NCBI GenBank assembly: GCA_017938285.1
Contig: JAGBBW010000052.1
Span: forward strand, 1-43,888
Origin: Lachnospiraceae bacterium
Lineage (GTDB): Bacteria > Bacillota > Clostridia > Lachnospirales > Lachnospiraceae
Reading direction: 5' to 3'
Length of the DNA: 43,888 nt
This document shows positions 1-43,888 of this stretch, in pieces. Position 1 is the stretch's first letter, and every line of letters starts with the position of its first letter. Below the pieces are notes generated by a model, which was not told where the DNA came from, ran no database searches, and worked only from the letters and a program-made list of their open reading frames with translations. The translations under genes and the position numbers were made by a program.

Positions 1-140
1 AACCATACAATTCGAGGACTATATAGGCACTAAAAAGTAAATTTAGTCGGTGGAACGCCGTGTGATGGGAAACTATCACGCACGGTGTGGAGCGGGGGAA
101 AAGCCCGAGGTGGCAACACCAGAGGCTTACCTATCGCTAT
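1..140 (+). mobile_element. Group II intron, 3' end (domains V and VI)
   Basis: This is the 3' end of a self-splicing group II intron; the body and any intron-encoded reverse transcriptase lie left of the window. Domain V is at about 53-89: CCGTG (58-62) pairs with CACGG (81-85), TGAT pairs with ATCA, a GAAA-type loop caps the helix at 69-72, a two-base CG bulge is at 79-80, and a CGC triad at 56-58 fits the catalytic triad. Domain VI is at 91-138: AGCG (91-94) pairs with CGCT (135-138), an inner GGTG-gcaa-CACC hairpin lies near 110-121, and an unpaired A at 133 is the likely branch point, 8 bases from the end. The intron probably ends with AT at 139-140. The next bases resume the reading frame of a coupling protein, so the intron splits a transfer gene. 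Confidence 0.85.
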
Positions 141-1246
141 TCAAACTTCCGGAAGAGTATAACAGCTGGATATCCACACAGCGTTCCAGAAATATATCTT
201 CTGTAATTATTATTCAGAATCTCGTACAGATAAAAAGTCTGTATAAGGATTTATGGGAGAACATTACTGGTAACAGCGATACATTGATTTATCTCGGTGG
301 AAATGAACAGTCTACCCATAAATTTGTGTCAGAGATGATGGATAAAATGACCATTGATAAGCAGACGCAGGGGCAGACAAAAGGAAGACAGGGAAGTGCT
401 TCAACGAATGATGATGTTATGGGAAGAGAACTGATGCTGCCTGGTGAAGTCCGGAAGATGAGCAGAAATAAATGTCTGGTTATCATCAATGGTAAAGATC
501 CTGTGATTGATTATAAGATCAGGACGAACCAGCATCCGCTTTGGAACTCCTTTAACCAGCTGTCCAGGAAATATAAATTTGATGGACGGTTAGAGAGACA
601 CAACAGGAATAATAAAGTAAAAATTCAGGATGGTGGGAGCGTACAGATGTATGAAAGAACAGAGCTGGAACTTTTTAAGAAGGAGGGAAAACGAATGGAG
701 GAAGAATATGAGGAAGAATACAATGTGGCCCGGACTATCGGGGAAAAGCTGCCGCAGAAACCGGAACTGCCGGTGATGACAATGAGCCTGGAAGAATTGG
801 CGGTACTGGTTGAGTCATTAGAGGAAGAGGAACCGGAATTCCCAGAGAGTACTATTGGTTTTGAAGAACTGGAATATGCGGTGGGAGATTATGCAGAGGA
901 TTGCTATTTGGAATACCCGGATGTGAACCCGGAGGAATATCCGGCAGGGGCTGTACTGGAACAGTTTGCAAAACAGCCAGAGGAAGAAATGGACGTGCAG
1001 GAGGAGCAGATGCAGGAAGATGTTGTTGAATTGAAAACAGAGGATAAGGAAGAAAAGAGAAAGCAGACGGAAGCAAGGCTTCTGATGGTGGCAAAATTAA
1101 AAGAAGAAGGCTTTTCCATGAGCCAGATACACTTATTGAAGCCGGTGATGTTGCAGCTTAGTCTGGAGCAGATTACTACTATTTTTGAGCCGGGAATGGA
1201 AGAAAACATGATAAAATCCATTCTTGACTTTATCGAAGTATCATAA
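141..1246 (+). CDS. VirD4/TraG-type type IV coupling protein, 3' exon (partial)
   Basis: C-terminal part of the hexameric inner-membrane ATPase that brings the relaxase-DNA complex to the conjugative channel. The 5' exon, with Walker A, lies beyond the intron to the left. The exon opens at the FKLPEEYNSW stretch, which in this family follows the Walker B segment (DEFAN-type). It continues with RSRNISSVIIIQN (sensor-like), then YLGGNEQSTHKFVSEMM and GRELMLPGEVRKM, all typical of Firmicute VirD4 proteins. After about residue 190 the protein has an acidic, Glu-rich extension of roughly 180 residues ending in a folded-looking tail. This extension is longer than usual and may bind substrates or partners. 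The frame is open back to 50, but bases 50-140 belong to the intron, so no internal start is proposed. Full-length protein requires RNA splicing. Confidence 0.85.
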
Positions 1247-1249
1247 AAA

Positions 1250-1287
1250 ACTAAACCAGAGTTGAGAAAAATGGTAAGATTCTCAAC
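1250..1287 (+). promoter_or_regulatory. Leader motif copy 1 with hairpin
   Basis: Just after the coupling protein stop lies a 23-base motif beginning ACTAAACCAG at 1250-1272. It matches about 18 of 23 positions of the motif shared by 11963-11985 and 19356-19378. It overlaps a perfect 8-bp inverted repeat, GTTGAGAA (1261-1268) and TTCTCAAC (1280-1287), with an 11-base loop. The hairpin could weaken read-through or act as an operator ahead of the next gene. Function is inferred only from position and recurrence. Confidence 0.4.
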
Positions 1288-1375
1288 CGGGCGTTTAACA
1301 AAAATTTTCTTTTTTGTAGTATGCTTTCCGTACTAAATAAAGAAAGGCTGGTTAAATGACCAGAAAGGTGACTGA

Positions 1376-1798
1376 ATGAAGAAGTATCGAAAATGCAGTT
1401 TTCGTAAGTACAAAAAAGAAAAAGGAAAAGAACATTGGAGAAAAATTGGTATTTTATGCGTTCTATTTGCGGTGTTGTTGTTTGCAAGTCCGGAAGTATC
1501 GGCATTTGCTTCTAATATTACACAAACAACAGCGGGACAGACGGAAGGAACATCGACAGCAGAGCCAAACTGGCTGGAATTTCAGCCAATCCTGATTATG
1601 AGGTATTTAGCTTCTTTTTTACTGGCATATGTGTCTTTTAAGGGAGCAATACAGTTGGGAAATAATATATCGGAGCTGAGTGCGGCATTAAAAAACCAGG
1701 ATGATGCTTCCAAACAGAATGCCATAAACGGAATTTTTGGTGGTGCAATACAGTTTTTTATTTCAGGTTTACTTGCAATTTTCGGAATTGCTATTTAG
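1376..1798 (+). CDS. VirB2/TrbC-like conjugative pilin candidate
   Basis: A 140-residue protein with a basic N-terminus, a hydrophobic signal segment (about residues 25-42) ending near the SAFAS stretch, a short Thr-rich linker, and two further hydrophobic segments (about 66-85 and 117-138) separated by a short polar turn with KNQDDASKQN. Signal peptide plus two-helix hairpin is the plan of VirB2/TrbC-family pilins, which form the conjugative pilus or channel subunit. Its place between the coupling protein and the VirB3-like gene supports this. The start is preceded by AAAGGTGACTGA, a usable ribosome binding site. Family assignment rests on architecture and context, since VirB2 proteins diverge strongly in sequence. 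Confidence 0.6.
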   Translation: MKKYRKCSFRKYKKEKGKEHWRKIGILCVLFAVLLFASPEVSAFASNITQTTAGQTEGTSTAEPNWLEFQPILIMRYLASFLLAYVSFKGAIQLGNNISELSAALKNQDDASKQNAINGIFGGAIQFFISGLLAIFGIAI

Positions 1799-1808
1799 GT
1801 GGTGTGTG

Positions 1809-2201
1809 ATGAATGAGATATATGTGAAAGGAACACTGTTAAATACGCCACGGTATGACATAATTCCGATAACTTCGGACGCTATTGTACGGGTACTGGT
1901 TTCGGTGGAGGGAACTGTTCTGCCGGTGGTATGCTGCAATGAAATGGCATGTTCGGCAAGAGAACTTTTACTGGAAGCTGACATGGAGACGGAGGTGTTT
2001 TTTGCAGGAAGAATAAAAGGTAATTCGTATACGGACGCAGTAGGTTCACAGAATTATCTCTTATATCTGATAGCAGACAGGGTGGCTTTGTCAGAAGCAG
2101 ATCTGCGCAATGAACCGGGAAAGAAATATACACCTTTGCAGTATGACAGACTTCCTTTTAGTATTGCTGATCTGGAGGATATTCTGATGTATATGGAGTA
2201 A
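1809..2201 (+). CDS. OB-fold, single-stranded DNA-binding-like protein
   Basis: A 130-residue protein starting at the ATG at 1809, with GGTGGTGTG just upstream as ribosome binding site. The frame is open further left but lacks a better start. The pattern YVKGTLLNTPRYDIIP, then alternating hydrophobic strands (RVLVSVEG, LPVVCCNEM), then EVFFAGRIKGNSYTD, then YLLYLIADRVAL, resembles the five-strand OB fold of SSB/PriB-like proteins, with the GRI-G-SYTD turn also seen in the clear SSB encoded at 36817. It may bind transferred single strands or act as an accessory factor of the transfer machinery. The C-terminus lacks the acidic DDxPF tip of housekeeping SSB. Confidence 0.5.
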   Translation: MNEIYVKGTLLNTPRYDIIPITSDAIVRVLVSVEGTVLPVVCCNEMACSARELLLEADMETEVFFAGRIKGNSYTDAVGSQNYLLYLIADRVALSEADLRNEPGKKYTPLQYDRLPFSIADLEDILMYME

Positions 2202-2205
2202 AGAA

Positions 2206-2598
2206 ATGGGACTTACAATTGATATTTGCAACGATGTGGAGCAGTATGAAGAAAGTGTAGTGGCCGGATTTAACTTAAAAAAGACATTGTGTATAGGTGC
2301 TGCGGTTATTGTTGGAGCTGCAGGTATGGCATTATTTCATTTTGCATTCCATATCAATATTCTGGTTTCGGTATATATGATGATGCCGCTGGTTGCCCCG
2401 ATTATTATCAAAGGATTTTACAGAGAAGGGAAAGGCTCTCTTTTGAAGGATATTCTGGGCATGGGAAAAAAGAGTAAACCGTTGGTTTTTCGTTCCACGG
2501 AAACAGCACCGGTAGAAACAGTTCAAGATGAGAAGAAGGAGAGGAGCGGATGGGAAAAGGTAAGAATACGTATCATGAAAAACAACAGAAAAGTATAG
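2206..2598 (+). CDS. PrgI/VirB3-like membrane protein
   Basis: A 130-residue protein. A short N-terminal polar part (IDICNDVEQYEESVVAGFNLKK) is followed by two transmembrane helices (about residues 28-47 and 50-68) and a basic cytoplasmic tail. The EYxExxxxGFxxxKT pattern just before the first helix matches the PrgI family of Gram-positive conjugation systems, the counterpart of VirB3, which usually works with VirB4. It begins five bases after the previous stop. Its 3' end overlaps the start of the CpaF-like gene by 49 bases, suggesting translational coupling. In most Firmicute elements PrgI sits next to VirB4; here VirB4 is about 19 kb away, so the cluster has been split or rearranged. Confidence 0.6.
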   Translation: MGLTIDICNDVEQYEESVVAGFNLKKTLCIGAAVIVGAAGMALFHFAFHINILVSVYMMMPLVAPIIIKGFYREGKGSLLKDILGMGKKSKPLVFRSTETAPVETVQDEKKERSGWEKVRIRIMKNNRKV

Positions 2599-3737
2599 AC
2601 AAAGAAATTCTCTCCAGAGTGGTTGATTATTTTATCAATCAGCAGGGATATTTACTTATGCAGATGAATGCAAACAGGCTGGATGAAGGACTTAGAAATG
2701 TGATAAAGAATAAAGCAGAAGCAGAGTTTCAGCGTCTGGGGATCTGTCAGGAAAATGAGTTAGAGGCATATCTTGATGTGTTTGAAAAATATATCTGGGG
2801 ATATTATTATCTGGATTCCCTGATTCGTGACAAAGATATTTCAGACATCAAGTGTTATGAGTATAACCGGATTACGGCAAAACGTAATGGAGAGCTGGAA
2901 CTGACAGATGTATCTTTTGCAGATGAAGAGGACTACCGGCGTTTTGTGCAGATGGTTGTAACGAAAAACGAGAAGAATTTATCTGCGGTTAATGCGAAAG
3001 TAGTGTTTACGGATGTCTATAGTGATGCGGATTTTATTCTCCGGTTTAACGTTATGTCCGGGTGGCTTCAAACGTCCAGTATGCCTTTTATACATATCAG
3101 GAAAGACCCTAAGAAAAAGCTGTATCTGGATGACCTGGTAAAGCTTGGTTTTATGACGCAGGAGCAGAGAAAGTATCTGGCTGGAGCTGCAAAAACAGCA
3201 AAAGGGATTTATGTGACCGGTAAAGGAAGTGTAGGTAAAACCAGGCTGACCAATGCATTGCTGGAGGAAATTCCAAAAAAGAAAAGCGGACTTGTTGTTG
3301 CAGAAAGCGATGAATTGTTTTCAGAGCATCCTCATTTTCTGTTTCAGCATACCATTGAAAATAATGGTGAAGGGAAAGTGAGCTATGATTTAAAAACACT
3401 TGCAACTAATGGTCTGCTGATTGATTTGGATTATTTTATTATTAGCGAAATAAAAGGGGATGAGGCAGCAGCGTTTTCACTTGCTTCTTATACAGGGCAT
3501 ACCTGCTGGGCAACCGGGCATGGAGCTTCTGCCAGAGATGGAATTGAAAAACTGGCAGACTATATCCAAAGGGCAACAGGAGATTCCGTTGAAAAGTGCT
3601 ATAAAGTACTATCCAAGATGGAGGTTGTGGTATATCTGGAGGATTTCAGAATTAAAGAGATTGTGGAAGTCAAAGGATTTGACAAGGACCATCTTGTATT
3701 CCAGGATATTTTCGGAGGTGCAGCGGAATGGAAGTAA
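2550..3737 (+). CDS. CpaF/TadA-type secretion ATPase (VirB11 superfamily)
   Basis: A 395-residue hexameric traffic ATPase that would power assembly of a Tad/Flp-type pilus. Residues 1-200 form the N-terminal and linker domains. Walker A is GKGSVGKT near residues 224-231, where most relatives have GxxGSGKT. An acidic box near ESDE (about 255) is followed by a Walker B-like segment DLDYFIISEIKGDEA (about 292-306), then HTCWATGHGAS (about 316-326), the equivalent of the His-box HDGSLxTxHA. The usual RxRPD before Walker B is changed here, so this is a divergent subfamily. The start is supported by GGAGAGG upstream and lies inside the preceding gene. It is followed directly by TadB- and TadC-like genes, which points to Tad assembly more than to a plain conjugation VirB11. 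Confidence 0.85.
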   Translation: MGKGKNTYHEKQQKSIDKEILSRVVDYFINQQGYLLMQMNANRLDEGLRNVIKNKAEAEFQRLGICQENELEAYLDVFEKYIWGYYYLDSLIRDKDISDIKCYEYNRITAKRNGELELTDVSFADEEDYRRFVQMVVTKNEKNLSAVNAKVVFTDVYSDADFILRFNVMSGWLQTSSMPFIHIRKDPKKKLYLDDLVKLGFMTQEQRKYLAGAAKTAKGIYVTGKGSVGKTRLTNALLEEIPKKKSGLVVAESDELFSEHPHFLFQHTIENNGEGKVSYDLKTLATNGLLIDLDYFIISEIKGDEAAAFSLASYTGHTCWATGHGASARDGIEKLADYIQRATGDSVEKCYKVLSKMEVVVYLEDFRIKEIVEVKGFDKDHLVFQDIFGGAAEWK

Positions 3738-4735
3738 TACTGCACATTGTATTAAGCAGATATTTTATTGGAACGGTCTTGTTTTTGGTCTGTTTTTTTA
3801 TGGCGTTATCCATTATCTTCAGGGCAGAAAAGTACAGGGTACTGGACAGGACAGCAAAGCATGTTGCAGCAACATGGGAAAAATTTCTGCACTATGTCAA
3901 TGAAACAACGGAAAAACGTATTCGTGAAGAGGAACGTTTACAAAAAGAGCAGGGAAACAGGGAAAAGAAACATTTCCTGTATCGTCTGGATGAAGCTCTG
4001 CTGCAGACCGGATTAAAAAAGAAGGTTCCGTTTTTAACAGTGGAGCTGACGCTTGTGTTGCTATTTTTATTCCTTTTATGCGTAATGGTTGTGACGGCTG
4101 AAATAGCTGACAGCCTTTTGATTGGTATTCTGGCTGTGGGGATATCATTTATGATTCTGAAAGAAGTGGTTCAAATGATTATCCGGAGACGGCAGAAGCA
4201 GGTGGAAGACAATATTATTCAGTTTGCCAATCTGATAGAAAATTACGCAAGAACTTCCGATGATATTGTGCAGATACTACGGAAGATTTCGATTTATCTG
4301 GAAGAGCCACTGAAGACTGCTGTAGAAGATTGTTATATGGAGGCATATACAACCGGGGATTTTTCAACAGCGTGTGCGCATTTGGACGCCGGCATTGGAA
4401 ACCGGTATTTGGCAGACATGCTGACAAATATAGAGAGCTGCAGCAGACACAGGGCAAATTATGAGGAGGTGATTCGTGGAAATAAAGAAATTATACGAAA
4501 GTATCTGGCAGAACGTGATGTGCAAAGGGAAATAGCCCGGAATGCCCGGGTGGAAATTGTAATACTGTTGATTATGGGTGGAATTGTAATGTACAGTTTT
4601 CAGGGAGTAATTCCGGAAGGAATGCAGCTGTTTTCCGGGGGAAGCTTATTGTCAAAAGTTTTTACCGGAGTGATTGGCATTGTAGTGTTTATCAGTATCC
4701 GTGTAATGATGTCGATTGGTGATAAGGAGGTGTAA
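3728..4735 (+). CDS. TadB-like type II secretion F-domain platform protein
   Basis: A 335-residue inner-membrane platform protein that would seat the CpaF ATPase. It has an N-terminal transmembrane helix (about residues 10-31), a charged coiled-coil-like region (35-100), a helix pair near 103-145, a cytoplasmic four-helix T2SS F domain (about 150-270, with ENYARTSDDIVQIL), and C-terminal helices (about 275-330). This order matches TadB. It overlaps the end of the ATPase gene by 10 bases, with GGAGGTG ahead of the start. The pair with the following gene is the usual TadB-TadC arrangement. Confidence 0.75.
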   Translation: MEVILHIVLSRYFIGTVLFLVCFFMALSIIFRAEKYRVLDRTAKHVAATWEKFLHYVNETTEKRIREEERLQKEQGNREKKHFLYRLDEALLQTGLKKKVPFLTVELTLVLLFLFLLCVMVVTAEIADSLLIGILAVGISFMILKEVVQMIIRRRQKQVEDNIIQFANLIENYARTSDDIVQILRKISIYLEEPLKTAVEDCYMEAYTTGDFSTACAHLDAGIGNRYLADMLTNIESCSRHRANYEEVIRGNKEIIRKYLAERDVQREIARNARVEIVILLIMGGIVMYSFQGVIPEGMQLFSGGSLLSKVFTGVIGIVVFISIRVMMSIGDKEV

Positions 4736-4736
4736 C

Positions 4737-5567
4737 GTGAATGTAATCAGGTACATAACCATGCTTATTATATGTGGAGCATATTTAGGTGTAATATTGG
4801 AACTTATGAAGCGTGCACACACGGTAAAGATTGACTGGGGTGCACAGCTGGACTGGCTTATGGAGTCTTCTGGAAATCGTTTAAAGCGGAATAAGAAAAA
4901 ATATGAGCAAAGAAAAATATATCTGTCCCAGATAGGTGTAAACTATTTTGCAAAACGTCTGGTTCTTCCGGAAGAGTATTTGTTAGCCAGGCTGACACTG
5001 GCAGTTATTGTGGCAGCTGCCGGAACTCTTTTTTTGGGAGCAGTATCCGGTTTGTTTGCAGGGGTTCTGGGGTTTCTTTTGCCGGATGTGATTCTACAGA
5101 AAATGAATGAAAAAAATAATAAGCAGATGCTGAAGGATATCAAAAGTATTTATGATACGATTCAGATTAAGACCCAGGGAGGAATGTTTCTGACGGAGGC
5201 TATTGCGGAGTGTTACAGAAATGTTACGAATGGACGGTTGAAAAGAGCGTTGTATGAAATGTCTGGTGAACTGATAGTAAATCATGATATGGAAGCAACC
5301 ATTGATGAGTTTAATCTGAAATTTAAAAATAAGTACATTGATAATCTGTGTATTATTTTGAAACAGGCACTGGATTCCGGAAAGACAGCGGAAATTATGG
5401 AGAGTGTCCAGGATCAGATGACCGACATGCAGGATGTAATAAACCTGCAGGTACGGACCAAAACAGAAAAAAAGGTTTTCTTTGTTGAAGTGGTGATTTT
5501 TGTAACAGTTGTTTTGCTGGGAATAGGAATGGCTGCCATTTCAGCAATCAGTACAATTAGTTTATAA
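4737..5567 (+). CDS. TadC-like type II secretion F-domain platform protein
   Basis: A 276-residue second platform protein. I chose the GTG at 4737 because AAGGAGG at 4724-4730 sits six bases upstream; an ATG 21 bases earlier would lie before this site, inside the previous gene. Hydrophobic segments are near residues 5-22, 90-118 and 250-272. Between them is the F domain with IKSIYDTIQIKTQGGMFLTEAI, a typical TadC stretch. It follows the TadB-like gene by one base after its stop, so the two are almost certainly co-transcribed and may form a heteromeric platform. Confidence 0.78.
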   Translation: MNVIRYITMLIICGAYLGVILELMKRAHTVKIDWGAQLDWLMESSGNRLKRNKKKYEQRKIYLSQIGVNYFAKRLVLPEEYLLARLTLAVIVAAAGTLFLGAVSGLFAGVLGFLLPDVILQKMNEKNNKQMLKDIKSIYDTIQIKTQGGMFLTEAIAECYRNVTNGRLKRALYEMSGELIVNHDMEATIDEFNLKFKNKYIDNLCIILKQALDSGKTAEIMESVQDQMTDMQDVINLQVRTKTEKKVFFVEVVIFVTVVLLGIGMAAISAISTISL

Positions 5568-5586
5568 AACAGGAGGAATAACAAAA

Positions 5587-5844
5587 ATGGTGAAATTTGC
5601 AAAGGTAACAGGTGAAAAGGTAAACAACGCATATTTATTTCTGGGCAGGAAGCTGAGAAATTATGTAACAGAAAAAAAGAAAGAAGGTGGATTTGAAACT
5701 TTTATCGTGGTCTTGCTGATGATTGCAATCTGTGCAGGCTTGTGCCTGTATTTTAAGGACCAGATTACCCTGTTCATCAAGTCGCTGTTTGAAGAACTGA
5801 AAAGCGATGTATTAACTGACTTTATGGCAAAACCGGTTGCGTAA
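5587..5844 (+). CDS. Flp1-like type IVb pilin candidate
   Basis: An 85-residue small protein that is the likely major fibre subunit of the Tad-like system. A long basic leader (residues 1-34, ending KKKEGG) is followed by a single hydrophobic helix starting FETFIVVLLMIAIC (36-57) and a short tail. A GG just before F-E-T-F resembles a prepilin peptidase site, with cleavage after Gly35, as in Flp1-like proteins. The Glu falls at +2, not the usual +5, so cleavage is uncertain. AGGAGG lies upstream of the ATG. It follows TadC directly, as pilin or pseudopilin genes often do. No prepilin peptidase gene is visible in the window. Confidence 0.7.
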   Translation: MVKFAKVTGEKVNNAYLFLGRKLRNYVTEKKKEGGFETFIVVLLMIAICAGLCLYFKDQITLFIKSLFEELKSDVLTDFMAKPVA

Positions 5845-5852
5845 CAAAAAAG

Positions 5853-6323
5853 ATGAAGCATCGGATGAGGAGTAAAAAAGAAGGTGCCTATGATTTTGTC
5901 AGTGCGTTGCTGGTACTTGTTGTATGTATTCTGGCTGTCTACTGTCTGACAGTGATGAATGTGGATACCAATAAAGCACTGGATAGTCAGAATCATATTT
6001 CGAGCCTGATGCGGAGCTATCTTGTGAAGATGGAAACCGGAGGCAGCTTAAGCAGTGGTGACGTGGACAAGCTCATAGATGATTTAGAGTTATATGGTAT
6101 GACAGAGATTCATTTGTATGGAAATTTTGATTCAGGCATTACACGGACTGCAATAGTTGCAAATTATGGACCTGCCGGTTATGGAGAACCGGTAAGCCTG
6201 CGAATCGTTGGAGTCCTGACAGTTGAAAGTATGGAAGAAGATCCGGGTGGATTTTTTGCTCTGTCCCGTGGCTTCCGGGAACTGAAAGTGGATATCAGTC
6301 AGAAAGGAATTTCGGTGCGATGA
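5853..6323 (+). CDS. TadE/TadF-like pseudopilin candidate
   Basis: A 156-residue protein. A short basic leader (MKHRMRSKKEGAYDF) is followed by a hydrophobic helix (about residues 15-36) and a soluble domain of about 115 residues with beta-rich sequence (LRIVGVLTVES). The G-A-Y-D-F sequence before the helix recalls class III prepilin leaders. TadE/TadF proteins of this plan are minor subunits in Tad systems. The ribosome binding site is weak (purines before the ATG), consistent with coupling to the preceding gene. It overlaps the next gene by four bases (ATGA). Confidence 0.55.
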   Translation: MKHRMRSKKEGAYDFVSALLVLVVCILAVYCLTVMNVDTNKALDSQNHISSLMRSYLVKMETGGSLSSGDVDKLIDDLELYGMTEIHLYGNFDSGITRTAIVANYGPAGYGEPVSLRIVGVLTVESMEEDPGGFFALSRGFRELKVDISQKGISVR

Positions 6324-6880
6324 AAAAACGCTGGAAAAAAGAAGGAACGGTAGCGGTCATTCCGATTCTTGTTTTATTTGTTTTACTGGTAGTTGCACTA
6401 TTCTATATTATGACGCATAAGGCAAAAGTGATTCAGATTTATGACTGGCTGGAGGATACCGTGGTTGTCTCCGGCCAGGCAGTCTGTGTTCCGGACAGAT
6501 ATATTCCCGGAGCGTATCACTGGAACAGGCAGGATGTAGTATATGATACCGGAGCAATGAATAAGGCAGTTCTGTATGAAACTGATCCGGCGGCTGCAAC
6601 AGAACATGCAGCAGAACTTGCTTATAAGCGTTTTACGGAGCTGCTGGATTATAATCTTCCGGAAACCGCAGTGCAGTATCAGATAGAAACATTCATACTG
6701 ACAAATGTCATTAGTGGAACTGCCTATCAGTATGATTTTATGAAAAAACAGGGAGAAGAGACGTCTACGATGGAATTGGAATCTTTTCTGGAAATAGGGG
6801 TAAAAGTGGTTTTGGAACTTCCTCTTTTTGGCAGTACAACATGGAAAAAAGAAACAGTAGTAATACTGGTGGAGGATTGA
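6320..6880 (+). CDS. Second pseudopilin-like/TadE-F-type membrane protein
   Basis: A 186-residue protein with a basic N-terminus (MKKRWKKEGTVAVIPIL), a single transmembrane helix (about 10-31), and an extracellular domain of about 150 residues. The KKEGTVAVIPIL start fits a pseudopilin-like leader (Gly9 before the hydrophobic run), as in TadE-like proteins. The soluble part shows no motif I recognise. Start and previous stop overlap as ATGA, indicating translational coupling, and the gene belongs to the same operon. Confidence 0.5.
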   Translation: MKKRWKKEGTVAVIPILVLFVLLVVALFYIMTHKAKVIQIYDWLEDTVVVSGQAVCVPDRYIPGAYHWNRQDVVYDTGAMNKAVLYETDPAAATEHAAELAYKRFTELLDYNLPETAVQYQIETFILTNVISGTAYQYDFMKKQGEETSTMELESFLEIGVKVVLELPLFGSTTWKKETVVILVED

Positions 6881-6881
6881 A

Positions 6882-7511
6882 ATGAAGAAATGGAAAGAAA
6901 AATTGCCGGTTCTGGTAATTTCTTTAATATTTGGTATTGCCGGATTTGCAGGGCTGTTATGGATGGAACGGCAGGCATTAAAGGATCTGGAACAGAGACA
7001 GGTTGTGGTGTGTATGGAAAGTTGTCCGGCAGGAGAACTGATTACAGCTGAAAATGTAGAAAAGTACTTTTCTGTTGTGGATGTGTCGGAACGCCTGGCA
7101 GCGGACACAACAGTGTCCAGCCTGGACGAACTGGTAGGATATTATCCGAGCAGGGTAATTTCAACCGGAGAAATTGTGTATGTGTCCATGCTGAACCTGG
7201 ACAATCCAACGGCAAATCTGGAACATCCTGTGGAGATATCTGTGACGGCAGAAATTGATTATGCAGTAGCCGGAAGAATCCGCAAAGGAGATGTAGTAAA
7301 TGTTTATGTGAAAGACAGCAGGAGCGAAACGTATGAACTGATACTGGAGCAGGTAGTGGTTCAGAATGTATATGACGCTACAGCAACGGTAATCAGTAAT
7401 GGTGACAATTCGGCACTGGCGTCCATGTTTACTTTCTGTGTGGAGTCTTCTGTGGCAGAGTCACTGGGAAAATTGTATACCGGAGATGTTGCATTGTTGA
7501 AACTGAGGTGA
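6882..7511 (+). CDS. CpaB/RcpC-like SAF-domain protein
   Basis: A 209-residue protein with an N-terminal membrane anchor (about 8-27) followed by an SAF-type domain: VVVCMESCPAGELITAENVEKYFSVVDV, then VGYYPSRVISTGEIVYVSML. A second half (VEISVTAEIDYAVAGRIRKGDVVNVYV) matches the RcpC/CpaB C-terminal domain. CpaB proteins are periplasmic or cell-wall components of Tad pilus assembly. This completes a minimal Gram-positive Tad set here: ATPase, two platforms, pilin, pseudopilins, CpaB. GGAGG precedes the ATG, which lies one base after the previous stop. Confidence 0.75.
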   Translation: MKKWKEKLPVLVISLIFGIAGFAGLLWMERQALKDLEQRQVVVCMESCPAGELITAENVEKYFSVVDVSERLAADTTVSSLDELVGYYPSRVISTGEIVYVSMLNLDNPTANLEHPVEISVTAEIDYAVAGRIRKGDVVNVYVKDSRSETYELILEQVVVQNVYDATATVISNGDNSALASMFTFCVESSVAESLGKLYTGDVALLKLR

Positions 7512-7518
7512 ATGAAAC

Positions 7519-7665
7519 ATGGAAAGAAGGAAAAAGAAAGCGGACAGGAAACCGGTCAGTAAAGAGCAGCTGCAGTTGTGGAGTGACCGGATACTGCTGG
7601 CAACGAGTATTATACTTTTTATTTTGGCTGTACTTGGATTTGTGAAGTTCACATTTCTTACATAG
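7519..7665 (+). CDS. 48-residue single-pass membrane protein
   Basis: A small open frame of 48 residues with a strongly basic N-terminus (MERRKKKADRKP) and one transmembrane helix (residues 26-44). It starts seven bases after the CpaB-like stop, with a GAGGTGA site overlapping that stop, and ends 21 bases before the next gene. Its fit into the operon supports it as real. No family is recognised; it may be a small assembly factor or accessory subunit. Confidence 0.6.
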   Translation: MERRKKKADRKPVSKEQLQLWSDRILLATSIILFILAVLGFVKFTFLT

Positions 7666-7686
7666 CAGTGATATGGAGTAAGGACA

Positions 7687-8037
7687 ATGAGAAGAAAACG
7701 ACTGACTGGCAGGGGAGAACTGCGGAACCGGATACATAAAGCAATGGAAAGAATAAAGAGTCATGTCTGGTTTCGGAAGTTTATTCTCAGCAAAAGGCTG
7801 GGGAGACTTATATATGTACTGGCTGTTGCAGCGGAACTGACAGACTGGTATATTATTCTCTTTATTGGTTATGGTATTACTGTTGTGGATGATGTCTGTA
7901 TGGGAATCTGCCTGGTGCTGCTTCTTTTACTGGCAGTCCGGAGTATGGCGGGGACAATGTTGTTTCCAGATTTGGAGAAGCCAGACGTGCCAGAACAGGA
8001 TGAGTTTGTAAAACAACAAAATAAAACAAGAGCCTGA
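7687..8037 (+). CDS. Small two-helix membrane protein, last gene of the Tad-like operon
   Basis: A 116-residue protein with a basic N-terminal 40 residues, two hydrophobic segments (about 43-66 and 68-92) and an acidic Gln-rich tail. GGAGTAAGG lies upstream of the ATG. It is the last co-directional gene before a hairpin that overlaps its stop codon and a 550-base gap. I do not recognise a family. Its position suggests a structural or regulatory part of the pilus/transfer module. Confidence 0.55.
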   Translation: MRRKRLTGRGELRNRIHKAMERIKSHVWFRKFILSKRLGRLIYVLAVAAELTDWYIILFIGYGITVVDDVCMGICLVLLLLLAVRSMAGTMLFPDLEKPDVPEQDEFVKQQNKTRA

Positions 8038-8056
8038 TTTAGTGTCGGGCTCTTGT
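8026..8056 (+). terminator. Hairpin at the end of the Tad-like operon
   Basis: ACAAGAGCC (8026-8034) pairs perfectly with GGCTCTTGT (8048-8056) around a 13-base loop, overlapping the stop of the preceding gene. There is no long T-run, so termination may be weak; it could instead stabilise the transcript end. Confidence 0.5.
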
Positions 8057-8137
8057 TGACAATAATACATAATAAAAGTATAATCCATGCCGATATAGTA
8101 CATGGTAAAAATATAACAGAAGGGGTCATACTCAACT

Positions 8138-8232
8138 GTTAATGCCTATCCTGTCTGCTACACAGGATAGGCGGTGTCCGTAAGGACATTTAACCATCGG
8201 GAGCATCCACCTTTGGAGTGGGTGCTTTCTTT
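8138..8232 (+). ncRNA. Candidate structured RNA: three-way junction plus terminator
   Basis: The sequence predicts a compact fold. GTTAA (8138-8142) pairs with TTAAC (8190-8194) and encloses two hairpins. The first has a perfect 11-bp stem (8144-8154 with 8162-8172); the second is TGTCC-GTAA-GGACA (8175-8188) with a GNRA-type tetraloop. A terminator-like hairpin follows: AGCATCCAC (8202-8210) with GTGGGTGCT (8218-8226), then TTCTTT. The stretch lies in a 550-base gene-free interval between the Tad-like operon and a defence cassette. It could be a small RNA, a riboswitch-like leader or an inserted element end. I do not recognise a known RNA family. Confidence 0.45.
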
Positions 8233-8589
8233 AGTTACAATATATCACAGTTTATGGAGAAATTCAAGCAGAAAATCTATTATCTGGCGATAAGGAATCA
8301 AAAGGAATTTAATAAGAAAGAGAGCTTCGAGATTTGAATAAAAGATATAATAGGAATGTGTAGTTTATCAGTTGGTTTGATTATTTTTCATCAGCAGCCA
8401 TTACGAATAACGCTGCCTGTTTTTTGATGAAGTGTATAGGATATTGGTTGATGAGTATATTAGTATATGACATAAATTACAAATGGACACATTTTAAATG
8501 TTCGATTTGTGGAAAAATACACAAAAAGGATTGATAAATAGTAAAAGTTATGGTATCGTTTTAGTAAAAATAGAAGAGGAGAACTAAAT
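8233..8589 (+). other. AT-rich gene-free stretch upstream of the defence cassette
   Basis: No convincing gene on either strand. A hairpin-like stretch near 8389-8431 has GCAGC and GCTGC arms and outer TTCATCA/TGATGAA arms, followed by no clear T-run. The A+T content is visibly higher than in the operons to the left, marking the edge of the inserted cassette. The ribosome binding site of the next gene (AGAGGAG) is at about 8575-8582. Confidence 0.4.
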
Positions 8590-9837
8590 ATGCTACTTGA
8601 ATTTTCTTGCTCCAATCACAAGTCCATTCGGGAAAAAGTATTATTTTCTGCGTTGGCTGGTAGTGATACACAGTATGTGGAGAAAACAAAAGAGTTTGAA
8701 GGATATAACGTACTTAAATCGGCAGTGATTTATGGTGCAAATGGTTCAGGAAAGAGTAATTTTATTGATGCAATTTCTTTTGTGAAAAAGTTAGTAATAA
8801 AGAGTATTAATTATCAGCCAGGACAGGGAATCCGTCAGATTCCGCATAAGCTGGATGGGTATGATACGGAAAGTGTTTATCGGATTCAATTTGTTACCGG
8901 TGATATAAGATATTTATTCGGATTTTCATTAAAAAATATGCTGATAACAGAAGAATATCTGTATTATTTTCCAAATGGCCGCCAGGTAAAAATATATGAA
9001 AGGGAGCAGGAGGATTTTCAAACAGGAAACAGATTTAAAGGAAAATTGTCTACTTGTAAAGATGTCTTAAAGCCGAACCGGTTGCTGTTGTCTTGTGCAG
9101 CTAATTTTAGTTCGGTAAAAGAAATAGAGCAGGCGTATAGGTTTTTTAATGATGAACTTGTCATATATGGTTCAGAGAATCAGGAGAATTGGCTGCAATA
9201 TTCATTGTATCAGATGAATACGAATGAAAAGCTAAAGGAAACGGTAGTTTTATTCATGCAAAGTTTGGGTACGGACATAAAAGGACTGGATGTGACAATT
9301 AAACAGAAAAAGGTGGAAGATGTTGAACTTCCCGATTTTCTTTCTGATGAATTCAAAAAGAAGATATTGCAAGGGAGTATTGAGTCGATAAATGCCAAGG
9401 TTATTTATGAGACATTTGAAACAGATTTACTTCAGGAAGAATCAACAGGTATCAAGAAGCTGTTCGGATTACTGTGTCCGCTACTGGACATTATTATCAA
9501 TGGAAAAGTGCTTATTTGTGATGAATTGGAGGCAGGCTTACATGAATCTTTGGTTTTTGGTCTGGTAAAACTTTTTGTGGAGATGGAAACTCAGAAATTC
9601 CCACAGATATTCTTTACCACACATGAGACTGGTTTGCTGAATCTGGACTTATTTAGAAGAGATCAAATTTGGTTTACGGAGATGAAAGGTATGGAACGTT
9701 CTACTGATTTGTACTCGTTGGCAGAAATAAAGAATGTACGTAAAGATGACAATTTTGGAAAAGGTTATATTTCGGGAAAATATGGGGCGATTCCGATGTT
9801 AAATATTGATTTTGCCAATATAGTTTCCAGAATGTAG
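8590..9837 (+). CDS. AAA15-family (COG1106-like, RloA-like) ATPase, defence-type
   Basis: A 415-residue ABC/SMC-like ATPase. Walker A GANGSGKS is at residues 49-56, a long middle insert follows, STGIKKLFGL is a degenerate signature segment, Walker B is VLICDELEAGLHE (about 307-319), and the switch His lies in FFTTHETGL (about 343-351). The C-terminal FGKGYISGKYGAIPML block is characteristic of RloA-like AAA15 proteins, which commonly act as sensor or regulator subunits of two-gene phage-defence systems. AGAGGAG precedes the ATG. The next gene, starting within about 10 bases, encodes a HEPN RNase, the likely effector. Its compact two-gene form, inserted between transfer modules, suggests cargo that protects the host or the element. 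Confidence 0.82.
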   Translation: MLLEFSCSNHKSIREKVLFSALAGSDTQYVEKTKEFEGYNVLKSAVIYGANGSGKSNFIDAISFVKKLVIKSINYQPGQGIRQIPHKLDGYDTESVYRIQFVTGDIRYLFGFSLKNMLITEEYLYYFPNGRQVKIYEREQEDFQTGNRFKGKLSTCKDVLKPNRLLLSCAANFSSVKEIEQAYRFFNDELVIYGSENQENWLQYSLYQMNTNEKLKETVVLFMQSLGTDIKGLDVTIKQKKVEDVELPDFLSDEFKKKILQGSIESINAKVIYETFETDLLQEESTGIKKLFGLLCPLLDIIINGKVLICDELEAGLHESLVFGLVKLFVEMETQKFPQIFFTTHETGLLNLDLFRRDQIWFTEMKGMERSTDLYSLAEIKNVRKDDNFGKGYISGKYGAIPMLNIDFANIVSRM

Positions 9838-9846
9838 TGGGGTGTG

Positions 9847-10551
9847 ATGATGATAGAGAGAAATTTAGATCTAAATAATCGTATTGAAGATGTTAGACCC
9901 CAACAGACGGTTGTACAACCTGTCCAGTTTGAACTGAGAGATATTAAGGCTCATTTTGATGAAAGTTTAAATGCTATAAAGAATCAATATGCAGTTGCGG
10001 ATTCCTTAATGGCAGAAGGGAAAGTTGAGGATTGTAAGAATATTTGGCGTTCACAGGTTGTATTTATAGAAGGCATTTTGGATTTTTATCTTCATGAAAT
10101 GAGTAAGTATGGATTATACAAAATGTTTAAAGGAGAATGGTCAAAGAGTGAGCAATATAAATCTCTTCAGATTCCTATTTTGAAAGTTGAAGAGGGGATT
10201 GCTGCGGCAGAATCAAAAGAATGGTTTTTTGAATATTTGAATGATAGATTCAGCAGAGATGTATTTCTTTCTGATGAGAGTATGAGAAAACAGTTAAATT
10301 TAATCGGGATTGAATTTGGAAAGGCAATGTCTATTGCTTTTCCAAAGGACACAATGAATAAGTCCGATAGAGAAGGTGCATATATTGTAAGGGAACTGTT
10401 TAAACGGAGGAACGCAATTGCCCACCAGATAGACAGGGATCATGCTTCTGCACAGCAAAATGACATAACGAAGGAGTATGTAGAAGAATGTGCCAGTCAG
10501 GTGACAGCTATTGTAGAAGCTGTACATAGTATTGCTGTGGATAAAGGATGA
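9847..10551 (+). CDS. HEPN-domain RNase candidate (RiboL-PSP-HEPN-like), partner of the AAA15 ATPase
   Basis: A 234-residue mostly helical protein. The HEPN signature Rx4-6H is seen in RRNAIAHQID, with Arg near residue 187 and His near 193. It is preceded by an FxxRLFxxR-like helix (IVRELFKRRN) and an earlier NQY-WRSQVVFIEGILDFYLHEMSKYGL region typical of RiboL-PSP/HEPN proteins. HEPN domains cut RNA and serve as toxins in abortive-infection systems; the AAA15 partner probably controls it. Starts are possible at GTG 9844, ATG 9847 or ATG 9850; the GGGGTG site at about 9839-9843 best suits the last two. A terminator follows at 10565-10607. Confidence 0.75.
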   Translation: MMIERNLDLNNRIEDVRPQQTVVQPVQFELRDIKAHFDESLNAIKNQYAVADSLMAEGKVEDCKNIWRSQVVFIEGILDFYLHEMSKYGLYKMFKGEWSKSEQYKSLQIPILKVEEGIAAAESKEWFFEYLNDRFSRDVFLSDESMRKQLNLIGIEFGKAMSIAFPKDTMNKSDREGAYIVRELFKRRNAIAHQIDRDHASAQQNDITKEYVEECASQVTAIVEAVHSIAVDKG

Positions 10552-10564
10552 TATCATAAAAATA

Positions 10565-10607
10565 GAAGAACCAGTCAGCTGACGAGTTGAATGGTTCCTC
10601 TTTTTTT
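10565..10607 (+). terminator. Rho-independent terminator after the AAA15-HEPN pair
   Basis: GAAGAACCA (10565-10573) pairs, with one mismatch, with TGGTTCCTC (10592-10600), followed by seven T residues. It also lies downstream of the convergent Uma2 gene. Confidence 0.75.
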
Positions 10608-10658
10608 GCCTTTGAATGGTACTGAATTATTTAAAGACAGGAAACAATAGTGCAAGGA

Positions 10659-11231
10659 TTAAATGTTCAACATATCTGAAATTCCAGAAAAGTTGATAAG
10701 CAAATCTTCATAAATGTTTACCTTGATAACAGAATCAAAGGAGTATTGAATAGTGAGCATATTACCCTCAAAGTAATTTACAGTAACTGTTTTTCGTCTT
10801 GGATCCACAATCCAATATTCCCGTACCCCTGCATTTTTATAATGGTACAGCTTACGAATGTAATCATCAGCCGGATTACCAGGAGAAACAATTTCGATGA
10901 TGAAATCGGGGGCGCCATTGCACCTTTTGCCATCCAGCTTGTCTTTATCACAGATAACCATGATGTCAGGCTGAACGATTGTCAGGGGGCTGTCAGATAA
11001 TTTTATATCGAATGGAGCAGTGAGTAATTGGCATGAGCCTTTCCTGCTTTTGATGTAATTGTAAATGATGTTTGACAGCTCCAAGGAGATTGTCTGGTGT
11101 TCCTGTGATGGACTGGCCATATCATAAATAATACCATCGAAGACTTCAACCCTTTTATCATTTGGAAGAGTTTCGTATTGCTCCAGAGTGATTAACTGTA
11201 GTTGTGGTTGTAATGCTGGCATAGTATTCAC
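10659..11231 (-). CDS. Uma2-family PD-(D/E)XK endonuclease-like protein (DUF820)
   Basis: A 190-residue protein read on the minus strand. It contains LITLEQYETLP, RVEVFDGIIYDMASPSQEHQ, then QPDIMVICDKDK, GAPDFIIEIVSPGN and KLYHYKNAGVREYWIVDP, the standard Uma2 blocks. These form a PD-(D/E)XK fold with Asp in QPD and Glu in IEI as likely metal ligands. Cellular role is unknown in general; Uma2 proteins are widespread in mobile and expanded families. It is convergent with the AAA15-HEPN operon and lies downstream of an XRE regulator on the same strand, separated by about 30 bases, so the two are probably co-transcribed. Confidence 0.82.
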   Translation of the reverse strand: MNTMPALQPQLQLITLEQYETLPNDKRVEVFDGIIYDMASPSQEHQTISLELSNIIYNYIKSRKGSCQLLTAPFDIKLSDSPLTIVQPDIMVICDKDKLDGKRCNGAPDFIIEIVSPGNPADDYIRKLYHYKNAGVREYWIVDPRRKTVTVNYFEGNMLTIQYSFDSVIKVNIYEDLLINFSGISDMLNI

Positions 11232-11264
11232 TTCCTTTCCTGATTATTCACTTCTCTTTACATA

Positions 11265-11483
11265 TTACGATTCTTTGCTATTGGAAACAGGAATGTATTC
11301 AATAATATCTCCAGGCTGACAATTAAGAGCACAGCAAATCTTGTCTACAACATCTAATGAAACAGTCTTATGTGCTGATATTTTGGACATTGTAGCGGAT
11401 GAAATTCCGATTTGTTGCCGTAAATCCTCTTTTGTCATGGAGCGGCGATTGAGTAAATCTAAAAGTTTATAGTATTTAATCAT
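11265..11483 (-). CDS. XRE-family helix-turn-helix regulator
   Basis: A 72-residue single-domain DNA-binding protein. MTKEDLRQQIGISSATMSKISAHKTVSLDVVDKICCALNCQPGDIIEY is a canonical Cro/C1-type HTH, with the recognition helix around SSATMSKI. On the minus strand AGGATTTG lies before the start. It is upstream of the Uma2 gene and probably controls this two-gene unit. The A-rich region beyond its start would contain its promoter. Confidence 0.85.
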   Translation of the reverse strand: MIKYYKLLDLLNRRSMTKEDLRQQIGISSATMSKISAHKTVSLDVVDKICCALNCQPGDIIEYIPVSNSKES

Positions 11484-12077
11484 AGTGCAAATCCTCCACT
11501 TTTATTTCTTTTAATGTAATTATAACATATTTAAAAGAAAAGTAAACAAAATCTTTAGAAAAATAAAGAAAAGATATTGACATATAAAGAAAAAATTGAT
11601 AGAATATATTTAGAAACATAAAGAAAAAAGAAAAGAAAGTAAAGAATAATTTTAGAAACAGAATGGTAATGAGAGGAGACAGGAGTACTGAGAGCAGGAA
11701 TAAAACATAGCGATGGAAAAACGAATGAAGTATACGAAAAATAGTGTACATAGATGAAAATAAATGGCAACCGGAATTCTTCTGGAAGGGAACAGAAGAC
11801 AGTAAAAAAAGGAAGAAAAAGCAGCTGAAACACAGGAAAAACTTGAAAAAATGTGAAAAATATGTTATAATAAATGTAGTAAAAGAACTATATTTAGACA
11901 AAAAAAGGATACATAATTACGCCCTGCCAGGGTGGAAAACTTTTTTTTCAAAAAATTAAAAAACTAAACTACAGTTGAACAAATTGTACCGGGAAGTTGT
12001 TACAATGGTGCCGTAAATGGCACATTGACAACTGAATATTGATTTTCTCGGCAAGTAAAGATAAGGGAGGACACGAA
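11484..12077 (+). other. A-rich, largely homopurine intergenic region
   Basis: About 590 bases without a convincing gene. From roughly 11540 to 11860 the plus strand is strongly purine-biased (repeated GAAAAGAAAG-type words), which creates artificial open frames on the minus strand. A weak GC hairpin (GCCCTGCCAGGG, 11922-11933) precedes a run of eight T at 11941-11948. Then come leader motif copy 2 and a GTGCC-gtaaat-GGCAC hairpin (12008-12023). The ribosome binding site GGGAGG for the next gene is at 12065-12070. Confidence 0.5.
11963..11985 (+). promoter_or_regulatory. Leader motif copy 2
   Basis: ACTAAACTACAG followed by TTGAACAAATT, identical over 23 bases to 19356-19378 and about 78 percent matched at 1250-1272. 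In this copy and the one at 19356 a T-run and an A-rich stretch precede it, so the similarity extends to about 44 bases with small changes. It precedes the surface-protein gene at 12078. Role is unknown; a promoter or operator shared by the transfer operons is the natural guess. Confidence 0.5.
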
Positions 12078-13559
12078 ATGAGCAAGAAACCAATTGACAA
12101 AGATAAACTTATTGTCAGAGCATGCTACATTGGAATGGCAACTATTGCGATTATGATAACCGGGCTGTTTATAACTTATGACACCTGGAGTCCGAAGTTC
12201 CGGGAAGAATGGTACGGGAGACCGATGGATGTAACGGTTACACCAACGGCAGCGGGTGTACCGGAGGAAACAGCAGCACCAACTCTGACCGAAAAACCTA
12301 CAGAACTGCCGGCTGCTCCTACAGAGCCAGCAGAAACTGCAGCACCGACAGAGCCTGTAGTGACGGAAGCACCTGCAGAAACAGTTGCACCGGAAGTCAC
12401 CGAAAAACCGGAGGTAACAGTAATTCCTGATGGAACAGAGAATGAAGAACCTGTTCTGACATCTGTACCAACCCCTAGTCCTATGCCTACGGCTACAAGT
12501 ACGCCTGTACCAACTACAGTTCCGACTCCGGCGGTGACAGGTAGCAATCTTATTGTTAGTGTACAGATGGGAGAGAATGTCTGGTATGATTATTATGAAG
12601 ATGGAACCATGATAGTACGTGGAACAGGTGCAACATGGGATCTTCCATATGAAGCAGGAGCATGGGTCTATGCAAACGAGTATGATATTCCTAAATTCTA
12701 CGACGCTAACGGATTTGAAATGGGTATTGTCTACACGGTAGATAATATCGTTATTTCTGAGGGGATTACAAGAGTGGGTGATTATGCTTTTGCCTGTTTT
12801 GGGGAAACTAAGAAGATTGTAATTCCTGATAGCCTTGAAGAAGTTGGAACATATGCATTTTATCGTATCGGATGTGCATACTATAGCAAGGTCAGTACTG
12901 TGGAATGGGTAAATTTGCATCCGGAAAGACTGAAAGCGGAAGTGAACTCATTTACAGGGGCAAAAGGTTTGGAATCCATGGAAGGGATAAGTGCTTATAT
13001 GGTAACACCAACACCGACACCGACTCCATTACCGACAGCAACGCCAACCCCAACGCCTATTCCTGATCCAGATAATCCAAGGCTGTTACATACAGAACCG
13101 ATGGGTGATGATGTTGTCTATGAGTTCTGGGATAACGGATATCTTTATGTAAAGGGTACCGGAAAGATTAAGGATAATCCGGAAATCTATCTGTGGCGTA
13201 ATATTCCAAGTGATGTAAGGAAACAGATGAAATATTATGTTGTTGAAGAAGGAATTACTAAATTAGGAAGTAATTGTATATGTTCGCCGATAGAAGAGTA
13301 TTGGTTCCCGGAATCTTTGACGAGTCTTGAAACAAATCTTGCGAGTCTTGGCTGTGTGGATTTGTGTATTGGCATGGGTGAAGTTATTCATATGTATTAT
13401 GAAGGAAAGCCTGTAACAGTAAAACGTATAGGTGATAGATATGTTACAATAAATGGACATACTAGTACTCGTAATACAGTATCTTTTATGGATGTCTGGG
13501 AGACATTATCTGGTGAGAAAACTGCAGAAGAGAATGGATTAGAGATTACTTGGGAATAA
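12078..13559 (+). CDS. Membrane-anchored BspA-like surface protein with Pro/Thr linkers
   Basis: A 493-residue protein. I chose the ATG at 12078, eight bases after GGGAGG; an in-frame TTG upstream has no such site. An N-terminal signal anchor (about residues 12-34, with no clear cleavage site) is followed by a long Thr/Pro/Glu/Ala-rich stalk (about 50-155). Two related modules come next: first ENVWYDYYEDGTMIVRGTGA, second DDVVYEFWDNGYLYVKGTGK, each continuing into EGIT-G leucine-rich (LRR_5/BspA-like) strands. They are separated by a second TPTPTPTP linker (about 312-330). The design is a surface-exposed stalk with duplicated binding heads. It sits between transfer modules and may act in contact with recipient cells or in exclusion; this is inference. 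Confidence 0.75.
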   Translation: MSKKPIDKDKLIVRACYIGMATIAIMITGLFITYDTWSPKFREEWYGRPMDVTVTPTAAGVPEETAAPTLTEKPTELPAAPTEPAETAAPTEPVVTEAPAETVAPEVTEKPEVTVIPDGTENEEPVLTSVPTPSPMPTATSTPVPTTVPTPAVTGSNLIVSVQMGENVWYDYYEDGTMIVRGTGATWDLPYEAGAWVYANEYDIPKFYDANGFEMGIVYTVDNIVISEGITRVGDYAFACFGETKKIVIPDSLEEVGTYAFYRIGCAYYSKVSTVEWVNLHPERLKAEVNSFTGAKGLESMEGISAYMVTPTPTPTPLPTATPTPTPIPDPDNPRLLHTEPMGDDVVYEFWDNGYLYVKGTGKIKDNPEIYLWRNIPSDVRKQMKYYVVEEGITKLGSNCICSPIEEYWFPESLTSLETNLASLGCVDLCIGMGEVIHMYYEGKPVTVKRIGDRYVTINGHTSTRNTVSFMDVWETLSGEKTAEENGLEITWE

Positions 13560-13591
13560 ATTTTCTACAAATTAAATATCAGATATTGCAG

Positions 13592-13632
13592 AGAGGTCAA
13601 TGAAAGAGGTATTCATTGGTCTCTTTGTTTTT
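13592..13632 (+). terminator. Terminator after the BspA-like gene
   Basis: AGAGGTCAATGAA (13592-13604) pairs with TTCATTGGTCTCT (13612-13624), 13 pairs including two G-U, followed by TTGTTTTT. Confidence 0.75.
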
Positions 13633-13691
13633 GCTGGGAATTATTCAGTAGAGGTGTGCATTTACAAAAATAATGGAAAGGATAGAGAAAG

Positions 13692-16600
13692 ATGAAGACA
13701 ATAAAACAAAAAGCAAGAAGCTGGCTGGTAGTAGTTCTGATTTATTCACTACTGGTTGGACTTCTTACCCCTTTAATGGGAATACTGGAAGAACCTGTGA
13801 CAGCAGAAGCGGCAGTATCAGTCCAGATGGCGGATTGTCCGCATGGAGGAGGACGACAGGAAATTGGCTGGATGGGGTGTACGGGATGTATGGACCCAAA
13901 AGGTTCTGGAAGAGAGTGGTTTTATATAGGACATGATTTATTGGATGAATATCCAAAAACAGAAGAACCTTTAGGAGTCCGAGGGGAAGTTTATGACTTT
14001 GGTGCCAGTAACGTGTCCGGAGGTTCTGGATTGAATTCCAGGGAAGAAGGATATGCTTTAGTTGATGGAATTCCCCTTGTGAAAAAGGTTTATTACCGTT
14101 GTTTTAACTGTGGTGTCTGTACCAAGTGGGATGAGGATGAAATCTGCTACATCGAATATCTGGATCCGGTTACCAAGGCAGTGAAAGAAACCGAAGAAGT
14201 CAACATGGACAACATTTCCACCGGCTACGTTCCCATCCGCTGGTGTGATGCGTGTGGCCCGAAACTTTACGCCATGGGGTATAAAACAAAGAATGTCTGC
14301 TATACAGAAGCCAAATGGAACCAGTACCATCTTCCAAAAACTTATTCTTTTACTGTAACAGCAAAAGAAGGTGGTACGGTATCATTGAACGGAGGAGACT
14401 TTACGGCAGAGGATACCGGAGAGTTTGCTGCACAGACTTCTGTAATAGTAAAAGCTGAAGCGGAGGAAGGCTGGGTATTTGAACACTGGGAAGATGGGGA
14501 CGGAAGGGAACTGGCTTCCGGAGAAACCGCCTACTCCTTCCGTATGCCGGAAAAAGATTATACCATTTATGCGTATTTTTCAAGGGAAGTCAAGCAGCAA
14601 TATGAACTGACCGTAATCGCCGGTACCGGAGGCCGTGTGGATGGTGACAGCGGGAAATATTATGCCGGTGATGAGATTGTTATTAATGCCTATGCGGAGG
14701 AGAATTACAAGTTTCTGGAATGGACAGGTTATACGGAGATAGAAGGAAGCGAAGAAACTACAGTTACCTTTCTTATGCCTGCCCAGGATGTTACGGTAAC
14801 AGCAAATTTTTATCCGGAGAATACAGTACCATCGGCCACCCCGACACCGACCAGCACACCGACACCGACCCCAACGCTGGCTCCGGAGGTTTCGCCGACA
14901 CCAACCAGTACCCCGATACCAACCAGCACTCCTGCACCGACACCGCAGCCTTCCAATCAGGAGAATGTAACGGAAAATTATGAGTACTGGTTTACTACGG
15001 ACATGGGCTATACCATGGACTGGGTTGCTGGAAACAGTGATTATTACCTGGCGGCATACCAGGGCTCTGACCGGGGAGGAATACTTCCATCAGCAACCGC
15101 AACCAAAAGAAGCAGGAACTATGAAAAAGGAACGGATGCGCAGGGAAATTTGTGGTATTTCATTAAAGATACAGAGAATGGGGTAAAAACCGCAGAATGG
15201 GTTCATCCTGCGGTCTATGATGGATTTGATGTAAATACCGACCAGGTCAGATATATTACGGAACTGGTTTTCCCGTCCGTGATTACGGACAGTTCAGGAA
15301 CGGAATATACGGTGGTAAGTATTGGCGGTGGAACCGGAAAGTATCATGCGCTGGATGACAATAATGATTCGAATTCACAAACAACGTACTATAACTATGG
15401 TTATGCCTCCGGTTCCTATTCCTATGACAAGGAAACGGAAGGGACGTCCACATCGACATATAAGGCTACAAGGCAGAATTATGTATATGGTGTGCTTGGA
15501 AACGGCTACATAGAAAGTTATGGAAAAAATGAGAAGACATACAATACAACCGGTGGCGGGGAAGAACAGATATATTACAGAAATTACCATGTGTATAATA
15601 CAACGCTGAAAAGTATTACGATTCCTGATACGGTGACAGCCGTGAACAGCTATGCCTTTTTGTATTGTCAGGCACTGGAGGAAATCCATGGTGGAGCCGG
15701 TCTTGAGACGATTGGAGCCTCTGCATTTGAGGCAGGAGAACGGATATATTTACAATTATGTGACAGTTATACGAACTACTTTGATGATGATGTGTATGTC
15801 CGGATTGACTATTATTTTTATAATGGGGATTGTAAACGGATGTACTATGAGGATGAGAGCGGAAATATCCATTACACCTGTAGTGACAGTGACGAACACC
15901 GGTACTGTCTCAATGGTCAGGAGGAAAATACACCGGTGATGGAAAACTGCAGGAAGGCTTCGTATCTGACAACAGTACCTATGGACCTGCCAGTGTTTCC
16001 GGTTCTGGAGAAGATAGACCGTAAGGCTTTCGCAAGGAGAGCCAATCTGAATAATGTGGTACTTGGCAGCGAAGTAAATACAATCGGGGCAGGAGCATTT
16101 TATAAATGTATGCTGGATTCCATTACGATACCGTCAATCAGTATTACGGTAAAAGAACAGCCAACAGTCTGCGAGGATTATGAAACCCTGGGTACCAATG
16201 GCACAGGAGAGAACCGGACGATTATTTATACTGTTCCAGGGGCAGAAATCATCAATGAATACGGACGTATCCATACAGCATATTACAGGCTGAAATGTGG
16301 ATATAACATTTATTATGTGCCAAATGGACCGGAGGACGATACTTATGTCCAGGTATCGGATGTTGAATTTTATCATGGGGATTATGTCTGGATGCAGCAG
16401 TTCCGCCGGACAGTATATGGGGGCGACAGACCTTTTGTAGCAGTCGAGAGTGACGGTTCCGTGTGGTACAATGCGGTACGGATAGGAAATATGGGAGAGT
16501 TTGATTATTGTGTTTTGTCTTTTCCAGAGTATTCTTATGAGTATGATTATTCTTCTGGAACGCTTTCAAAGAATTATGAAGGTGACGTTTTCATACTGAA

Positions 16601-19295
16601 GAATAAAGAGGGAATGTATTACAGGCTGAGAAAAACGCTTCTGGAGGCGATTGTGTCAGAAGATGACATTATAGATATCAGTGCTGCTTACTGGACAGCA
16701 TCGGAATATAATCCTGCAACCGGAGAAGGCAGAGAAGTAGATTATAACCAGCTGTATTATCTGACCAATGACAACAGGCTGTATTTATACAACATGTTAA
16801 GTGGAAGACATAAGGAATTGTCACATACACCGGATATCTGCCACCTGGTGAAAAAGCCGGTTTGTGAAGGAGGGTATTATTACCGTCCTGCAGGCGGCAG
16901 TGGCTACGAGTACCGGGGTGGTTCCTCCATTTATGTGGTGGATGAGGAAGAAAACGTATATGATGTATGTGGTGAGATTTTTGTGAAAAATACGGCAGTT
17001 CTTCCGGATGAACTGGTGGATAATTCTTCAGAACCGGATATAACCGGAGAAGTACGATGCCGTTTTACACAGGAGATTTCAGAAAATACGGTTTACTATA
17101 CCTGGACGGATCAGGGATATCTGTATTGGAGCGGTTATCTGGAAACAGATGAAGGTATGTCATATTACCGGTACGTTCCTGCAGCAGATGTAAAGTTTGT
17201 CAAAGTGACAGAAGACAGTGAATATGGCTACCTGTATGCTCTGGATGAAGAAGGATATGTCTGGACTCCATCCTATACAGTAAGGTATGGATGTATTACC
17301 CGCATTGCCTTGATAAAACAGGTTTCCTGGGGAAGATGCAGGGATGTAGGATTTTACCATTATGGTTACAGTCTGGAACGTACCTGCCTTATCAGGGAAG
17401 ATGGCAGCTTCGGTATGGTATATAATTCCAGGTTTTATCCTCTTGGAAATATAAAAGGAGCCCAGCTTCTTGGAGAAAGATTTATTTTAACAGAAGACGG
17501 GTACTGGACATATTACATGAAAGACTGGCCGAGACTGATTAATACGGAATATACCCTGATGGATCATGGCTGTTATTATGAAGCAGAGCTGTATGGTAAT
17601 ATGTTCACATATAATGGTTACGAGTTTACCGGATGGAATACAGAACCGGACGGAACCGGTACAGACTACGAACCGGGGCAGATAGTGGAGATGTCTGAAG
17701 AGCTGACCCTGTATGCCCAGTGGAAGCTTGCAGATAATATCATCCGCTATGACAGAAACGGTGGTTCCGGAAGTATGCCGGATGATGTCTATGCACCGGA
17801 TTATTTTGATACACAGACAGAAGTAACACTGTCACTGAACCAGTTTGAACGGTTTGGTTACAAATTTACCGGATGGAATACAGAACCGGATGGTACCGGG
17901 GAAGCATATGCAGATGGCGCAGTACTGACGGAATTCCGGGGAATGATAGTACTGTATGCCCAGTGGGAAAGAGGGAATTACAGTGTCGCCTATGCAGCGG
18001 ATGACATAAGAATTACGCCGGTGGCCACAGGTAGTCCGGAGCAGTGGGAATTTGACCAGGAATACACAATCCGGGCAGCGTTACCGGATAAAAATCTGTT
18101 TGTAGACTATGATCTGAACCGGACAGACTCCATGAGTACAGTACCATATTATGTGGAAGCACCGGCAGATATCAACCGGAAAGCCTTCATGGTATTTGAT
18201 ATGTGGAAAGCGTACCGGGAAGGCGTGACAGGATACGAATACCTTTCCCTGAAATATATACCGGGTGAAACCGTGGTGAATATTACAGGAAGGGTGGACG
18301 ATAAGGTTGTTCTGTTCCCATCGTGGGGAGGAACTGCTTCAAAAGTAGAACTTCCACTGGTAAAATGTGATGGTTATGAATTCCTTGGATGGTCAGAATA
18401 TCTGCAGGCAGACAGTTACACGGATATTCTGGCAGTCTTTGAGGGCAGTGTGACAAAATATCAGCCGGTAAAGGATAATGAAATCCTGTATGCCCAGTAT
18501 ACACCAAAAACGTATGATATTATTCTTGTGGCGGAAGATGCAGATATCCATACAGATGATATGGTTACCATGACATTTGATGAGTATGGACGGGATGTAA
18601 GCATACCGGTAAGGGAACAATATGTATTTGGCGGATATTTTACGGAACTGGATGCAGATGGTGTCCCTGCTGTGGACAGTGTCCAGTATTATGACGAAAA
18701 TGGTGTATGTCTGAAAGAGTGGCAGATATACGATGGTTCTGTGGACACGTTATATGCGTACTGGAAGAAGAGGGAACTGACACGTGCGGAAATTTCCATA
18801 TTTTCCATAGATCCGTCTTATGTAGTGGCTGCAAATCTGAAGGAGGAACCGGAACTGCCAACCTTTGAATGGCGTGAGTATGGTGACACCATGCTGGAGG
18901 TTTCAGTCAATACCATAGGATATTTTGACTATGCGGTACTAAAAGCACCGTGGGAGGCAGAGGAACGTATATTTTACTGGGAAGACGGAATTTATGATGA
19001 GGCAGAAGATCTCTGGCAGAAGGATGAAAACATTGTGTTCTGGCGTTCCCAGATTGATTATCCGGAAGAACTGGATAAAGTTCTGGCTTATCCGGGATTC
19101 CATGACCAGACATATACGATAACCGTTGACTTTTATATCGAGGATGAAGTGGTAAAAGAGTATAAACTGGGGCTCTGGATGGTGTGCTGGGATACCTGGG
19201 GAGCATTTATACATCCGTCCAGGGATGAAGGACGATGGGATTTCAATGGAGACGGAGAATGGGATAAGTATCCGTTCTATAATGGCAACAACTAA
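13692..19295 (+). CDS. Giant secreted surface protein: Cys-rich head, InlB-type repeats, BspA LRR
   Basis: An 1867-residue protein with a signal peptide (about 1-40, ending AEA-A). Residues 47-210 are Cys-rich with CPH, CTGC, CFNCGVC and CDACG motifs that may bind metal. Two divergent InlB B-like repeats (about 217-300 and 302-377; EGWVFEHW, ENYKFLEW) precede a Pro/Thr linker (378-420). BspA-type LRR_5 segments lie near 640-670 and 770-815 (IPDTVTAVNSYAF, EKIDRKAFARR). Residues about 900-1290 resemble repeated strand motifs (YLYALDEEGYVW). From about 1300 come Listeria-Bacteroides Flg_new repeats, including FTGWNTEPDGTG twice, and weaker copies to about 1690. No LPXTG anchor is present; the end reads DFNGDGEWDKYPF, a Ca-binding-like loop. 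Presumably a secreted adhesin linked to transfer. A purine-rich site precedes the ATG. Confidence 0.8.
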   Translation: MKTIKQKARSWLVVVLIYSLLVGLLTPLMGILEEPVTAEAAVSVQMADCPHGGGRQEIGWMGCTGCMDPKGSGREWFYIGHDLLDEYPKTEEPLGVRGEVYDFGASNVSGGSGLNSREEGYALVDGIPLVKKVYYRCFNCGVCTKWDEDEICYIEYLDPVTKAVKETEEVNMDNISTGYVPIRWCDACGPKLYAMGYKTKNVCYTEAKWNQYHLPKTYSFTVTAKEGGTVSLNGGDFTAEDTGEFAAQTSVIVKAEAEEGWVFEHWEDGDGRELASGETAYSFRMPEKDYTIYAYFSREVKQQYELTVIAGTGGRVDGDSGKYYAGDEIVINAYAEENYKFLEWTGYTEIEGSEETTVTFLMPAQDVTVTANFYPENTVPSATPTPTSTPTPTPTLAPEVSPTPTSTPIPTSTPAPTPQPSNQENVTENYEYWFTTDMGYTMDWVAGNSDYYLAAYQGSDRGGILPSATATKRSRNYEKGTDAQGNLWYFIKDTENGVKTAEWVHPAVYDGFDVNTDQVRYITELVFPSVITDSSGTEYTVVSIGGGTGKYHALDDNNDSNSQTTYYNYGYASGSYSYDKETEGTSTSTYKATRQNYVYGVLGNGYIESYGKNEKTYNTTGGGEEQIYYRNYHVYNTTLKSITIPDTVTAVNSYAFLYCQALEEIHGGAGLETIGASAFEAGERIYLQLCDSYTNYFDDDVYVRIDYYFYNGDCKRMYYEDESGNIHYTCSDSDEHRYCLNGQEENTPVMENCRKASYLTTVPMDLPVFPVLEKIDRKAFARRANLNNVVLGSEVNTIGAGAFYKCMLDSITIPSISITVKEQPTVCEDYETLGTNGTGENRTIIYTVPGAEIINEYGRIHTAYYRLKCGYNIYYVPNGPEDDTYVQVSDVEFYHGDYVWMQQFRRTVYGGDRPFVAVESDGSVWYNAVRIGNMGEFDYCVLSFPEYSYEYDYSSGTLSKNYEGDVFILKNKEGMYYRLRKTLLEAIVSEDDIIDISAAYWTASEYNPATGEGREVDYNQLYYLTNDNRLYLYNMLSGRHKELSHTPDICHLVKKPVCEGGYYYRPAGGSGYEYRGGSSIYVVDEEENVYDVCGEIFVKNTAVLPDELVDNSSEPDITGEVRCRFTQEISENTVYYTWTDQGYLYWSGYLETDEGMSYYRYVPAADVKFVKVTEDSEYGYLYALDEEGYVWTPSYTVRYGCITRIALIKQVSWGRCRDVGFYHYGYSLERTCLIREDGSFGMVYNSRFYPLGNIKGAQLLGERFILTEDGYWTYYMKDWPRLINTEYTLMDHGCYYEAELYGNMFTYNGYEFTGWNTEPDGTGTDYEPGQIVEMSEELTLYAQWKLADNIIRYDRNGGSGSMPDDVYAPDYFDTQTEVTLSLNQFERFGYKFTGWNTEPDGTGEAYADGAVLTEFRGMIVLYAQWERGNYSVAYAADDIRITPVATGSPEQWEFDQEYTIRAALPDKNLFVDYDLNRTDSMSTVPYYVEAPADINRKAFMVFDMWKAYREGVTGYEYLSLKYIPGETVVNITGRVDDKVVLFPSWGGTASKVELPLVKCDGYEFLGWSEYLQADSYTDILAVFEGSVTKYQPVKDNEILYAQYTPKTYDIILVAEDADIHTDDMVTMTFDEYGRDVSIPVREQYVFGGYFTELDADGVPAVDSVQYYDENGVCLKEWQIYDGSVDTLYAYWKKRELTRAEISIFSIDPSYVVAANLKEEPELPTFEWREYGDTMLEVSVNTIGYFDYAVLKAPWEAEERIFYWEDGIYDEAEDLWQKDENIVFWRSQIDYPEELDKVLAYPGFHDQTYTITVDFYIEDEVVKEYKLGLWMVCWDTWGAFIHPSRDEGRWDFNGDGEWDKYPFYNGNN

Positions 19296-19302
19296 ATAAT
19301 AA

Positions 19303-19340
19303 AAAAGCGGGCACCTGTGAAAGCAGGTGTCTGTTTTTTT
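19303..19340 (+). terminator. Terminator after the giant surface protein gene
   Basis: CACCTG (19312-19317) pairs with CAGGTG (19324-19329), extended by flanking G-U pairs, followed by TCTGTTTTTTT. An A-run upstream gives a partly bidirectional shape. Leader motif copy 3 begins right after it. Confidence 0.8.
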
Positions 19341-19355
19341 GAAAAAAATTAAAAT

Positions 19356-19378
19356 ACTAAACTACAGTTGAACAAATT
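19356..19378 (+). promoter_or_regulatory. Leader motif copy 3
   Basis: Identical over 23 bases to 11963-11985 (ACTAAACTACAG then TTGAACAAATT). It starts the second transfer operon, 63 bases before the gene at 19441. A TTGAAC at 19368-19373 could be a -35 element, but no good -10 stands at the right distance. Confidence 0.5.
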
Positions 19379-19440
19379 TCGCAGAAAGTATGGGATGATA
19401 GGAAAGCAGGGCAGCACAAGCTGCCAGAAAGGAGGAAAAA

Positions 19441-20307
19441 ATGCAGCAGGAAGATAAGTGTACCATAATTTCGGATTTTGAAAATCTGAAGGATATTCCA
19501 TATCAGGAACGATGTACGGAGTACAGTGAGACGTTCGGGATGTATGTTTTTAAACTGGACTGCAGGCAGGACAAAATCAATGAGCGTTTTGCGGAAGCGA
19601 AATCCTATCTGGAGGGACGTGTACTGGCAAATGGAAAAAAACTGATTGCGGTATTTTCAAAGACTATTGCAGGAAATATCCAGGATACAGCCAGATACCA
19701 GATGGCTTCGGAAAAAGAAATGCTGATCAGATTCTGTACTACAGATGCCCAGGAAAAGAAACTGGGGGTACAGGTTGGAGAAGATGTTTATATGCTGGTC
19801 CGTCAGGAAAAGGGCTGTCCGGCAGAAATGCTTACACTGCCTTTTGGCTTATGTGAGGAACGGTATATGGAACGTCTGGATTTTACAAGAAACCGGTGGA
19901 TGCGCCAGCTGGAACAATGGAAAGAGCAGGAGCTGGAAGGACAAATAAAAAGAACAGCAGAAGTGGCAGGCAGTATACTGGAAACGAAGCAGGCAGTGTT
20001 TCCCTATGCAAAGGAAATAAAGAAGCGTATGGAAAACTGTGAAAAAGTTTTCCGGGAGGAGCGTATGGAGGGATATGATTTCCGGGAGGTAAATCTGCAG
20101 GGGGCAATATTTCTGAACTGTAAGCTTGCTGGTTCAAATTTTGCCGGAGTCAACCTGGAAGATGTTTTCTTTTTTAATTGTGATTTAAAAGGCTGTATCT
20201 GGTATGGAGCAATGCTGAATAACTGTGTGGCATATGGAAAAGGAGAACAGCTCCGGATGAGCGACAGAATCACAACCAGTGTGCTGCCGGAAAGGAGAGA
20301 CTGGTAA
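19441..20307 (+). CDS. Transfer-operon protein with C-terminal pentapeptide repeats
   Basis: A 288-residue protein with AAAGGAGG ahead of the ATG. Residues 1-170 form an unrecognised globular domain. Residues about 170-215 are helical and charged. Residues about 217-265 carry six or seven pentapeptide-type units: YDFREVNLQGAIFLNC, LAGSNFAGVNLEDVFF, DLKGCIWYG. These would form a short right-handed quadrilateral beta helix, often used for protein-protein contacts. It is the first gene of the block leading to VirB4. There is no signal peptide, so it is probably cytoplasmic. I do not know its role. Confidence 0.6.
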   Translation: MQQEDKCTIISDFENLKDIPYQERCTEYSETFGMYVFKLDCRQDKINERFAEAKSYLEGRVLANGKKLIAVFSKTIAGNIQDTARYQMASEKEMLIRFCTTDAQEKKLGVQVGEDVYMLVRQEKGCPAEMLTLPFGLCEERYMERLDFTRNRWMRQLEQWKEQELEGQIKRTAEVAGSILETKQAVFPYAKEIKKRMENCEKVFREERMEGYDFREVNLQGAIFLNCKLAGSNFAGVNLEDVFFFNCDLKGCIWYGAMLNNCVAYGKGEQLRMSDRITTSVLPERRDW

Positions 20308-20310
20308 AGA

Positions 20311-21426
20311 TTGAAACAGAAAGAATTTCGAAAAAAGGGAAAAGAAGAATGGTTCCATGTGCCGGAGGAATTCCGGAAACTGACAGGAATGTACGGGATT
20401 ACACTGGATGGAATAGGAATTTATTCCGGAGGCCGGTTTGACAAGGCATATTACTGCAATGCAAATAAGGAGCAGGTGAGTAATTTTGAGAGAGTGAAAG
20501 GCTGTACCATGCTGCTTCGTGGTTCCGGAGTCAGATTTTGTTTTTATGAACTTCCGGAACAGGAACAAAAGGTGCTGCTTCTGGTATCTGTGAGAGCGGG
20601 GCTTCTGGAAACAGCACAGAATGCATTCCTGGGACTTGAAAAAGATATACAGGGAAATCTGTATACCTTTGGGATAACCATATATCCATTAAAAGCAGAG
20701 GATAAGCTTTATTTAATGCACCATCTGATTATGCAGGATGCAGTGCGGGCACGTATTGATGTAAGAAAGTATATGGAGAAAACATCCGGATGGCTGCCGG
20801 ATTTTAAGCTGGACCATTATGAGGAAAAGAAAGAGGTTCTGGTATCAAAAGAAAGAGCCAGCAGTGTAATGTATGTACGCAAAATACCGGCAGAGCATGT
20901 GGCCAGAGCCTGTAGAAAAATCAGGGAAGAAAAGAGCTGCAGAATGCTGGTGACTGCATTTGAACCGGTGACAGACCAGCAGGTAAAAGAATGTCTCCAG
21001 AGTAATTATATCGGACTGGAAGCCTCGCTGCAGGCGATTATCCGCAGGAAACGTGGAGTGGGGCGGATTTCGGATGAGAAGGATGAACGGCGTTATGTGT
21101 ATGCCGGAATATACTTTGTAATTTCAGCCGGAACAGAAGCAGAACTGGAACAGGATAAAAGGCAGCTGGAGCAGGAATTGAAGCAGTTTGGTGGAAAAAT
21201 AGAACCATATCAGTATTATCAGAAGCAGACATGGCAGAAACTTTCCTGTCTTAATCCGTGGGAGGTATGCCAGACAAGGCTGCTGCAGTCAGGAAGCATA
21301 GCTGCAATGAATCCGTTTTACCAGGAAGACAGGGTGCCGGAGAGCGATGAAATTGGTGTAAAGGCAGAACTGCTGGCAGTATTTGATGCAATGGCTGAAA
21401 AACAGGGAGGTGCGGGATGGCACTGA
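20311..21426 (+). CDS. VirB4 N-terminal-domain-like protein without ATPase domain
   Basis: A 371-residue protein starting with TTG at 20311, with AAAGGAGAG about 13 bases upstream. It has no Walker motifs. The stretch around residues 245-300, YAGIYFVISAGTEAELEQDKRQLEQELKQFGGKIEPYQYYQKQTWQKLSCLNPW, matches the pattern of the VirB4 N-terminal half just before its ATPase domain (beta strand, acidic helix, Gly, then Q..x..S.LP-like). It lies immediately upstream of, and overlaps by 10 bases, a complete VirB4 gene. It may be a structural paralogue or partner of VirB4, or the product of duplication and loss. The family call is by pattern only. Confidence 0.5.
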   Translation: MKQKEFRKKGKEEWFHVPEEFRKLTGMYGITLDGIGIYSGGRFDKAYYCNANKEQVSNFERVKGCTMLLRGSGVRFCFYELPEQEQKVLLLVSVRAGLLETAQNAFLGLEKDIQGNLYTFGITIYPLKAEDKLYLMHHLIMQDAVRARIDVRKYMEKTSGWLPDFKLDHYEEKKEVLVSKERASSVMYVRKIPAEHVARACRKIREEKSCRMLVTAFEPVTDQQVKECLQSNYIGLEASLQAIIRRKRGVGRISDEKDERRYVYAGIYFVISAGTEAELEQDKRQLEQELKQFGGKIEPYQYYQKQTWQKLSCLNPWEVCQTRLLQSGSIAAMNPFYQEDRVPESDEIGVKAELLAVFDAMAEKQGGAGWH

Positions 21427-23825
21427 TTGAAACAACAGAAATGCAGTTCAAAGGATTAAAAAAGGAACACAGACTTTGGAAAGTAAATCCGGAATCGGTT
21501 CAGGACACCCTGGAGATTCGCAGAATTTCTCCATGCGGAATTTTTGAAAATGGAAGGGATCTGTATTCAAAGACACTGGAGATAAAGGACGTGAATTACA
21601 ATACAAAGAGCTATCCAGAACAGGTGGTGTTTGTAGACGGATGGAACCATGTGCTGGATTCTTTTAAAATTCCTTTTAAGCTGACCATATTTAACCAGCG
21701 GAGAAATGAAGAAAAGATGAGAAAAAACATTCTGTATCCTTTGAAGGGTGATTTATATGATGAGGCAAGAGAATGTTATAACGATATCATGCAGCAGAAA
21801 ATTCTTGTGGAAAAGCAGGGAGTAGAACAGCACAAGTACATAACGCTGCTGCTGGATAAAAAGGCGAAGTATCAGGATATAGAAAAAACAATGCGGGCAA
21901 TAGAAAGCCGCTGCATAAAAGAGTTTGCGGAAATTGGTTCCGAAGCAGTTCCATTGTCAGGAAATGAGAGACTGCAGTTACTGCATGATTTTTACCAGCC
22001 GGGTCAGGAACACGAAAAAGTGGATATAGAGGAGCTGATGGAAAACGGCTGGGACTGGCGGAATGAAATTATTTACCAGCCCATTGATTTTCAGCCGCGA
22101 CAGGTTGTATTTGGAGAAAAATTTGCCAGGGCACTCTATATCGAACCACATTCATACGGTGGAGAACTGGAAGATACCTTTCTGCATGATTTGTCTTCCC
22201 TGACAGCATGCAGCGTCTTTTCGGTTGATTATGTTCCTGTAGATAAAAAACTGACAAAGAAAGTACTGGAAGCTAAATATATGGGGATTGAGCACATGAT
22301 TTCAAAACAGACCCAGAAGAGAGTACAGCAGAAAAATTTTGTATCAGAGATATCGTACCGGGCACAGGCAGAAAAAGATGAAATTAAAGAAATGCTGGAT
22401 ATGGTGAGAAAAAACGGCCAGAGATTTTTCTGGGTAGGGGTAACCATGGTAGTTGTTGCGGATTCCCTGGAAGAACTGGATGAGCTGACAACTTCCCTGG
22501 AACAGACCTGTGACAGCGCAGGCTGTAAACTTTGTATTGCGCTGGATGAACAGCGGAAGTGTTTTAACACGGCATTGCCGGTGGGAGTCAGGAATTTTGC
22601 ACAGATGAGGGCGATGTTTACACAGTCTGCCGCAGGGTTTATTCCATTTGCCACCATGGAGCTGATGGAAGAAGAGAATCCGTTTTATTATGGGGTAAAT
22701 AAACTGAGCAGGAATCCGATTCTGGCAAACAGGAAAAAGCTGATGAATCCTCATGGTTTTGTTTTTGGAAAGACAGGATCAGGTAAGTCGTTTAATGGGG
22801 CAAAGATGGAAGTGGGAAGTATTTTTCTGACCACGGATGACCATATTATTGCGATTGATCCACAGAACGAATATAAGGACCCCTGCAGGGCATTTAATGG
22901 AATTTATATTGATTTGGGAGAATCACAGGGAAACCATATCAATCCACTACATTGCAGCCTGGATGATTTTGATAAAAAGAAGCTTTATAAGGTGATAAAA
23001 GAAAAACAGGCACTGATGAATTCAATTGCAGAACATAGCCTGGATAAAAGTGCCATGAATGGTGTAAAGACCATAGTAGACCGGTGTGTAAGAATTCTTT
23101 TTGAGAGGATTGCGGATTTACCTGCAGGTGAACGGTACGTGCCACTGATGAAAGATTTTTACCAGGTAGTGCAGGAAGAAACGGAAAAAGAAAGAAGAAA
23201 TGGAAATCTGATAGGAGCGTCAGCAGCAGAAACACTGGAATTATGCATGGAGCGTTTTGTGTCCGGGGCACTGGATATGTTTAACCACCCTACCAATGTG
23301 GATATGGAAAACCGGATGCTGGTATTTGGTATCAAAGATATGGATGAATCCTACTGGGGCATAGCCATGGCAATTCTTCTGTCACTGATCCGGGGACGTA
23401 TCATGCAGAATTATGAAAAAGGCATTACAACATGGTTTTACTCAGATGAGTTCCACTATATGCTGAAAACGAAGTATACGGCAGAATATATGATTGAATT
23501 CTGGAAGACCATGAGAAAATTCCGTGCTATTTTAACGGGACTTACCCAGAATGCCATTGATGCATTACAGGATGGTAAGATAGCAACCCTGATCAGCAAT
23601 TCAGAATATGCCATGTTCCTAAAGTGCGAACCGGAGGATATTAAAGTTATAGCTGCTGCGTTTGAAGGAATTTCCGGAGCACAGCTGGAAATTTTAAAGA
23701 CAGCACCAAAAGGTGTCGGGGTAGTACGTTTTGGAGATGCAGTTATCAGCATGGATAATGTGATTGATAAAAATAATCCGATATATGATGTTTTTAATAC
23801 AAATCCGTATGAAAAATCTGCGTAG
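21417..23825 (+). CDS. VirB4-family conjugation ATPase
   Basis: An 802-residue membrane-associated ATPase that powers assembly of the conjugation channel and substrate transfer. Residues 1-430 form the N-terminal domain. Walker A is GKTGSGKS at about 451-458, followed by IIAIDPQNEYKD (about 480-492, a VirB4 hallmark), EAxE-like segments, and Walker B TTWFYSDEFHYML at about 671-683. GLTQNAIDAL and ISNSEYAMFLKCEPEDI are the typical C-terminal motifs. GAGGTG lies ahead of the ATG. The protein is full length for Firmicute VirB4. The neighbouring VirB6-like gene follows 12 bases later. Confidence 0.93.
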   Translation: MALIETTEMQFKGLKKEHRLWKVNPESVQDTLEIRRISPCGIFENGRDLYSKTLEIKDVNYNTKSYPEQVVFVDGWNHVLDSFKIPFKLTIFNQRRNEEKMRKNILYPLKGDLYDEARECYNDIMQQKILVEKQGVEQHKYITLLLDKKAKYQDIEKTMRAIESRCIKEFAEIGSEAVPLSGNERLQLLHDFYQPGQEHEKVDIEELMENGWDWRNEIIYQPIDFQPRQVVFGEKFARALYIEPHSYGGELEDTFLHDLSSLTACSVFSVDYVPVDKKLTKKVLEAKYMGIEHMISKQTQKRVQQKNFVSEISYRAQAEKDEIKEMLDMVRKNGQRFFWVGVTMVVVADSLEELDELTTSLEQTCDSAGCKLCIALDEQRKCFNTALPVGVRNFAQMRAMFTQSAAGFIPFATMELMEEENPFYYGVNKLSRNPILANRKKLMNPHGFVFGKTGSGKSFNGAKMEVGSIFLTTDDHIIAIDPQNEYKDPCRAFNGIYIDLGESQGNHINPLHCSLDDFDKKKLYKVIKEKQALMNSIAEHSLDKSAMNGVKTIVDRCVRILFERIADLPAGERYVPLMKDFYQVVQEETEKERRNGNLIGASAAETLELCMERFVSGALDMFNHPTNVDMENRMLVFGIKDMDESYWGIAMAILLSLIRGRIMQNYEKGITTWFYSDEFHYMLKTKYTAEYMIEFWKTMRKFRAILTGLTQNAIDALQDGKIATLISNSEYAMFLKCEPEDIKVIAAAFEGISGAQLEILKTAPKGVGVVRFGDAVISMDNVIDKNNPIYDVFNTNPYEKSA

Positions 23826-23837
23826 GAGGAAGCGGGA

Positions 23838-24758
23838 ATGTTTGAAGAAATAATTGAGAGGGCGTTGGAAAGCATTCTGGGATGGCAGAGTGAACTGTCA
23901 ATAGCAATAGTAGACTGGATTAAAGAAAATCTGCTGGCTCCCAATGTGGTTAATAATGCAAAGACCGGTATTTCCATTTATAACGGTATGCTGGGAAATA
24001 CATTAAATCTGCTCACAACAAATCCAATGGAATGGAATTCGGAAGGCTGGCAGCTGATTGCAGAAGAGGTATATCCGGCATTTCTGATGATTGCCTGCCC
24101 GCTGGTGGTTATCTTTTATCTGATAGAATTCTGTAATGATACTTCGGATATGAGAATGAATGGAAATAACAGAGTGGACAGGGTGGTGCCGGGAATTTTT
24201 AAACTGTCACTGGCTGAGTTTGTAACAGTAAATGCGTTATGGATTATATGTCTGTTGTTCAGCTTTGTTGATTTTTTGACCGGAGGCTGGATAGGGGAAA
24301 ATTCCGAACTATCTTCCGAACTGGGATTTACTGCACAGGAAGTTGCGGCATTATCCGGTCTGGTACTTCTGGTTACGTATATTGTGTCATTTGTTTATAT
24401 GGTGGCACTGATTGTAATTGCATGTGTAATACTGCATACGGCAACCATACGGTTTTTTAAGATACTGACACTGATTCCCGTGGGTTCCCTGGCTTCGTCA
24501 ACAATAGCAGGCTCCAGGGAAATCAGCAGTACAGCAATGCATTTCTGGAAATACATGATAGGTGTTGTGCTGGAAGCCGTTCTGATGATTGTTGTACTGG
24601 CCCTGTTTTCCAAAATACAGAATTCACTGTGTATTGTTTCACTGGAAGGTGAATTAAGGATTATTGGTATTCTTCTCAATCGTCTTTTGATTAGTTTTCT
24701 GTGTCTGGGTTCTATTAAAGGAGTAAGCAGCTGGATACAGAGAGCAGTCGGATTATAG
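23838..24758 (+). CDS. VirB6/TrbL-like polytopic membrane protein
   Basis: A 306-residue protein with about six hydrophobic segments: near residues 80-97, 125-152, 174-200, a short one near 212-226, 237-258 and 272-290. An N-terminal amphipathic region of about 75 residues precedes them. The FEEIIERALESILGWQSELSIAIVDWIKENLL start and the central ATIRFFKILTLIPVGSLASSTIAG stretch follow the layout of Gram-positive VirB6-like proteins, which form the inner-membrane part of the channel. AGGAGG is placed before the ATG. Position right after VirB4 is the standard one. Confidence 0.8.
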   Translation: MFEEIIERALESILGWQSELSIAIVDWIKENLLAPNVVNNAKTGISIYNGMLGNTLNLLTTNPMEWNSEGWQLIAEEVYPAFLMIACPLVVIFYLIEFCNDTSDMRMNGNNRVDRVVPGIFKLSLAEFVTVNALWIICLLFSFVDFLTGGWIGENSELSSELGFTAQEVAALSGLVLLVTYIVSFVYMVALIVIACVILHTATIRFFKILTLIPVGSLASSTIAGSREISSTAMHFWKYMIGVVLEAVLMIVVLALFSKIQNSLCIVSLEGELRIIGILLNRLLISFLCLGSIKGVSSWIQRAVGL

Positions 24759-24768
24759 GTGGAGGAAT

Positions 24769-25833
24769 ATGTATAGAAATAAAGATGTGGAATATGATGT
24801 GGAACTGCTGGAACAGAAGCTTGGGATTTCTCATAAACAGGAAGGAACACAAAAGCCCCCCCTGGGAGGTTCTGATGTTCTGGAGGAGGAAGAAAAAGTA
24901 AGCGGGCAGGCAGAGAAGAACAGAATTCAGAGCAGGAGACAACGTGATAATCTGAGAGAAAAGAAAATAAGACGCTCTGGTGCGATGAAAGAGGCTGCCA
25001 AAAGAGAGATGAAGCTGCAGGCAGTAAAAAAGCTTATGGAAGAAAAAGAAGAATTCAGGCATGAGGAAGCAACTACCGGTATAGGCAGATGGATGTATTC
25101 CAATATTATAAGCGGAGCGAAACGAGCCGGATTAAAACTGCTTGTAAAAGGTCTGCTTTTTATCGGTAGTTTTCTGGTTTCTCTGCTTTTAGGGTGTCTG
25201 TCTCTCCTGATAGCGTTACTGCCGCTGCTTCTGGTTGTTATGGGAGTTATATGTGTGCTCGTGGCAGTTTCTGTTGTGGCAGGAATTTTTGTCGGGCCGG
25301 AGAATGTCATGCGGGAAGATTTTGCGGTAAAAATGATATATGCACGCCAATGTGAAATGCTGGATATCGTAGAATCTTTCGAAGGAAGCTGGTACCAGGA
25401 CTGCAGGATAGAAGAAGTGGAACTGGAGTTTGAAGATGTGGATGATATCATGTCGAACAGTGATGATATACTGCTTGCCTACATGGCTAAAGCTGCAGAT
25501 GTGGATGATATGATGGAGGATGGAAGTGCGGCTCCGCTTCTGAATGTAGATACAGTCAGGGAAATGCTGGTGCTGGAGAGGGTGCTGGAAGATATGCTGT
25601 ATATCAGTGCTGTGGAATATGTGAGATATGGCGGAGAAACAGATGAAGAAGCATATTATAAGGCGGTTGTTACAATTACAGGAATGGGGGCAGGACGTTG
25701 GATAAGAGCAAATGGAAACCAGGAAGACCGGGAGGCATATTCTTTCCTTTACGATGTGTTTCATTCGTTTGGATATAGTTCATTAGGAGGTGATACAGTA
25801 TGTCGGGAATACCTGGGTATGAACCGGGAATAG
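24769..25833 (+). CDS. Transfer-operon membrane protein with extracytoplasmic C-terminal domain
   Basis: A 354-residue protein. The first 100 residues are highly charged and probably coiled coil (NLREKKIRRSGAMKEAAKREMK). A hydrophobic block follows (about 120-175, likely two helices), then a polar domain of about 175 residues rich in Asp/Glu (DVDDIMSNSDDILLAYMAKAADVDDMMED). In related elements this slot, after VirB6, is taken by a membrane-anchored peptidoglycan hydrolase. The part seen here resembles the region that precedes the enzyme domain, but no NlpC/P60, CHAP or lysozyme motifs are present. It could be a reduced version or a VirB8-like channel part. GGAGG precedes the ATG. Confidence 0.5.
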   Translation: MYRNKDVEYDVELLEQKLGISHKQEGTQKPPLGGSDVLEEEEKVSGQAEKNRIQSRRQRDNLREKKIRRSGAMKEAAKREMKLQAVKKLMEEKEEFRHEEATTGIGRWMYSNIISGAKRAGLKLLVKGLLFIGSFLVSLLLGCLSLLIALLPLLLVVMGVICVLVAVSVVAGIFVGPENVMREDFAVKMIYARQCEMLDIVESFEGSWYQDCRIEEVELEFEDVDDIMSNSDDILLAYMAKAADVDDMMEDGSAAPLLNVDTVREMLVLERVLEDMLYISAVEYVRYGGETDEEAYYKAVVTITGMGAGRWIRANGNQEDREAYSFLYDVFHSFGYSSLGGDTVCREYLGMNRE

Positions 25834-26408
25834 GGTTGGATCTGGAGGAGTATTTCAGAAAAACACAGCAGGAAAAGGTATTTAATCTTTTGAAGTGCAT
25901 GAAGAAATATTCTTTGGAAACATTCGAGCATTCTGTTGCAGTAGCAGAGTTATCCGGACAAATGGGACAGAGGCTTGGCTATACGGAAGATGATATTGTC
26001 CGTCTGCGGGCGGCAGGCCTGCTGCATGATATAGGAAAGCTGACGATCCCATTAACATTACTTTGTAAAAAAGGAGAACTGACAAAGAAAGAGAGAGAGC
26101 AGATACAGACCCATGTGCTTGCAGGATATACTCTGCTGCTGCCGTGTATTAGTGATGTGAATATTCTTCTGGCTGTGAGACAGCATCATGAACGACTGGA
26201 TGGGACAGGTTATCCGGATGGTATTTCAAAAGGAATTACAGATTTTGCAAAGATAGTTATGCTTGCAGATGTATATGATGGGATGACGAGACAGCGAACC
26301 TATCGTTCCGAGAGTATCAGTGAGGTACTGGCTAAAAAGATTATGGAAAAAGATAAAGCGGGATATGAAGGAGAATATCTTCGGATTTTTCTGAAAAACA
26401 TTGTTTAA
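25800..26408 (+). CDS. HD-GYP domain phosphodiesterase
   Basis: A 202-residue single-domain protein. It has HSVAVAELSGQMG, then HDIGK (about residues 76-80), then QIQTHVLAGYTLL, HHERLDGTGYPDG (about 129-141) and ADVYDGMTRQRTYR. These are the HD-GYP motifs that bind two or three metals and hydrolyse cyclic di-GMP. There is no receiver or sensor domain. The gene overlaps the preceding one by 34 bases, with GGAGGTG upstream, so it belongs to the transfer operon. Linking c-di-GMP turnover to a conjugation/Tad operon suggests local control of fibre or adhesin activity; this is inference. The HD pair and GYP motif look intact. Confidence 0.9.
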   Translation: MSGIPGYEPGIGLDLEEYFRKTQQEKVFNLLKCMKKYSLETFEHSVAVAELSGQMGQRLGYTEDDIVRLRAAGLLHDIGKLTIPLTLLCKKGELTKKEREQIQTHVLAGYTLLLPCISDVNILLAVRQHHERLDGTGYPDGISKGITDFAKIVMLADVYDGMTRQRTYRSESISEVLAKKIMEKDKAGYEGEYLRIFLKNIV

Positions 26409-26431
26409 GCAGACAGGGAGGTGAAAGAGGA

Positions 26432-26758
26432 ATGTATGAGGCTTATTTACATAATTCAGATTTTATCCGGACGAATCTTATTGTCTGTGAGGATGAGCAG
26501 GGAAATCTGGAAGGGTATCATCAGATGATTAATGGAAGAAATATGGCATATCGGGTTGCACAGTTATTTTATATGAGGAATCAGACAGAAATGCGTACTT
26601 ATCCGGTTACTGAGAAGGTAATAAAGAAACTGCAGCTGGCTCCGGAAGAACTGAAAGAACTGGCACTGGGCAATCTGAAACGTTTTTCGCTGCAGCAGAA
26701 ATCTGTGATAAAGGAAGAATGGTCAAAAGGAAGGAGAGTATATGGACGAAGCAGATAG
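26432..26758 (+). CDS. Small protein of unknown function in the transfer operon
   Basis: A 108-residue soluble protein with GGGAGG before the ATG, 23 bases after the HD-GYP stop, and a 17-base overlap with the next gene. The N-terminal half (LHNSDFIRTNLIVCEDEQGNLEGYHQMINGR) looks like a beta hairpin; the C-terminal half is helical and basic. No family is recognised. Retention in the operon suggests an accessory role. Confidence 0.5.
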   Translation: MYEAYLHNSDFIRTNLIVCEDEQGNLEGYHQMINGRNMAYRVAQLFYMRNQTEMRTYPVTEKVIKKLQLAPEELKELALGNLKRFSLQQKSVIKEEWSKGRRVYGRSR

Positions 26759-27464
26759 AGTAATATCATACGAAGAGTTTAAGGAAAGGCTGTTTAAGGA
26801 ACTGAAAAATTATTTTTCTGATACAGAGCTGAAAAAGCCGAACTATGAACTGAAAGTCAGGGAAGAAAAAGATGCCTATGAGACGATGGAGGAAATGCTG
26901 TATCTTTCTGATGTACGGACTCCTGAGAAAGAGATGCCCGCATATAGTCTGGCGGTGGCGTATGAAACGTGCTGCAGAAGTGGTAATGTGGAACAGGTGA
27001 TGGAACTTCTGGCAAATGTAATGGAAACGCAGTATCCACAGGAAGAGATTCATCTACAAAGTGAAGAGGAACGGATACTCTGCAGTGTGGATGAATTACC
27101 CGGAGAGCCAGAAGAAGGAGTAAGAAATGTATATCTTATTACTGCAGTGGATGAGGCTGGAATAGTACACACACTGGTTCAAAATGATGAAACACTGTCT
27201 GCCATTGCAGAAAAAGAACAGAGCAATCTGCAGATTATTCCGGTGGATGAGGGGGCTGCTCTGGCAGTTCCGGTCACTTACGGTATGGAGCTGGAGGAGA
27301 ACCGTGGAATCATGGAAGAACTCAGCAGCCTGCAAAGAAAAGAAATGACAGAGGAATGCCAGGTATATGACCGGAACAGAAATCTTTTGATATCGGATAT
27401 GGAAGAAATAAAAAACCTGCTGGAAAAAGGAAAAGTGAAGAAAAAGAGTATGTTTACAAAATAG
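26742..27464 (+). CDS. DUF5688-like protein (tentative)
   Basis: A 240-residue acidic cytoplasmic protein. The start SYEEFKERLFKELKNYF and a middle region with SLAVAYETCCRSGNVEQVMELLANVM, VYLITAVDEAGIVHTLVQNDETLSAIAEKEQSNLQIIPVDEGAALAVP recall DUF5688-type proteins common in Lachnospiraceae mobile elements, which share the order YEEF-helix, domain of unknown function, VLTN-like strand, and IIPSS. The match is by memory and loose. The gene overlaps its upstream neighbour and is preceded by AAGGAGAG. Role unknown. Confidence 0.4.
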   Translation: MDEADRVISYEEFKERLFKELKNYFSDTELKKPNYELKVREEKDAYETMEEMLYLSDVRTPEKEMPAYSLAVAYETCCRSGNVEQVMELLANVMETQYPQEEIHLQSEEERILCSVDELPGEPEEGVRNVYLITAVDEAGIVHTLVQNDETLSAIAEKEQSNLQIIPVDEGAALAVPVTYGMELEENRGIMEELSSLQRKEMTEECQVYDRNRNLLISDMEEIKNLLEKGKVKKKSMFTK

Positions 27465-27480
27465 AACGGAGGTATGCAAA

Positions 27481-28413
27481 ATGGATGGTTTAACAAACAA
27501 AGCAGGGATGATTAAGTTTGAAGTATCAAAGATGCAGTTAATTGGTGCACCGTGGAATTCCATAAATGGAACAATGCAGAATATTCGGATGGCAGACGGA
27601 TGGCAGATCAGCAGACCAGTGGATAGGCTCCATAAACAGGAGAATGGAAAAGTAGCCTTTTATATGGCGAAGAACAAGAAGGATGGAAGCGTAAATGAGA
27701 TTACAATGAGGCGGAGTGTTGATACCGGCGAAACCAATGAAACAGGTAAGAGAATTTATAAAGACGAGAGCATGAAAGTTTCTGTAGAGGAACTGGAGAA
27801 AATCATGATGTATGGGGCACAAAAATATAAGTACCAGAAGGAAGAAGAGTCCGGGTTTATAGGAATGGTATTCCATAAGGCACAGATTGTTGATACATGG
27901 AAAGAACCGGGGAGAGAGAATGCCAGGGAATATAAGGTGATATCTATTGATAATTCCGGTAATTCCTTTCTTTTTGCGTCTGACAAATTACATAGACTGG
28001 AGGATAAAGAGGATTACTTTCGGATTAACATTCCATTGCGTGACAAAAATGGAGAAAACAGGGCTGTTATGGTGGCACATGAGGCTGCCTGGTATGAAAA
28101 AACGGAAGAAAGAAGGACACAGCAGCTGTTGCCACGTAAGCTGCGAGAGCAAAGTAATCTGCTTTGCTCACAGATTGAAAAAGTAATAACGGAAATGGCA
28201 CTGCTGGGATATGTGCCTGCAGAACGGCCGGATACACAGCCACCGGGCTTTTTGTACTGGAAACAGGATGGTCCGGAGATGGAAGCAACGGAAGAAAGGA
28301 AGCTGCTCTGTACGTATAATTGGGATAATACGCAGGAGTTTATTGACGAAAAGAAGAAGGAACACAGCGAACCGGAACTGGAAGTAAAGAAGGAAAAAAG
28401 AAAAATGAAGTAA
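27481..28413 (+). CDS. Protein of unknown function ending the transfer block
   Basis: A 310-residue soluble protein with ACGGAGG ahead of the ATG. Residues 1-230 look alpha/beta without known motifs (IGAPWNSINGTMQNIRMADGWQISRPV). The C-terminus is Lys/Glu rich (KKEHSEPELEVKKEKRKMK). It follows the previous gene by 16 bases, and palindrome copy 1 begins nine bases after its stop, so it is probably the last gene of the long operon begun at 19441. Confidence 0.45.
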   Translation: MDGLTNKAGMIKFEVSKMQLIGAPWNSINGTMQNIRMADGWQISRPVDRLHKQENGKVAFYMAKNKKDGSVNEITMRRSVDTGETNETGKRIYKDESMKVSVEELEKIMMYGAQKYKYQKEEESGFIGMVFHKAQIVDTWKEPGRENAREYKVISIDNSGNSFLFASDKLHRLEDKEDYFRINIPLRDKNGENRAVMVAHEAAWYEKTEERRTQQLLPRKLREQSNLLCSQIEKVITEMALLGYVPAERPDTQPPGFLYWKQDGPEMEATEERKLLCTYNWDNTQEFIDEKKKEHSEPELEVKKEKRKMK

Positions 28414-28422
28414 GAGAGACTG

Positions 28423-28447
28423 ACTTTAGGACATTGTGTCCTAAAGT
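28423..28447. repeat. Dispersed 25-bp palindrome, copy 1
   Basis: ACTTTAGGACA, three bases, TGTCCTAAAGT. The arms extend to 14 bases by CTG/CAG at 28420-28450. The spacer is TTG. It is immediately upstream of a near-consensus promoter (28458-28486) and has no T-run, so it is more like an operator than a terminator. Confidence 0.85.
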
Positions 28448-28457
28448 CAGTTTGCAC

Positions 28458-28486
28458 TTGCGCAAATGAAACAGAAATTTTATAAT
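28458..28486 (+). promoter_or_regulatory. Promoter adjoining palindrome copy 1
   Basis: TTGCGC (28458-28463), a 17-base spacer and TATAAT (28481-28486). The palindrome ends ten bases before the -35. The same layout occurs at 30849-30877. Confidence 0.65.
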
Positions 28487-28542
28487 AGGAGTAGATAGAT
28501 GAACAGAAAGGATACAATATTTGTAAGCAGCTGAGCAATGCA

Positions 28543-28818
28543 GTGGAACCGGCGATGTATAATGAACTTGCGGTGATGATAAAGGAAATTCTGGAGAGAG
28601 AACCCCAGGAGTATGCGAATATAAGAGAAAGGATGGTTGATGTTATGGGTGGAGAAGTAATGGAGTTATATTCAGAACGCCTTATAAGGCTGGAACGCAG
28701 TGCAATAGTGGAAAGACTGATAGAAAGGCTGGGCTTGACGGAAGAAGAAGCTTGTGAACTGGTGGAACTTAAAATAGAGGATTACTCTAGTTATAAGGAA
28801 GAACAGGAAAATAATTAA
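28543..28818 (+). CDS. Small helical protein, possibly with a lost start
   Basis: A 91-residue coding stretch from a GTG at 28543. It is acidic and helical (MIKEILEREPQEYANIRERMVDVM, then VERLIERLGLTEEEACELVE). The frame reads on leftward with similar composition (QKGYNICKQLSNAV) to a stop at 28492, but no ATG/GTG/TTG lies close to the AGGAG at 28487-28491, and the GTG at 28543 has no ribosome binding site. A different frame has an ATG at 28499 that ends after 11 codons. Either the true start is unusual or a small mutation broke the start. It is the first gene after promoter copy 1. Confidence 0.4.
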   Translation: MEPAMYNELAVMIKEILEREPQEYANIRERMVDVMGGEVMELYSERLIRLERSAIVERLIERLGLTEEEACELVELKIEDYSSYKEEQENN

Positions 28819-28944
28819 TTGTCGGGCTGTGTGGAAATAGAAAAGAATTACGAATGAAAATATGGATGTCTAAAGGAATTTAACTTGTAAATTTTATATA
28901 TTTGCAATATAATAAATTTTATATTTGATGGAAAGGGGCAGATT

Positions 28945-30207
28945 ATGGAATTATTATTAAAGGATATTGGAAAAATTAGAGAAGCCTCGATTAAAATTGA
29001 CGGGATTACTGTTATAGCGGGAGAAAATGATACAGGGAAAAGTACTATAGGAAGATCCTTATTTGCAGTATTTAATAGTTTTTTTAATATAAAGCAAAGA
29101 TTAGTACAGGAAAGAAGAGATAGTATACAGAAATTATTAGATTCACTATACACAAATGTAGTTAATCGAATAACAAGCAGAATTGATGTAGAGGAGATAG
29201 CTCACAGATTAGTTGATGAGTCAGAGGTGTTCCGTAATAATTATGAATTACTGAAAGAGGAAATAGTTAAATCAATAGCCCAGTATGATGAATATTTTAG
29301 CAGATATTATGAAGACAATAGTGTAAATGAATATGTACAGAGGATAATGGAACTTTTGAACATATCGGATGATGAGGTTTTAAGACAGGTATTAAATAAC
29401 AGAATAGGTTCAGAATTTGGGGGACAGATTAGTAATATATTTACCCAGGATGATAGTAGAATACAACTGACTGTAAAGAATAAAAAGGTAACTGTAAAAA
29501 TTAAAAATGACAGAGTTATTGAAGTTCAGGAAAAATTGGATTTAATGACAGAGGCAATATATCTGGATGACCCTTATGTTTTGGATGATGTTTCAACGGT
29601 GTTCAGGGGAAGTAACAGATATGCTGATCACAGAGGACATTTGAGGCGGAAAATAATTCATCCAGGCAGTAATACAAATGTGTTAGAGGAGATTTTAATA
29701 AATAACAAGCTTGAAAAAATATATGAAAAAATTGATTCTGTTTGCAGTGGTGATATAGTTAAGGAGAAATACAGGCTTGGATATAAGCTGCAGGGAACAG
29801 AAAAGGTTCTTGAAACTAAAAATTTATCAACAGGATTAAAAACATTTGCGATATTGAAAACATTGCTATTAAATGGTGCAATTGAGTATAATGGCACAAT
29901 TATTTTGGATGAACCAGAAATACATTTACATCCGGAATGGCAATTGCTCTTTGCTGAATTAATAGTGCTGCTTCATAAAGAGTTTAATATGCATATCCTA
30001 TTGAATACCCATAGTCCCTATTTTTTGCGTGCATTGCAGGTGTATTCGGCTAAACATGGTGTGGCAGATAAGAGTAAGTATTATCTGTCAGAGCTAAGAG
30101 AAGGTAAGGCGTATATTGTAAATGTTACTGACAATATAGAAAAGATATATCTAAAATTATCGGAGCCATTACAAAAGCTTGAAGATATGAGGTGGCAGAA
30201 TGATTAA
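28945..30207 (+). CDS. AAA ATPase (OLD/RecF-like), defence-type, with nuclease partner
   Basis: A 420-residue ABC/SMC-like ATPase. Walker A GENDTGKS is at about residues 26-33, a helical insert spans about 60-250, the ABC signature is LSTGLKTF (about 294-301), Walker B is GTIILDEPEIHLHPEW (about 316-331), and the switch His is in LNTHSPYF. This is the domain plan of ATPases that partner nucleases in Septu-, PARIS- or Gabija-like systems. No Toprim domain is present in this protein, so it is not a canonical OLD nuclease. AAAGGGGC precedes the ATG. The next gene overlaps by eight bases and encodes a nuclease-like protein. Confidence 0.8.
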   Translation: MELLLKDIGKIREASIKIDGITVIAGENDTGKSTIGRSLFAVFNSFFNIKQRLVQERRDSIQKLLDSLYTNVVNRITSRIDVEEIAHRLVDESEVFRNNYELLKEEIVKSIAQYDEYFSRYYEDNSVNEYVQRIMELLNISDDEVLRQVLNNRIGSEFGGQISNIFTQDDSRIQLTVKNKKVTVKIKNDRVIEVQEKLDLMTEAIYLDDPYVLDDVSTVFRGSNRYADHRGHLRRKIIHPGSNTNVLEEILINNKLEKIYEKIDSVCSGDIVKEKYRLGYKLQGTEKVLETKNLSTGLKTFAILKTLLLNGAIEYNGTIILDEPEIHLHPEWQLLFAELIVLLHKEFNMHILLNTHSPYFLRALQVYSAKHGVADKSKYYLSELREGKAYIVNVTDNIEKIYLKLSEPLQKLEDMRWQND

Positions 30208-30778
30208 GATAGAGAACTATACTATTTTAAAAAATCATATGTCCAATCTGAAAGAAACATCAAAAGATAAGCATGATAATGGGGAGATTTTTTACATGAC
30301 AGAGTCTCTGTTGCCTGCTGTCAATTTTGATGAAGTCAAGGATGAATATATTAAGCACTTAAGTGTACAGGAAGTTCCTAAGTCTAATGATGCACTTATT
30401 GAAGATGGTAAGGGCAGAATGGTATTTGTAGAATTTAAAAATGGTTATATGGATAGACCTAAACAATTTAGTGTTCGAAAAAAGATATATGACAGTGCAC
30501 TAATTTTTACAGATATTTTGTCGATTGGCATTAGCAAAATGAGGACATTTGTAGATTATGTTCTTGTTTACAACGAAGAAGTCAATCAGGATATTAAAGA
30601 AGAGAAGAAAAAGTATGTACAGCCATCCCCTTCTTTTGATGTATTTGCGAAGACAGTCAGTGGTCTGGCGAAGGAAGAATATGTGGGGTTCGGGGTGAAT
30701 ATATTTAAGAACTATTGCTTTAGAGAAGTACATACTTATACAGAAAAAGAGTTTGAGAAATTTTTGAAAGATTTTTAA
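30200..30778 (+). CDS. PD-(D/E)XK nuclease-like effector candidate
   Basis: A 192-residue protein. NDALIEDGKGRMVFVEFKNGYMDRPKQ gives a plausible PD-(D/E)XK core, with Asp64, Glu78 and Lys80 (ExK within VFVEFKNG), followed by a helix KIYDSALIFTDIL. The end, FDVFAKTVSGL and FREVHTYTEKEFEKFL, is helical. It overlaps the AAA ATPase gene by eight bases, a strong sign of coupled expression. By analogy with ATPase-nuclease defence pairs it would degrade DNA or RNA on activation. The fold call is from a short motif and could be wrong. Confidence 0.55.
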   Translation: MIKIENYTILKNHMSNLKETSKDKHDNGEIFYMTESLLPAVNFDEVKDEYIKHLSVQEVPKSNDALIEDGKGRMVFVEFKNGYMDRPKQFSVRKKIYDSALIFTDILSIGISKMRTFVDYVLVYNEEVNQDIKEEKKKYVQPSPSFDVFAKTVSGLAKEEYVGFGVNIFKNYCFREVHTYTEKEFEKFLKDF

Positions 30779-30785
30779 GTTGGAA

Positions 30786-30813
30786 AGCATCCATTTTAGA
30801 GTGGATGTTTTTT
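30786..30813 (+). terminator. Terminator after the AAA-nuclease pair
   Basis: CATCCA (30788-30793) pairs with TGGATG (30802-30807), extended by flanking A-T and G-U pairs, then TTTTTT. Palindrome copy 2 begins right after it. Confidence 0.75.
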
Positions 30814-30838
30814 ACTTTAGGACATTATGTCCTAAAGT
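30814..30838. repeat. Dispersed 25-bp palindrome, copy 2
   Basis: Same 11-base arms as copy 1 with spacer TTA, and the same right flank CAGTTTG. It is upstream of the promoter at 30849-30877. Confidence 0.85.
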
Positions 30839-30848
30839 CAGTTTGTGC

Positions 30849-30877
30849 TTGCGAAAAGAGATGTAAGATTTTATAAT
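30849..30877 (+). promoter_or_regulatory. Promoter adjoining palindrome copy 2
   Basis: TTGCGA (30849-30854), a 17-base spacer and TATAAT (30872-30877). The distance from palindrome to -35 is ten bases, exactly as for copy 1, and the sequence between is similar. Confidence 0.65.
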
Positions 30878-30919
30878 AAAGATATGAAATTTCTACTGTT
30901 TATTTTTGGGGTGATATGG

Positions 30920-31738
30920 ATGAATGTATTGAGTAATAGAACAAATTATGAATTTAGTGAAGCTGCATATCAAAAAGCTTTTATAAACGTAGTTCAAAGT
31001 GTTACCAGGAATGTGGCATTAAAAAAGAATCACGCAGTTCTTTTTTTGGGTGCCCAGCCAGGTGCTGGTAAATCAACATTCTGTAATATGGATAATAATT
31101 TTACGGACTATATTATTATAAATGGCGATAATTATAGAATTCATCATCCGTATTACCGGGAAATTGTTATGCAGGACAAGGAACGTATGGCAGAACTTAC
31201 GCAGTCTTTCGTTAATCGTGTTGTCGAAGATTTGATTAGAGAGCTGAGTAAAGAGGGATATAATCTCATTATCGAAGGTACATTAAGGGATCCGCAGGTT
31301 CCTATCAGAACAGGAAATATGCTTAAAGAGCAAGGATATACTACGGAGTTATATGTGATAGGCTGTAATGCCTGCATTTCGTGGGAATCAACGATAAGCC
31401 GCGCAAAACTTATGGAGGAAGTCGGTCAGAGTCCGCGCCTGGTTCCAATAGAAAAATATGATAAGATTGTAAATAATCTGGTAGAGAGCTTGAAAAAAAT
31501 TGAAGCCTCCCATTGTATGGACAGGATTACAATTATAAGTAGGGACAGTAAGATTCTCTGGAAAGAAAATGACGAAAAGAGAGCCGGTACAGCTTTTGTA
31601 GCATTAGATAAGGTTTTGGATGTTGCTGAATGGAATTCCAGATATCAGGAATTCAAAATACAATATGATGAATTTGTAAATAAGGTCCAGCAGGAAAATG
31701 TAAGGATAGCAGTGTGTAGGAAGAAAGGTGGAAGATAG
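30920..31738 (+). CDS. Zeta-toxin-like P-loop kinase
   Basis: A 272-residue protein. I chose the ATG at 30920, preceded by a GGGGTGATATGG site; an in-frame upstream start at 30845 has no ribosome binding site and overlaps the promoter. Walker A is GAQPGAGKST (about 44-53), then IINGDNYRIHHPYY (the zeta D-x-R, HP block), VEDLIRELSKEGYNLIIEGTLRDP and a lid region with Arg residues. Zeta toxins phosphorylate UDP-N-acetylglucosamine or similar substrates; chromosomal relatives may have other targets. No epsilon-type antitoxin gene is seen upstream. The next gene, a PHP phosphoesterase, starts within a few bases and could be a functional partner. Confidence 0.75.
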   Translation: MNVLSNRTNYEFSEAAYQKAFINVVQSVTRNVALKKNHAVLFLGAQPGAGKSTFCNMDNNFTDYIIINGDNYRIHHPYYREIVMQDKERMAELTQSFVNRVVEDLIRELSKEGYNLIIEGTLRDPQVPIRTGNMLKEQGYTTELYVIGCNACISWESTISRAKLMEEVGQSPRLVPIEKYDKIVNNLVESLKKIEASHCMDRITIISRDSKILWKENDEKRAGTAFVALDKVLDVAEWNSRYQEFKIQYDEFVNKVQQENVRIAVCRKKGGR

Positions 31739-31742
31739 CACT

Positions 31743-32435
31743 ATGGAGATATTTCATGTGCATACATATCGCTGTGGTCATGCAGAAATGATTGAAGATG
31801 AAGCATATGTGAGAAAAGCTATAGATTTAAGAGCGAACAGTATTGTTTTTACTGACCATGCCCCTTTCCCTGGCAATCCGTTTGGAAACCGGATGGAATA
31901 TTTGGAACTGCCAAAGTATATTTCCAAGTTGAAAAATTTAAAGGAAAAGTATAGTGGAATAATTGATGTAAAAATTGGTTTGGAAATAGAATACTTACCT
32001 GGATATGCAGATTATTATCAGGAACTGAAGCAGTGCAAAGATTTGGAGATTTTGATGATTGGGCAGCATTTTTATGAAATAAAACCTGGTACATATAGTT
32101 TTTCTTATCCGGAGCTGTATTTGCAGGAATATAAAGGTTGCCTGGAACAAATTATAGAAGGTATGGCAACAGGAATGTTTCAGGTGCTTGCACATCCAGA
32201 CCGTGCATTCCGTAAGATTAAGCAGTGGAGTCAGGAACATGAAGAACTGGGAAAGAAAGTGATAACTGTAGCAGTGGATAACAATGTGGTGCTGGAACAA
32301 AATTTTTCTTCCATGCAGACGAAAAAATACTACTGGCCGGAGTTTTGGGACCTGACGAATGAAAGAAATAGAATTATCAGGGGAATAGATGCTCATAGTG
32401 TAAAAGAGATGGAAAAGGCAGTATTGGCGTTTTAA
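31743..32435 (+). CDS. PHP-domain phosphoesterase (histidinol-phosphatase-like)
   Basis: A 230-residue protein with start ATG 31743, ten bases after AGGTGG; a GTG at 31728 is less likely. Motifs: HVHTYRCGHA (metal-binding HxH), FTDHAPF, IGLEIEYLPGY, IGQHFY, LAHPDRAF, and GIDAHSVKEM. Together they give the PHP trinuclear metal site. Family members hydrolyse phosphate esters such as histidinol phosphate, but no histidine biosynthesis genes are nearby. The gene is coupled to the zeta-like kinase (stop and start within 8 bases), suggesting it acts on the same phosphorylated metabolite or neutralises it. A terminator follows at 32493-32520. Confidence 0.75.
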   Translation: MEIFHVHTYRCGHAEMIEDEAYVRKAIDLRANSIVFTDHAPFPGNPFGNRMEYLELPKYISKLKNLKEKYSGIIDVKIGLEIEYLPGYADYYQELKQCKDLEILMIGQHFYEIKPGTYSFSYPELYLQEYKGCLEQIIEGMATGMFQVLAHPDRAFRKIKQWSQEHEELGKKVITVAVDNNVVLEQNFSSMQTKKYYWPEFWDLTNERNRIIRGIDAHSVKEMEKAVLAF

Positions 32436-32772
32436 TGATGATTAAATCAAAAAAAATGATAATTAGCAGAAAAAATGTTTAGTATGTTGCAGAGCAGACC
32501 GATAGGAGGTCTGCTTTTTTTGATGCGAATAAAATTTTATAGTTTTTATAAATACTTTCATGACCATAAAGTTAAACAGAAATTTATCAATATTATAGAT
32601 AGGCACAGTTTTTCTTAAGAAATAAAACAGATTCATAGAAGGATGAAAATGTACTTTATTGTTTAAAAATGTTTCGTTCACATAAAATTAAACAGAAAAT
32701 TACTTAATATGATGAAGAACTAAAAAAGTTTTTTAAAATCAAGTAAAAAAATACATAAAAGGAGAAAATATT
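32436..32772 (+). other. Intergenic region with terminator and direct repeat
   Basis: No gene is supported between 32436 and 32772. It holds the terminator at 32493-32520 and an imperfect direct repeat CATAAAGTTAAACAGAAATT (32565-32584) and CATAAAATTAAACAGAAAAT (32681-32700), each followed by AT-rich promoter-like sequence. GGAG at 32761-32764 serves the small gene at 32773. Confidence 0.5.
32493..32520 (+). terminator. Terminator after the kinase-PHP pair
   Basis: AGCAGACC (32493-32500) pairs perfectly with GGTCTGCT (32508-32515), loop GATAGGA, then a T-run to 32520. A strong rho-independent terminator. Confidence 0.9.
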
Positions 32773-32937
32773 ATGGAAAACTATGAAGTAATTTTTTATG
32801 TTGTAAGATGGGTTGTATTCCCTATGCTAAAAATCTTCTTGCGCTGGAAGAAAAGAAAGACAAAAGAAAAAAGAGTTGTTTATTTTTATATGAAGATACT
32901 GCGTTTTGAAATGGCGGTATGTGTTTGGATTAGTTAA
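32773..32937 (+). CDS. 54-residue membrane-associated peptide
   Basis: A small frame with AAAAGGAG nine bases upstream of the ATG. The sequence is a hydrophobic helix (EVIFYVVRWVVFPMLKIFL), a highly basic middle (RWKKRKTKEKR) and a second hydrophobic patch. This resembles small amphipathic toxins or membrane regulators, but no known family is recognised. It is isolated between the kinase-PHP unit and the palindrome cluster. Confidence 0.5.
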   Translation: MENYEVIFYVVRWVVFPMLKIFLRWKKRKTKEKRVVYFYMKILRFEMAVCVWIS

Positions 32938-32958
32938 TTAGGTATATTTTGGGATATT

Positions 32959-32983
32959 ACTTTAGGACATGGTGTCCTAAAGT
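32959..32983. repeat. Dispersed 25-bp palindrome, copy 3
   Basis: Same 11-base arms with spacer TGG. It lies 22 bases after the small peptide gene and forms the left end of a 161-base unit ending in copy 4. Confidence 0.85.
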
Positions 32984-33030
32984 GGATTTGCTATTTTTAA
33001 GGGAGAAAATGCTTTCTTCGCTTTTTCTAT

Positions 33031-33081
33031 AGTTAGTGTATAATTTTAATTGGCAAAAGCAATAAAAATTATACACTAACT
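33031..33081. repeat. Perfect 17-bp inverted repeat with large hairpin
   Basis: AGTTAGTGTATAATTTT (33031-33047) and its exact complement at 33065-33081 enclose a 17-base loop. Both arms contain TATAAT, one on each strand. The hairpin lies near the middle of the interval bounded by palindrome copies 3 and 4. Confidence 0.8.
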
Positions 33082-33094
33082 TAAAATTTTGTAG

Positions 33095-33119
33095 ACTTTA
33101 GGACACAATGTCCTAAAGT
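33095..33119. repeat. Dispersed 25-bp palindrome, copy 4
   Basis: Same 11-base arms with spacer CAA, the reverse complement of copy 1's TTG, so it is in opposite orientation. It is downstream of the minus-strand XRE gene that ends at 33165. Confidence 0.85.
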
Positions 33120-33164
33120 GTCAGGTCTGAGAAAAATCAACAGTAATAATACGTCCCTGCCGTT

Positions 33165-33536
33165 TTACGATGAAATCCTTTGCTGCTGTTTTTCTTTTTC
33201 AATGCCTAGAGCTCCAAGAATCATATTTTTCCCAGAAGGGGGAAGCGAGTTGTATTTTTTTATAATTAACTCTTCCTCTGGCGGAATTGGAGTAAAGGCA
33301 TTTTTCTTTTCGGTGTAGCCAAAAGTATATAAGATATCATAACAATCATAAATTTGGCAAAGGGTTAAAAAACGATCAATATCAGGTGAACTACGTCCTT
33401 TTTCATAATTGAATAGAGTTCGATAATTCATATCTATTGCATATTTATTTTTTAGTATTTCAGAAACGTCTTTTGCCGATAAATTAGCGTTTTCTCGTAG
33501 TGTTCTCAAAGTTGTTCCTATAGTAATAGAATCCAT
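33165..33536 (-). CDS. XRE-family regulator with C-terminal extension
   Basis: A 123-residue protein. The start is the ATG at 33536, supported by AAAGGAGG (complement of 33541-33548); the open frame continues upstream through the promoter. TTLRTLRENANLSAKDVSEILKNKYAIDMNYRTLFNYEKGRSSPDIDRFLTLCQIY is a canonical XRE HTH. A short tail follows, containing PEEELIIKKYNSLPPSGKNMILGALG, typical of phage/ICE repressors. It is divergent from another XRE gene at 33687, with facing promoters. A candidate regulator of the surrounding palindromes. Confidence 0.85.
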   Translation of the reverse strand: MDSITIGTTLRTLRENANLSAKDVSEILKNKYAIDMNYRTLFNYEKGRSSPDIDRFLTLCQIYDCYDILYTFGYTEKKNAFTPIPPEEELIIKKYNSLPPSGKNMILGALGIEKEKQQQRISS

Positions 33537-33555
33537 AATGCCTCCTTTTATTAAA

Positions 33556-33584
33556 TTTATAACAGTGCAAATATGTGTTGTCAA
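33556..33584 (-). promoter_or_regulatory. Promoter of the minus-strand XRE gene
   Basis: On the minus strand TTGACA (33584-33579), a 17-base spacer and TATAAA (33561-33556). Close to consensus and well placed for the start at 33536. Confidence 0.8.
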
Positions 33585-33611
33585 TTAAAAAGTGTTTAAA
33601 ATGAATAAAAA

Positions 33612-33665
33612 AATATTGACAGTAGCCAAATGAAATACTATAATATACAAAAAGTAGTCAATATT
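33612..33665 (+). promoter_or_regulatory. Promoter of the plus-strand XRE gene, flanked by operator-like arms
   Basis: TTGACA (33616-33621), a 17-base spacer and TATAAT (33639-33644). A perfect 9-base inverted repeat AATATTGAC (33612-33620) and GTCAATATT (33657-33665) brackets the promoter, and a related TGTCAATT overlaps the divergent -35. This is the layout of a repressor-controlled switch. Confidence 0.8.
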
Positions 33666-33686
33666 AATAAAACGAAAGGAGAATCT

Positions 33687-33917
33687 ATGTCAGCAACAGA
33701 ATTATTATCGCAGTATATAAGAGATAGAGGATTTTCATTAAAAGCAATCTCAAATGCAACAGGACTACCGCCAGGAGTATTATATCCGTCCTTGGGAAAA
33801 ACAACAAGACGGGTGCTGCGGGCAGATGAATTTTTGGCGGTGTGTGCTTTTTTGCAGGTGGAGCCAATGTTGTTTTATCAGCCGGACAAGGAAGTGCTGC
33901 ATAGTGCGGTATCCTGA
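33687..33917 (+). CDS. Small XRE-type HTH regulator
   Basis: A 76-residue protein starting at the ATG at 33687 after AAAGGAG. The protein TELLSQYIRDRGFSLKAISNATGLPPGVLYPSLGKTTRRVLRADEFLAVCAFLQVEPMLFY is a single HTH domain of the type seen in ICE and phage regulators (one helix pair, then ADEFLAVCxFL). It is transcribed divergently from the XRE gene at 33165-33536. The stop TGA overlaps the first base of palindrome copy 5. The pair resembles a lysogeny-type switch. Confidence 0.8.
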   Translation: MSATELLSQYIRDRGFSLKAISNATGLPPGVLYPSLGKTTRRVLRADEFLAVCAFLQVEPMLFYQPDKEVLHSAVS

Positions 33918-33941
33918 CTTTAGGACACAATGTCCTAAAGT
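33917..33941. repeat. Dispersed 25-bp palindrome, copy 5
   Basis: Arms identical to the other copies with spacer CAA. The symmetry extends to 15-base arms (33913-33945, CCTG/CAGG). It overlaps the stop of the small XRE gene. Confidence 0.85.
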
Positions 33942-34009
33942 CAGGTGTGAATAGAAAAACAGGAGAAAACAAACTGGGACTAAGACTGAAAGTCTGGAAA
34001 GGTGAGAAT

Positions 34010-34252
34010 ATGAAACAACTTACCGTTGATAATACGCCAGAAGAGGCAGACTTCATGGCAAAGTATTTTGAAGAAATGTTTGATGCTGCGAAGCAGAAGG
34101 TGAAGAATGTTTCCTGCAATGAGAATATGTTAAATGTATTTTGTGAAATGTTTAATGTGGGATTTGAATATGGTGTTATTCCTCTTGAACGTCTGGATGA
34201 TATGACGGATGAACTTGTTTATACGTTTGACCATAGAAATGAGAATAAATAG
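34010..34252 (+). CDS. 80-residue acidic protein of unknown function
   Basis: Starts at the ATG at 34010 after AAAGGTGAG. The sequence (TPEEADFMAKYFEEMFDAAKQKVKNVSCNENMLNVFCEMFNVGFEYGVIPLERLDDM) is helical and acidic with two Cys; no family is recognised. It follows palindrome copy 5. It might be a small regulator or anti-repressor. Confidence 0.5.
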   Translation: MKQLTVDNTPEEADFMAKYFEEMFDAAKQKVKNVSCNENMLNVFCEMFNVGFEYGVIPLERLDDMTDELVYTFDHRNENK

Positions 34253-34274
34253 CAGGCAGGTGTGCAGAAAAAAC

Positions 34275-34721
34275 ATGAAAAGAAAAACATATTATTTGGA
34301 TGGAAAAGAATTTCGTTCGGTAAAAGCATTGGCGGAGTATACCAATATTCATGAAAAAACATTATCAGCCAGACTACGTAAAGGAATGTCTGTAGAGAAA
34401 GCATGTGAGAAAACGGATTTCAGATGTTCTTATCGTGAAATGGATGGAGAAGAGAAGTCGGTAGCACAGATATGCAGGGAAAACTCTAAGAATACTGCTT
34501 TGGTGAGAAACAGACTGGTGTATGGTTATGACATGAATAAAGCACTGAATACACCGAAGAAAGTAACACGGCAGGGCAGGCCAATAGTAGTAAAAGGAGT
34601 ATTGTACAATTCGATAGTTACAGCGTTGGATAAAATGAATTTACGTCATAAGGAATCTACAGTGAGAAGAAGGCTGCTAAAAGGCTGCAGTCCGGATGAA
34701 GCTTTCTCTTTTGAAGAATAA
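34275..34721 (+). CDS. NUMOD1-like repeat DNA-binding protein
   Basis: A 148-residue basic protein. I take the ATG at 34275 (a GGTG site lies 14 bases upstream); an ATG at 34239 would overlap the upstream gene more. It contains three related units: GKEFRSVKALAEYTNIHEKTLSARLRKGMSVEKACE; GEEKSVAQICRENSKNTALVRNRLVYGYDMNKAL; GVLYNSIVTALDKMNLRHKESTVRRRLLKGCSPDEAF. This helical repeat is like the NUMOD1/HTH modules that accompany homing endonucleases. There is no nuclease motif. Probable DNA-binding protein. Confidence 0.55.
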   Translation: MKRKTYYLDGKEFRSVKALAEYTNIHEKTLSARLRKGMSVEKACEKTDFRCSYREMDGEEKSVAQICRENSKNTALVRNRLVYGYDMNKALNTPKKVTRQGRPIVVKGVLYNSIVTALDKMNLRHKESTVRRRLLKGCSPDEAFSFEE

Positions 34722-34747
34722 ACAGAATGTGATGGAGGAGCAGCAAT

Positions 34748-35596
34748 ATGGAAGAACAGATTATAACCGTACATAAAGAACAGGTATTTCGTTACTGGGA
34801 AGGTGATGAAAAAATAGAAGCGGCCATGTCGGACAAAACATTTGTTTATCTGGATGATAAATATCATTTTCTGGTTCCGGTTAAGGATATCGAAATGGCA
34901 GAGGAGAACAGATGTAAAGTAAGGGTTTTATCAGAGGAAGGTCTGGATGGGATAGTTCAGGTGACTGCGAAACTGCAGCCCGGAGAATATGACAATATGC
35001 TGCTTCCGCTGCAGGAGGTTTGTGACAGGGCATGTACTTTCCGGGATAAAATTGAAAGCATAATTGCTGATATGAATACTTTTGGATATGAGATAAAAGA
35101 TTCCATAGTTCCTATTGATACTTTGTGGACACTGAAGGAAGGTATGGAGTTTTGGGATGTTCCTCTTGAATTAGACAGGCTCCAGCATCGTACATGGGAG
35201 GAAGTTAGTGAACTGGTGAAGGAGGCTCAGGCGGTTCAGCGTTACAAGGAGAAGCTGCATGGAAATCTGCCAGAACTGCAGAATGCTTTAATTGATAAAC
35301 TGTTTAAGTGTCTGCCAATATCACAGGAAGAATGGAAAAGTGTTACCGGGAAAGCGTTCGACAGCAGATTCTTTTTAGATTCCATCATGGAGCAGTGGAA
35401 CAGGTGTAATACAGAGCAAGGGAAGTATCTGGTTAATACAAGTGATTATAGAATTGAGTTCGGATTGGAAAAGCATTATTGGTCCGGGGAATGTGTTTCG
35501 TGTGAGGAGCTAAAGAGAGACATGGAGAACTGGAAAGAAGAGAAGGAACAGGAGAGGGGAACTCTCCTTGTGAGAAAAAGAGGCAAATGTCTCTAG
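34748..35596 (+). CDS. Accessory protein of unknown function
   Basis: A 282-residue protein, with a GATGGAGGAGCA site at the ATG. Residues 1-75 are beta rich (VYLDDKYHFLVPVKDIEM); 85-220 helical (LQEVCDRACTFRDKIESIIADMNTFG); the tail is polar and Glu/Lys rich, ending KRGKCL. No motif is recognised. It is in line with the neighbouring plus-strand genes up to ssb. Confidence 0.45.
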   Translation: MEEQIITVHKEQVFRYWEGDEKIEAAMSDKTFVYLDDKYHFLVPVKDIEMAEENRCKVRVLSEEGLDGIVQVTAKLQPGEYDNMLLPLQEVCDRACTFRDKIESIIADMNTFGYEIKDSIVPIDTLWTLKEGMEFWDVPLELDRLQHRTWEEVSELVKEAQAVQRYKEKLHGNLPELQNALIDKLFKCLPISQEEWKSVTGKAFDSRFFLDSIMEQWNRCNTEQGKYLVNTSDYRIEFGLEKHYWSGECVSCEELKRDMENWKEEKEQERGTLLVRKRGKCL

Positions 35597-35619
35597 GGGG
35601 GAAGAGAGGGAAACGCTGG

Positions 35620-35784
35620 ATGAAAGATGTTAAGAAGAGTGAGGCGGATGCTGCGGTTTGTATCGGTAACGAGAGGCAGACAGCCAGGCTGGTTTTATTT
35701 GTTTTTAGTGTAATGTTTATGACTTGCAGGTGTTTATATGAGACGGTGTATTTTATGGTGGACCTGTATAGGATATTAAGATGA
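35620..35784 (+). CDS. 54-residue membrane peptide
   Basis: Starts at the ATG at 35620, 12 bases after GAGAGG. It has a basic N-terminus (MKDVKK), then a hydrophobic helix (ARLVLFVFSVMFMTCRCLYETVYFMVDLYRIL). It is unlike the other 54-residue peptide at 32773 in sequence. It may be a small membrane protein of the element; no family is recognised. Confidence 0.45.
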   Translation: MKDVKKSEADAAVCIGNERQTARLVLFVFSVMFMTCRCLYETVYFMVDLYRILR

Positions 35785-35811
35785 TTCCGGAAGCAAAGGA
35801 GTGTAAGAAAT

Positions 35812-36357
35812 ATGCTGACAGAAAAAGAACAACAGAAACTGGAACTTAAAACAGTACGTGAAAAGAAAATTATAGTAAATTTGTCAGAAGCAGACTGTGA
35901 CCGTTTGTATAACCTGTGCGGTGAGCATGGGCTGACAGTAAGCGGATTACTGGAGTGTTTTATTGGAAATCTGGTCCGGGGGACAAAGTCCTGTGACAGT
36001 GCAGCGGAAGATGTTGCAGGATTATGGATGGAACGATGCAGAGTTGCAATGCGGTCAGAAAAAAACGGTCGCACCTTTTTACAGCATTTGCTGGAAGGGG
36101 CAGAAGCAGAACGTTTTTGCCAGGTGCTGGAATTTATTGAAGATACGGAGACAGACCTGGCAAAATATGAAAAATCTCCGGAACTGTTTAAAAACCATGC
36201 AGTGGAGCAGCTAAAGGAAATGTATGCTTATTGGAAAAAGGAATACAGACAATATGTCAACGAATATATGAAAATGTATCCGAAAGCTGATATAGAAACA
36301 GAAATCGCTGTTGTAAAAACGTGGTACGCTGATAAGGAAGCATTCCGTAAGTCATAG
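35812..36357 (+). CDS. RHH-like N-terminus protein of unknown function
   Basis: A 181-residue protein. The first 65 residues (REKKIIVNLSEADCDRLYNLCGEHGLTVSGLLECFIGNLVRGT) look like a ribbon-helix-helix DNA-binding domain (beta strand KKIIVNLSE, helix, turn, second helix). The remaining residues are helical and charged. It may be a plasmid/ICE-type regulator or partition-like factor. The start follows a weak site (AAGGAG about 20 bases before). Confidence 0.5.
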   Translation: MLTEKEQQKLELKTVREKKIIVNLSEADCDRLYNLCGEHGLTVSGLLECFIGNLVRGTKSCDSAAEDVAGLWMERCRVAMRSEKNGRTFLQHLLEGAEAERFCQVLEFIEDTETDLAKYEKSPELFKNHAVEQLKEMYAYWKKEYRQYVNEYMKMYPKADIETEIAVVKTWYADKEAFRKS

Positions 36358-36386
36358 AGCCGGCAATGGAATTGAAAGGAAGCAGT

Positions 36387-36797
36387 ATGAGACGTGATAT
36401 TAGGAAAACAAGGAATGTACCGAAGGTAAAGCACTTAAAAATAGCGTCAGAGGAATATTATGACAAGGTTGAAGTGTTTACGTCAGAGATATGCAGGAGG
36501 CTTCGGGAGGCCCGCCTGCAGGCGAATGTGTCTATATCAGAGCTGGCCAGGGCAACAGGGTTGACAGATGCAGCAATATACAAATATGAAAAGAATCAAA
36601 GAATCAGTATGCCCACCTTTGCCAGGGTGATGTTTGCTTTGCAGCTGGAGCTGGATGTAATACCTTTTTTTGATTCGGATATGACGCTGGGAAGAGAATT
36701 TGAGTATATTGTGCAGGAGCTGGATCCGGAAATGCAGACAAAAATATTGAACGAAGTAAGAGCGATAGTAGGCTTGGTAAAGCATGCTAATAGATAA
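36387..36797 (+). CDS. XRE-family HTH regulator
   Basis: A 136-residue protein with the start at ATG 36387, eight bases after GAAAGGA. SEICRRLREARLQANVSISELARATGLTDAAIYKYEKNQRISMPTFARVMFALQLELDVIPF is a standard XRE HTH. The C-terminus is short, with FEYIVQELDPEMQTKILNEVRAIVGLV. It directly precedes ssb, so it may govern expression of the replication/transfer genes of the element. Confidence 0.8.
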   Translation: MRRDIRKTRNVPKVKHLKIASEEYYDKVEVFTSEICRRLREARLQANVSISELARATGLTDAAIYKYEKNQRISMPTFARVMFALQLELDVIPFFDSDMTLGREFEYIVQELDPEMQTKILNEVRAIVGLVKHANR

Positions 36798-36816
36798 GAT
36801 GAAGGAGGAAATAAAA

Positions 36817-37260
36817 ATGAACAGAGTAATTTTAATGGGAAGGCTTACACGTGATCCCAATATCAGCTATTCCCAGAGTGGGGACAGTATGGCAATCGCA
36901 AGATTCACACTTGCGGTTGACCGGAGGGGCAGAAGACAGGAGAATGGTTCAGACCAGCCGACAGCGGATTTTATTGGCTGTGTGTGCTTTGGAAAACAGG
37001 CAGAGTTTGCAGAAAAGTATCTGCGTCAGGGAATTAAGATTGCTGTAACCGGAAGAATCCAGACCGGAAGTTATACAAACAAGGAAGGACAGAAAGTTTA
37101 TACAACGGATGTTATTCTGGATGATATTGAATTTGCGGAAAGCAAAAGTTCCGGTGGAAATAATATGTATACTCCACAGAGCAGACCGGAACCGGGAGCG
37201 GCAGGGGATGGATTTATGAACATTCCCGATGGAATAGACGAGGAACTGCCATTCAATTAA
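36817..37260 (+). CDS. ssb: Single-stranded DNA-binding protein (SSB)
   Basis: A 147-residue protein. The start is the ATG at 36817, after GAAGGAGG; an in-frame ATG 33 bases earlier is too close to the upstream gene and lacks this site. MNRVILMGRLTRDPNISYSQSG, the OB-fold strands ARFTLAVDRR, FIGCVCFGKQAEFAEKYLRQGIKIAVTGRIQTGSYTNKEGQKVYTTDVILDDIEFAES, and the acidic tip DEELPFN are all diagnostic of bacterial SSB. It binds single-stranded DNA formed in replication or conjugation. Its short linker of about 40 residues is normal for ICE copies. Palindrome copy 6 overlaps its stop. Confidence 0.95.
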   Translation: MNRVILMGRLTRDPNISYSQSGDSMAIARFTLAVDRRGRRQENGSDQPTADFIGCVCFGKQAEFAEKYLRQGIKIAVTGRIQTGSYTNKEGQKVYTTDVILDDIEFAESKSSGGNNMYTPQSRPEPGAAGDGFMNIPDGIDEELPFN

Positions 37261-37284
37261 CTTTAGGACATTATGTCCTGAAGT
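37260..37284. repeat. Dispersed 25-bp palindrome, copy 6
   Basis: Arms match the others except for one G in the right arm (CCTGAAGT). The spacer is TTA. It starts within the ssb stop codon and lies just before the AGGAGG of the next gene. Confidence 0.8.
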
Positions 37285-37304
37285 GAGGAAGGAGGGTAGA
37301 TACA

Positions 37305-37496
37305 ATGAAGCAGGAGGGCACAGATAAAGGTAGAAAACGGTTTGTACGTTACGATGAAGGTGCAGAATTATATTCCATGAGTAAAGGAAGCTTTATGAAG
37401 CTTGCCAAAGAAGCCCATGCGGTTTATAAAATCAAAAATATTGTACTGGTAAGTACAGAATTGTTTGAAAACTATCTGGAAGCTTTTCGGGAATAA
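37305..37496 (+). CDS. DUF6462-like protein (excisionase-like)
   Basis: A 63-residue protein after GAAGGAGGG. The pattern RYDEGAELYSMSKGSFMKLAKEAHAVYKIKNIVLVSTELFENYLEAF matches the DUF6462/excisionase-like proteins placed just upstream of Tn916-type integrases. The fold is a small winged-HTH (YSMSKGSFMKLAKEA as recognition segment). It probably binds the ends of the element and biases the integrase toward excision. Confidence 0.75.
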   Translation: MKQEGTDKGRKRFVRYDEGAELYSMSKGSFMKLAKEAHAVYKIKNIVLVSTELFENYLEAFRE

Positions 37497-37504
37497 TGAA
37501 CATG

Positions 37505-37534
37505 TTGATTTTAGAAGGTGTTATGGAGTATAAT
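37505..37534 (+). promoter_or_regulatory. Promoter upstream of the integrase gene
   Basis: TTGATT (37505-37510), an 18-base spacer and TATAAT (37529-37534). It lies in the 128-base gap between the excisionase-like gene and the integrase. Confidence 0.55.
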
Positions 37535-37624
37535 AGGGGTATGTGGCCGTCAGGACAGATACCGGCGGCTGCATAACAGTGATAAGCTATTAGTACTTCG
37601 TGATGCATTGGAAGCGAGGTAGTG

Positions 37625-38869
37625 ATGGGAACGAGAAAAGATAAGAAGGGGCGGGTATTACATACCGGAGAGTCCCAGCGGGATAAGTATTATATTTATC
37701 AGTATACGGACATAAACGGCAAGAGACGGGTCATTTATGCAAAGGACCTGCCGGAACTGCGGATGAAGGAAAAGGAAATCAAAAGAGCACTGGATGATGG
37801 AATGGATACATACCAGATGGCAACGCAGACATTGAATGACGCTTTTGACCGGTATTTTGCCAGCAGGACTGATTTAAAACATACGTCCAGACTGAGTTAT
37901 AAGTATTTGTATGACCATTATGTCAGAGAAGGATTTGGAATGCGAAAGCTGACAAAGATACGCTATTCTGATGTAAAACTGTTTTATATGTCTTTGGTGC
38001 AGGAAAAAGAGCTGAGTAAGAAGACACTTTCCATGATACATTCTTTGATAAGCCAGGTGATGAGTGAAGCCGTCAGGGATAATATTTTACGCATAAATCC
38101 GGCAGATGGTGTGATAAAGGAGTTGCTGCGTAAGAATGGAATGAAAGAAAAACGGCGGCATCCTCTTACTGTTGAACAGCAGGAAGCATTTGTTCTGTAT
38201 TTAATGAAGTGTCCGGAATTTGAGCGTTGGCGGCCTTTGTTTATAGTTCTTCTTGGTACAGGTTGCCGTATTGGAGAAGTGCTTGGACTGCGCTGGAATG
38301 ATATTGATTTCGATTCTAAATGCATTTATATTACGCATAGCCTGCTTCATACAACGCTGGATAATGGAAGAGTTGGGTATTATGTTTCTACTCCAAAGAC
38401 AGAGGCTGGAAACCGGGTGATTCCAATGATGAGTCAGGTGGAACAGGCATTTCTTTTAGAGAAGGAAGGTCAGTATTTCAGAAATAGCAGAGTGAAGGGA
38501 TATAAGAAACCTGTAGTAGATGGTTATACAGATTTTGTTTTTACAGATCCCAAGCGAAAAGGTGGTTTACTGCATGCGGCTATTATAAATAAAGTGATAC
38601 GAAGTATTATCCATGGTTATAATGAGCAGGAAGCAGAAGAAGCGGCGAAAGAGAAAAGAAAACCATTATTGTTACCGGATATTACATGTCATCATTTCCG
38701 GCACACATTTTGTACAAGGTTTTGCGAGAATGAAACGAATTTGAAAGTAATACAGGATATTATGGGTCATGCCAGTATTACAACAACAATGAATAAATAT
38801 GCTGAAGCAACAGAAGTTGTTAAAAAAGATTCCATGAGGAATCTGGAAAATAGAATATTAATAATGTAG
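37625..38869 (+). CDS. Tn916-type tyrosine recombinase (integrase)
   Basis: A 414-residue enzyme that integrates and excises the element. The start is the ATG at 37625, after GCGAGGTAG; the GTG just before it is possible. The N-terminal arm-binding domain (residues 1-65, GKRRVIYAKDLPELRMKEKEI) is followed by a core-binding SAM-like domain (about 70-170) and the catalytic domain with Arg215 (TGCRIGEVLGLRW), His356 and Arg359 (HHFRHTFC), His382 (MGHASITTT) and the nucleophile Tyr392 (NKYAEAT). All five active-site residues are visible. It is the last gene of the element, as usual for Tn916-like ICEs; the attachment site should be just downstream. Confidence 0.95.
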   Translation: MGTRKDKKGRVLHTGESQRDKYYIYQYTDINGKRRVIYAKDLPELRMKEKEIKRALDDGMDTYQMATQTLNDAFDRYFASRTDLKHTSRLSYKYLYDHYVREGFGMRKLTKIRYSDVKLFYMSLVQEKELSKKTLSMIHSLISQVMSEAVRDNILRINPADGVIKELLRKNGMKEKRRHPLTVEQQEAFVLYLMKCPEFERWRPLFIVLLGTGCRIGEVLGLRWNDIDFDSKCIYITHSLLHTTLDNGRVGYYVSTPKTEAGNRVIPMMSQVEQAFLLEKEGQYFRNSRVKGYKKPVVDGYTDFVFTDPKRKGGLLHAAIINKVIRSIIHGYNEQEAEEAAKEKRKPLLLPDITCHHFRHTFCTRFCENETNLKVIQDIMGHASITTTMNKYAEATEVVKKDSMRNLENRILIM

Positions 38870-39125
38870 AGAAACGTCTTTGTACATCAAAAATGTCTCA
38901 TTTTTTTGATGTTATATGAAATCAGGTATAATAGTCCGGGGATTACAATCTGTAAAAAAAGGCTGATATGTACTGCTGTGTATTGATGTGAAACTCATGA
39001 ATTTCTAATGGTTTTCTAATTTGCCTTTTTCGTCTCCTTGTTGTATGCTTATATCAGGATAATTATTCAAAAACAAAAAAAGCAGAACAATCAAAAAGTA
39101 AAATGCTTTTAGAATGGAGGACATA
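38870..39125 (+). other. Right boundary region of the element
   Basis: The gap holds an inverted repeat ACATCAAAAA (38884-38893) with TTTTTGATGT (38903-38912), probably a terminator after the integrase, and a TATAAT at 38927-38932 that may serve the next gene. The attachment site (attR) is expected here, but it cannot be placed because the left end lies outside the window. No tRNA is present at this side. Confidence 0.4.
38884..38912. terminator. Terminator after the integrase gene
   Basis: A 10-bp inverted repeat ACATCAAAAA / TTTTTGATGT with loop ATGTCTCAT, including a T-run. Low G+C stem, possibly bidirectional. Confidence 0.55.
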
Positions 39126-39872
39126 ATGAAAAAGTCAAATGGAATCATAATAGGAACAATATTTATACTGATAGGTTTTCTGTATGCCTGCAGTGCACTG
39201 AGGATTTTTGATTTCTCCATCTTCTTCCCTGGATGGTGGACACTGTTTATTATTGTACCATGTGCGTATGGTCTGTTCCGGAAGAATGAGGATAAGACAG
39301 GATATATTATCGGTCTGGTTATCGGTGCCTGCTTCTTTATCAATGCGCAGGATTTCGATTTTCACATTGATTTCTGGCCAATGGCTGTTGCACTGCTTTG
39401 TATCGTTATTGGTGTGAAGATGATTTTTCCACAGAATAAGAACCGGAAGCATTTCGAGTTCGTATATAACAGTAATGCGGATGAACAGAACAGTTTTACA
39501 GAAAACAACGCAGGAAACAGTTATGGAAAAGGCAGCAGTGGTTATCTGAACCTTACCGCAATTCTTGGCGGAAAGGAAGTAAGAGTGGACAATGAATGTT
39601 TTACCGGAGCTGATATTACGGCTGTAATGGGTGCTGTGGAACTGGATCTTAGAAATGCGATTATTTCTGAGGATGTTTATGTTAATATTTCCACCGTGAT
39701 GGGTGGCGTGGATATTTATGTACCAGCCAATATCCGGGTGGTTACGGATGGATGTTCCACCATAATGGGTGGTATTGATGTTCATCCAACCTATGTAAAC
39801 CATGTTGGAGCGGACGCACCAAGAATTATTATGACCGGCGGTTGTGTCATGGGTGGAATTGATATTAAATAA
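39126..39872 (+). CDS. LiaF-like membrane protein
   Basis: A 248-residue protein with GGAGG before the ATG at 39126. Four hydrophobic segments (about 8-27, 31-47, 57-74, 80-98) form the membrane part. A C-terminal domain with repeated beta-turn units (LTAILGGKEVR, ITAVMGAVELDL, ISTVMGGVDIYVP, STIMGGIDVH, CVMGGIDIK) matches the LiaF-like/cell-wall-active antibiotic response family (PF09922-like). Relatives inhibit LiaR signalling in envelope stress. No two-component genes lie nearby. The first chromosomal gene beyond the element. Confidence 0.8.
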   Translation: MKKSNGIIIGTIFILIGFLYACSALRIFDFSIFFPGWWTLFIIVPCAYGLFRKNEDKTGYIIGLVIGACFFINAQDFDFHIDFWPMAVALLCIVIGVKMIFPQNKNRKHFEFVYNSNADEQNSFTENNAGNSYGKGSSGYLNLTAILGGKEVRVDNECFTGADITAVMGAVELDLRNAIISEDVYVNISTVMGGVDIYVPANIRVVTDGCSTIMGGIDVHPTYVNHVGADAPRIIMTGGCVMGGIDIK

Positions 39873-39886
39873 AAAGGCGAAATGTG

Positions 39887-39920
39887 CGGCGGGATTTTCA
39901 TTGAGAAATTCCGCCGTTTG
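39887..39920 (+). terminator. Terminator after the LiaF-like gene
   Basis: CGGCGG (39887-39892) pairs with CCGCCG (39911-39916), continuing inward with TTTC/GAAA, followed by TTTGTGTT. Confidence 0.7.
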
Positions 39921-40000
39921 TGTTATGCTTAAAGTGTTATGTTCAGGGAGACGCTGAGAACAGCATTTTCCTGCCGGGAATTTATAAAATGGAGGAAATT

Positions 40001-40345
40001 ATGTATCAGGAAAACATTGTACTCTGCGGCAGCAGTGCTTATGAGCAGAAATATTACTTAAATGAAGATTTCGGGGCTTTACCAAAGGGAATCAAGGATG
40101 AATTGAAAATTATGTGCGTGCTGTTTACAGAGGATGTGGGCGGTATTCTGACACTTTCCTTTGAAGAGGATGGAACACTGATCTTCCAGACAGAAGCAGA
40201 AGAGGGTGATCTGCTGTATGATGAAATTGGAAGTGTTTTGATGGTAAAACGTCTGCAGGAGGAAAAGCAGGAGCTGCTGGAGTCGCTGGAATTGTATTAT
40301 AAGGTATTTTTCCTGAATGAGGATGCGGCGGAATTATTAAAATAA
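40001..40345 (+). CDS. DUF6145-like conserved protein
   Basis: A 114-residue protein starting at the ATG at 40001 after GGAGG; an upstream ATG (39989) overlaps that site. QENIVLCGSSAYEQKYYLNEDFGALPKGIKDELKIMCVLFTEDVGGILTLSFEEDGTL is characteristic of the DUF6145 family of Lachnospiraceae, recognised from memory. It is soluble and acidic, with the second half helical (LQEEKQELLESLELYYKVFFL). Function unknown. It lies directly upstream of coaX, with which it may be co-transcribed. Confidence 0.65.
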   Translation: MYQENIVLCGSSAYEQKYYLNEDFGALPKGIKDELKIMCVLFTEDVGGILTLSFEEDGTLIFQTEAEEGDLLYDEIGSVLMVKRLQEEKQELLESLELYYKVFFLNEDAAELLK

Positions 40346-40404
40346 AAAGGAATTTGTGAAACAGGGAGACAGTGATAGAGAAACTTGGAAGGATGGAAAA
40401 GAAA

Positions 40405-41184
40405 ATGCTGTTAGCAATTGATGTAGGAAATACAAATATTACCTGTGCAGTCATTAAAGATGGTGAATCAAAGGCAAATTTTCGTCTGACAACAAAGAAG
40501 TCCAGAACTTCGGATGAATTTGGTATTATTATATGTGATTTGCTGGAAAAGCGTGGTATCGGCCAGAAGGAAATAGAAGATGTTATCATTGCTTCTGTAG
40601 TCCCGGGAATTATGTATTCCCTGACCAGTTCGATTATCAAGTATCTGGAACGTACCCCGATGATTGTGGGAGAAGGAACAAAAACAGGCATTCGTATTGA
40701 CACGCCGAATCCGAAGGAGGTGGGAGCAGACCGTGTGGTTGATGCGGTTGCTGCCTATAACATGTATGGCGGTCCGGTGATTGTAGTGGATTTTGGTACG
40801 GCAACCACGTATGACCTGATTAATGGACAAGGGGCATTTACTGCGGGAATTACCTGTCCGGGTATCCGCATTAGTGCTAACGCTTTGTGGAACGACACAG
40901 CGAAGTTGCCGGAGATTGAAATAGAAAAACCGTCCTCCATTCTGGCGAAGGATACTACCACCAGTATGCAGGCCGGTCTGGTGTATGGCTGTATTGGACA
41001 GACAGAATATATTATTAAAAAAATAAAGGAAGAGAGCGGCCTGGAGGACGCCATTGTAGTAGCTACCGGCGGTCTTGGCAAGCTGATTGCAGACAATACG
41101 GACAGTATTGATGTATATAATCCAATGCTGACCATGGAAGGACTGCGGCTGATTTATGAAAAAACTTCCGGAAAAAAGGCGTAA
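40405..41184 (+). CDS. coaX: Type III pantothenate kinase
   Basis: A 259-residue enzyme that phosphorylates pantothenate, the first step of coenzyme A synthesis. I use the ATG at 40405 ([12 protein letters not shown]), the usual CoaX start; in-frame starts upstream (40372, 40393) are less typical. Motifs: AIDVGNTN (phosphate-binding), [45 protein letters not shown] and ATGGLGKLI. Length and motif order match CoaX of the ASKHA superfamily. The dusB start follows two bases after its stop, so the genes are co-transcribed. Confidence 0.95.
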
Positions 41185-41186
41185 GT

Positions 41187-42206
41187 ATGAAAAAGCGGGA
41201 ATTGAAAATAGGAAATGTAACCGTGCCGGGCATTGTGGCACTTGGTCCGATGGCAGGAGTAACTGACCTGCCATTCCGTACGTTATGCAAGGAGTGCGGG
41301 GCGGACCTGATTTATACGGAAATGGTCAGCGCCAAAGGGATTATGTATAATAATAAAAATACGGAAGCCCTGCTGCGGGTCGAAGAATCCGAGCGTCCGG
41401 TGGCATTACAGCTTTTTGGGGAGGACCCGGAAATTCTGGCAGAGCAGGCAAAGCGCATAGAAGAGAGGAACTTTGACATTCTGGACATTAATATGGGCTG
41501 TCCGGTGCCAAAGGTAGTAAACAATGGGGAAGGTTCTGCCCTGATGAAAACACCGGAAAAAATCGGTGAAATTGTTTTTGCAGTGGCAAATGCCATAAAA
41601 AAGCCGGTAACCATCAAAATCCGTAAGGGTTTTGGAAAGGACGACGCCAATGCGCCGCTGGTGGCAAAAATCGCAGAGGAAGCAGGAGCAGCAGCCATTG
41701 CGGTTCATGGACGTACCAGGGAGCAGTATTACAGTGGAAAAGCAGACTGGGATATCATACGGCAGGTAAAGGAAGCGGTGAAGATTCCGGTGATTGGAAA
41801 CGGGGATATTTTTACGCCGGAGGATGCGATGCGGATGTTGGAAGAGACTGGATGTGACGGTGTGATGGTGGCCCGTGGAGTCCAGGGCAATCCGTGGCTG
41901 TTTGGGCAGATAAAGGCATATCTGGAGGATGGCACAGTGATTCCAAAACCGGATCTGGATACGGTAATTGCCATGATTCTGCGCCATGCGGTCATTCATA
42001 TTGATTTTATCGGGGAATTTGCCGGTATCCGGGAAATGCGCAAGCATGTGGCCTGGTATGTCAGCGGTTATCCGCATGCTGCAAAGCTGCGGGGAGCTGT
42101 GAATGAGGTGGAAACACTGGACCAGTTAAAAGAACTTCTGGAGCGTTACCGGGAGGAGGTTTACAAAGCTGGTAAGCTGGAAATGGAAGAAGGTACGAAA
42201 CGATAA
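41187..42206 (+). CDS. dusB: tRNA-dihydrouridine synthase
   Basis: A 339-residue flavoenzyme that reduces uridine to dihydrouridine in t[33 protein letters not shown] is the FMN-binding opening. [18 protein letters not shown] has the catalytic Cys near residue 105. [29 protein letters not shown] and [15 protein letters not shown] complete the TIM barrel. The C-terminal helical domain follows ([19 protein letters not shown]). The DusB subgroup is likeliest by sequence type and Firmicute context. Full length. Confidence 0.95.
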
Positions 42207-42405
42207 TTTGTACTTTTGCCGGCAGAGTTCTTGTGAAAATATACAAATGTGGCAGAGAATTAACGCTTTACTAGGGCAAAGTAAACAAAAATGAAAAAAG
42301 AAGAAGAAAAAGGTTGATTTTTTCTCAAAAAAAGAGTAATATAGCACAAAGACAAATGTACGCCAGAGAAAAACACATGGCGGGAGTAAGAGAGGAGAAA
42401 TTAGT
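42207..42405 (+). promoter_or_regulatory. asd upstream region with promoter
   Basis: TTGATT (42314-42319), a 17-base spacer and TAATAT (42337-42342) form a good promoter. The leader of about 55 bases ends in AGAGAGGAG. No riboswitch-like fold is evident in it. Confidence 0.65.
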
Positions 42406-43488
42406 ATGAGTAAGTTAAGAGTTGGTATTTTAGGCGCAACCGGTATGGTTGGACAGAGATTTATTTCTTTATTGGAAAATCACCCATGGTTTGAGGTTAC
42501 AACCGTAGCAGCAAGCCCACGTAGTGCGGGTAAGACATATGAAGAGGCAGTTGGTGACCGTTGGAAGATGACAACACCTATGCCGGAAGCAGTAAAGAAG
42601 CTGATTGTAGCGAATGTAAACGAAGTAGAAAAGGTAGCTTCCCAGGTAGATTTCGTATTCAGCGCCGTTGATATGACAAAGGACGAAATCAAGGCAATCG
42701 AAGAAGCATACGCAAAGACAGAAACTCCGGTTGTTTCCAACAACAGCGCACACCGCTGGACACCGGACGTTCCTATGGTAGTGCCGGAATTAAATCCACA
42801 GCACTTAGATGTATTAGAGTCCCAGAAGAAGCGTCTTGGCACACAGAAGGGCTTTATCGTAGTTAAGCCAAACTGCTCCATCCAGAGCTACACACCAATG
42901 CTTCACGCATTAAAGGAATTTGAGCCAACCGTAGTGGTTGCTACTACTTACCAGGCAATCTCCGGTGCAGGTAAGACCTTTGCTGAGTGGCCGGAAATGG
43001 TAGACAATGTAATTCCTTACATCGGCGGCGAGGAAGAAAAGAGCGAGCAGGAACCACTCCGTATCTGGGGGAAGGTAGAAGACGGCGTGATTAAGAAGGC
43101 AGAAGGCCCGGTAATCACCTGCCAGTGTATCCGTGTTCCGGTTTCCGATGGTCATACCGCAGCAGTATTTGTATCCTTCAAGAACAAGCCATCCAAGGAG
43201 CAGATTCTTAAGGCTTGGAAGGAATTCAAGGGACTTCCACAGGAACTGAAGCTTCCAAGTGCTCCGGAGCAGTTCATTACTTACTTTGAAGAGGATAACC
43301 GTCCACAGGCGAAGTTAGACCGTGACAAGGAAAAGGGAATGGGCGTATTTGCAGGACGTCTTCGTGAAGATACCGTATATGATTACAAGTTCGTTGGTCT
43401 GTCCCACAATACAAAGCGTGGCGCAGCAGGCGGTGCAGTGCTGATTGCAGAGTTATTAAAGGCTCAGGGATATATTACTGCAAAGTAA
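42406..43488 (+). CDS. asd: Aspartate-semialdehyde dehydrogenase
   Basis: A 360-residue NADPH enzyme that converts aspartyl phosphate to aspartate semialdehyde, for lysine, methionine, threonine and diaminopimelate synthesis. GILGATGMVGQRF is the nucleotide-binding loop, FVVKPNCSIQ-type KPNCSIQS has the catalytic Cys157, SGAGKTFAEWPEM follows, and RVPVSDGHTAAVFV carries the substrate Arg and catalytic His. Length of 360 and the N-terminal pattern match the archaeal/fungal-like branch, common in Clostridia. Codon use is biased (AAG, GTT/GTA, CGT), suggesting high expression. AGAGAGGAG is before the ATG. Confidence 0.95.
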   Translation: MSKLRVGILGATGMVGQRFISLLENHPWFEVTTVAASPRSAGKTYEEAVGDRWKMTTPMPEAVKKLIVANVNEVEKVASQVDFVFSAVDMTKDEIKAIEEAYAKTETPVVSNNSAHRWTPDVPMVVPELNPQHLDVLESQKKRLGTQKGFIVVKPNCSIQSYTPMLHALKEFEPTVVVATTYQAISGAGKTFAEWPEMVDNVIPYIGGEEEKSEQEPLRIWGKVEDGVIKKAEGPVITCQCIRVPVSDGHTAAVFVSFKNKPSKEQILKAWKEFKGLPQELKLPSAPEQFITYFEEDNRPQAKLDRDKEKGMGVFAGRLREDTVYDYKFVGLSHNTKRGAAGGAVLIAELLKAQGYITAK

Positions 43489-43888
43489 GAGGAAATAAAT
43501 TAAAAAAGAGAAGTAGTATAGAAAATCTCCGTGTGTTTCAGATAGAAATGTGCGGAGATTTTTTGTTATAAGAGTTTTGTGGGATAACGTTTAATAGGAA
43601 GAAACATAGGAATAGTAAAACAGTGCGGAGTATCTGTTTGGTTGCTATCTGACATCATCATGGCTCTACTTATCGCTGGACAAATAGTAATACTACTGAG
43701 AATGAAGGAAAGTTCGTTAAAAGCAGCAAGACAGGAGGGACAAAATGACAATGATATCTGTAAAGACGGTAAGCATGAGTTATAAAGTGTGATAGGAACA
43801 AAAGATAATATTGAAATATTGTAGTCAGTTTACAATATATAAGATTTTACAAGAATTATTCTTTCAATTCGTAGAGTATTCTCCTTGA
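43489..43888 (+). other. Intergenic region downstream of asd
   Basis: About 400 bases without a supported gene. A terminator is at 43522-43563. Beyond it, plus-strand 43656-43781 can be read as a 41-residue frame (MALLIAGQIVILLRMKESS), possibly part of a degraded small membrane protein, but it has no ribosome binding site. I do not count it as a gene. Confidence 0.4.
43522..43563 (+). terminator. Terminator of asd
   Basis: AAAATCTCCG (43522-43531) pairs with CGGAGATTTT (43553-43562), with TTTTTT after the stem. A strong rho-independent terminator. Confidence 0.85.

Follow-up and report, generated by a model that had tools for sequence, protein, structure and literature searches.

The transfer region of an ICE in a Lachnospiraceae bacterium probably pairs a Gram-positive T4SS with a Tad (type IVc) filament of its own for mating-pair formation. 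The DNA analysed is a stretch of 43,888 nucleotides (assembly GCA_017938285.1, contig JAGBBW010000052.1), referred to below as the window, and the reading builds on gene content, gene order, gene overlaps and the recurrence of the combination in other genomes, all of which are directly observed. A preliminary description had proposed that a Tad-like fibre aids transfer; this is the best reading of the locus, and the repeated synteny and shared inheritance of the genes add weight to it, whereas the function itself is something we infer, 'complete' was too strong a word for the Tad set, and the combination is already in print.

The row of genes claimed for positions 141 to 7511 was confirmed. 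It lies on the forward strand, as do all other window features given here, and its genes mostly overlap or nearly touch. The second exon of the VirD4 coupling protein gene (141..1246; Pfam TraG-D_C, 1.8e-21) is followed by a VirB2-like small membrane protein (1376..1798), called from its transmembrane (TM) pattern and from same-place proteins of six other loci (1e-5 to 9e-5 in single-sequence comparison), by a small OB/SSB-like protein (1812..2201) and by PrgI/VirB3 (2206..2598; PF12666, 1.6e-9). An 'OB-fold' gene, as described earlier, is present in the row, but the fold is a weak call (SSB profile E 3e-3; HHalign 15%). Next come the TadA/CpaF ATPase (2550..3737), TadB (3728..4735), TadC (4716..5567), the Flp pilin (5587..5844), two pseudopilins (5853..6323 and 6320..6880) and a CpaB/RcpC-like SAF protein (6882..7511). 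Across the eight genes from PrgI to CpaB the intergenic gaps are -49, -10, -20, +19, +8, -4 and +1 bases, and purine-rich stretches resembling ribosome binding sites lie upstream of most genes of the row, in line with the overlaps and binding sites noted before. A small protein recognised as an open reading frame with two TM segments (7687..8037) is the row's final gene, and a terminator-like hairpin of 12 pairs plus a T run follows at 8199..8229 (14 such sites in the stretch vs 6.4 expected). From virD4 to about base 8230, the row may be read as one transcript.

Judged from its sequence, the window covers the right-hand portion of an ICE with a Gram-positive T4SS. The start of the exon at 141 is exact, with the 3′ end of a group II intron (domains V-VI; RF00029, 59.1 bits) covering 53..140, and the left contig end falls inside this intron, which interrupts virD4. 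The intron's 5′ end lies on another contig, C41, in the form of a group-II D1 match at the contig end; VirD4 residues 9-322 are encoded on C41 and residues 323-547 in the window (numbering of the homologue in genome G252). C41 also carries the relaxase (PF03432, 1.3e-30). VirB4 and VirB6, previously placed further along in the same direction, are found about 14 kb on: a protein like the N-terminal domain of VirB4 (VirB4N, 20311..21426; with its G252 counterpart in the alignment, HHalign gives 98.4% to VirB4 across 332 columns) precedes the VirB4 ATPase (21417..23825; P-loop_TraG, 3.7e-15) and VirB6 (23838..24758; five TM segments and a profile match to VirB6 proteins encoded ahead of PrgI at other loci). 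Relaxase, coupling protein, VirB4, VirB6 and PrgI are hence all present on the window and C41 combined, and a Tn916-type integrase (37622..38869; PF00589, 3.5e-22; PF02920, 1.4e-17) marks the right end of the element, with host genes beyond. Given the other half of virD4 and the relaxase on C41, the T4SS genes and the integrase, the element is therefore classed as an ICE. For a VirB1-type cell-wall hydrolase, Pfam found no hydrolase domain among the 45 window proteins; a one-TM protein (24769..25833) resembles the NlpC/P60 VirB1-type proteins of other ICEs only in part (HHalign 88.7%, 76 columns), and an HD-GYP-type phosphohydrolase with the motif HHERLDGTGYP (25800..26408; HD_5, 1.5e-23) adjoins it. 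Between the two transfer blocks lie an LRR_5 surface protein (12039..13559) and a surface protein of 1867 amino acids with LRR_5 and Listeria-Bacteroides repeats (13692..19295), both called with Pfam. The G+C content of the Tad block (about 0.40) is near that of the T4SS block (0.42-0.43), and two AT-rich cargo stretches have 0.32-0.36.

All Tad reading frames are open in the window. The claim of a CpaF-type ATPase holds: PF00437 (T2SSE) matches over its cut-off (4.9e-13), the Walker A motif (GKGSVGKT) is intact, and TadA (TIGR03819) is the best NCBIfam model at 86.8 bits. VirB11 as the identity of this ATPase is not supported, the VirB11 model reaching 63.3 bits; both NCBIfam scores are under their curated cut-offs. 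Both platform proteins are present. TadB (four TM segments), which has no Pfam match, is called from profiles common to relatives and its TM pattern; TadC is called from profiles of relatives and a T2SSF match just under the cut-off (1e-4), and the TadC of a related element described below exceeds that cut-off (1.5e-9). The Flp pilin matches PF16982 (Flp1_like) under the cut-off (2.2e-6), and its profile matches same-place genes of five stand-alone Tad loci. The usual prepilin motif of Flp includes E5-Y6, which the KKEGGFETF before the TM segment of this protein does not have. Both pseudopilins have one N-terminal TM segment after KKEG and are TadE/TadF-like in size, place and TM pattern, with no match to the Pfam TadE model; pseudopilin 1, also without a Pfam match, is called from its TM pattern and a profile match to the same position in relatives, and pseudopilin 2, which matched no profile, from its TM pattern and the same place in relatives. 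CpaB matches SAF over the cut-off (2.7e-4), and RcpC (4.2e-4) and TIGR03177 (5.8e-11) under it. It is for want of a Pfam match to a prepilin peptidase or CpaE among the 45 window proteins that the Tad set should not be termed complete; the host genome encodes two A24 peptidases outside the window.

The synteny search in related genomes suggested earlier proved informative: rather than being always separate from transfer genes, the Tad set is interleaved with them in five other elements from five other genera, in which 17 profiled genes share one strand and a fixed order, T4SS genes alternating with Tad genes. The 17 profiles were built from these same five elements, so that presence is partly given by construction, while order is not. 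The order is relaxase, TadA2, a peptidase-like protein, a surface protein, an Flp-like protein, VirB4N, VirB4, VirD4, VirB6, PrgI, TadA1, a one-TM protein, TadB, TadC, two pseudopilins and CpaB. Because the junction of PrgI immediately followed by TadA recurs in all five, this adjacency is, on sequence grounds, more than chance. A chimeric assembly was rejected for the window, the PrgI and TadA frames overlapping on one contig at a junction that recurs elsewhere. Among the five elements, mean identity on the Tad side (TadA2 71%, pseudopilin 1 65%, TadA1 63%, TadB and TadC 57%; less conserved are pseudopilin 2 at 51%, CpaB at 42% and the peptidase-like protein at 32%) can be set beside that on the T4SS side (VirD4 70%, VirB4 69%, VirB6 68%, PrgI 56%). 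The divergence of TadA1, TadA2, TadB and TadC parallels that of VirB4, with identity correlations (r) of 0.88, 0.92, 0.85 and 0.86, respectively; both pseudopilins reach 0.92, and lower values are seen for CpaB (0.71), Flp (0.63) and the peptidase-like protein (0.57). The surface protein is the most length-variable gene, the relaxase matches PF03432 in two of these elements, and an integrase lies near the row in only two of the five. In four further assemblies carrying TadA2, TadA1 was not found. The peptidase-like protein after TadA2 has several TM segments and a GxGDSD motif; those scanned matched no Pfam or NCBIfam model.

The fixed interleaved order in five other genera points to a fibre that aids the element in reaching new cells. 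TadA, with TadB and TadC, would assemble Flp into a fibre, which the pseudopilins, and perhaps the 1867-amino-acid repeat adhesin, may tip or dress; cleavage of the prepilins would presumably fall to an A24 peptidase of the host. The fibre would then join donor and recipient, as conjugative pili do elsewhere, here in a monoderm, and the DNA would be moved by VirD4, VirB4, VirB6 and PrgI.

It is conceivable, if on balance doubtful, that the ICE instead picked up a chromosomal Tad adhesion locus for attachment to host surfaces, as cargo unrelated to transfer. The window TadA shares 35-48% identity with its counterparts in eight Tad loci that have no transfer genes, proteins similar to the large repeat protein are encoded downstream of CpaB in seven stand-alone loci (a match that may be inflated by the repeats), and the tad locus of a Cutibacterium plasmid has been discussed as an adhesin in passages of its description (PMC5696575). 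Yet cargo would hardly be expected to share 49 bases with PrgI, to recur with the same junction and interleaving in five other elements, or to have the G+C content of the T4SS rather than that of the other cargo. Highly improbable is a relic, in which recombination placed decaying Tad genes, none of them working, in the ICE: the window has no peptidase, an intron interrupts virD4 and the pilin matches score low, but the frames are open, the Walker A motif is intact and the sets are conserved in five genera. Group II introns, moreover, are able to splice out of the message. Since neither the Flp-like nor the peptidase-like proteins of the two related elements scanned had an informative Pfam match, the mating filament was graded slightly lower, and cargo and relic slightly higher.

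Two further readings give the ATPase a VirB11 role. That TadA powers the T4SS itself, through assembly or coupling to VirB4, with the pilin genes secondary, is decidedly unlikely. TadA2 of the five elements, among the best conserved Tad proteins and tracking VirB4, would fit this role, as would genome G507, in which TadA2 lies 20 bases before VirB4N, a search of 60 kb gave no TadA1, TadB, TadC or CpaB, and a genome-wide search gave no TadA1. The window, however, has no TadA2: its single TadA is nearer the TadA1 profile (6e-86) than the TadA2 profile (3e-61), the TadA model gives it a higher score than the VirB11 model does, and the genes after it encode TadB, TadC and pilins. An unlikely but bolder proposal is a chimeric monoderm machine, in which the Tad filament would be a working part of transfer, pulling mates together or extending the channel, and TadA2 of the related elements would be the VirB11 of the T4SS; if true, this would run counter to the rule that VirB11 is missing from Gram-positive systems.

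The preliminary description held that Gram-positive conjugative systems usually lack both VirB11 and a Tad fibre. By its scores the window ATPase indeed falls nearer TadA than VirB11, but T4SS and Tad genes together on Gram-positive elements are already in print. According to the passages describing them, the Sulfobacillus plasmids pL15 and pY0017 and a plasmid-like/ICE region of Kr1 carry relaxase, TraG-like, VirB4-like, TrsB/TrsL and lytic transglycosylase genes plus TadA and TadB/TadC-like genes (PMC6803676). Like the window, these are Gram-positive elements with transfer and Tad genes; compared by description only, they belong to another lineage, and neither an Flp or CpaB gene nor an interleaved order is mentioned in those passages. 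Linear plasmids of Cutibacterium acnes are described in which a tad locus lies downstream of conjugation genes (FtsK type, VirB4, TcpC); a pilin that it encodes was present in the surface fraction, and electron microscopy showed appendages (PMC5696575). Conjugation genes beside a tad locus are thus shared with the window, whereas the host is an actinobacterium with FtsK/TcpC-type transfer genes on a linear plasmid, again by description only. In the relevant passages of PMC12857230, a type IV pilus is essential for DNA transfer of PAPI-1 and helpful in liquid for IncI. R64/IncI and PAPI-1 can be likened, by description, to the proposed fibre, as an element's own type IV filament used in DNA transfer; they differ in their diderm hosts, filament class and T4SS. 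Plasmid pLS20 has a gene labelled virB11 (PMC11730352), and the TadA profile had no match at 1e-3 in the 49 of 66 kb covered. As recipient capture by Gram-positive donors is poorly known, the interleaved T4SS/Tad family offers a concrete, testable candidate for a monoderm mating fibre, and PrgI adjoining TadA, or TadA2 between relaxase and peptidase-like genes, could serve as search signatures for more such elements.

How general the join is was surveyed from both sides. Thirty VirB4 loci were taken (the 10 closest plus 20 picked from a longer list; G083 and G012 are cut by contig ends), and 28 had no strong TadA within about 20 kb, with two weak matches (2-3e-4) treated as negative. The linkages seen in G252 and G224 exceed the approximately 0.16 that chance would give over 30 x 40 kb (p ~0.012) but are ambiguous and kept as doubtful cases, the same module occurring in other genomic settings away from VirB4; in G127 its distance upstream of VirB4 is 23 kb, just beyond the stretch searched. 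On the Tad side, 11 of 18 TadA places proved to be Tad loci with no T4SS gene on the DNA examined; in another list of 28 TadA places, neighbours were read at 21 (all except G594, G565, G535, G570, G503, G629 and G630). The 11 stand-alone loci, from the same bacterial family, have TadA, TadB and TadC as in the window (the G170 contig ends before TadC), CpaB in ten and a large repeat protein downstream of it in seven, similar to the 1867-amino-acid window protein; unlike the window, they have no transfer genes on the DNA examined, although G110 has an integrase 8 kb downstream. Genome contigs gave no match to a single protein and, among the matches listed for alignment A1, two loci without T4SS genes; viral contigs gave no match. 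A class-level TadA2 search returned one of 391 at 1e-60.

Recent capture from a known donor is not supported, as the TadA tree places the window no more finely than within a clade of 35 rows. Nor is descent of all elements with Tad genes from one origin: on the VirB4 tree the Tad label has to change four times (bootstrap 4-4), against a mean of 11.3 for shuffled labels. In this tree the second element of the host genome counted as Tad-negative and G507 as Tad-positive, most of the positive rows came from TadA searches, and long branches were flagged. The window-type layout was found once, and a third layout, VirB4 followed by TadA-TadB-TadC-CpaB, occurs in two Vallitalea loci, one of them on a plasmid.

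Reading rightward from base 141, the window carries the second exon of virD4 and genes for a VirB2-like protein, a small OB/SSB-like protein, PrgI, TadA, TadB and TadC, followed by Flp, two pseudopilins with one transmembrane segment (TM) each, a CpaB-like SAF protein and a small membrane protein that closes the Tad row ahead of a terminator-like hairpin (8199–8229). The pilin, pseudopilin and OB identities are weak, sequence-based calls. Intergenic gaps from PrgI through CpaB measure −49 to +19 bases, and the order and overlaps read at 141–7511 bear out the preliminary description, which had the coupling protein, VirB2-like, OB-like and PrgI genes running into a Tad set. Beyond the row lie a low-G+C AAA/HEPN stretch, a 506-aa and an 1867-aa surface protein, a pentapeptide protein, a VirB4 N-terminal-domain-like protein (VirB4N), VirB4, VirB6, a one-TM protein and an HD-GYP protein, with VirB4 and VirB6 in the same direction as had been described; a Tn916-type integrase (37622–38869) then precedes host genes. 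This layout, with the Tad row between PrgI and VirB4 and VirB6 downstream of VirB4, was found once among the loci surveyed.

The window is the entire contig C30 of its genome, and its left edge (53–140) is the 3′ end of a group II intron. VirD4 is split in the same genome, with residues 9–322 on contig C41 and 323–547 on C30 (numbered by the homologue in genome G252), from which we infer that the two contigs are neighbours. C41 terminates in the 5′ portion of such an intron and encodes a 531-aa relaxase (PF03432, 1.3e-30; MobP-type by NCBIfam, under cut-off). Relaxase, coupling protein, type IV secretion system (T4SS) and integrase together identify the element as an integrative conjugative element (ICE). 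Contig C143 opens with a further copy of this intron end (bases 1–160), behind which lies a VirD4-like or ATPase gene of another kind.

As a control, 30 VirB4 loci were read, comprising the 10 nearest and 20 on long contigs picked from a longer list. VirB6, PrgI and VirB4 occur in this order in all 30, PrgI mostly immediately upstream of VirB4 or VirB4N, and no strong TadA lies within about 20 kb at 28 of them (G083 and G012 being cut by contig ends), two weak matches (2–3e-4) being scored as none. The two positives, G252 and G224, carry a small module of a TadA-like ATPase, which scores best with a VirB11 model, under cut-off, and one TadB/TadC-like protein (HHalign, 95% to TadC and 82% to TadB). 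Because such modules elsewhere are distant from VirB4 or on other contigs, the two were not counted as positives. Small filament modules of this kind (TadA/VirB11-like ATPase, TadB/TadC-like protein and short pilin-like genes) were seen at 12 strong places in 26 family genomes, often away from VirB4; examples are G252 (L090, 11151–13932), G127 (L230), G282 (L231), G176 (L232) and G083 (L233).

In sister elements from five genera (G103, G632, G605, G622 and G448), the genes run on one strand in the order relaxase, TadA2, peptidase-like, surface protein, Flp-like, VirB4N, VirB4, VirD4, VirB6, PrgI, TadA1, one-TM protein, TadB, TadC, two pseudopilins (pp1, pp2) and CpaB. All 17 profiled genes are present in all five, the profiles having been made from these elements; extra genes are interspersed, most in G448 and G632, and TadB of G103 is split into two frames. 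An integrase profile match near the row was obtained in G103 and G632 only, and we therefore call these elements ICE-like. Where scanned, relaxase and TadC exceed Pfam cut-offs, while TadA1 of G103 has TadA as its best model (under cut-off), RcpC reaches 1.6e-5 (under cut-off) and TadB matches T2SSF weakly (0.004). The Flp-like and peptidase-like proteins scanned matched no informative Pfam model and are labelled from size, TM pattern and motif. Partial sister rows run up to contig ends in G300 (the window's own genus), G197 and G050, and another sister-type element lies on G507:C23 (L193 12704–20000, L194), with TadA2 20 bases upstream of VirB4N. None of these four assemblies gave a TadA1 match beyond a 39% fragment in G197, located at a contig end; their pilus half may thus be missing or unassembled. 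When VirB4 served as the query in place of TadA, two of 299 genomes, G103 and G197, showed the sister type; both have TadA2, and TadA1 was found only in G103.

Mean protein identities over the five sister elements (Flp measured in three) are, on the Tad side, 71% for TadA2 and Flp, 65% for pp1, 63% for TadA1, 57% for TadC and TadB, 51% for pp2, 42% for CpaB and 32% for the peptidase-like protein, and on the transfer side 70% for VirD4, 69% for VirB4, 68% for VirB6, 56% for PrgI, 45% for the relaxase and 35% for VirB4N. Correlations with VirB4 identity are 0.92 for pp1, pp2 and TadA2 (the last over 21 pairs from seven elements), 0.88 for TadA1, 0.86 for TadC, 0.85 for TadB, 0.71 for CpaB, 0.63 for Flp and 0.57 for the peptidase-like protein, compared with 0.96 for PrgI, 0.93 for VirD4, 0.87 for VirB6 and 0.66 for the relaxase; core Tad proteins thus diverge in step with the T4SS, and the outer ones more loosely. 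In the TadA tree, TadA1 (5 rows) and TadA2 (9 rows) form separate 100/100 clades, and the window TadA takes no firm position within a 35-row clade. In the VirB4 tree, Tad-bearing elements cluster, with 4 label changes where each of 500 shuffles needed more; the tree carries a warning of long branches, with most Tad-positive rows drawn from TadA searches, the second element of the window's genome labelled Tad-negative and G507 Tad-positive.

TadA searches gave matches in 2 of 4 genomes of the genus (1e-20), 18 places in 17 of 299 family genomes (1e-30) and 28 places in 22 of 392 order genomes (1e-35; neighbours read for 21 of the 28), neighbourhoods being read with profiles built from window proteins. 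The linkage that the preliminary description proposed to look for in relatives held in part: transfer and Tad genes are joined in the sister elements and in Vallitalea, in other gene orders. At 11 of the 18 family places, Tad loci (TadA plus TadB) stand on retrieved sequence, in some cases short contigs, that shows no T4SS gene. TadC is also present in these, save in G170, where the contig ends before it; two further family places (G102, G013) lack both TadB and TadC. At order level, G605:C16, G585, G488 and G333 likewise hold Tad loci in which no T4SS gene was seen, at least two more such loci came from an alignment-based contig search, and G605:C21 holds a lone TadA. Seven of the 11 family loci encode, downstream of CpaB, a repeat protein resembling the window's 1867-aa protein; in G116 the distance is 6 kb.

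The Vallitalea plasmid combines PrgI, VirB4, TadA, TadB, TadC and CpaB, and G466, probably of the same genus, VirD4, VirB4, TadA, TadB, TadC and CpaB; a short Flp-like gene was called by eye in both. Within the window's genome, contig C16 (L217, L219, L220) bears a second T4SS with VirB6, VirB4, VirD4 and TadE/F-like genes, and C116 (L216, L221) bears A24, CpaB, CpaE-like, TadA, TadB, TadC and Flp-like genes. Their ends seem, by eye, to be one IS, and the two may form one further T4SS–Tad element.

Filament assembly is favoured for the window ATPase, which by model score is nearer TadA than VirB11, fits the TadA1 profile better than that of TadA2, and has a pilin, pseudopilins, platform proteins and CpaB encoded alongside it. 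We consider it moderately probable that the element makes a Tad filament for mating-pair formation, whose prepilins would be cleaved by a host A24 peptidase, of which the genome has two. That the Tad set is instead colonisation cargo seems unlikely to us, and a VirB11 role of the TadA ATPase less likely again. The best lead for a VirB11-like TadA2 in sister elements is G507, which retains the one-TM protein that elsewhere succeeds TadA1 (3e-90) and where TadA1, TadB, TadC and CpaB were looked for on 60 kb and none was found; G507 can equally be read as a decaying element. For the window, a relic is the least probable reading, and a slight one.

The open-access literature searched yielded no description of these T4SS–Tad elements. 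Published accounts describe Sulfobacillus elements with a T4SS plus TadA/B/C (PMC6803676), Cutibacterium plasmids with a tad locus beside conjugation genes and pilin in the surface fraction (PMC5696575), and R64 and PAPI-1 as Gram-negative precedents (PMC12857230). By these accounts, the combination on one element is of a kind already published for Sulfobacillus and Cutibacterium, and the present elements are a further variant, not the first.

VirB4N of the window (20311–21426) resembles a VirB4 N-terminal domain without the ATPase half, upstream of VirB4, and is found also in G252, G083 and the sister elements. HHalign relates it to VirB4 at 98.4% (window and G252) and 99.1% (sister type), but gives only 0.3% between the window and sister types; VirB4N might stand in for the outer VirB4 ring. 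The HD-GYP protein (25800–26408) lies inside the transfer region and has HHERLDGTGYP, consistent with a possible c-di-GMP link; HD proteins also adjoin the TadA region in Vallitalea and G252, but without the strict motif. At 8056–8229, a perfect TTGACA-17-TATAAT stands 115 bases ahead of a strong terminator-like hairpin, possibly a leader or attenuator, promoter-like sites in the stretch showing no excess (37 vs 34 by chance). Two AT-rich cargo stretches, 8590–11231 (AAA and HEPN pair, Uma2 nuclease-like gene) and 28945–32435 (AAA, weakly Shedu-like, zeta toxin-like and PHP genes), are possible defence or toxin–antitoxin modules.
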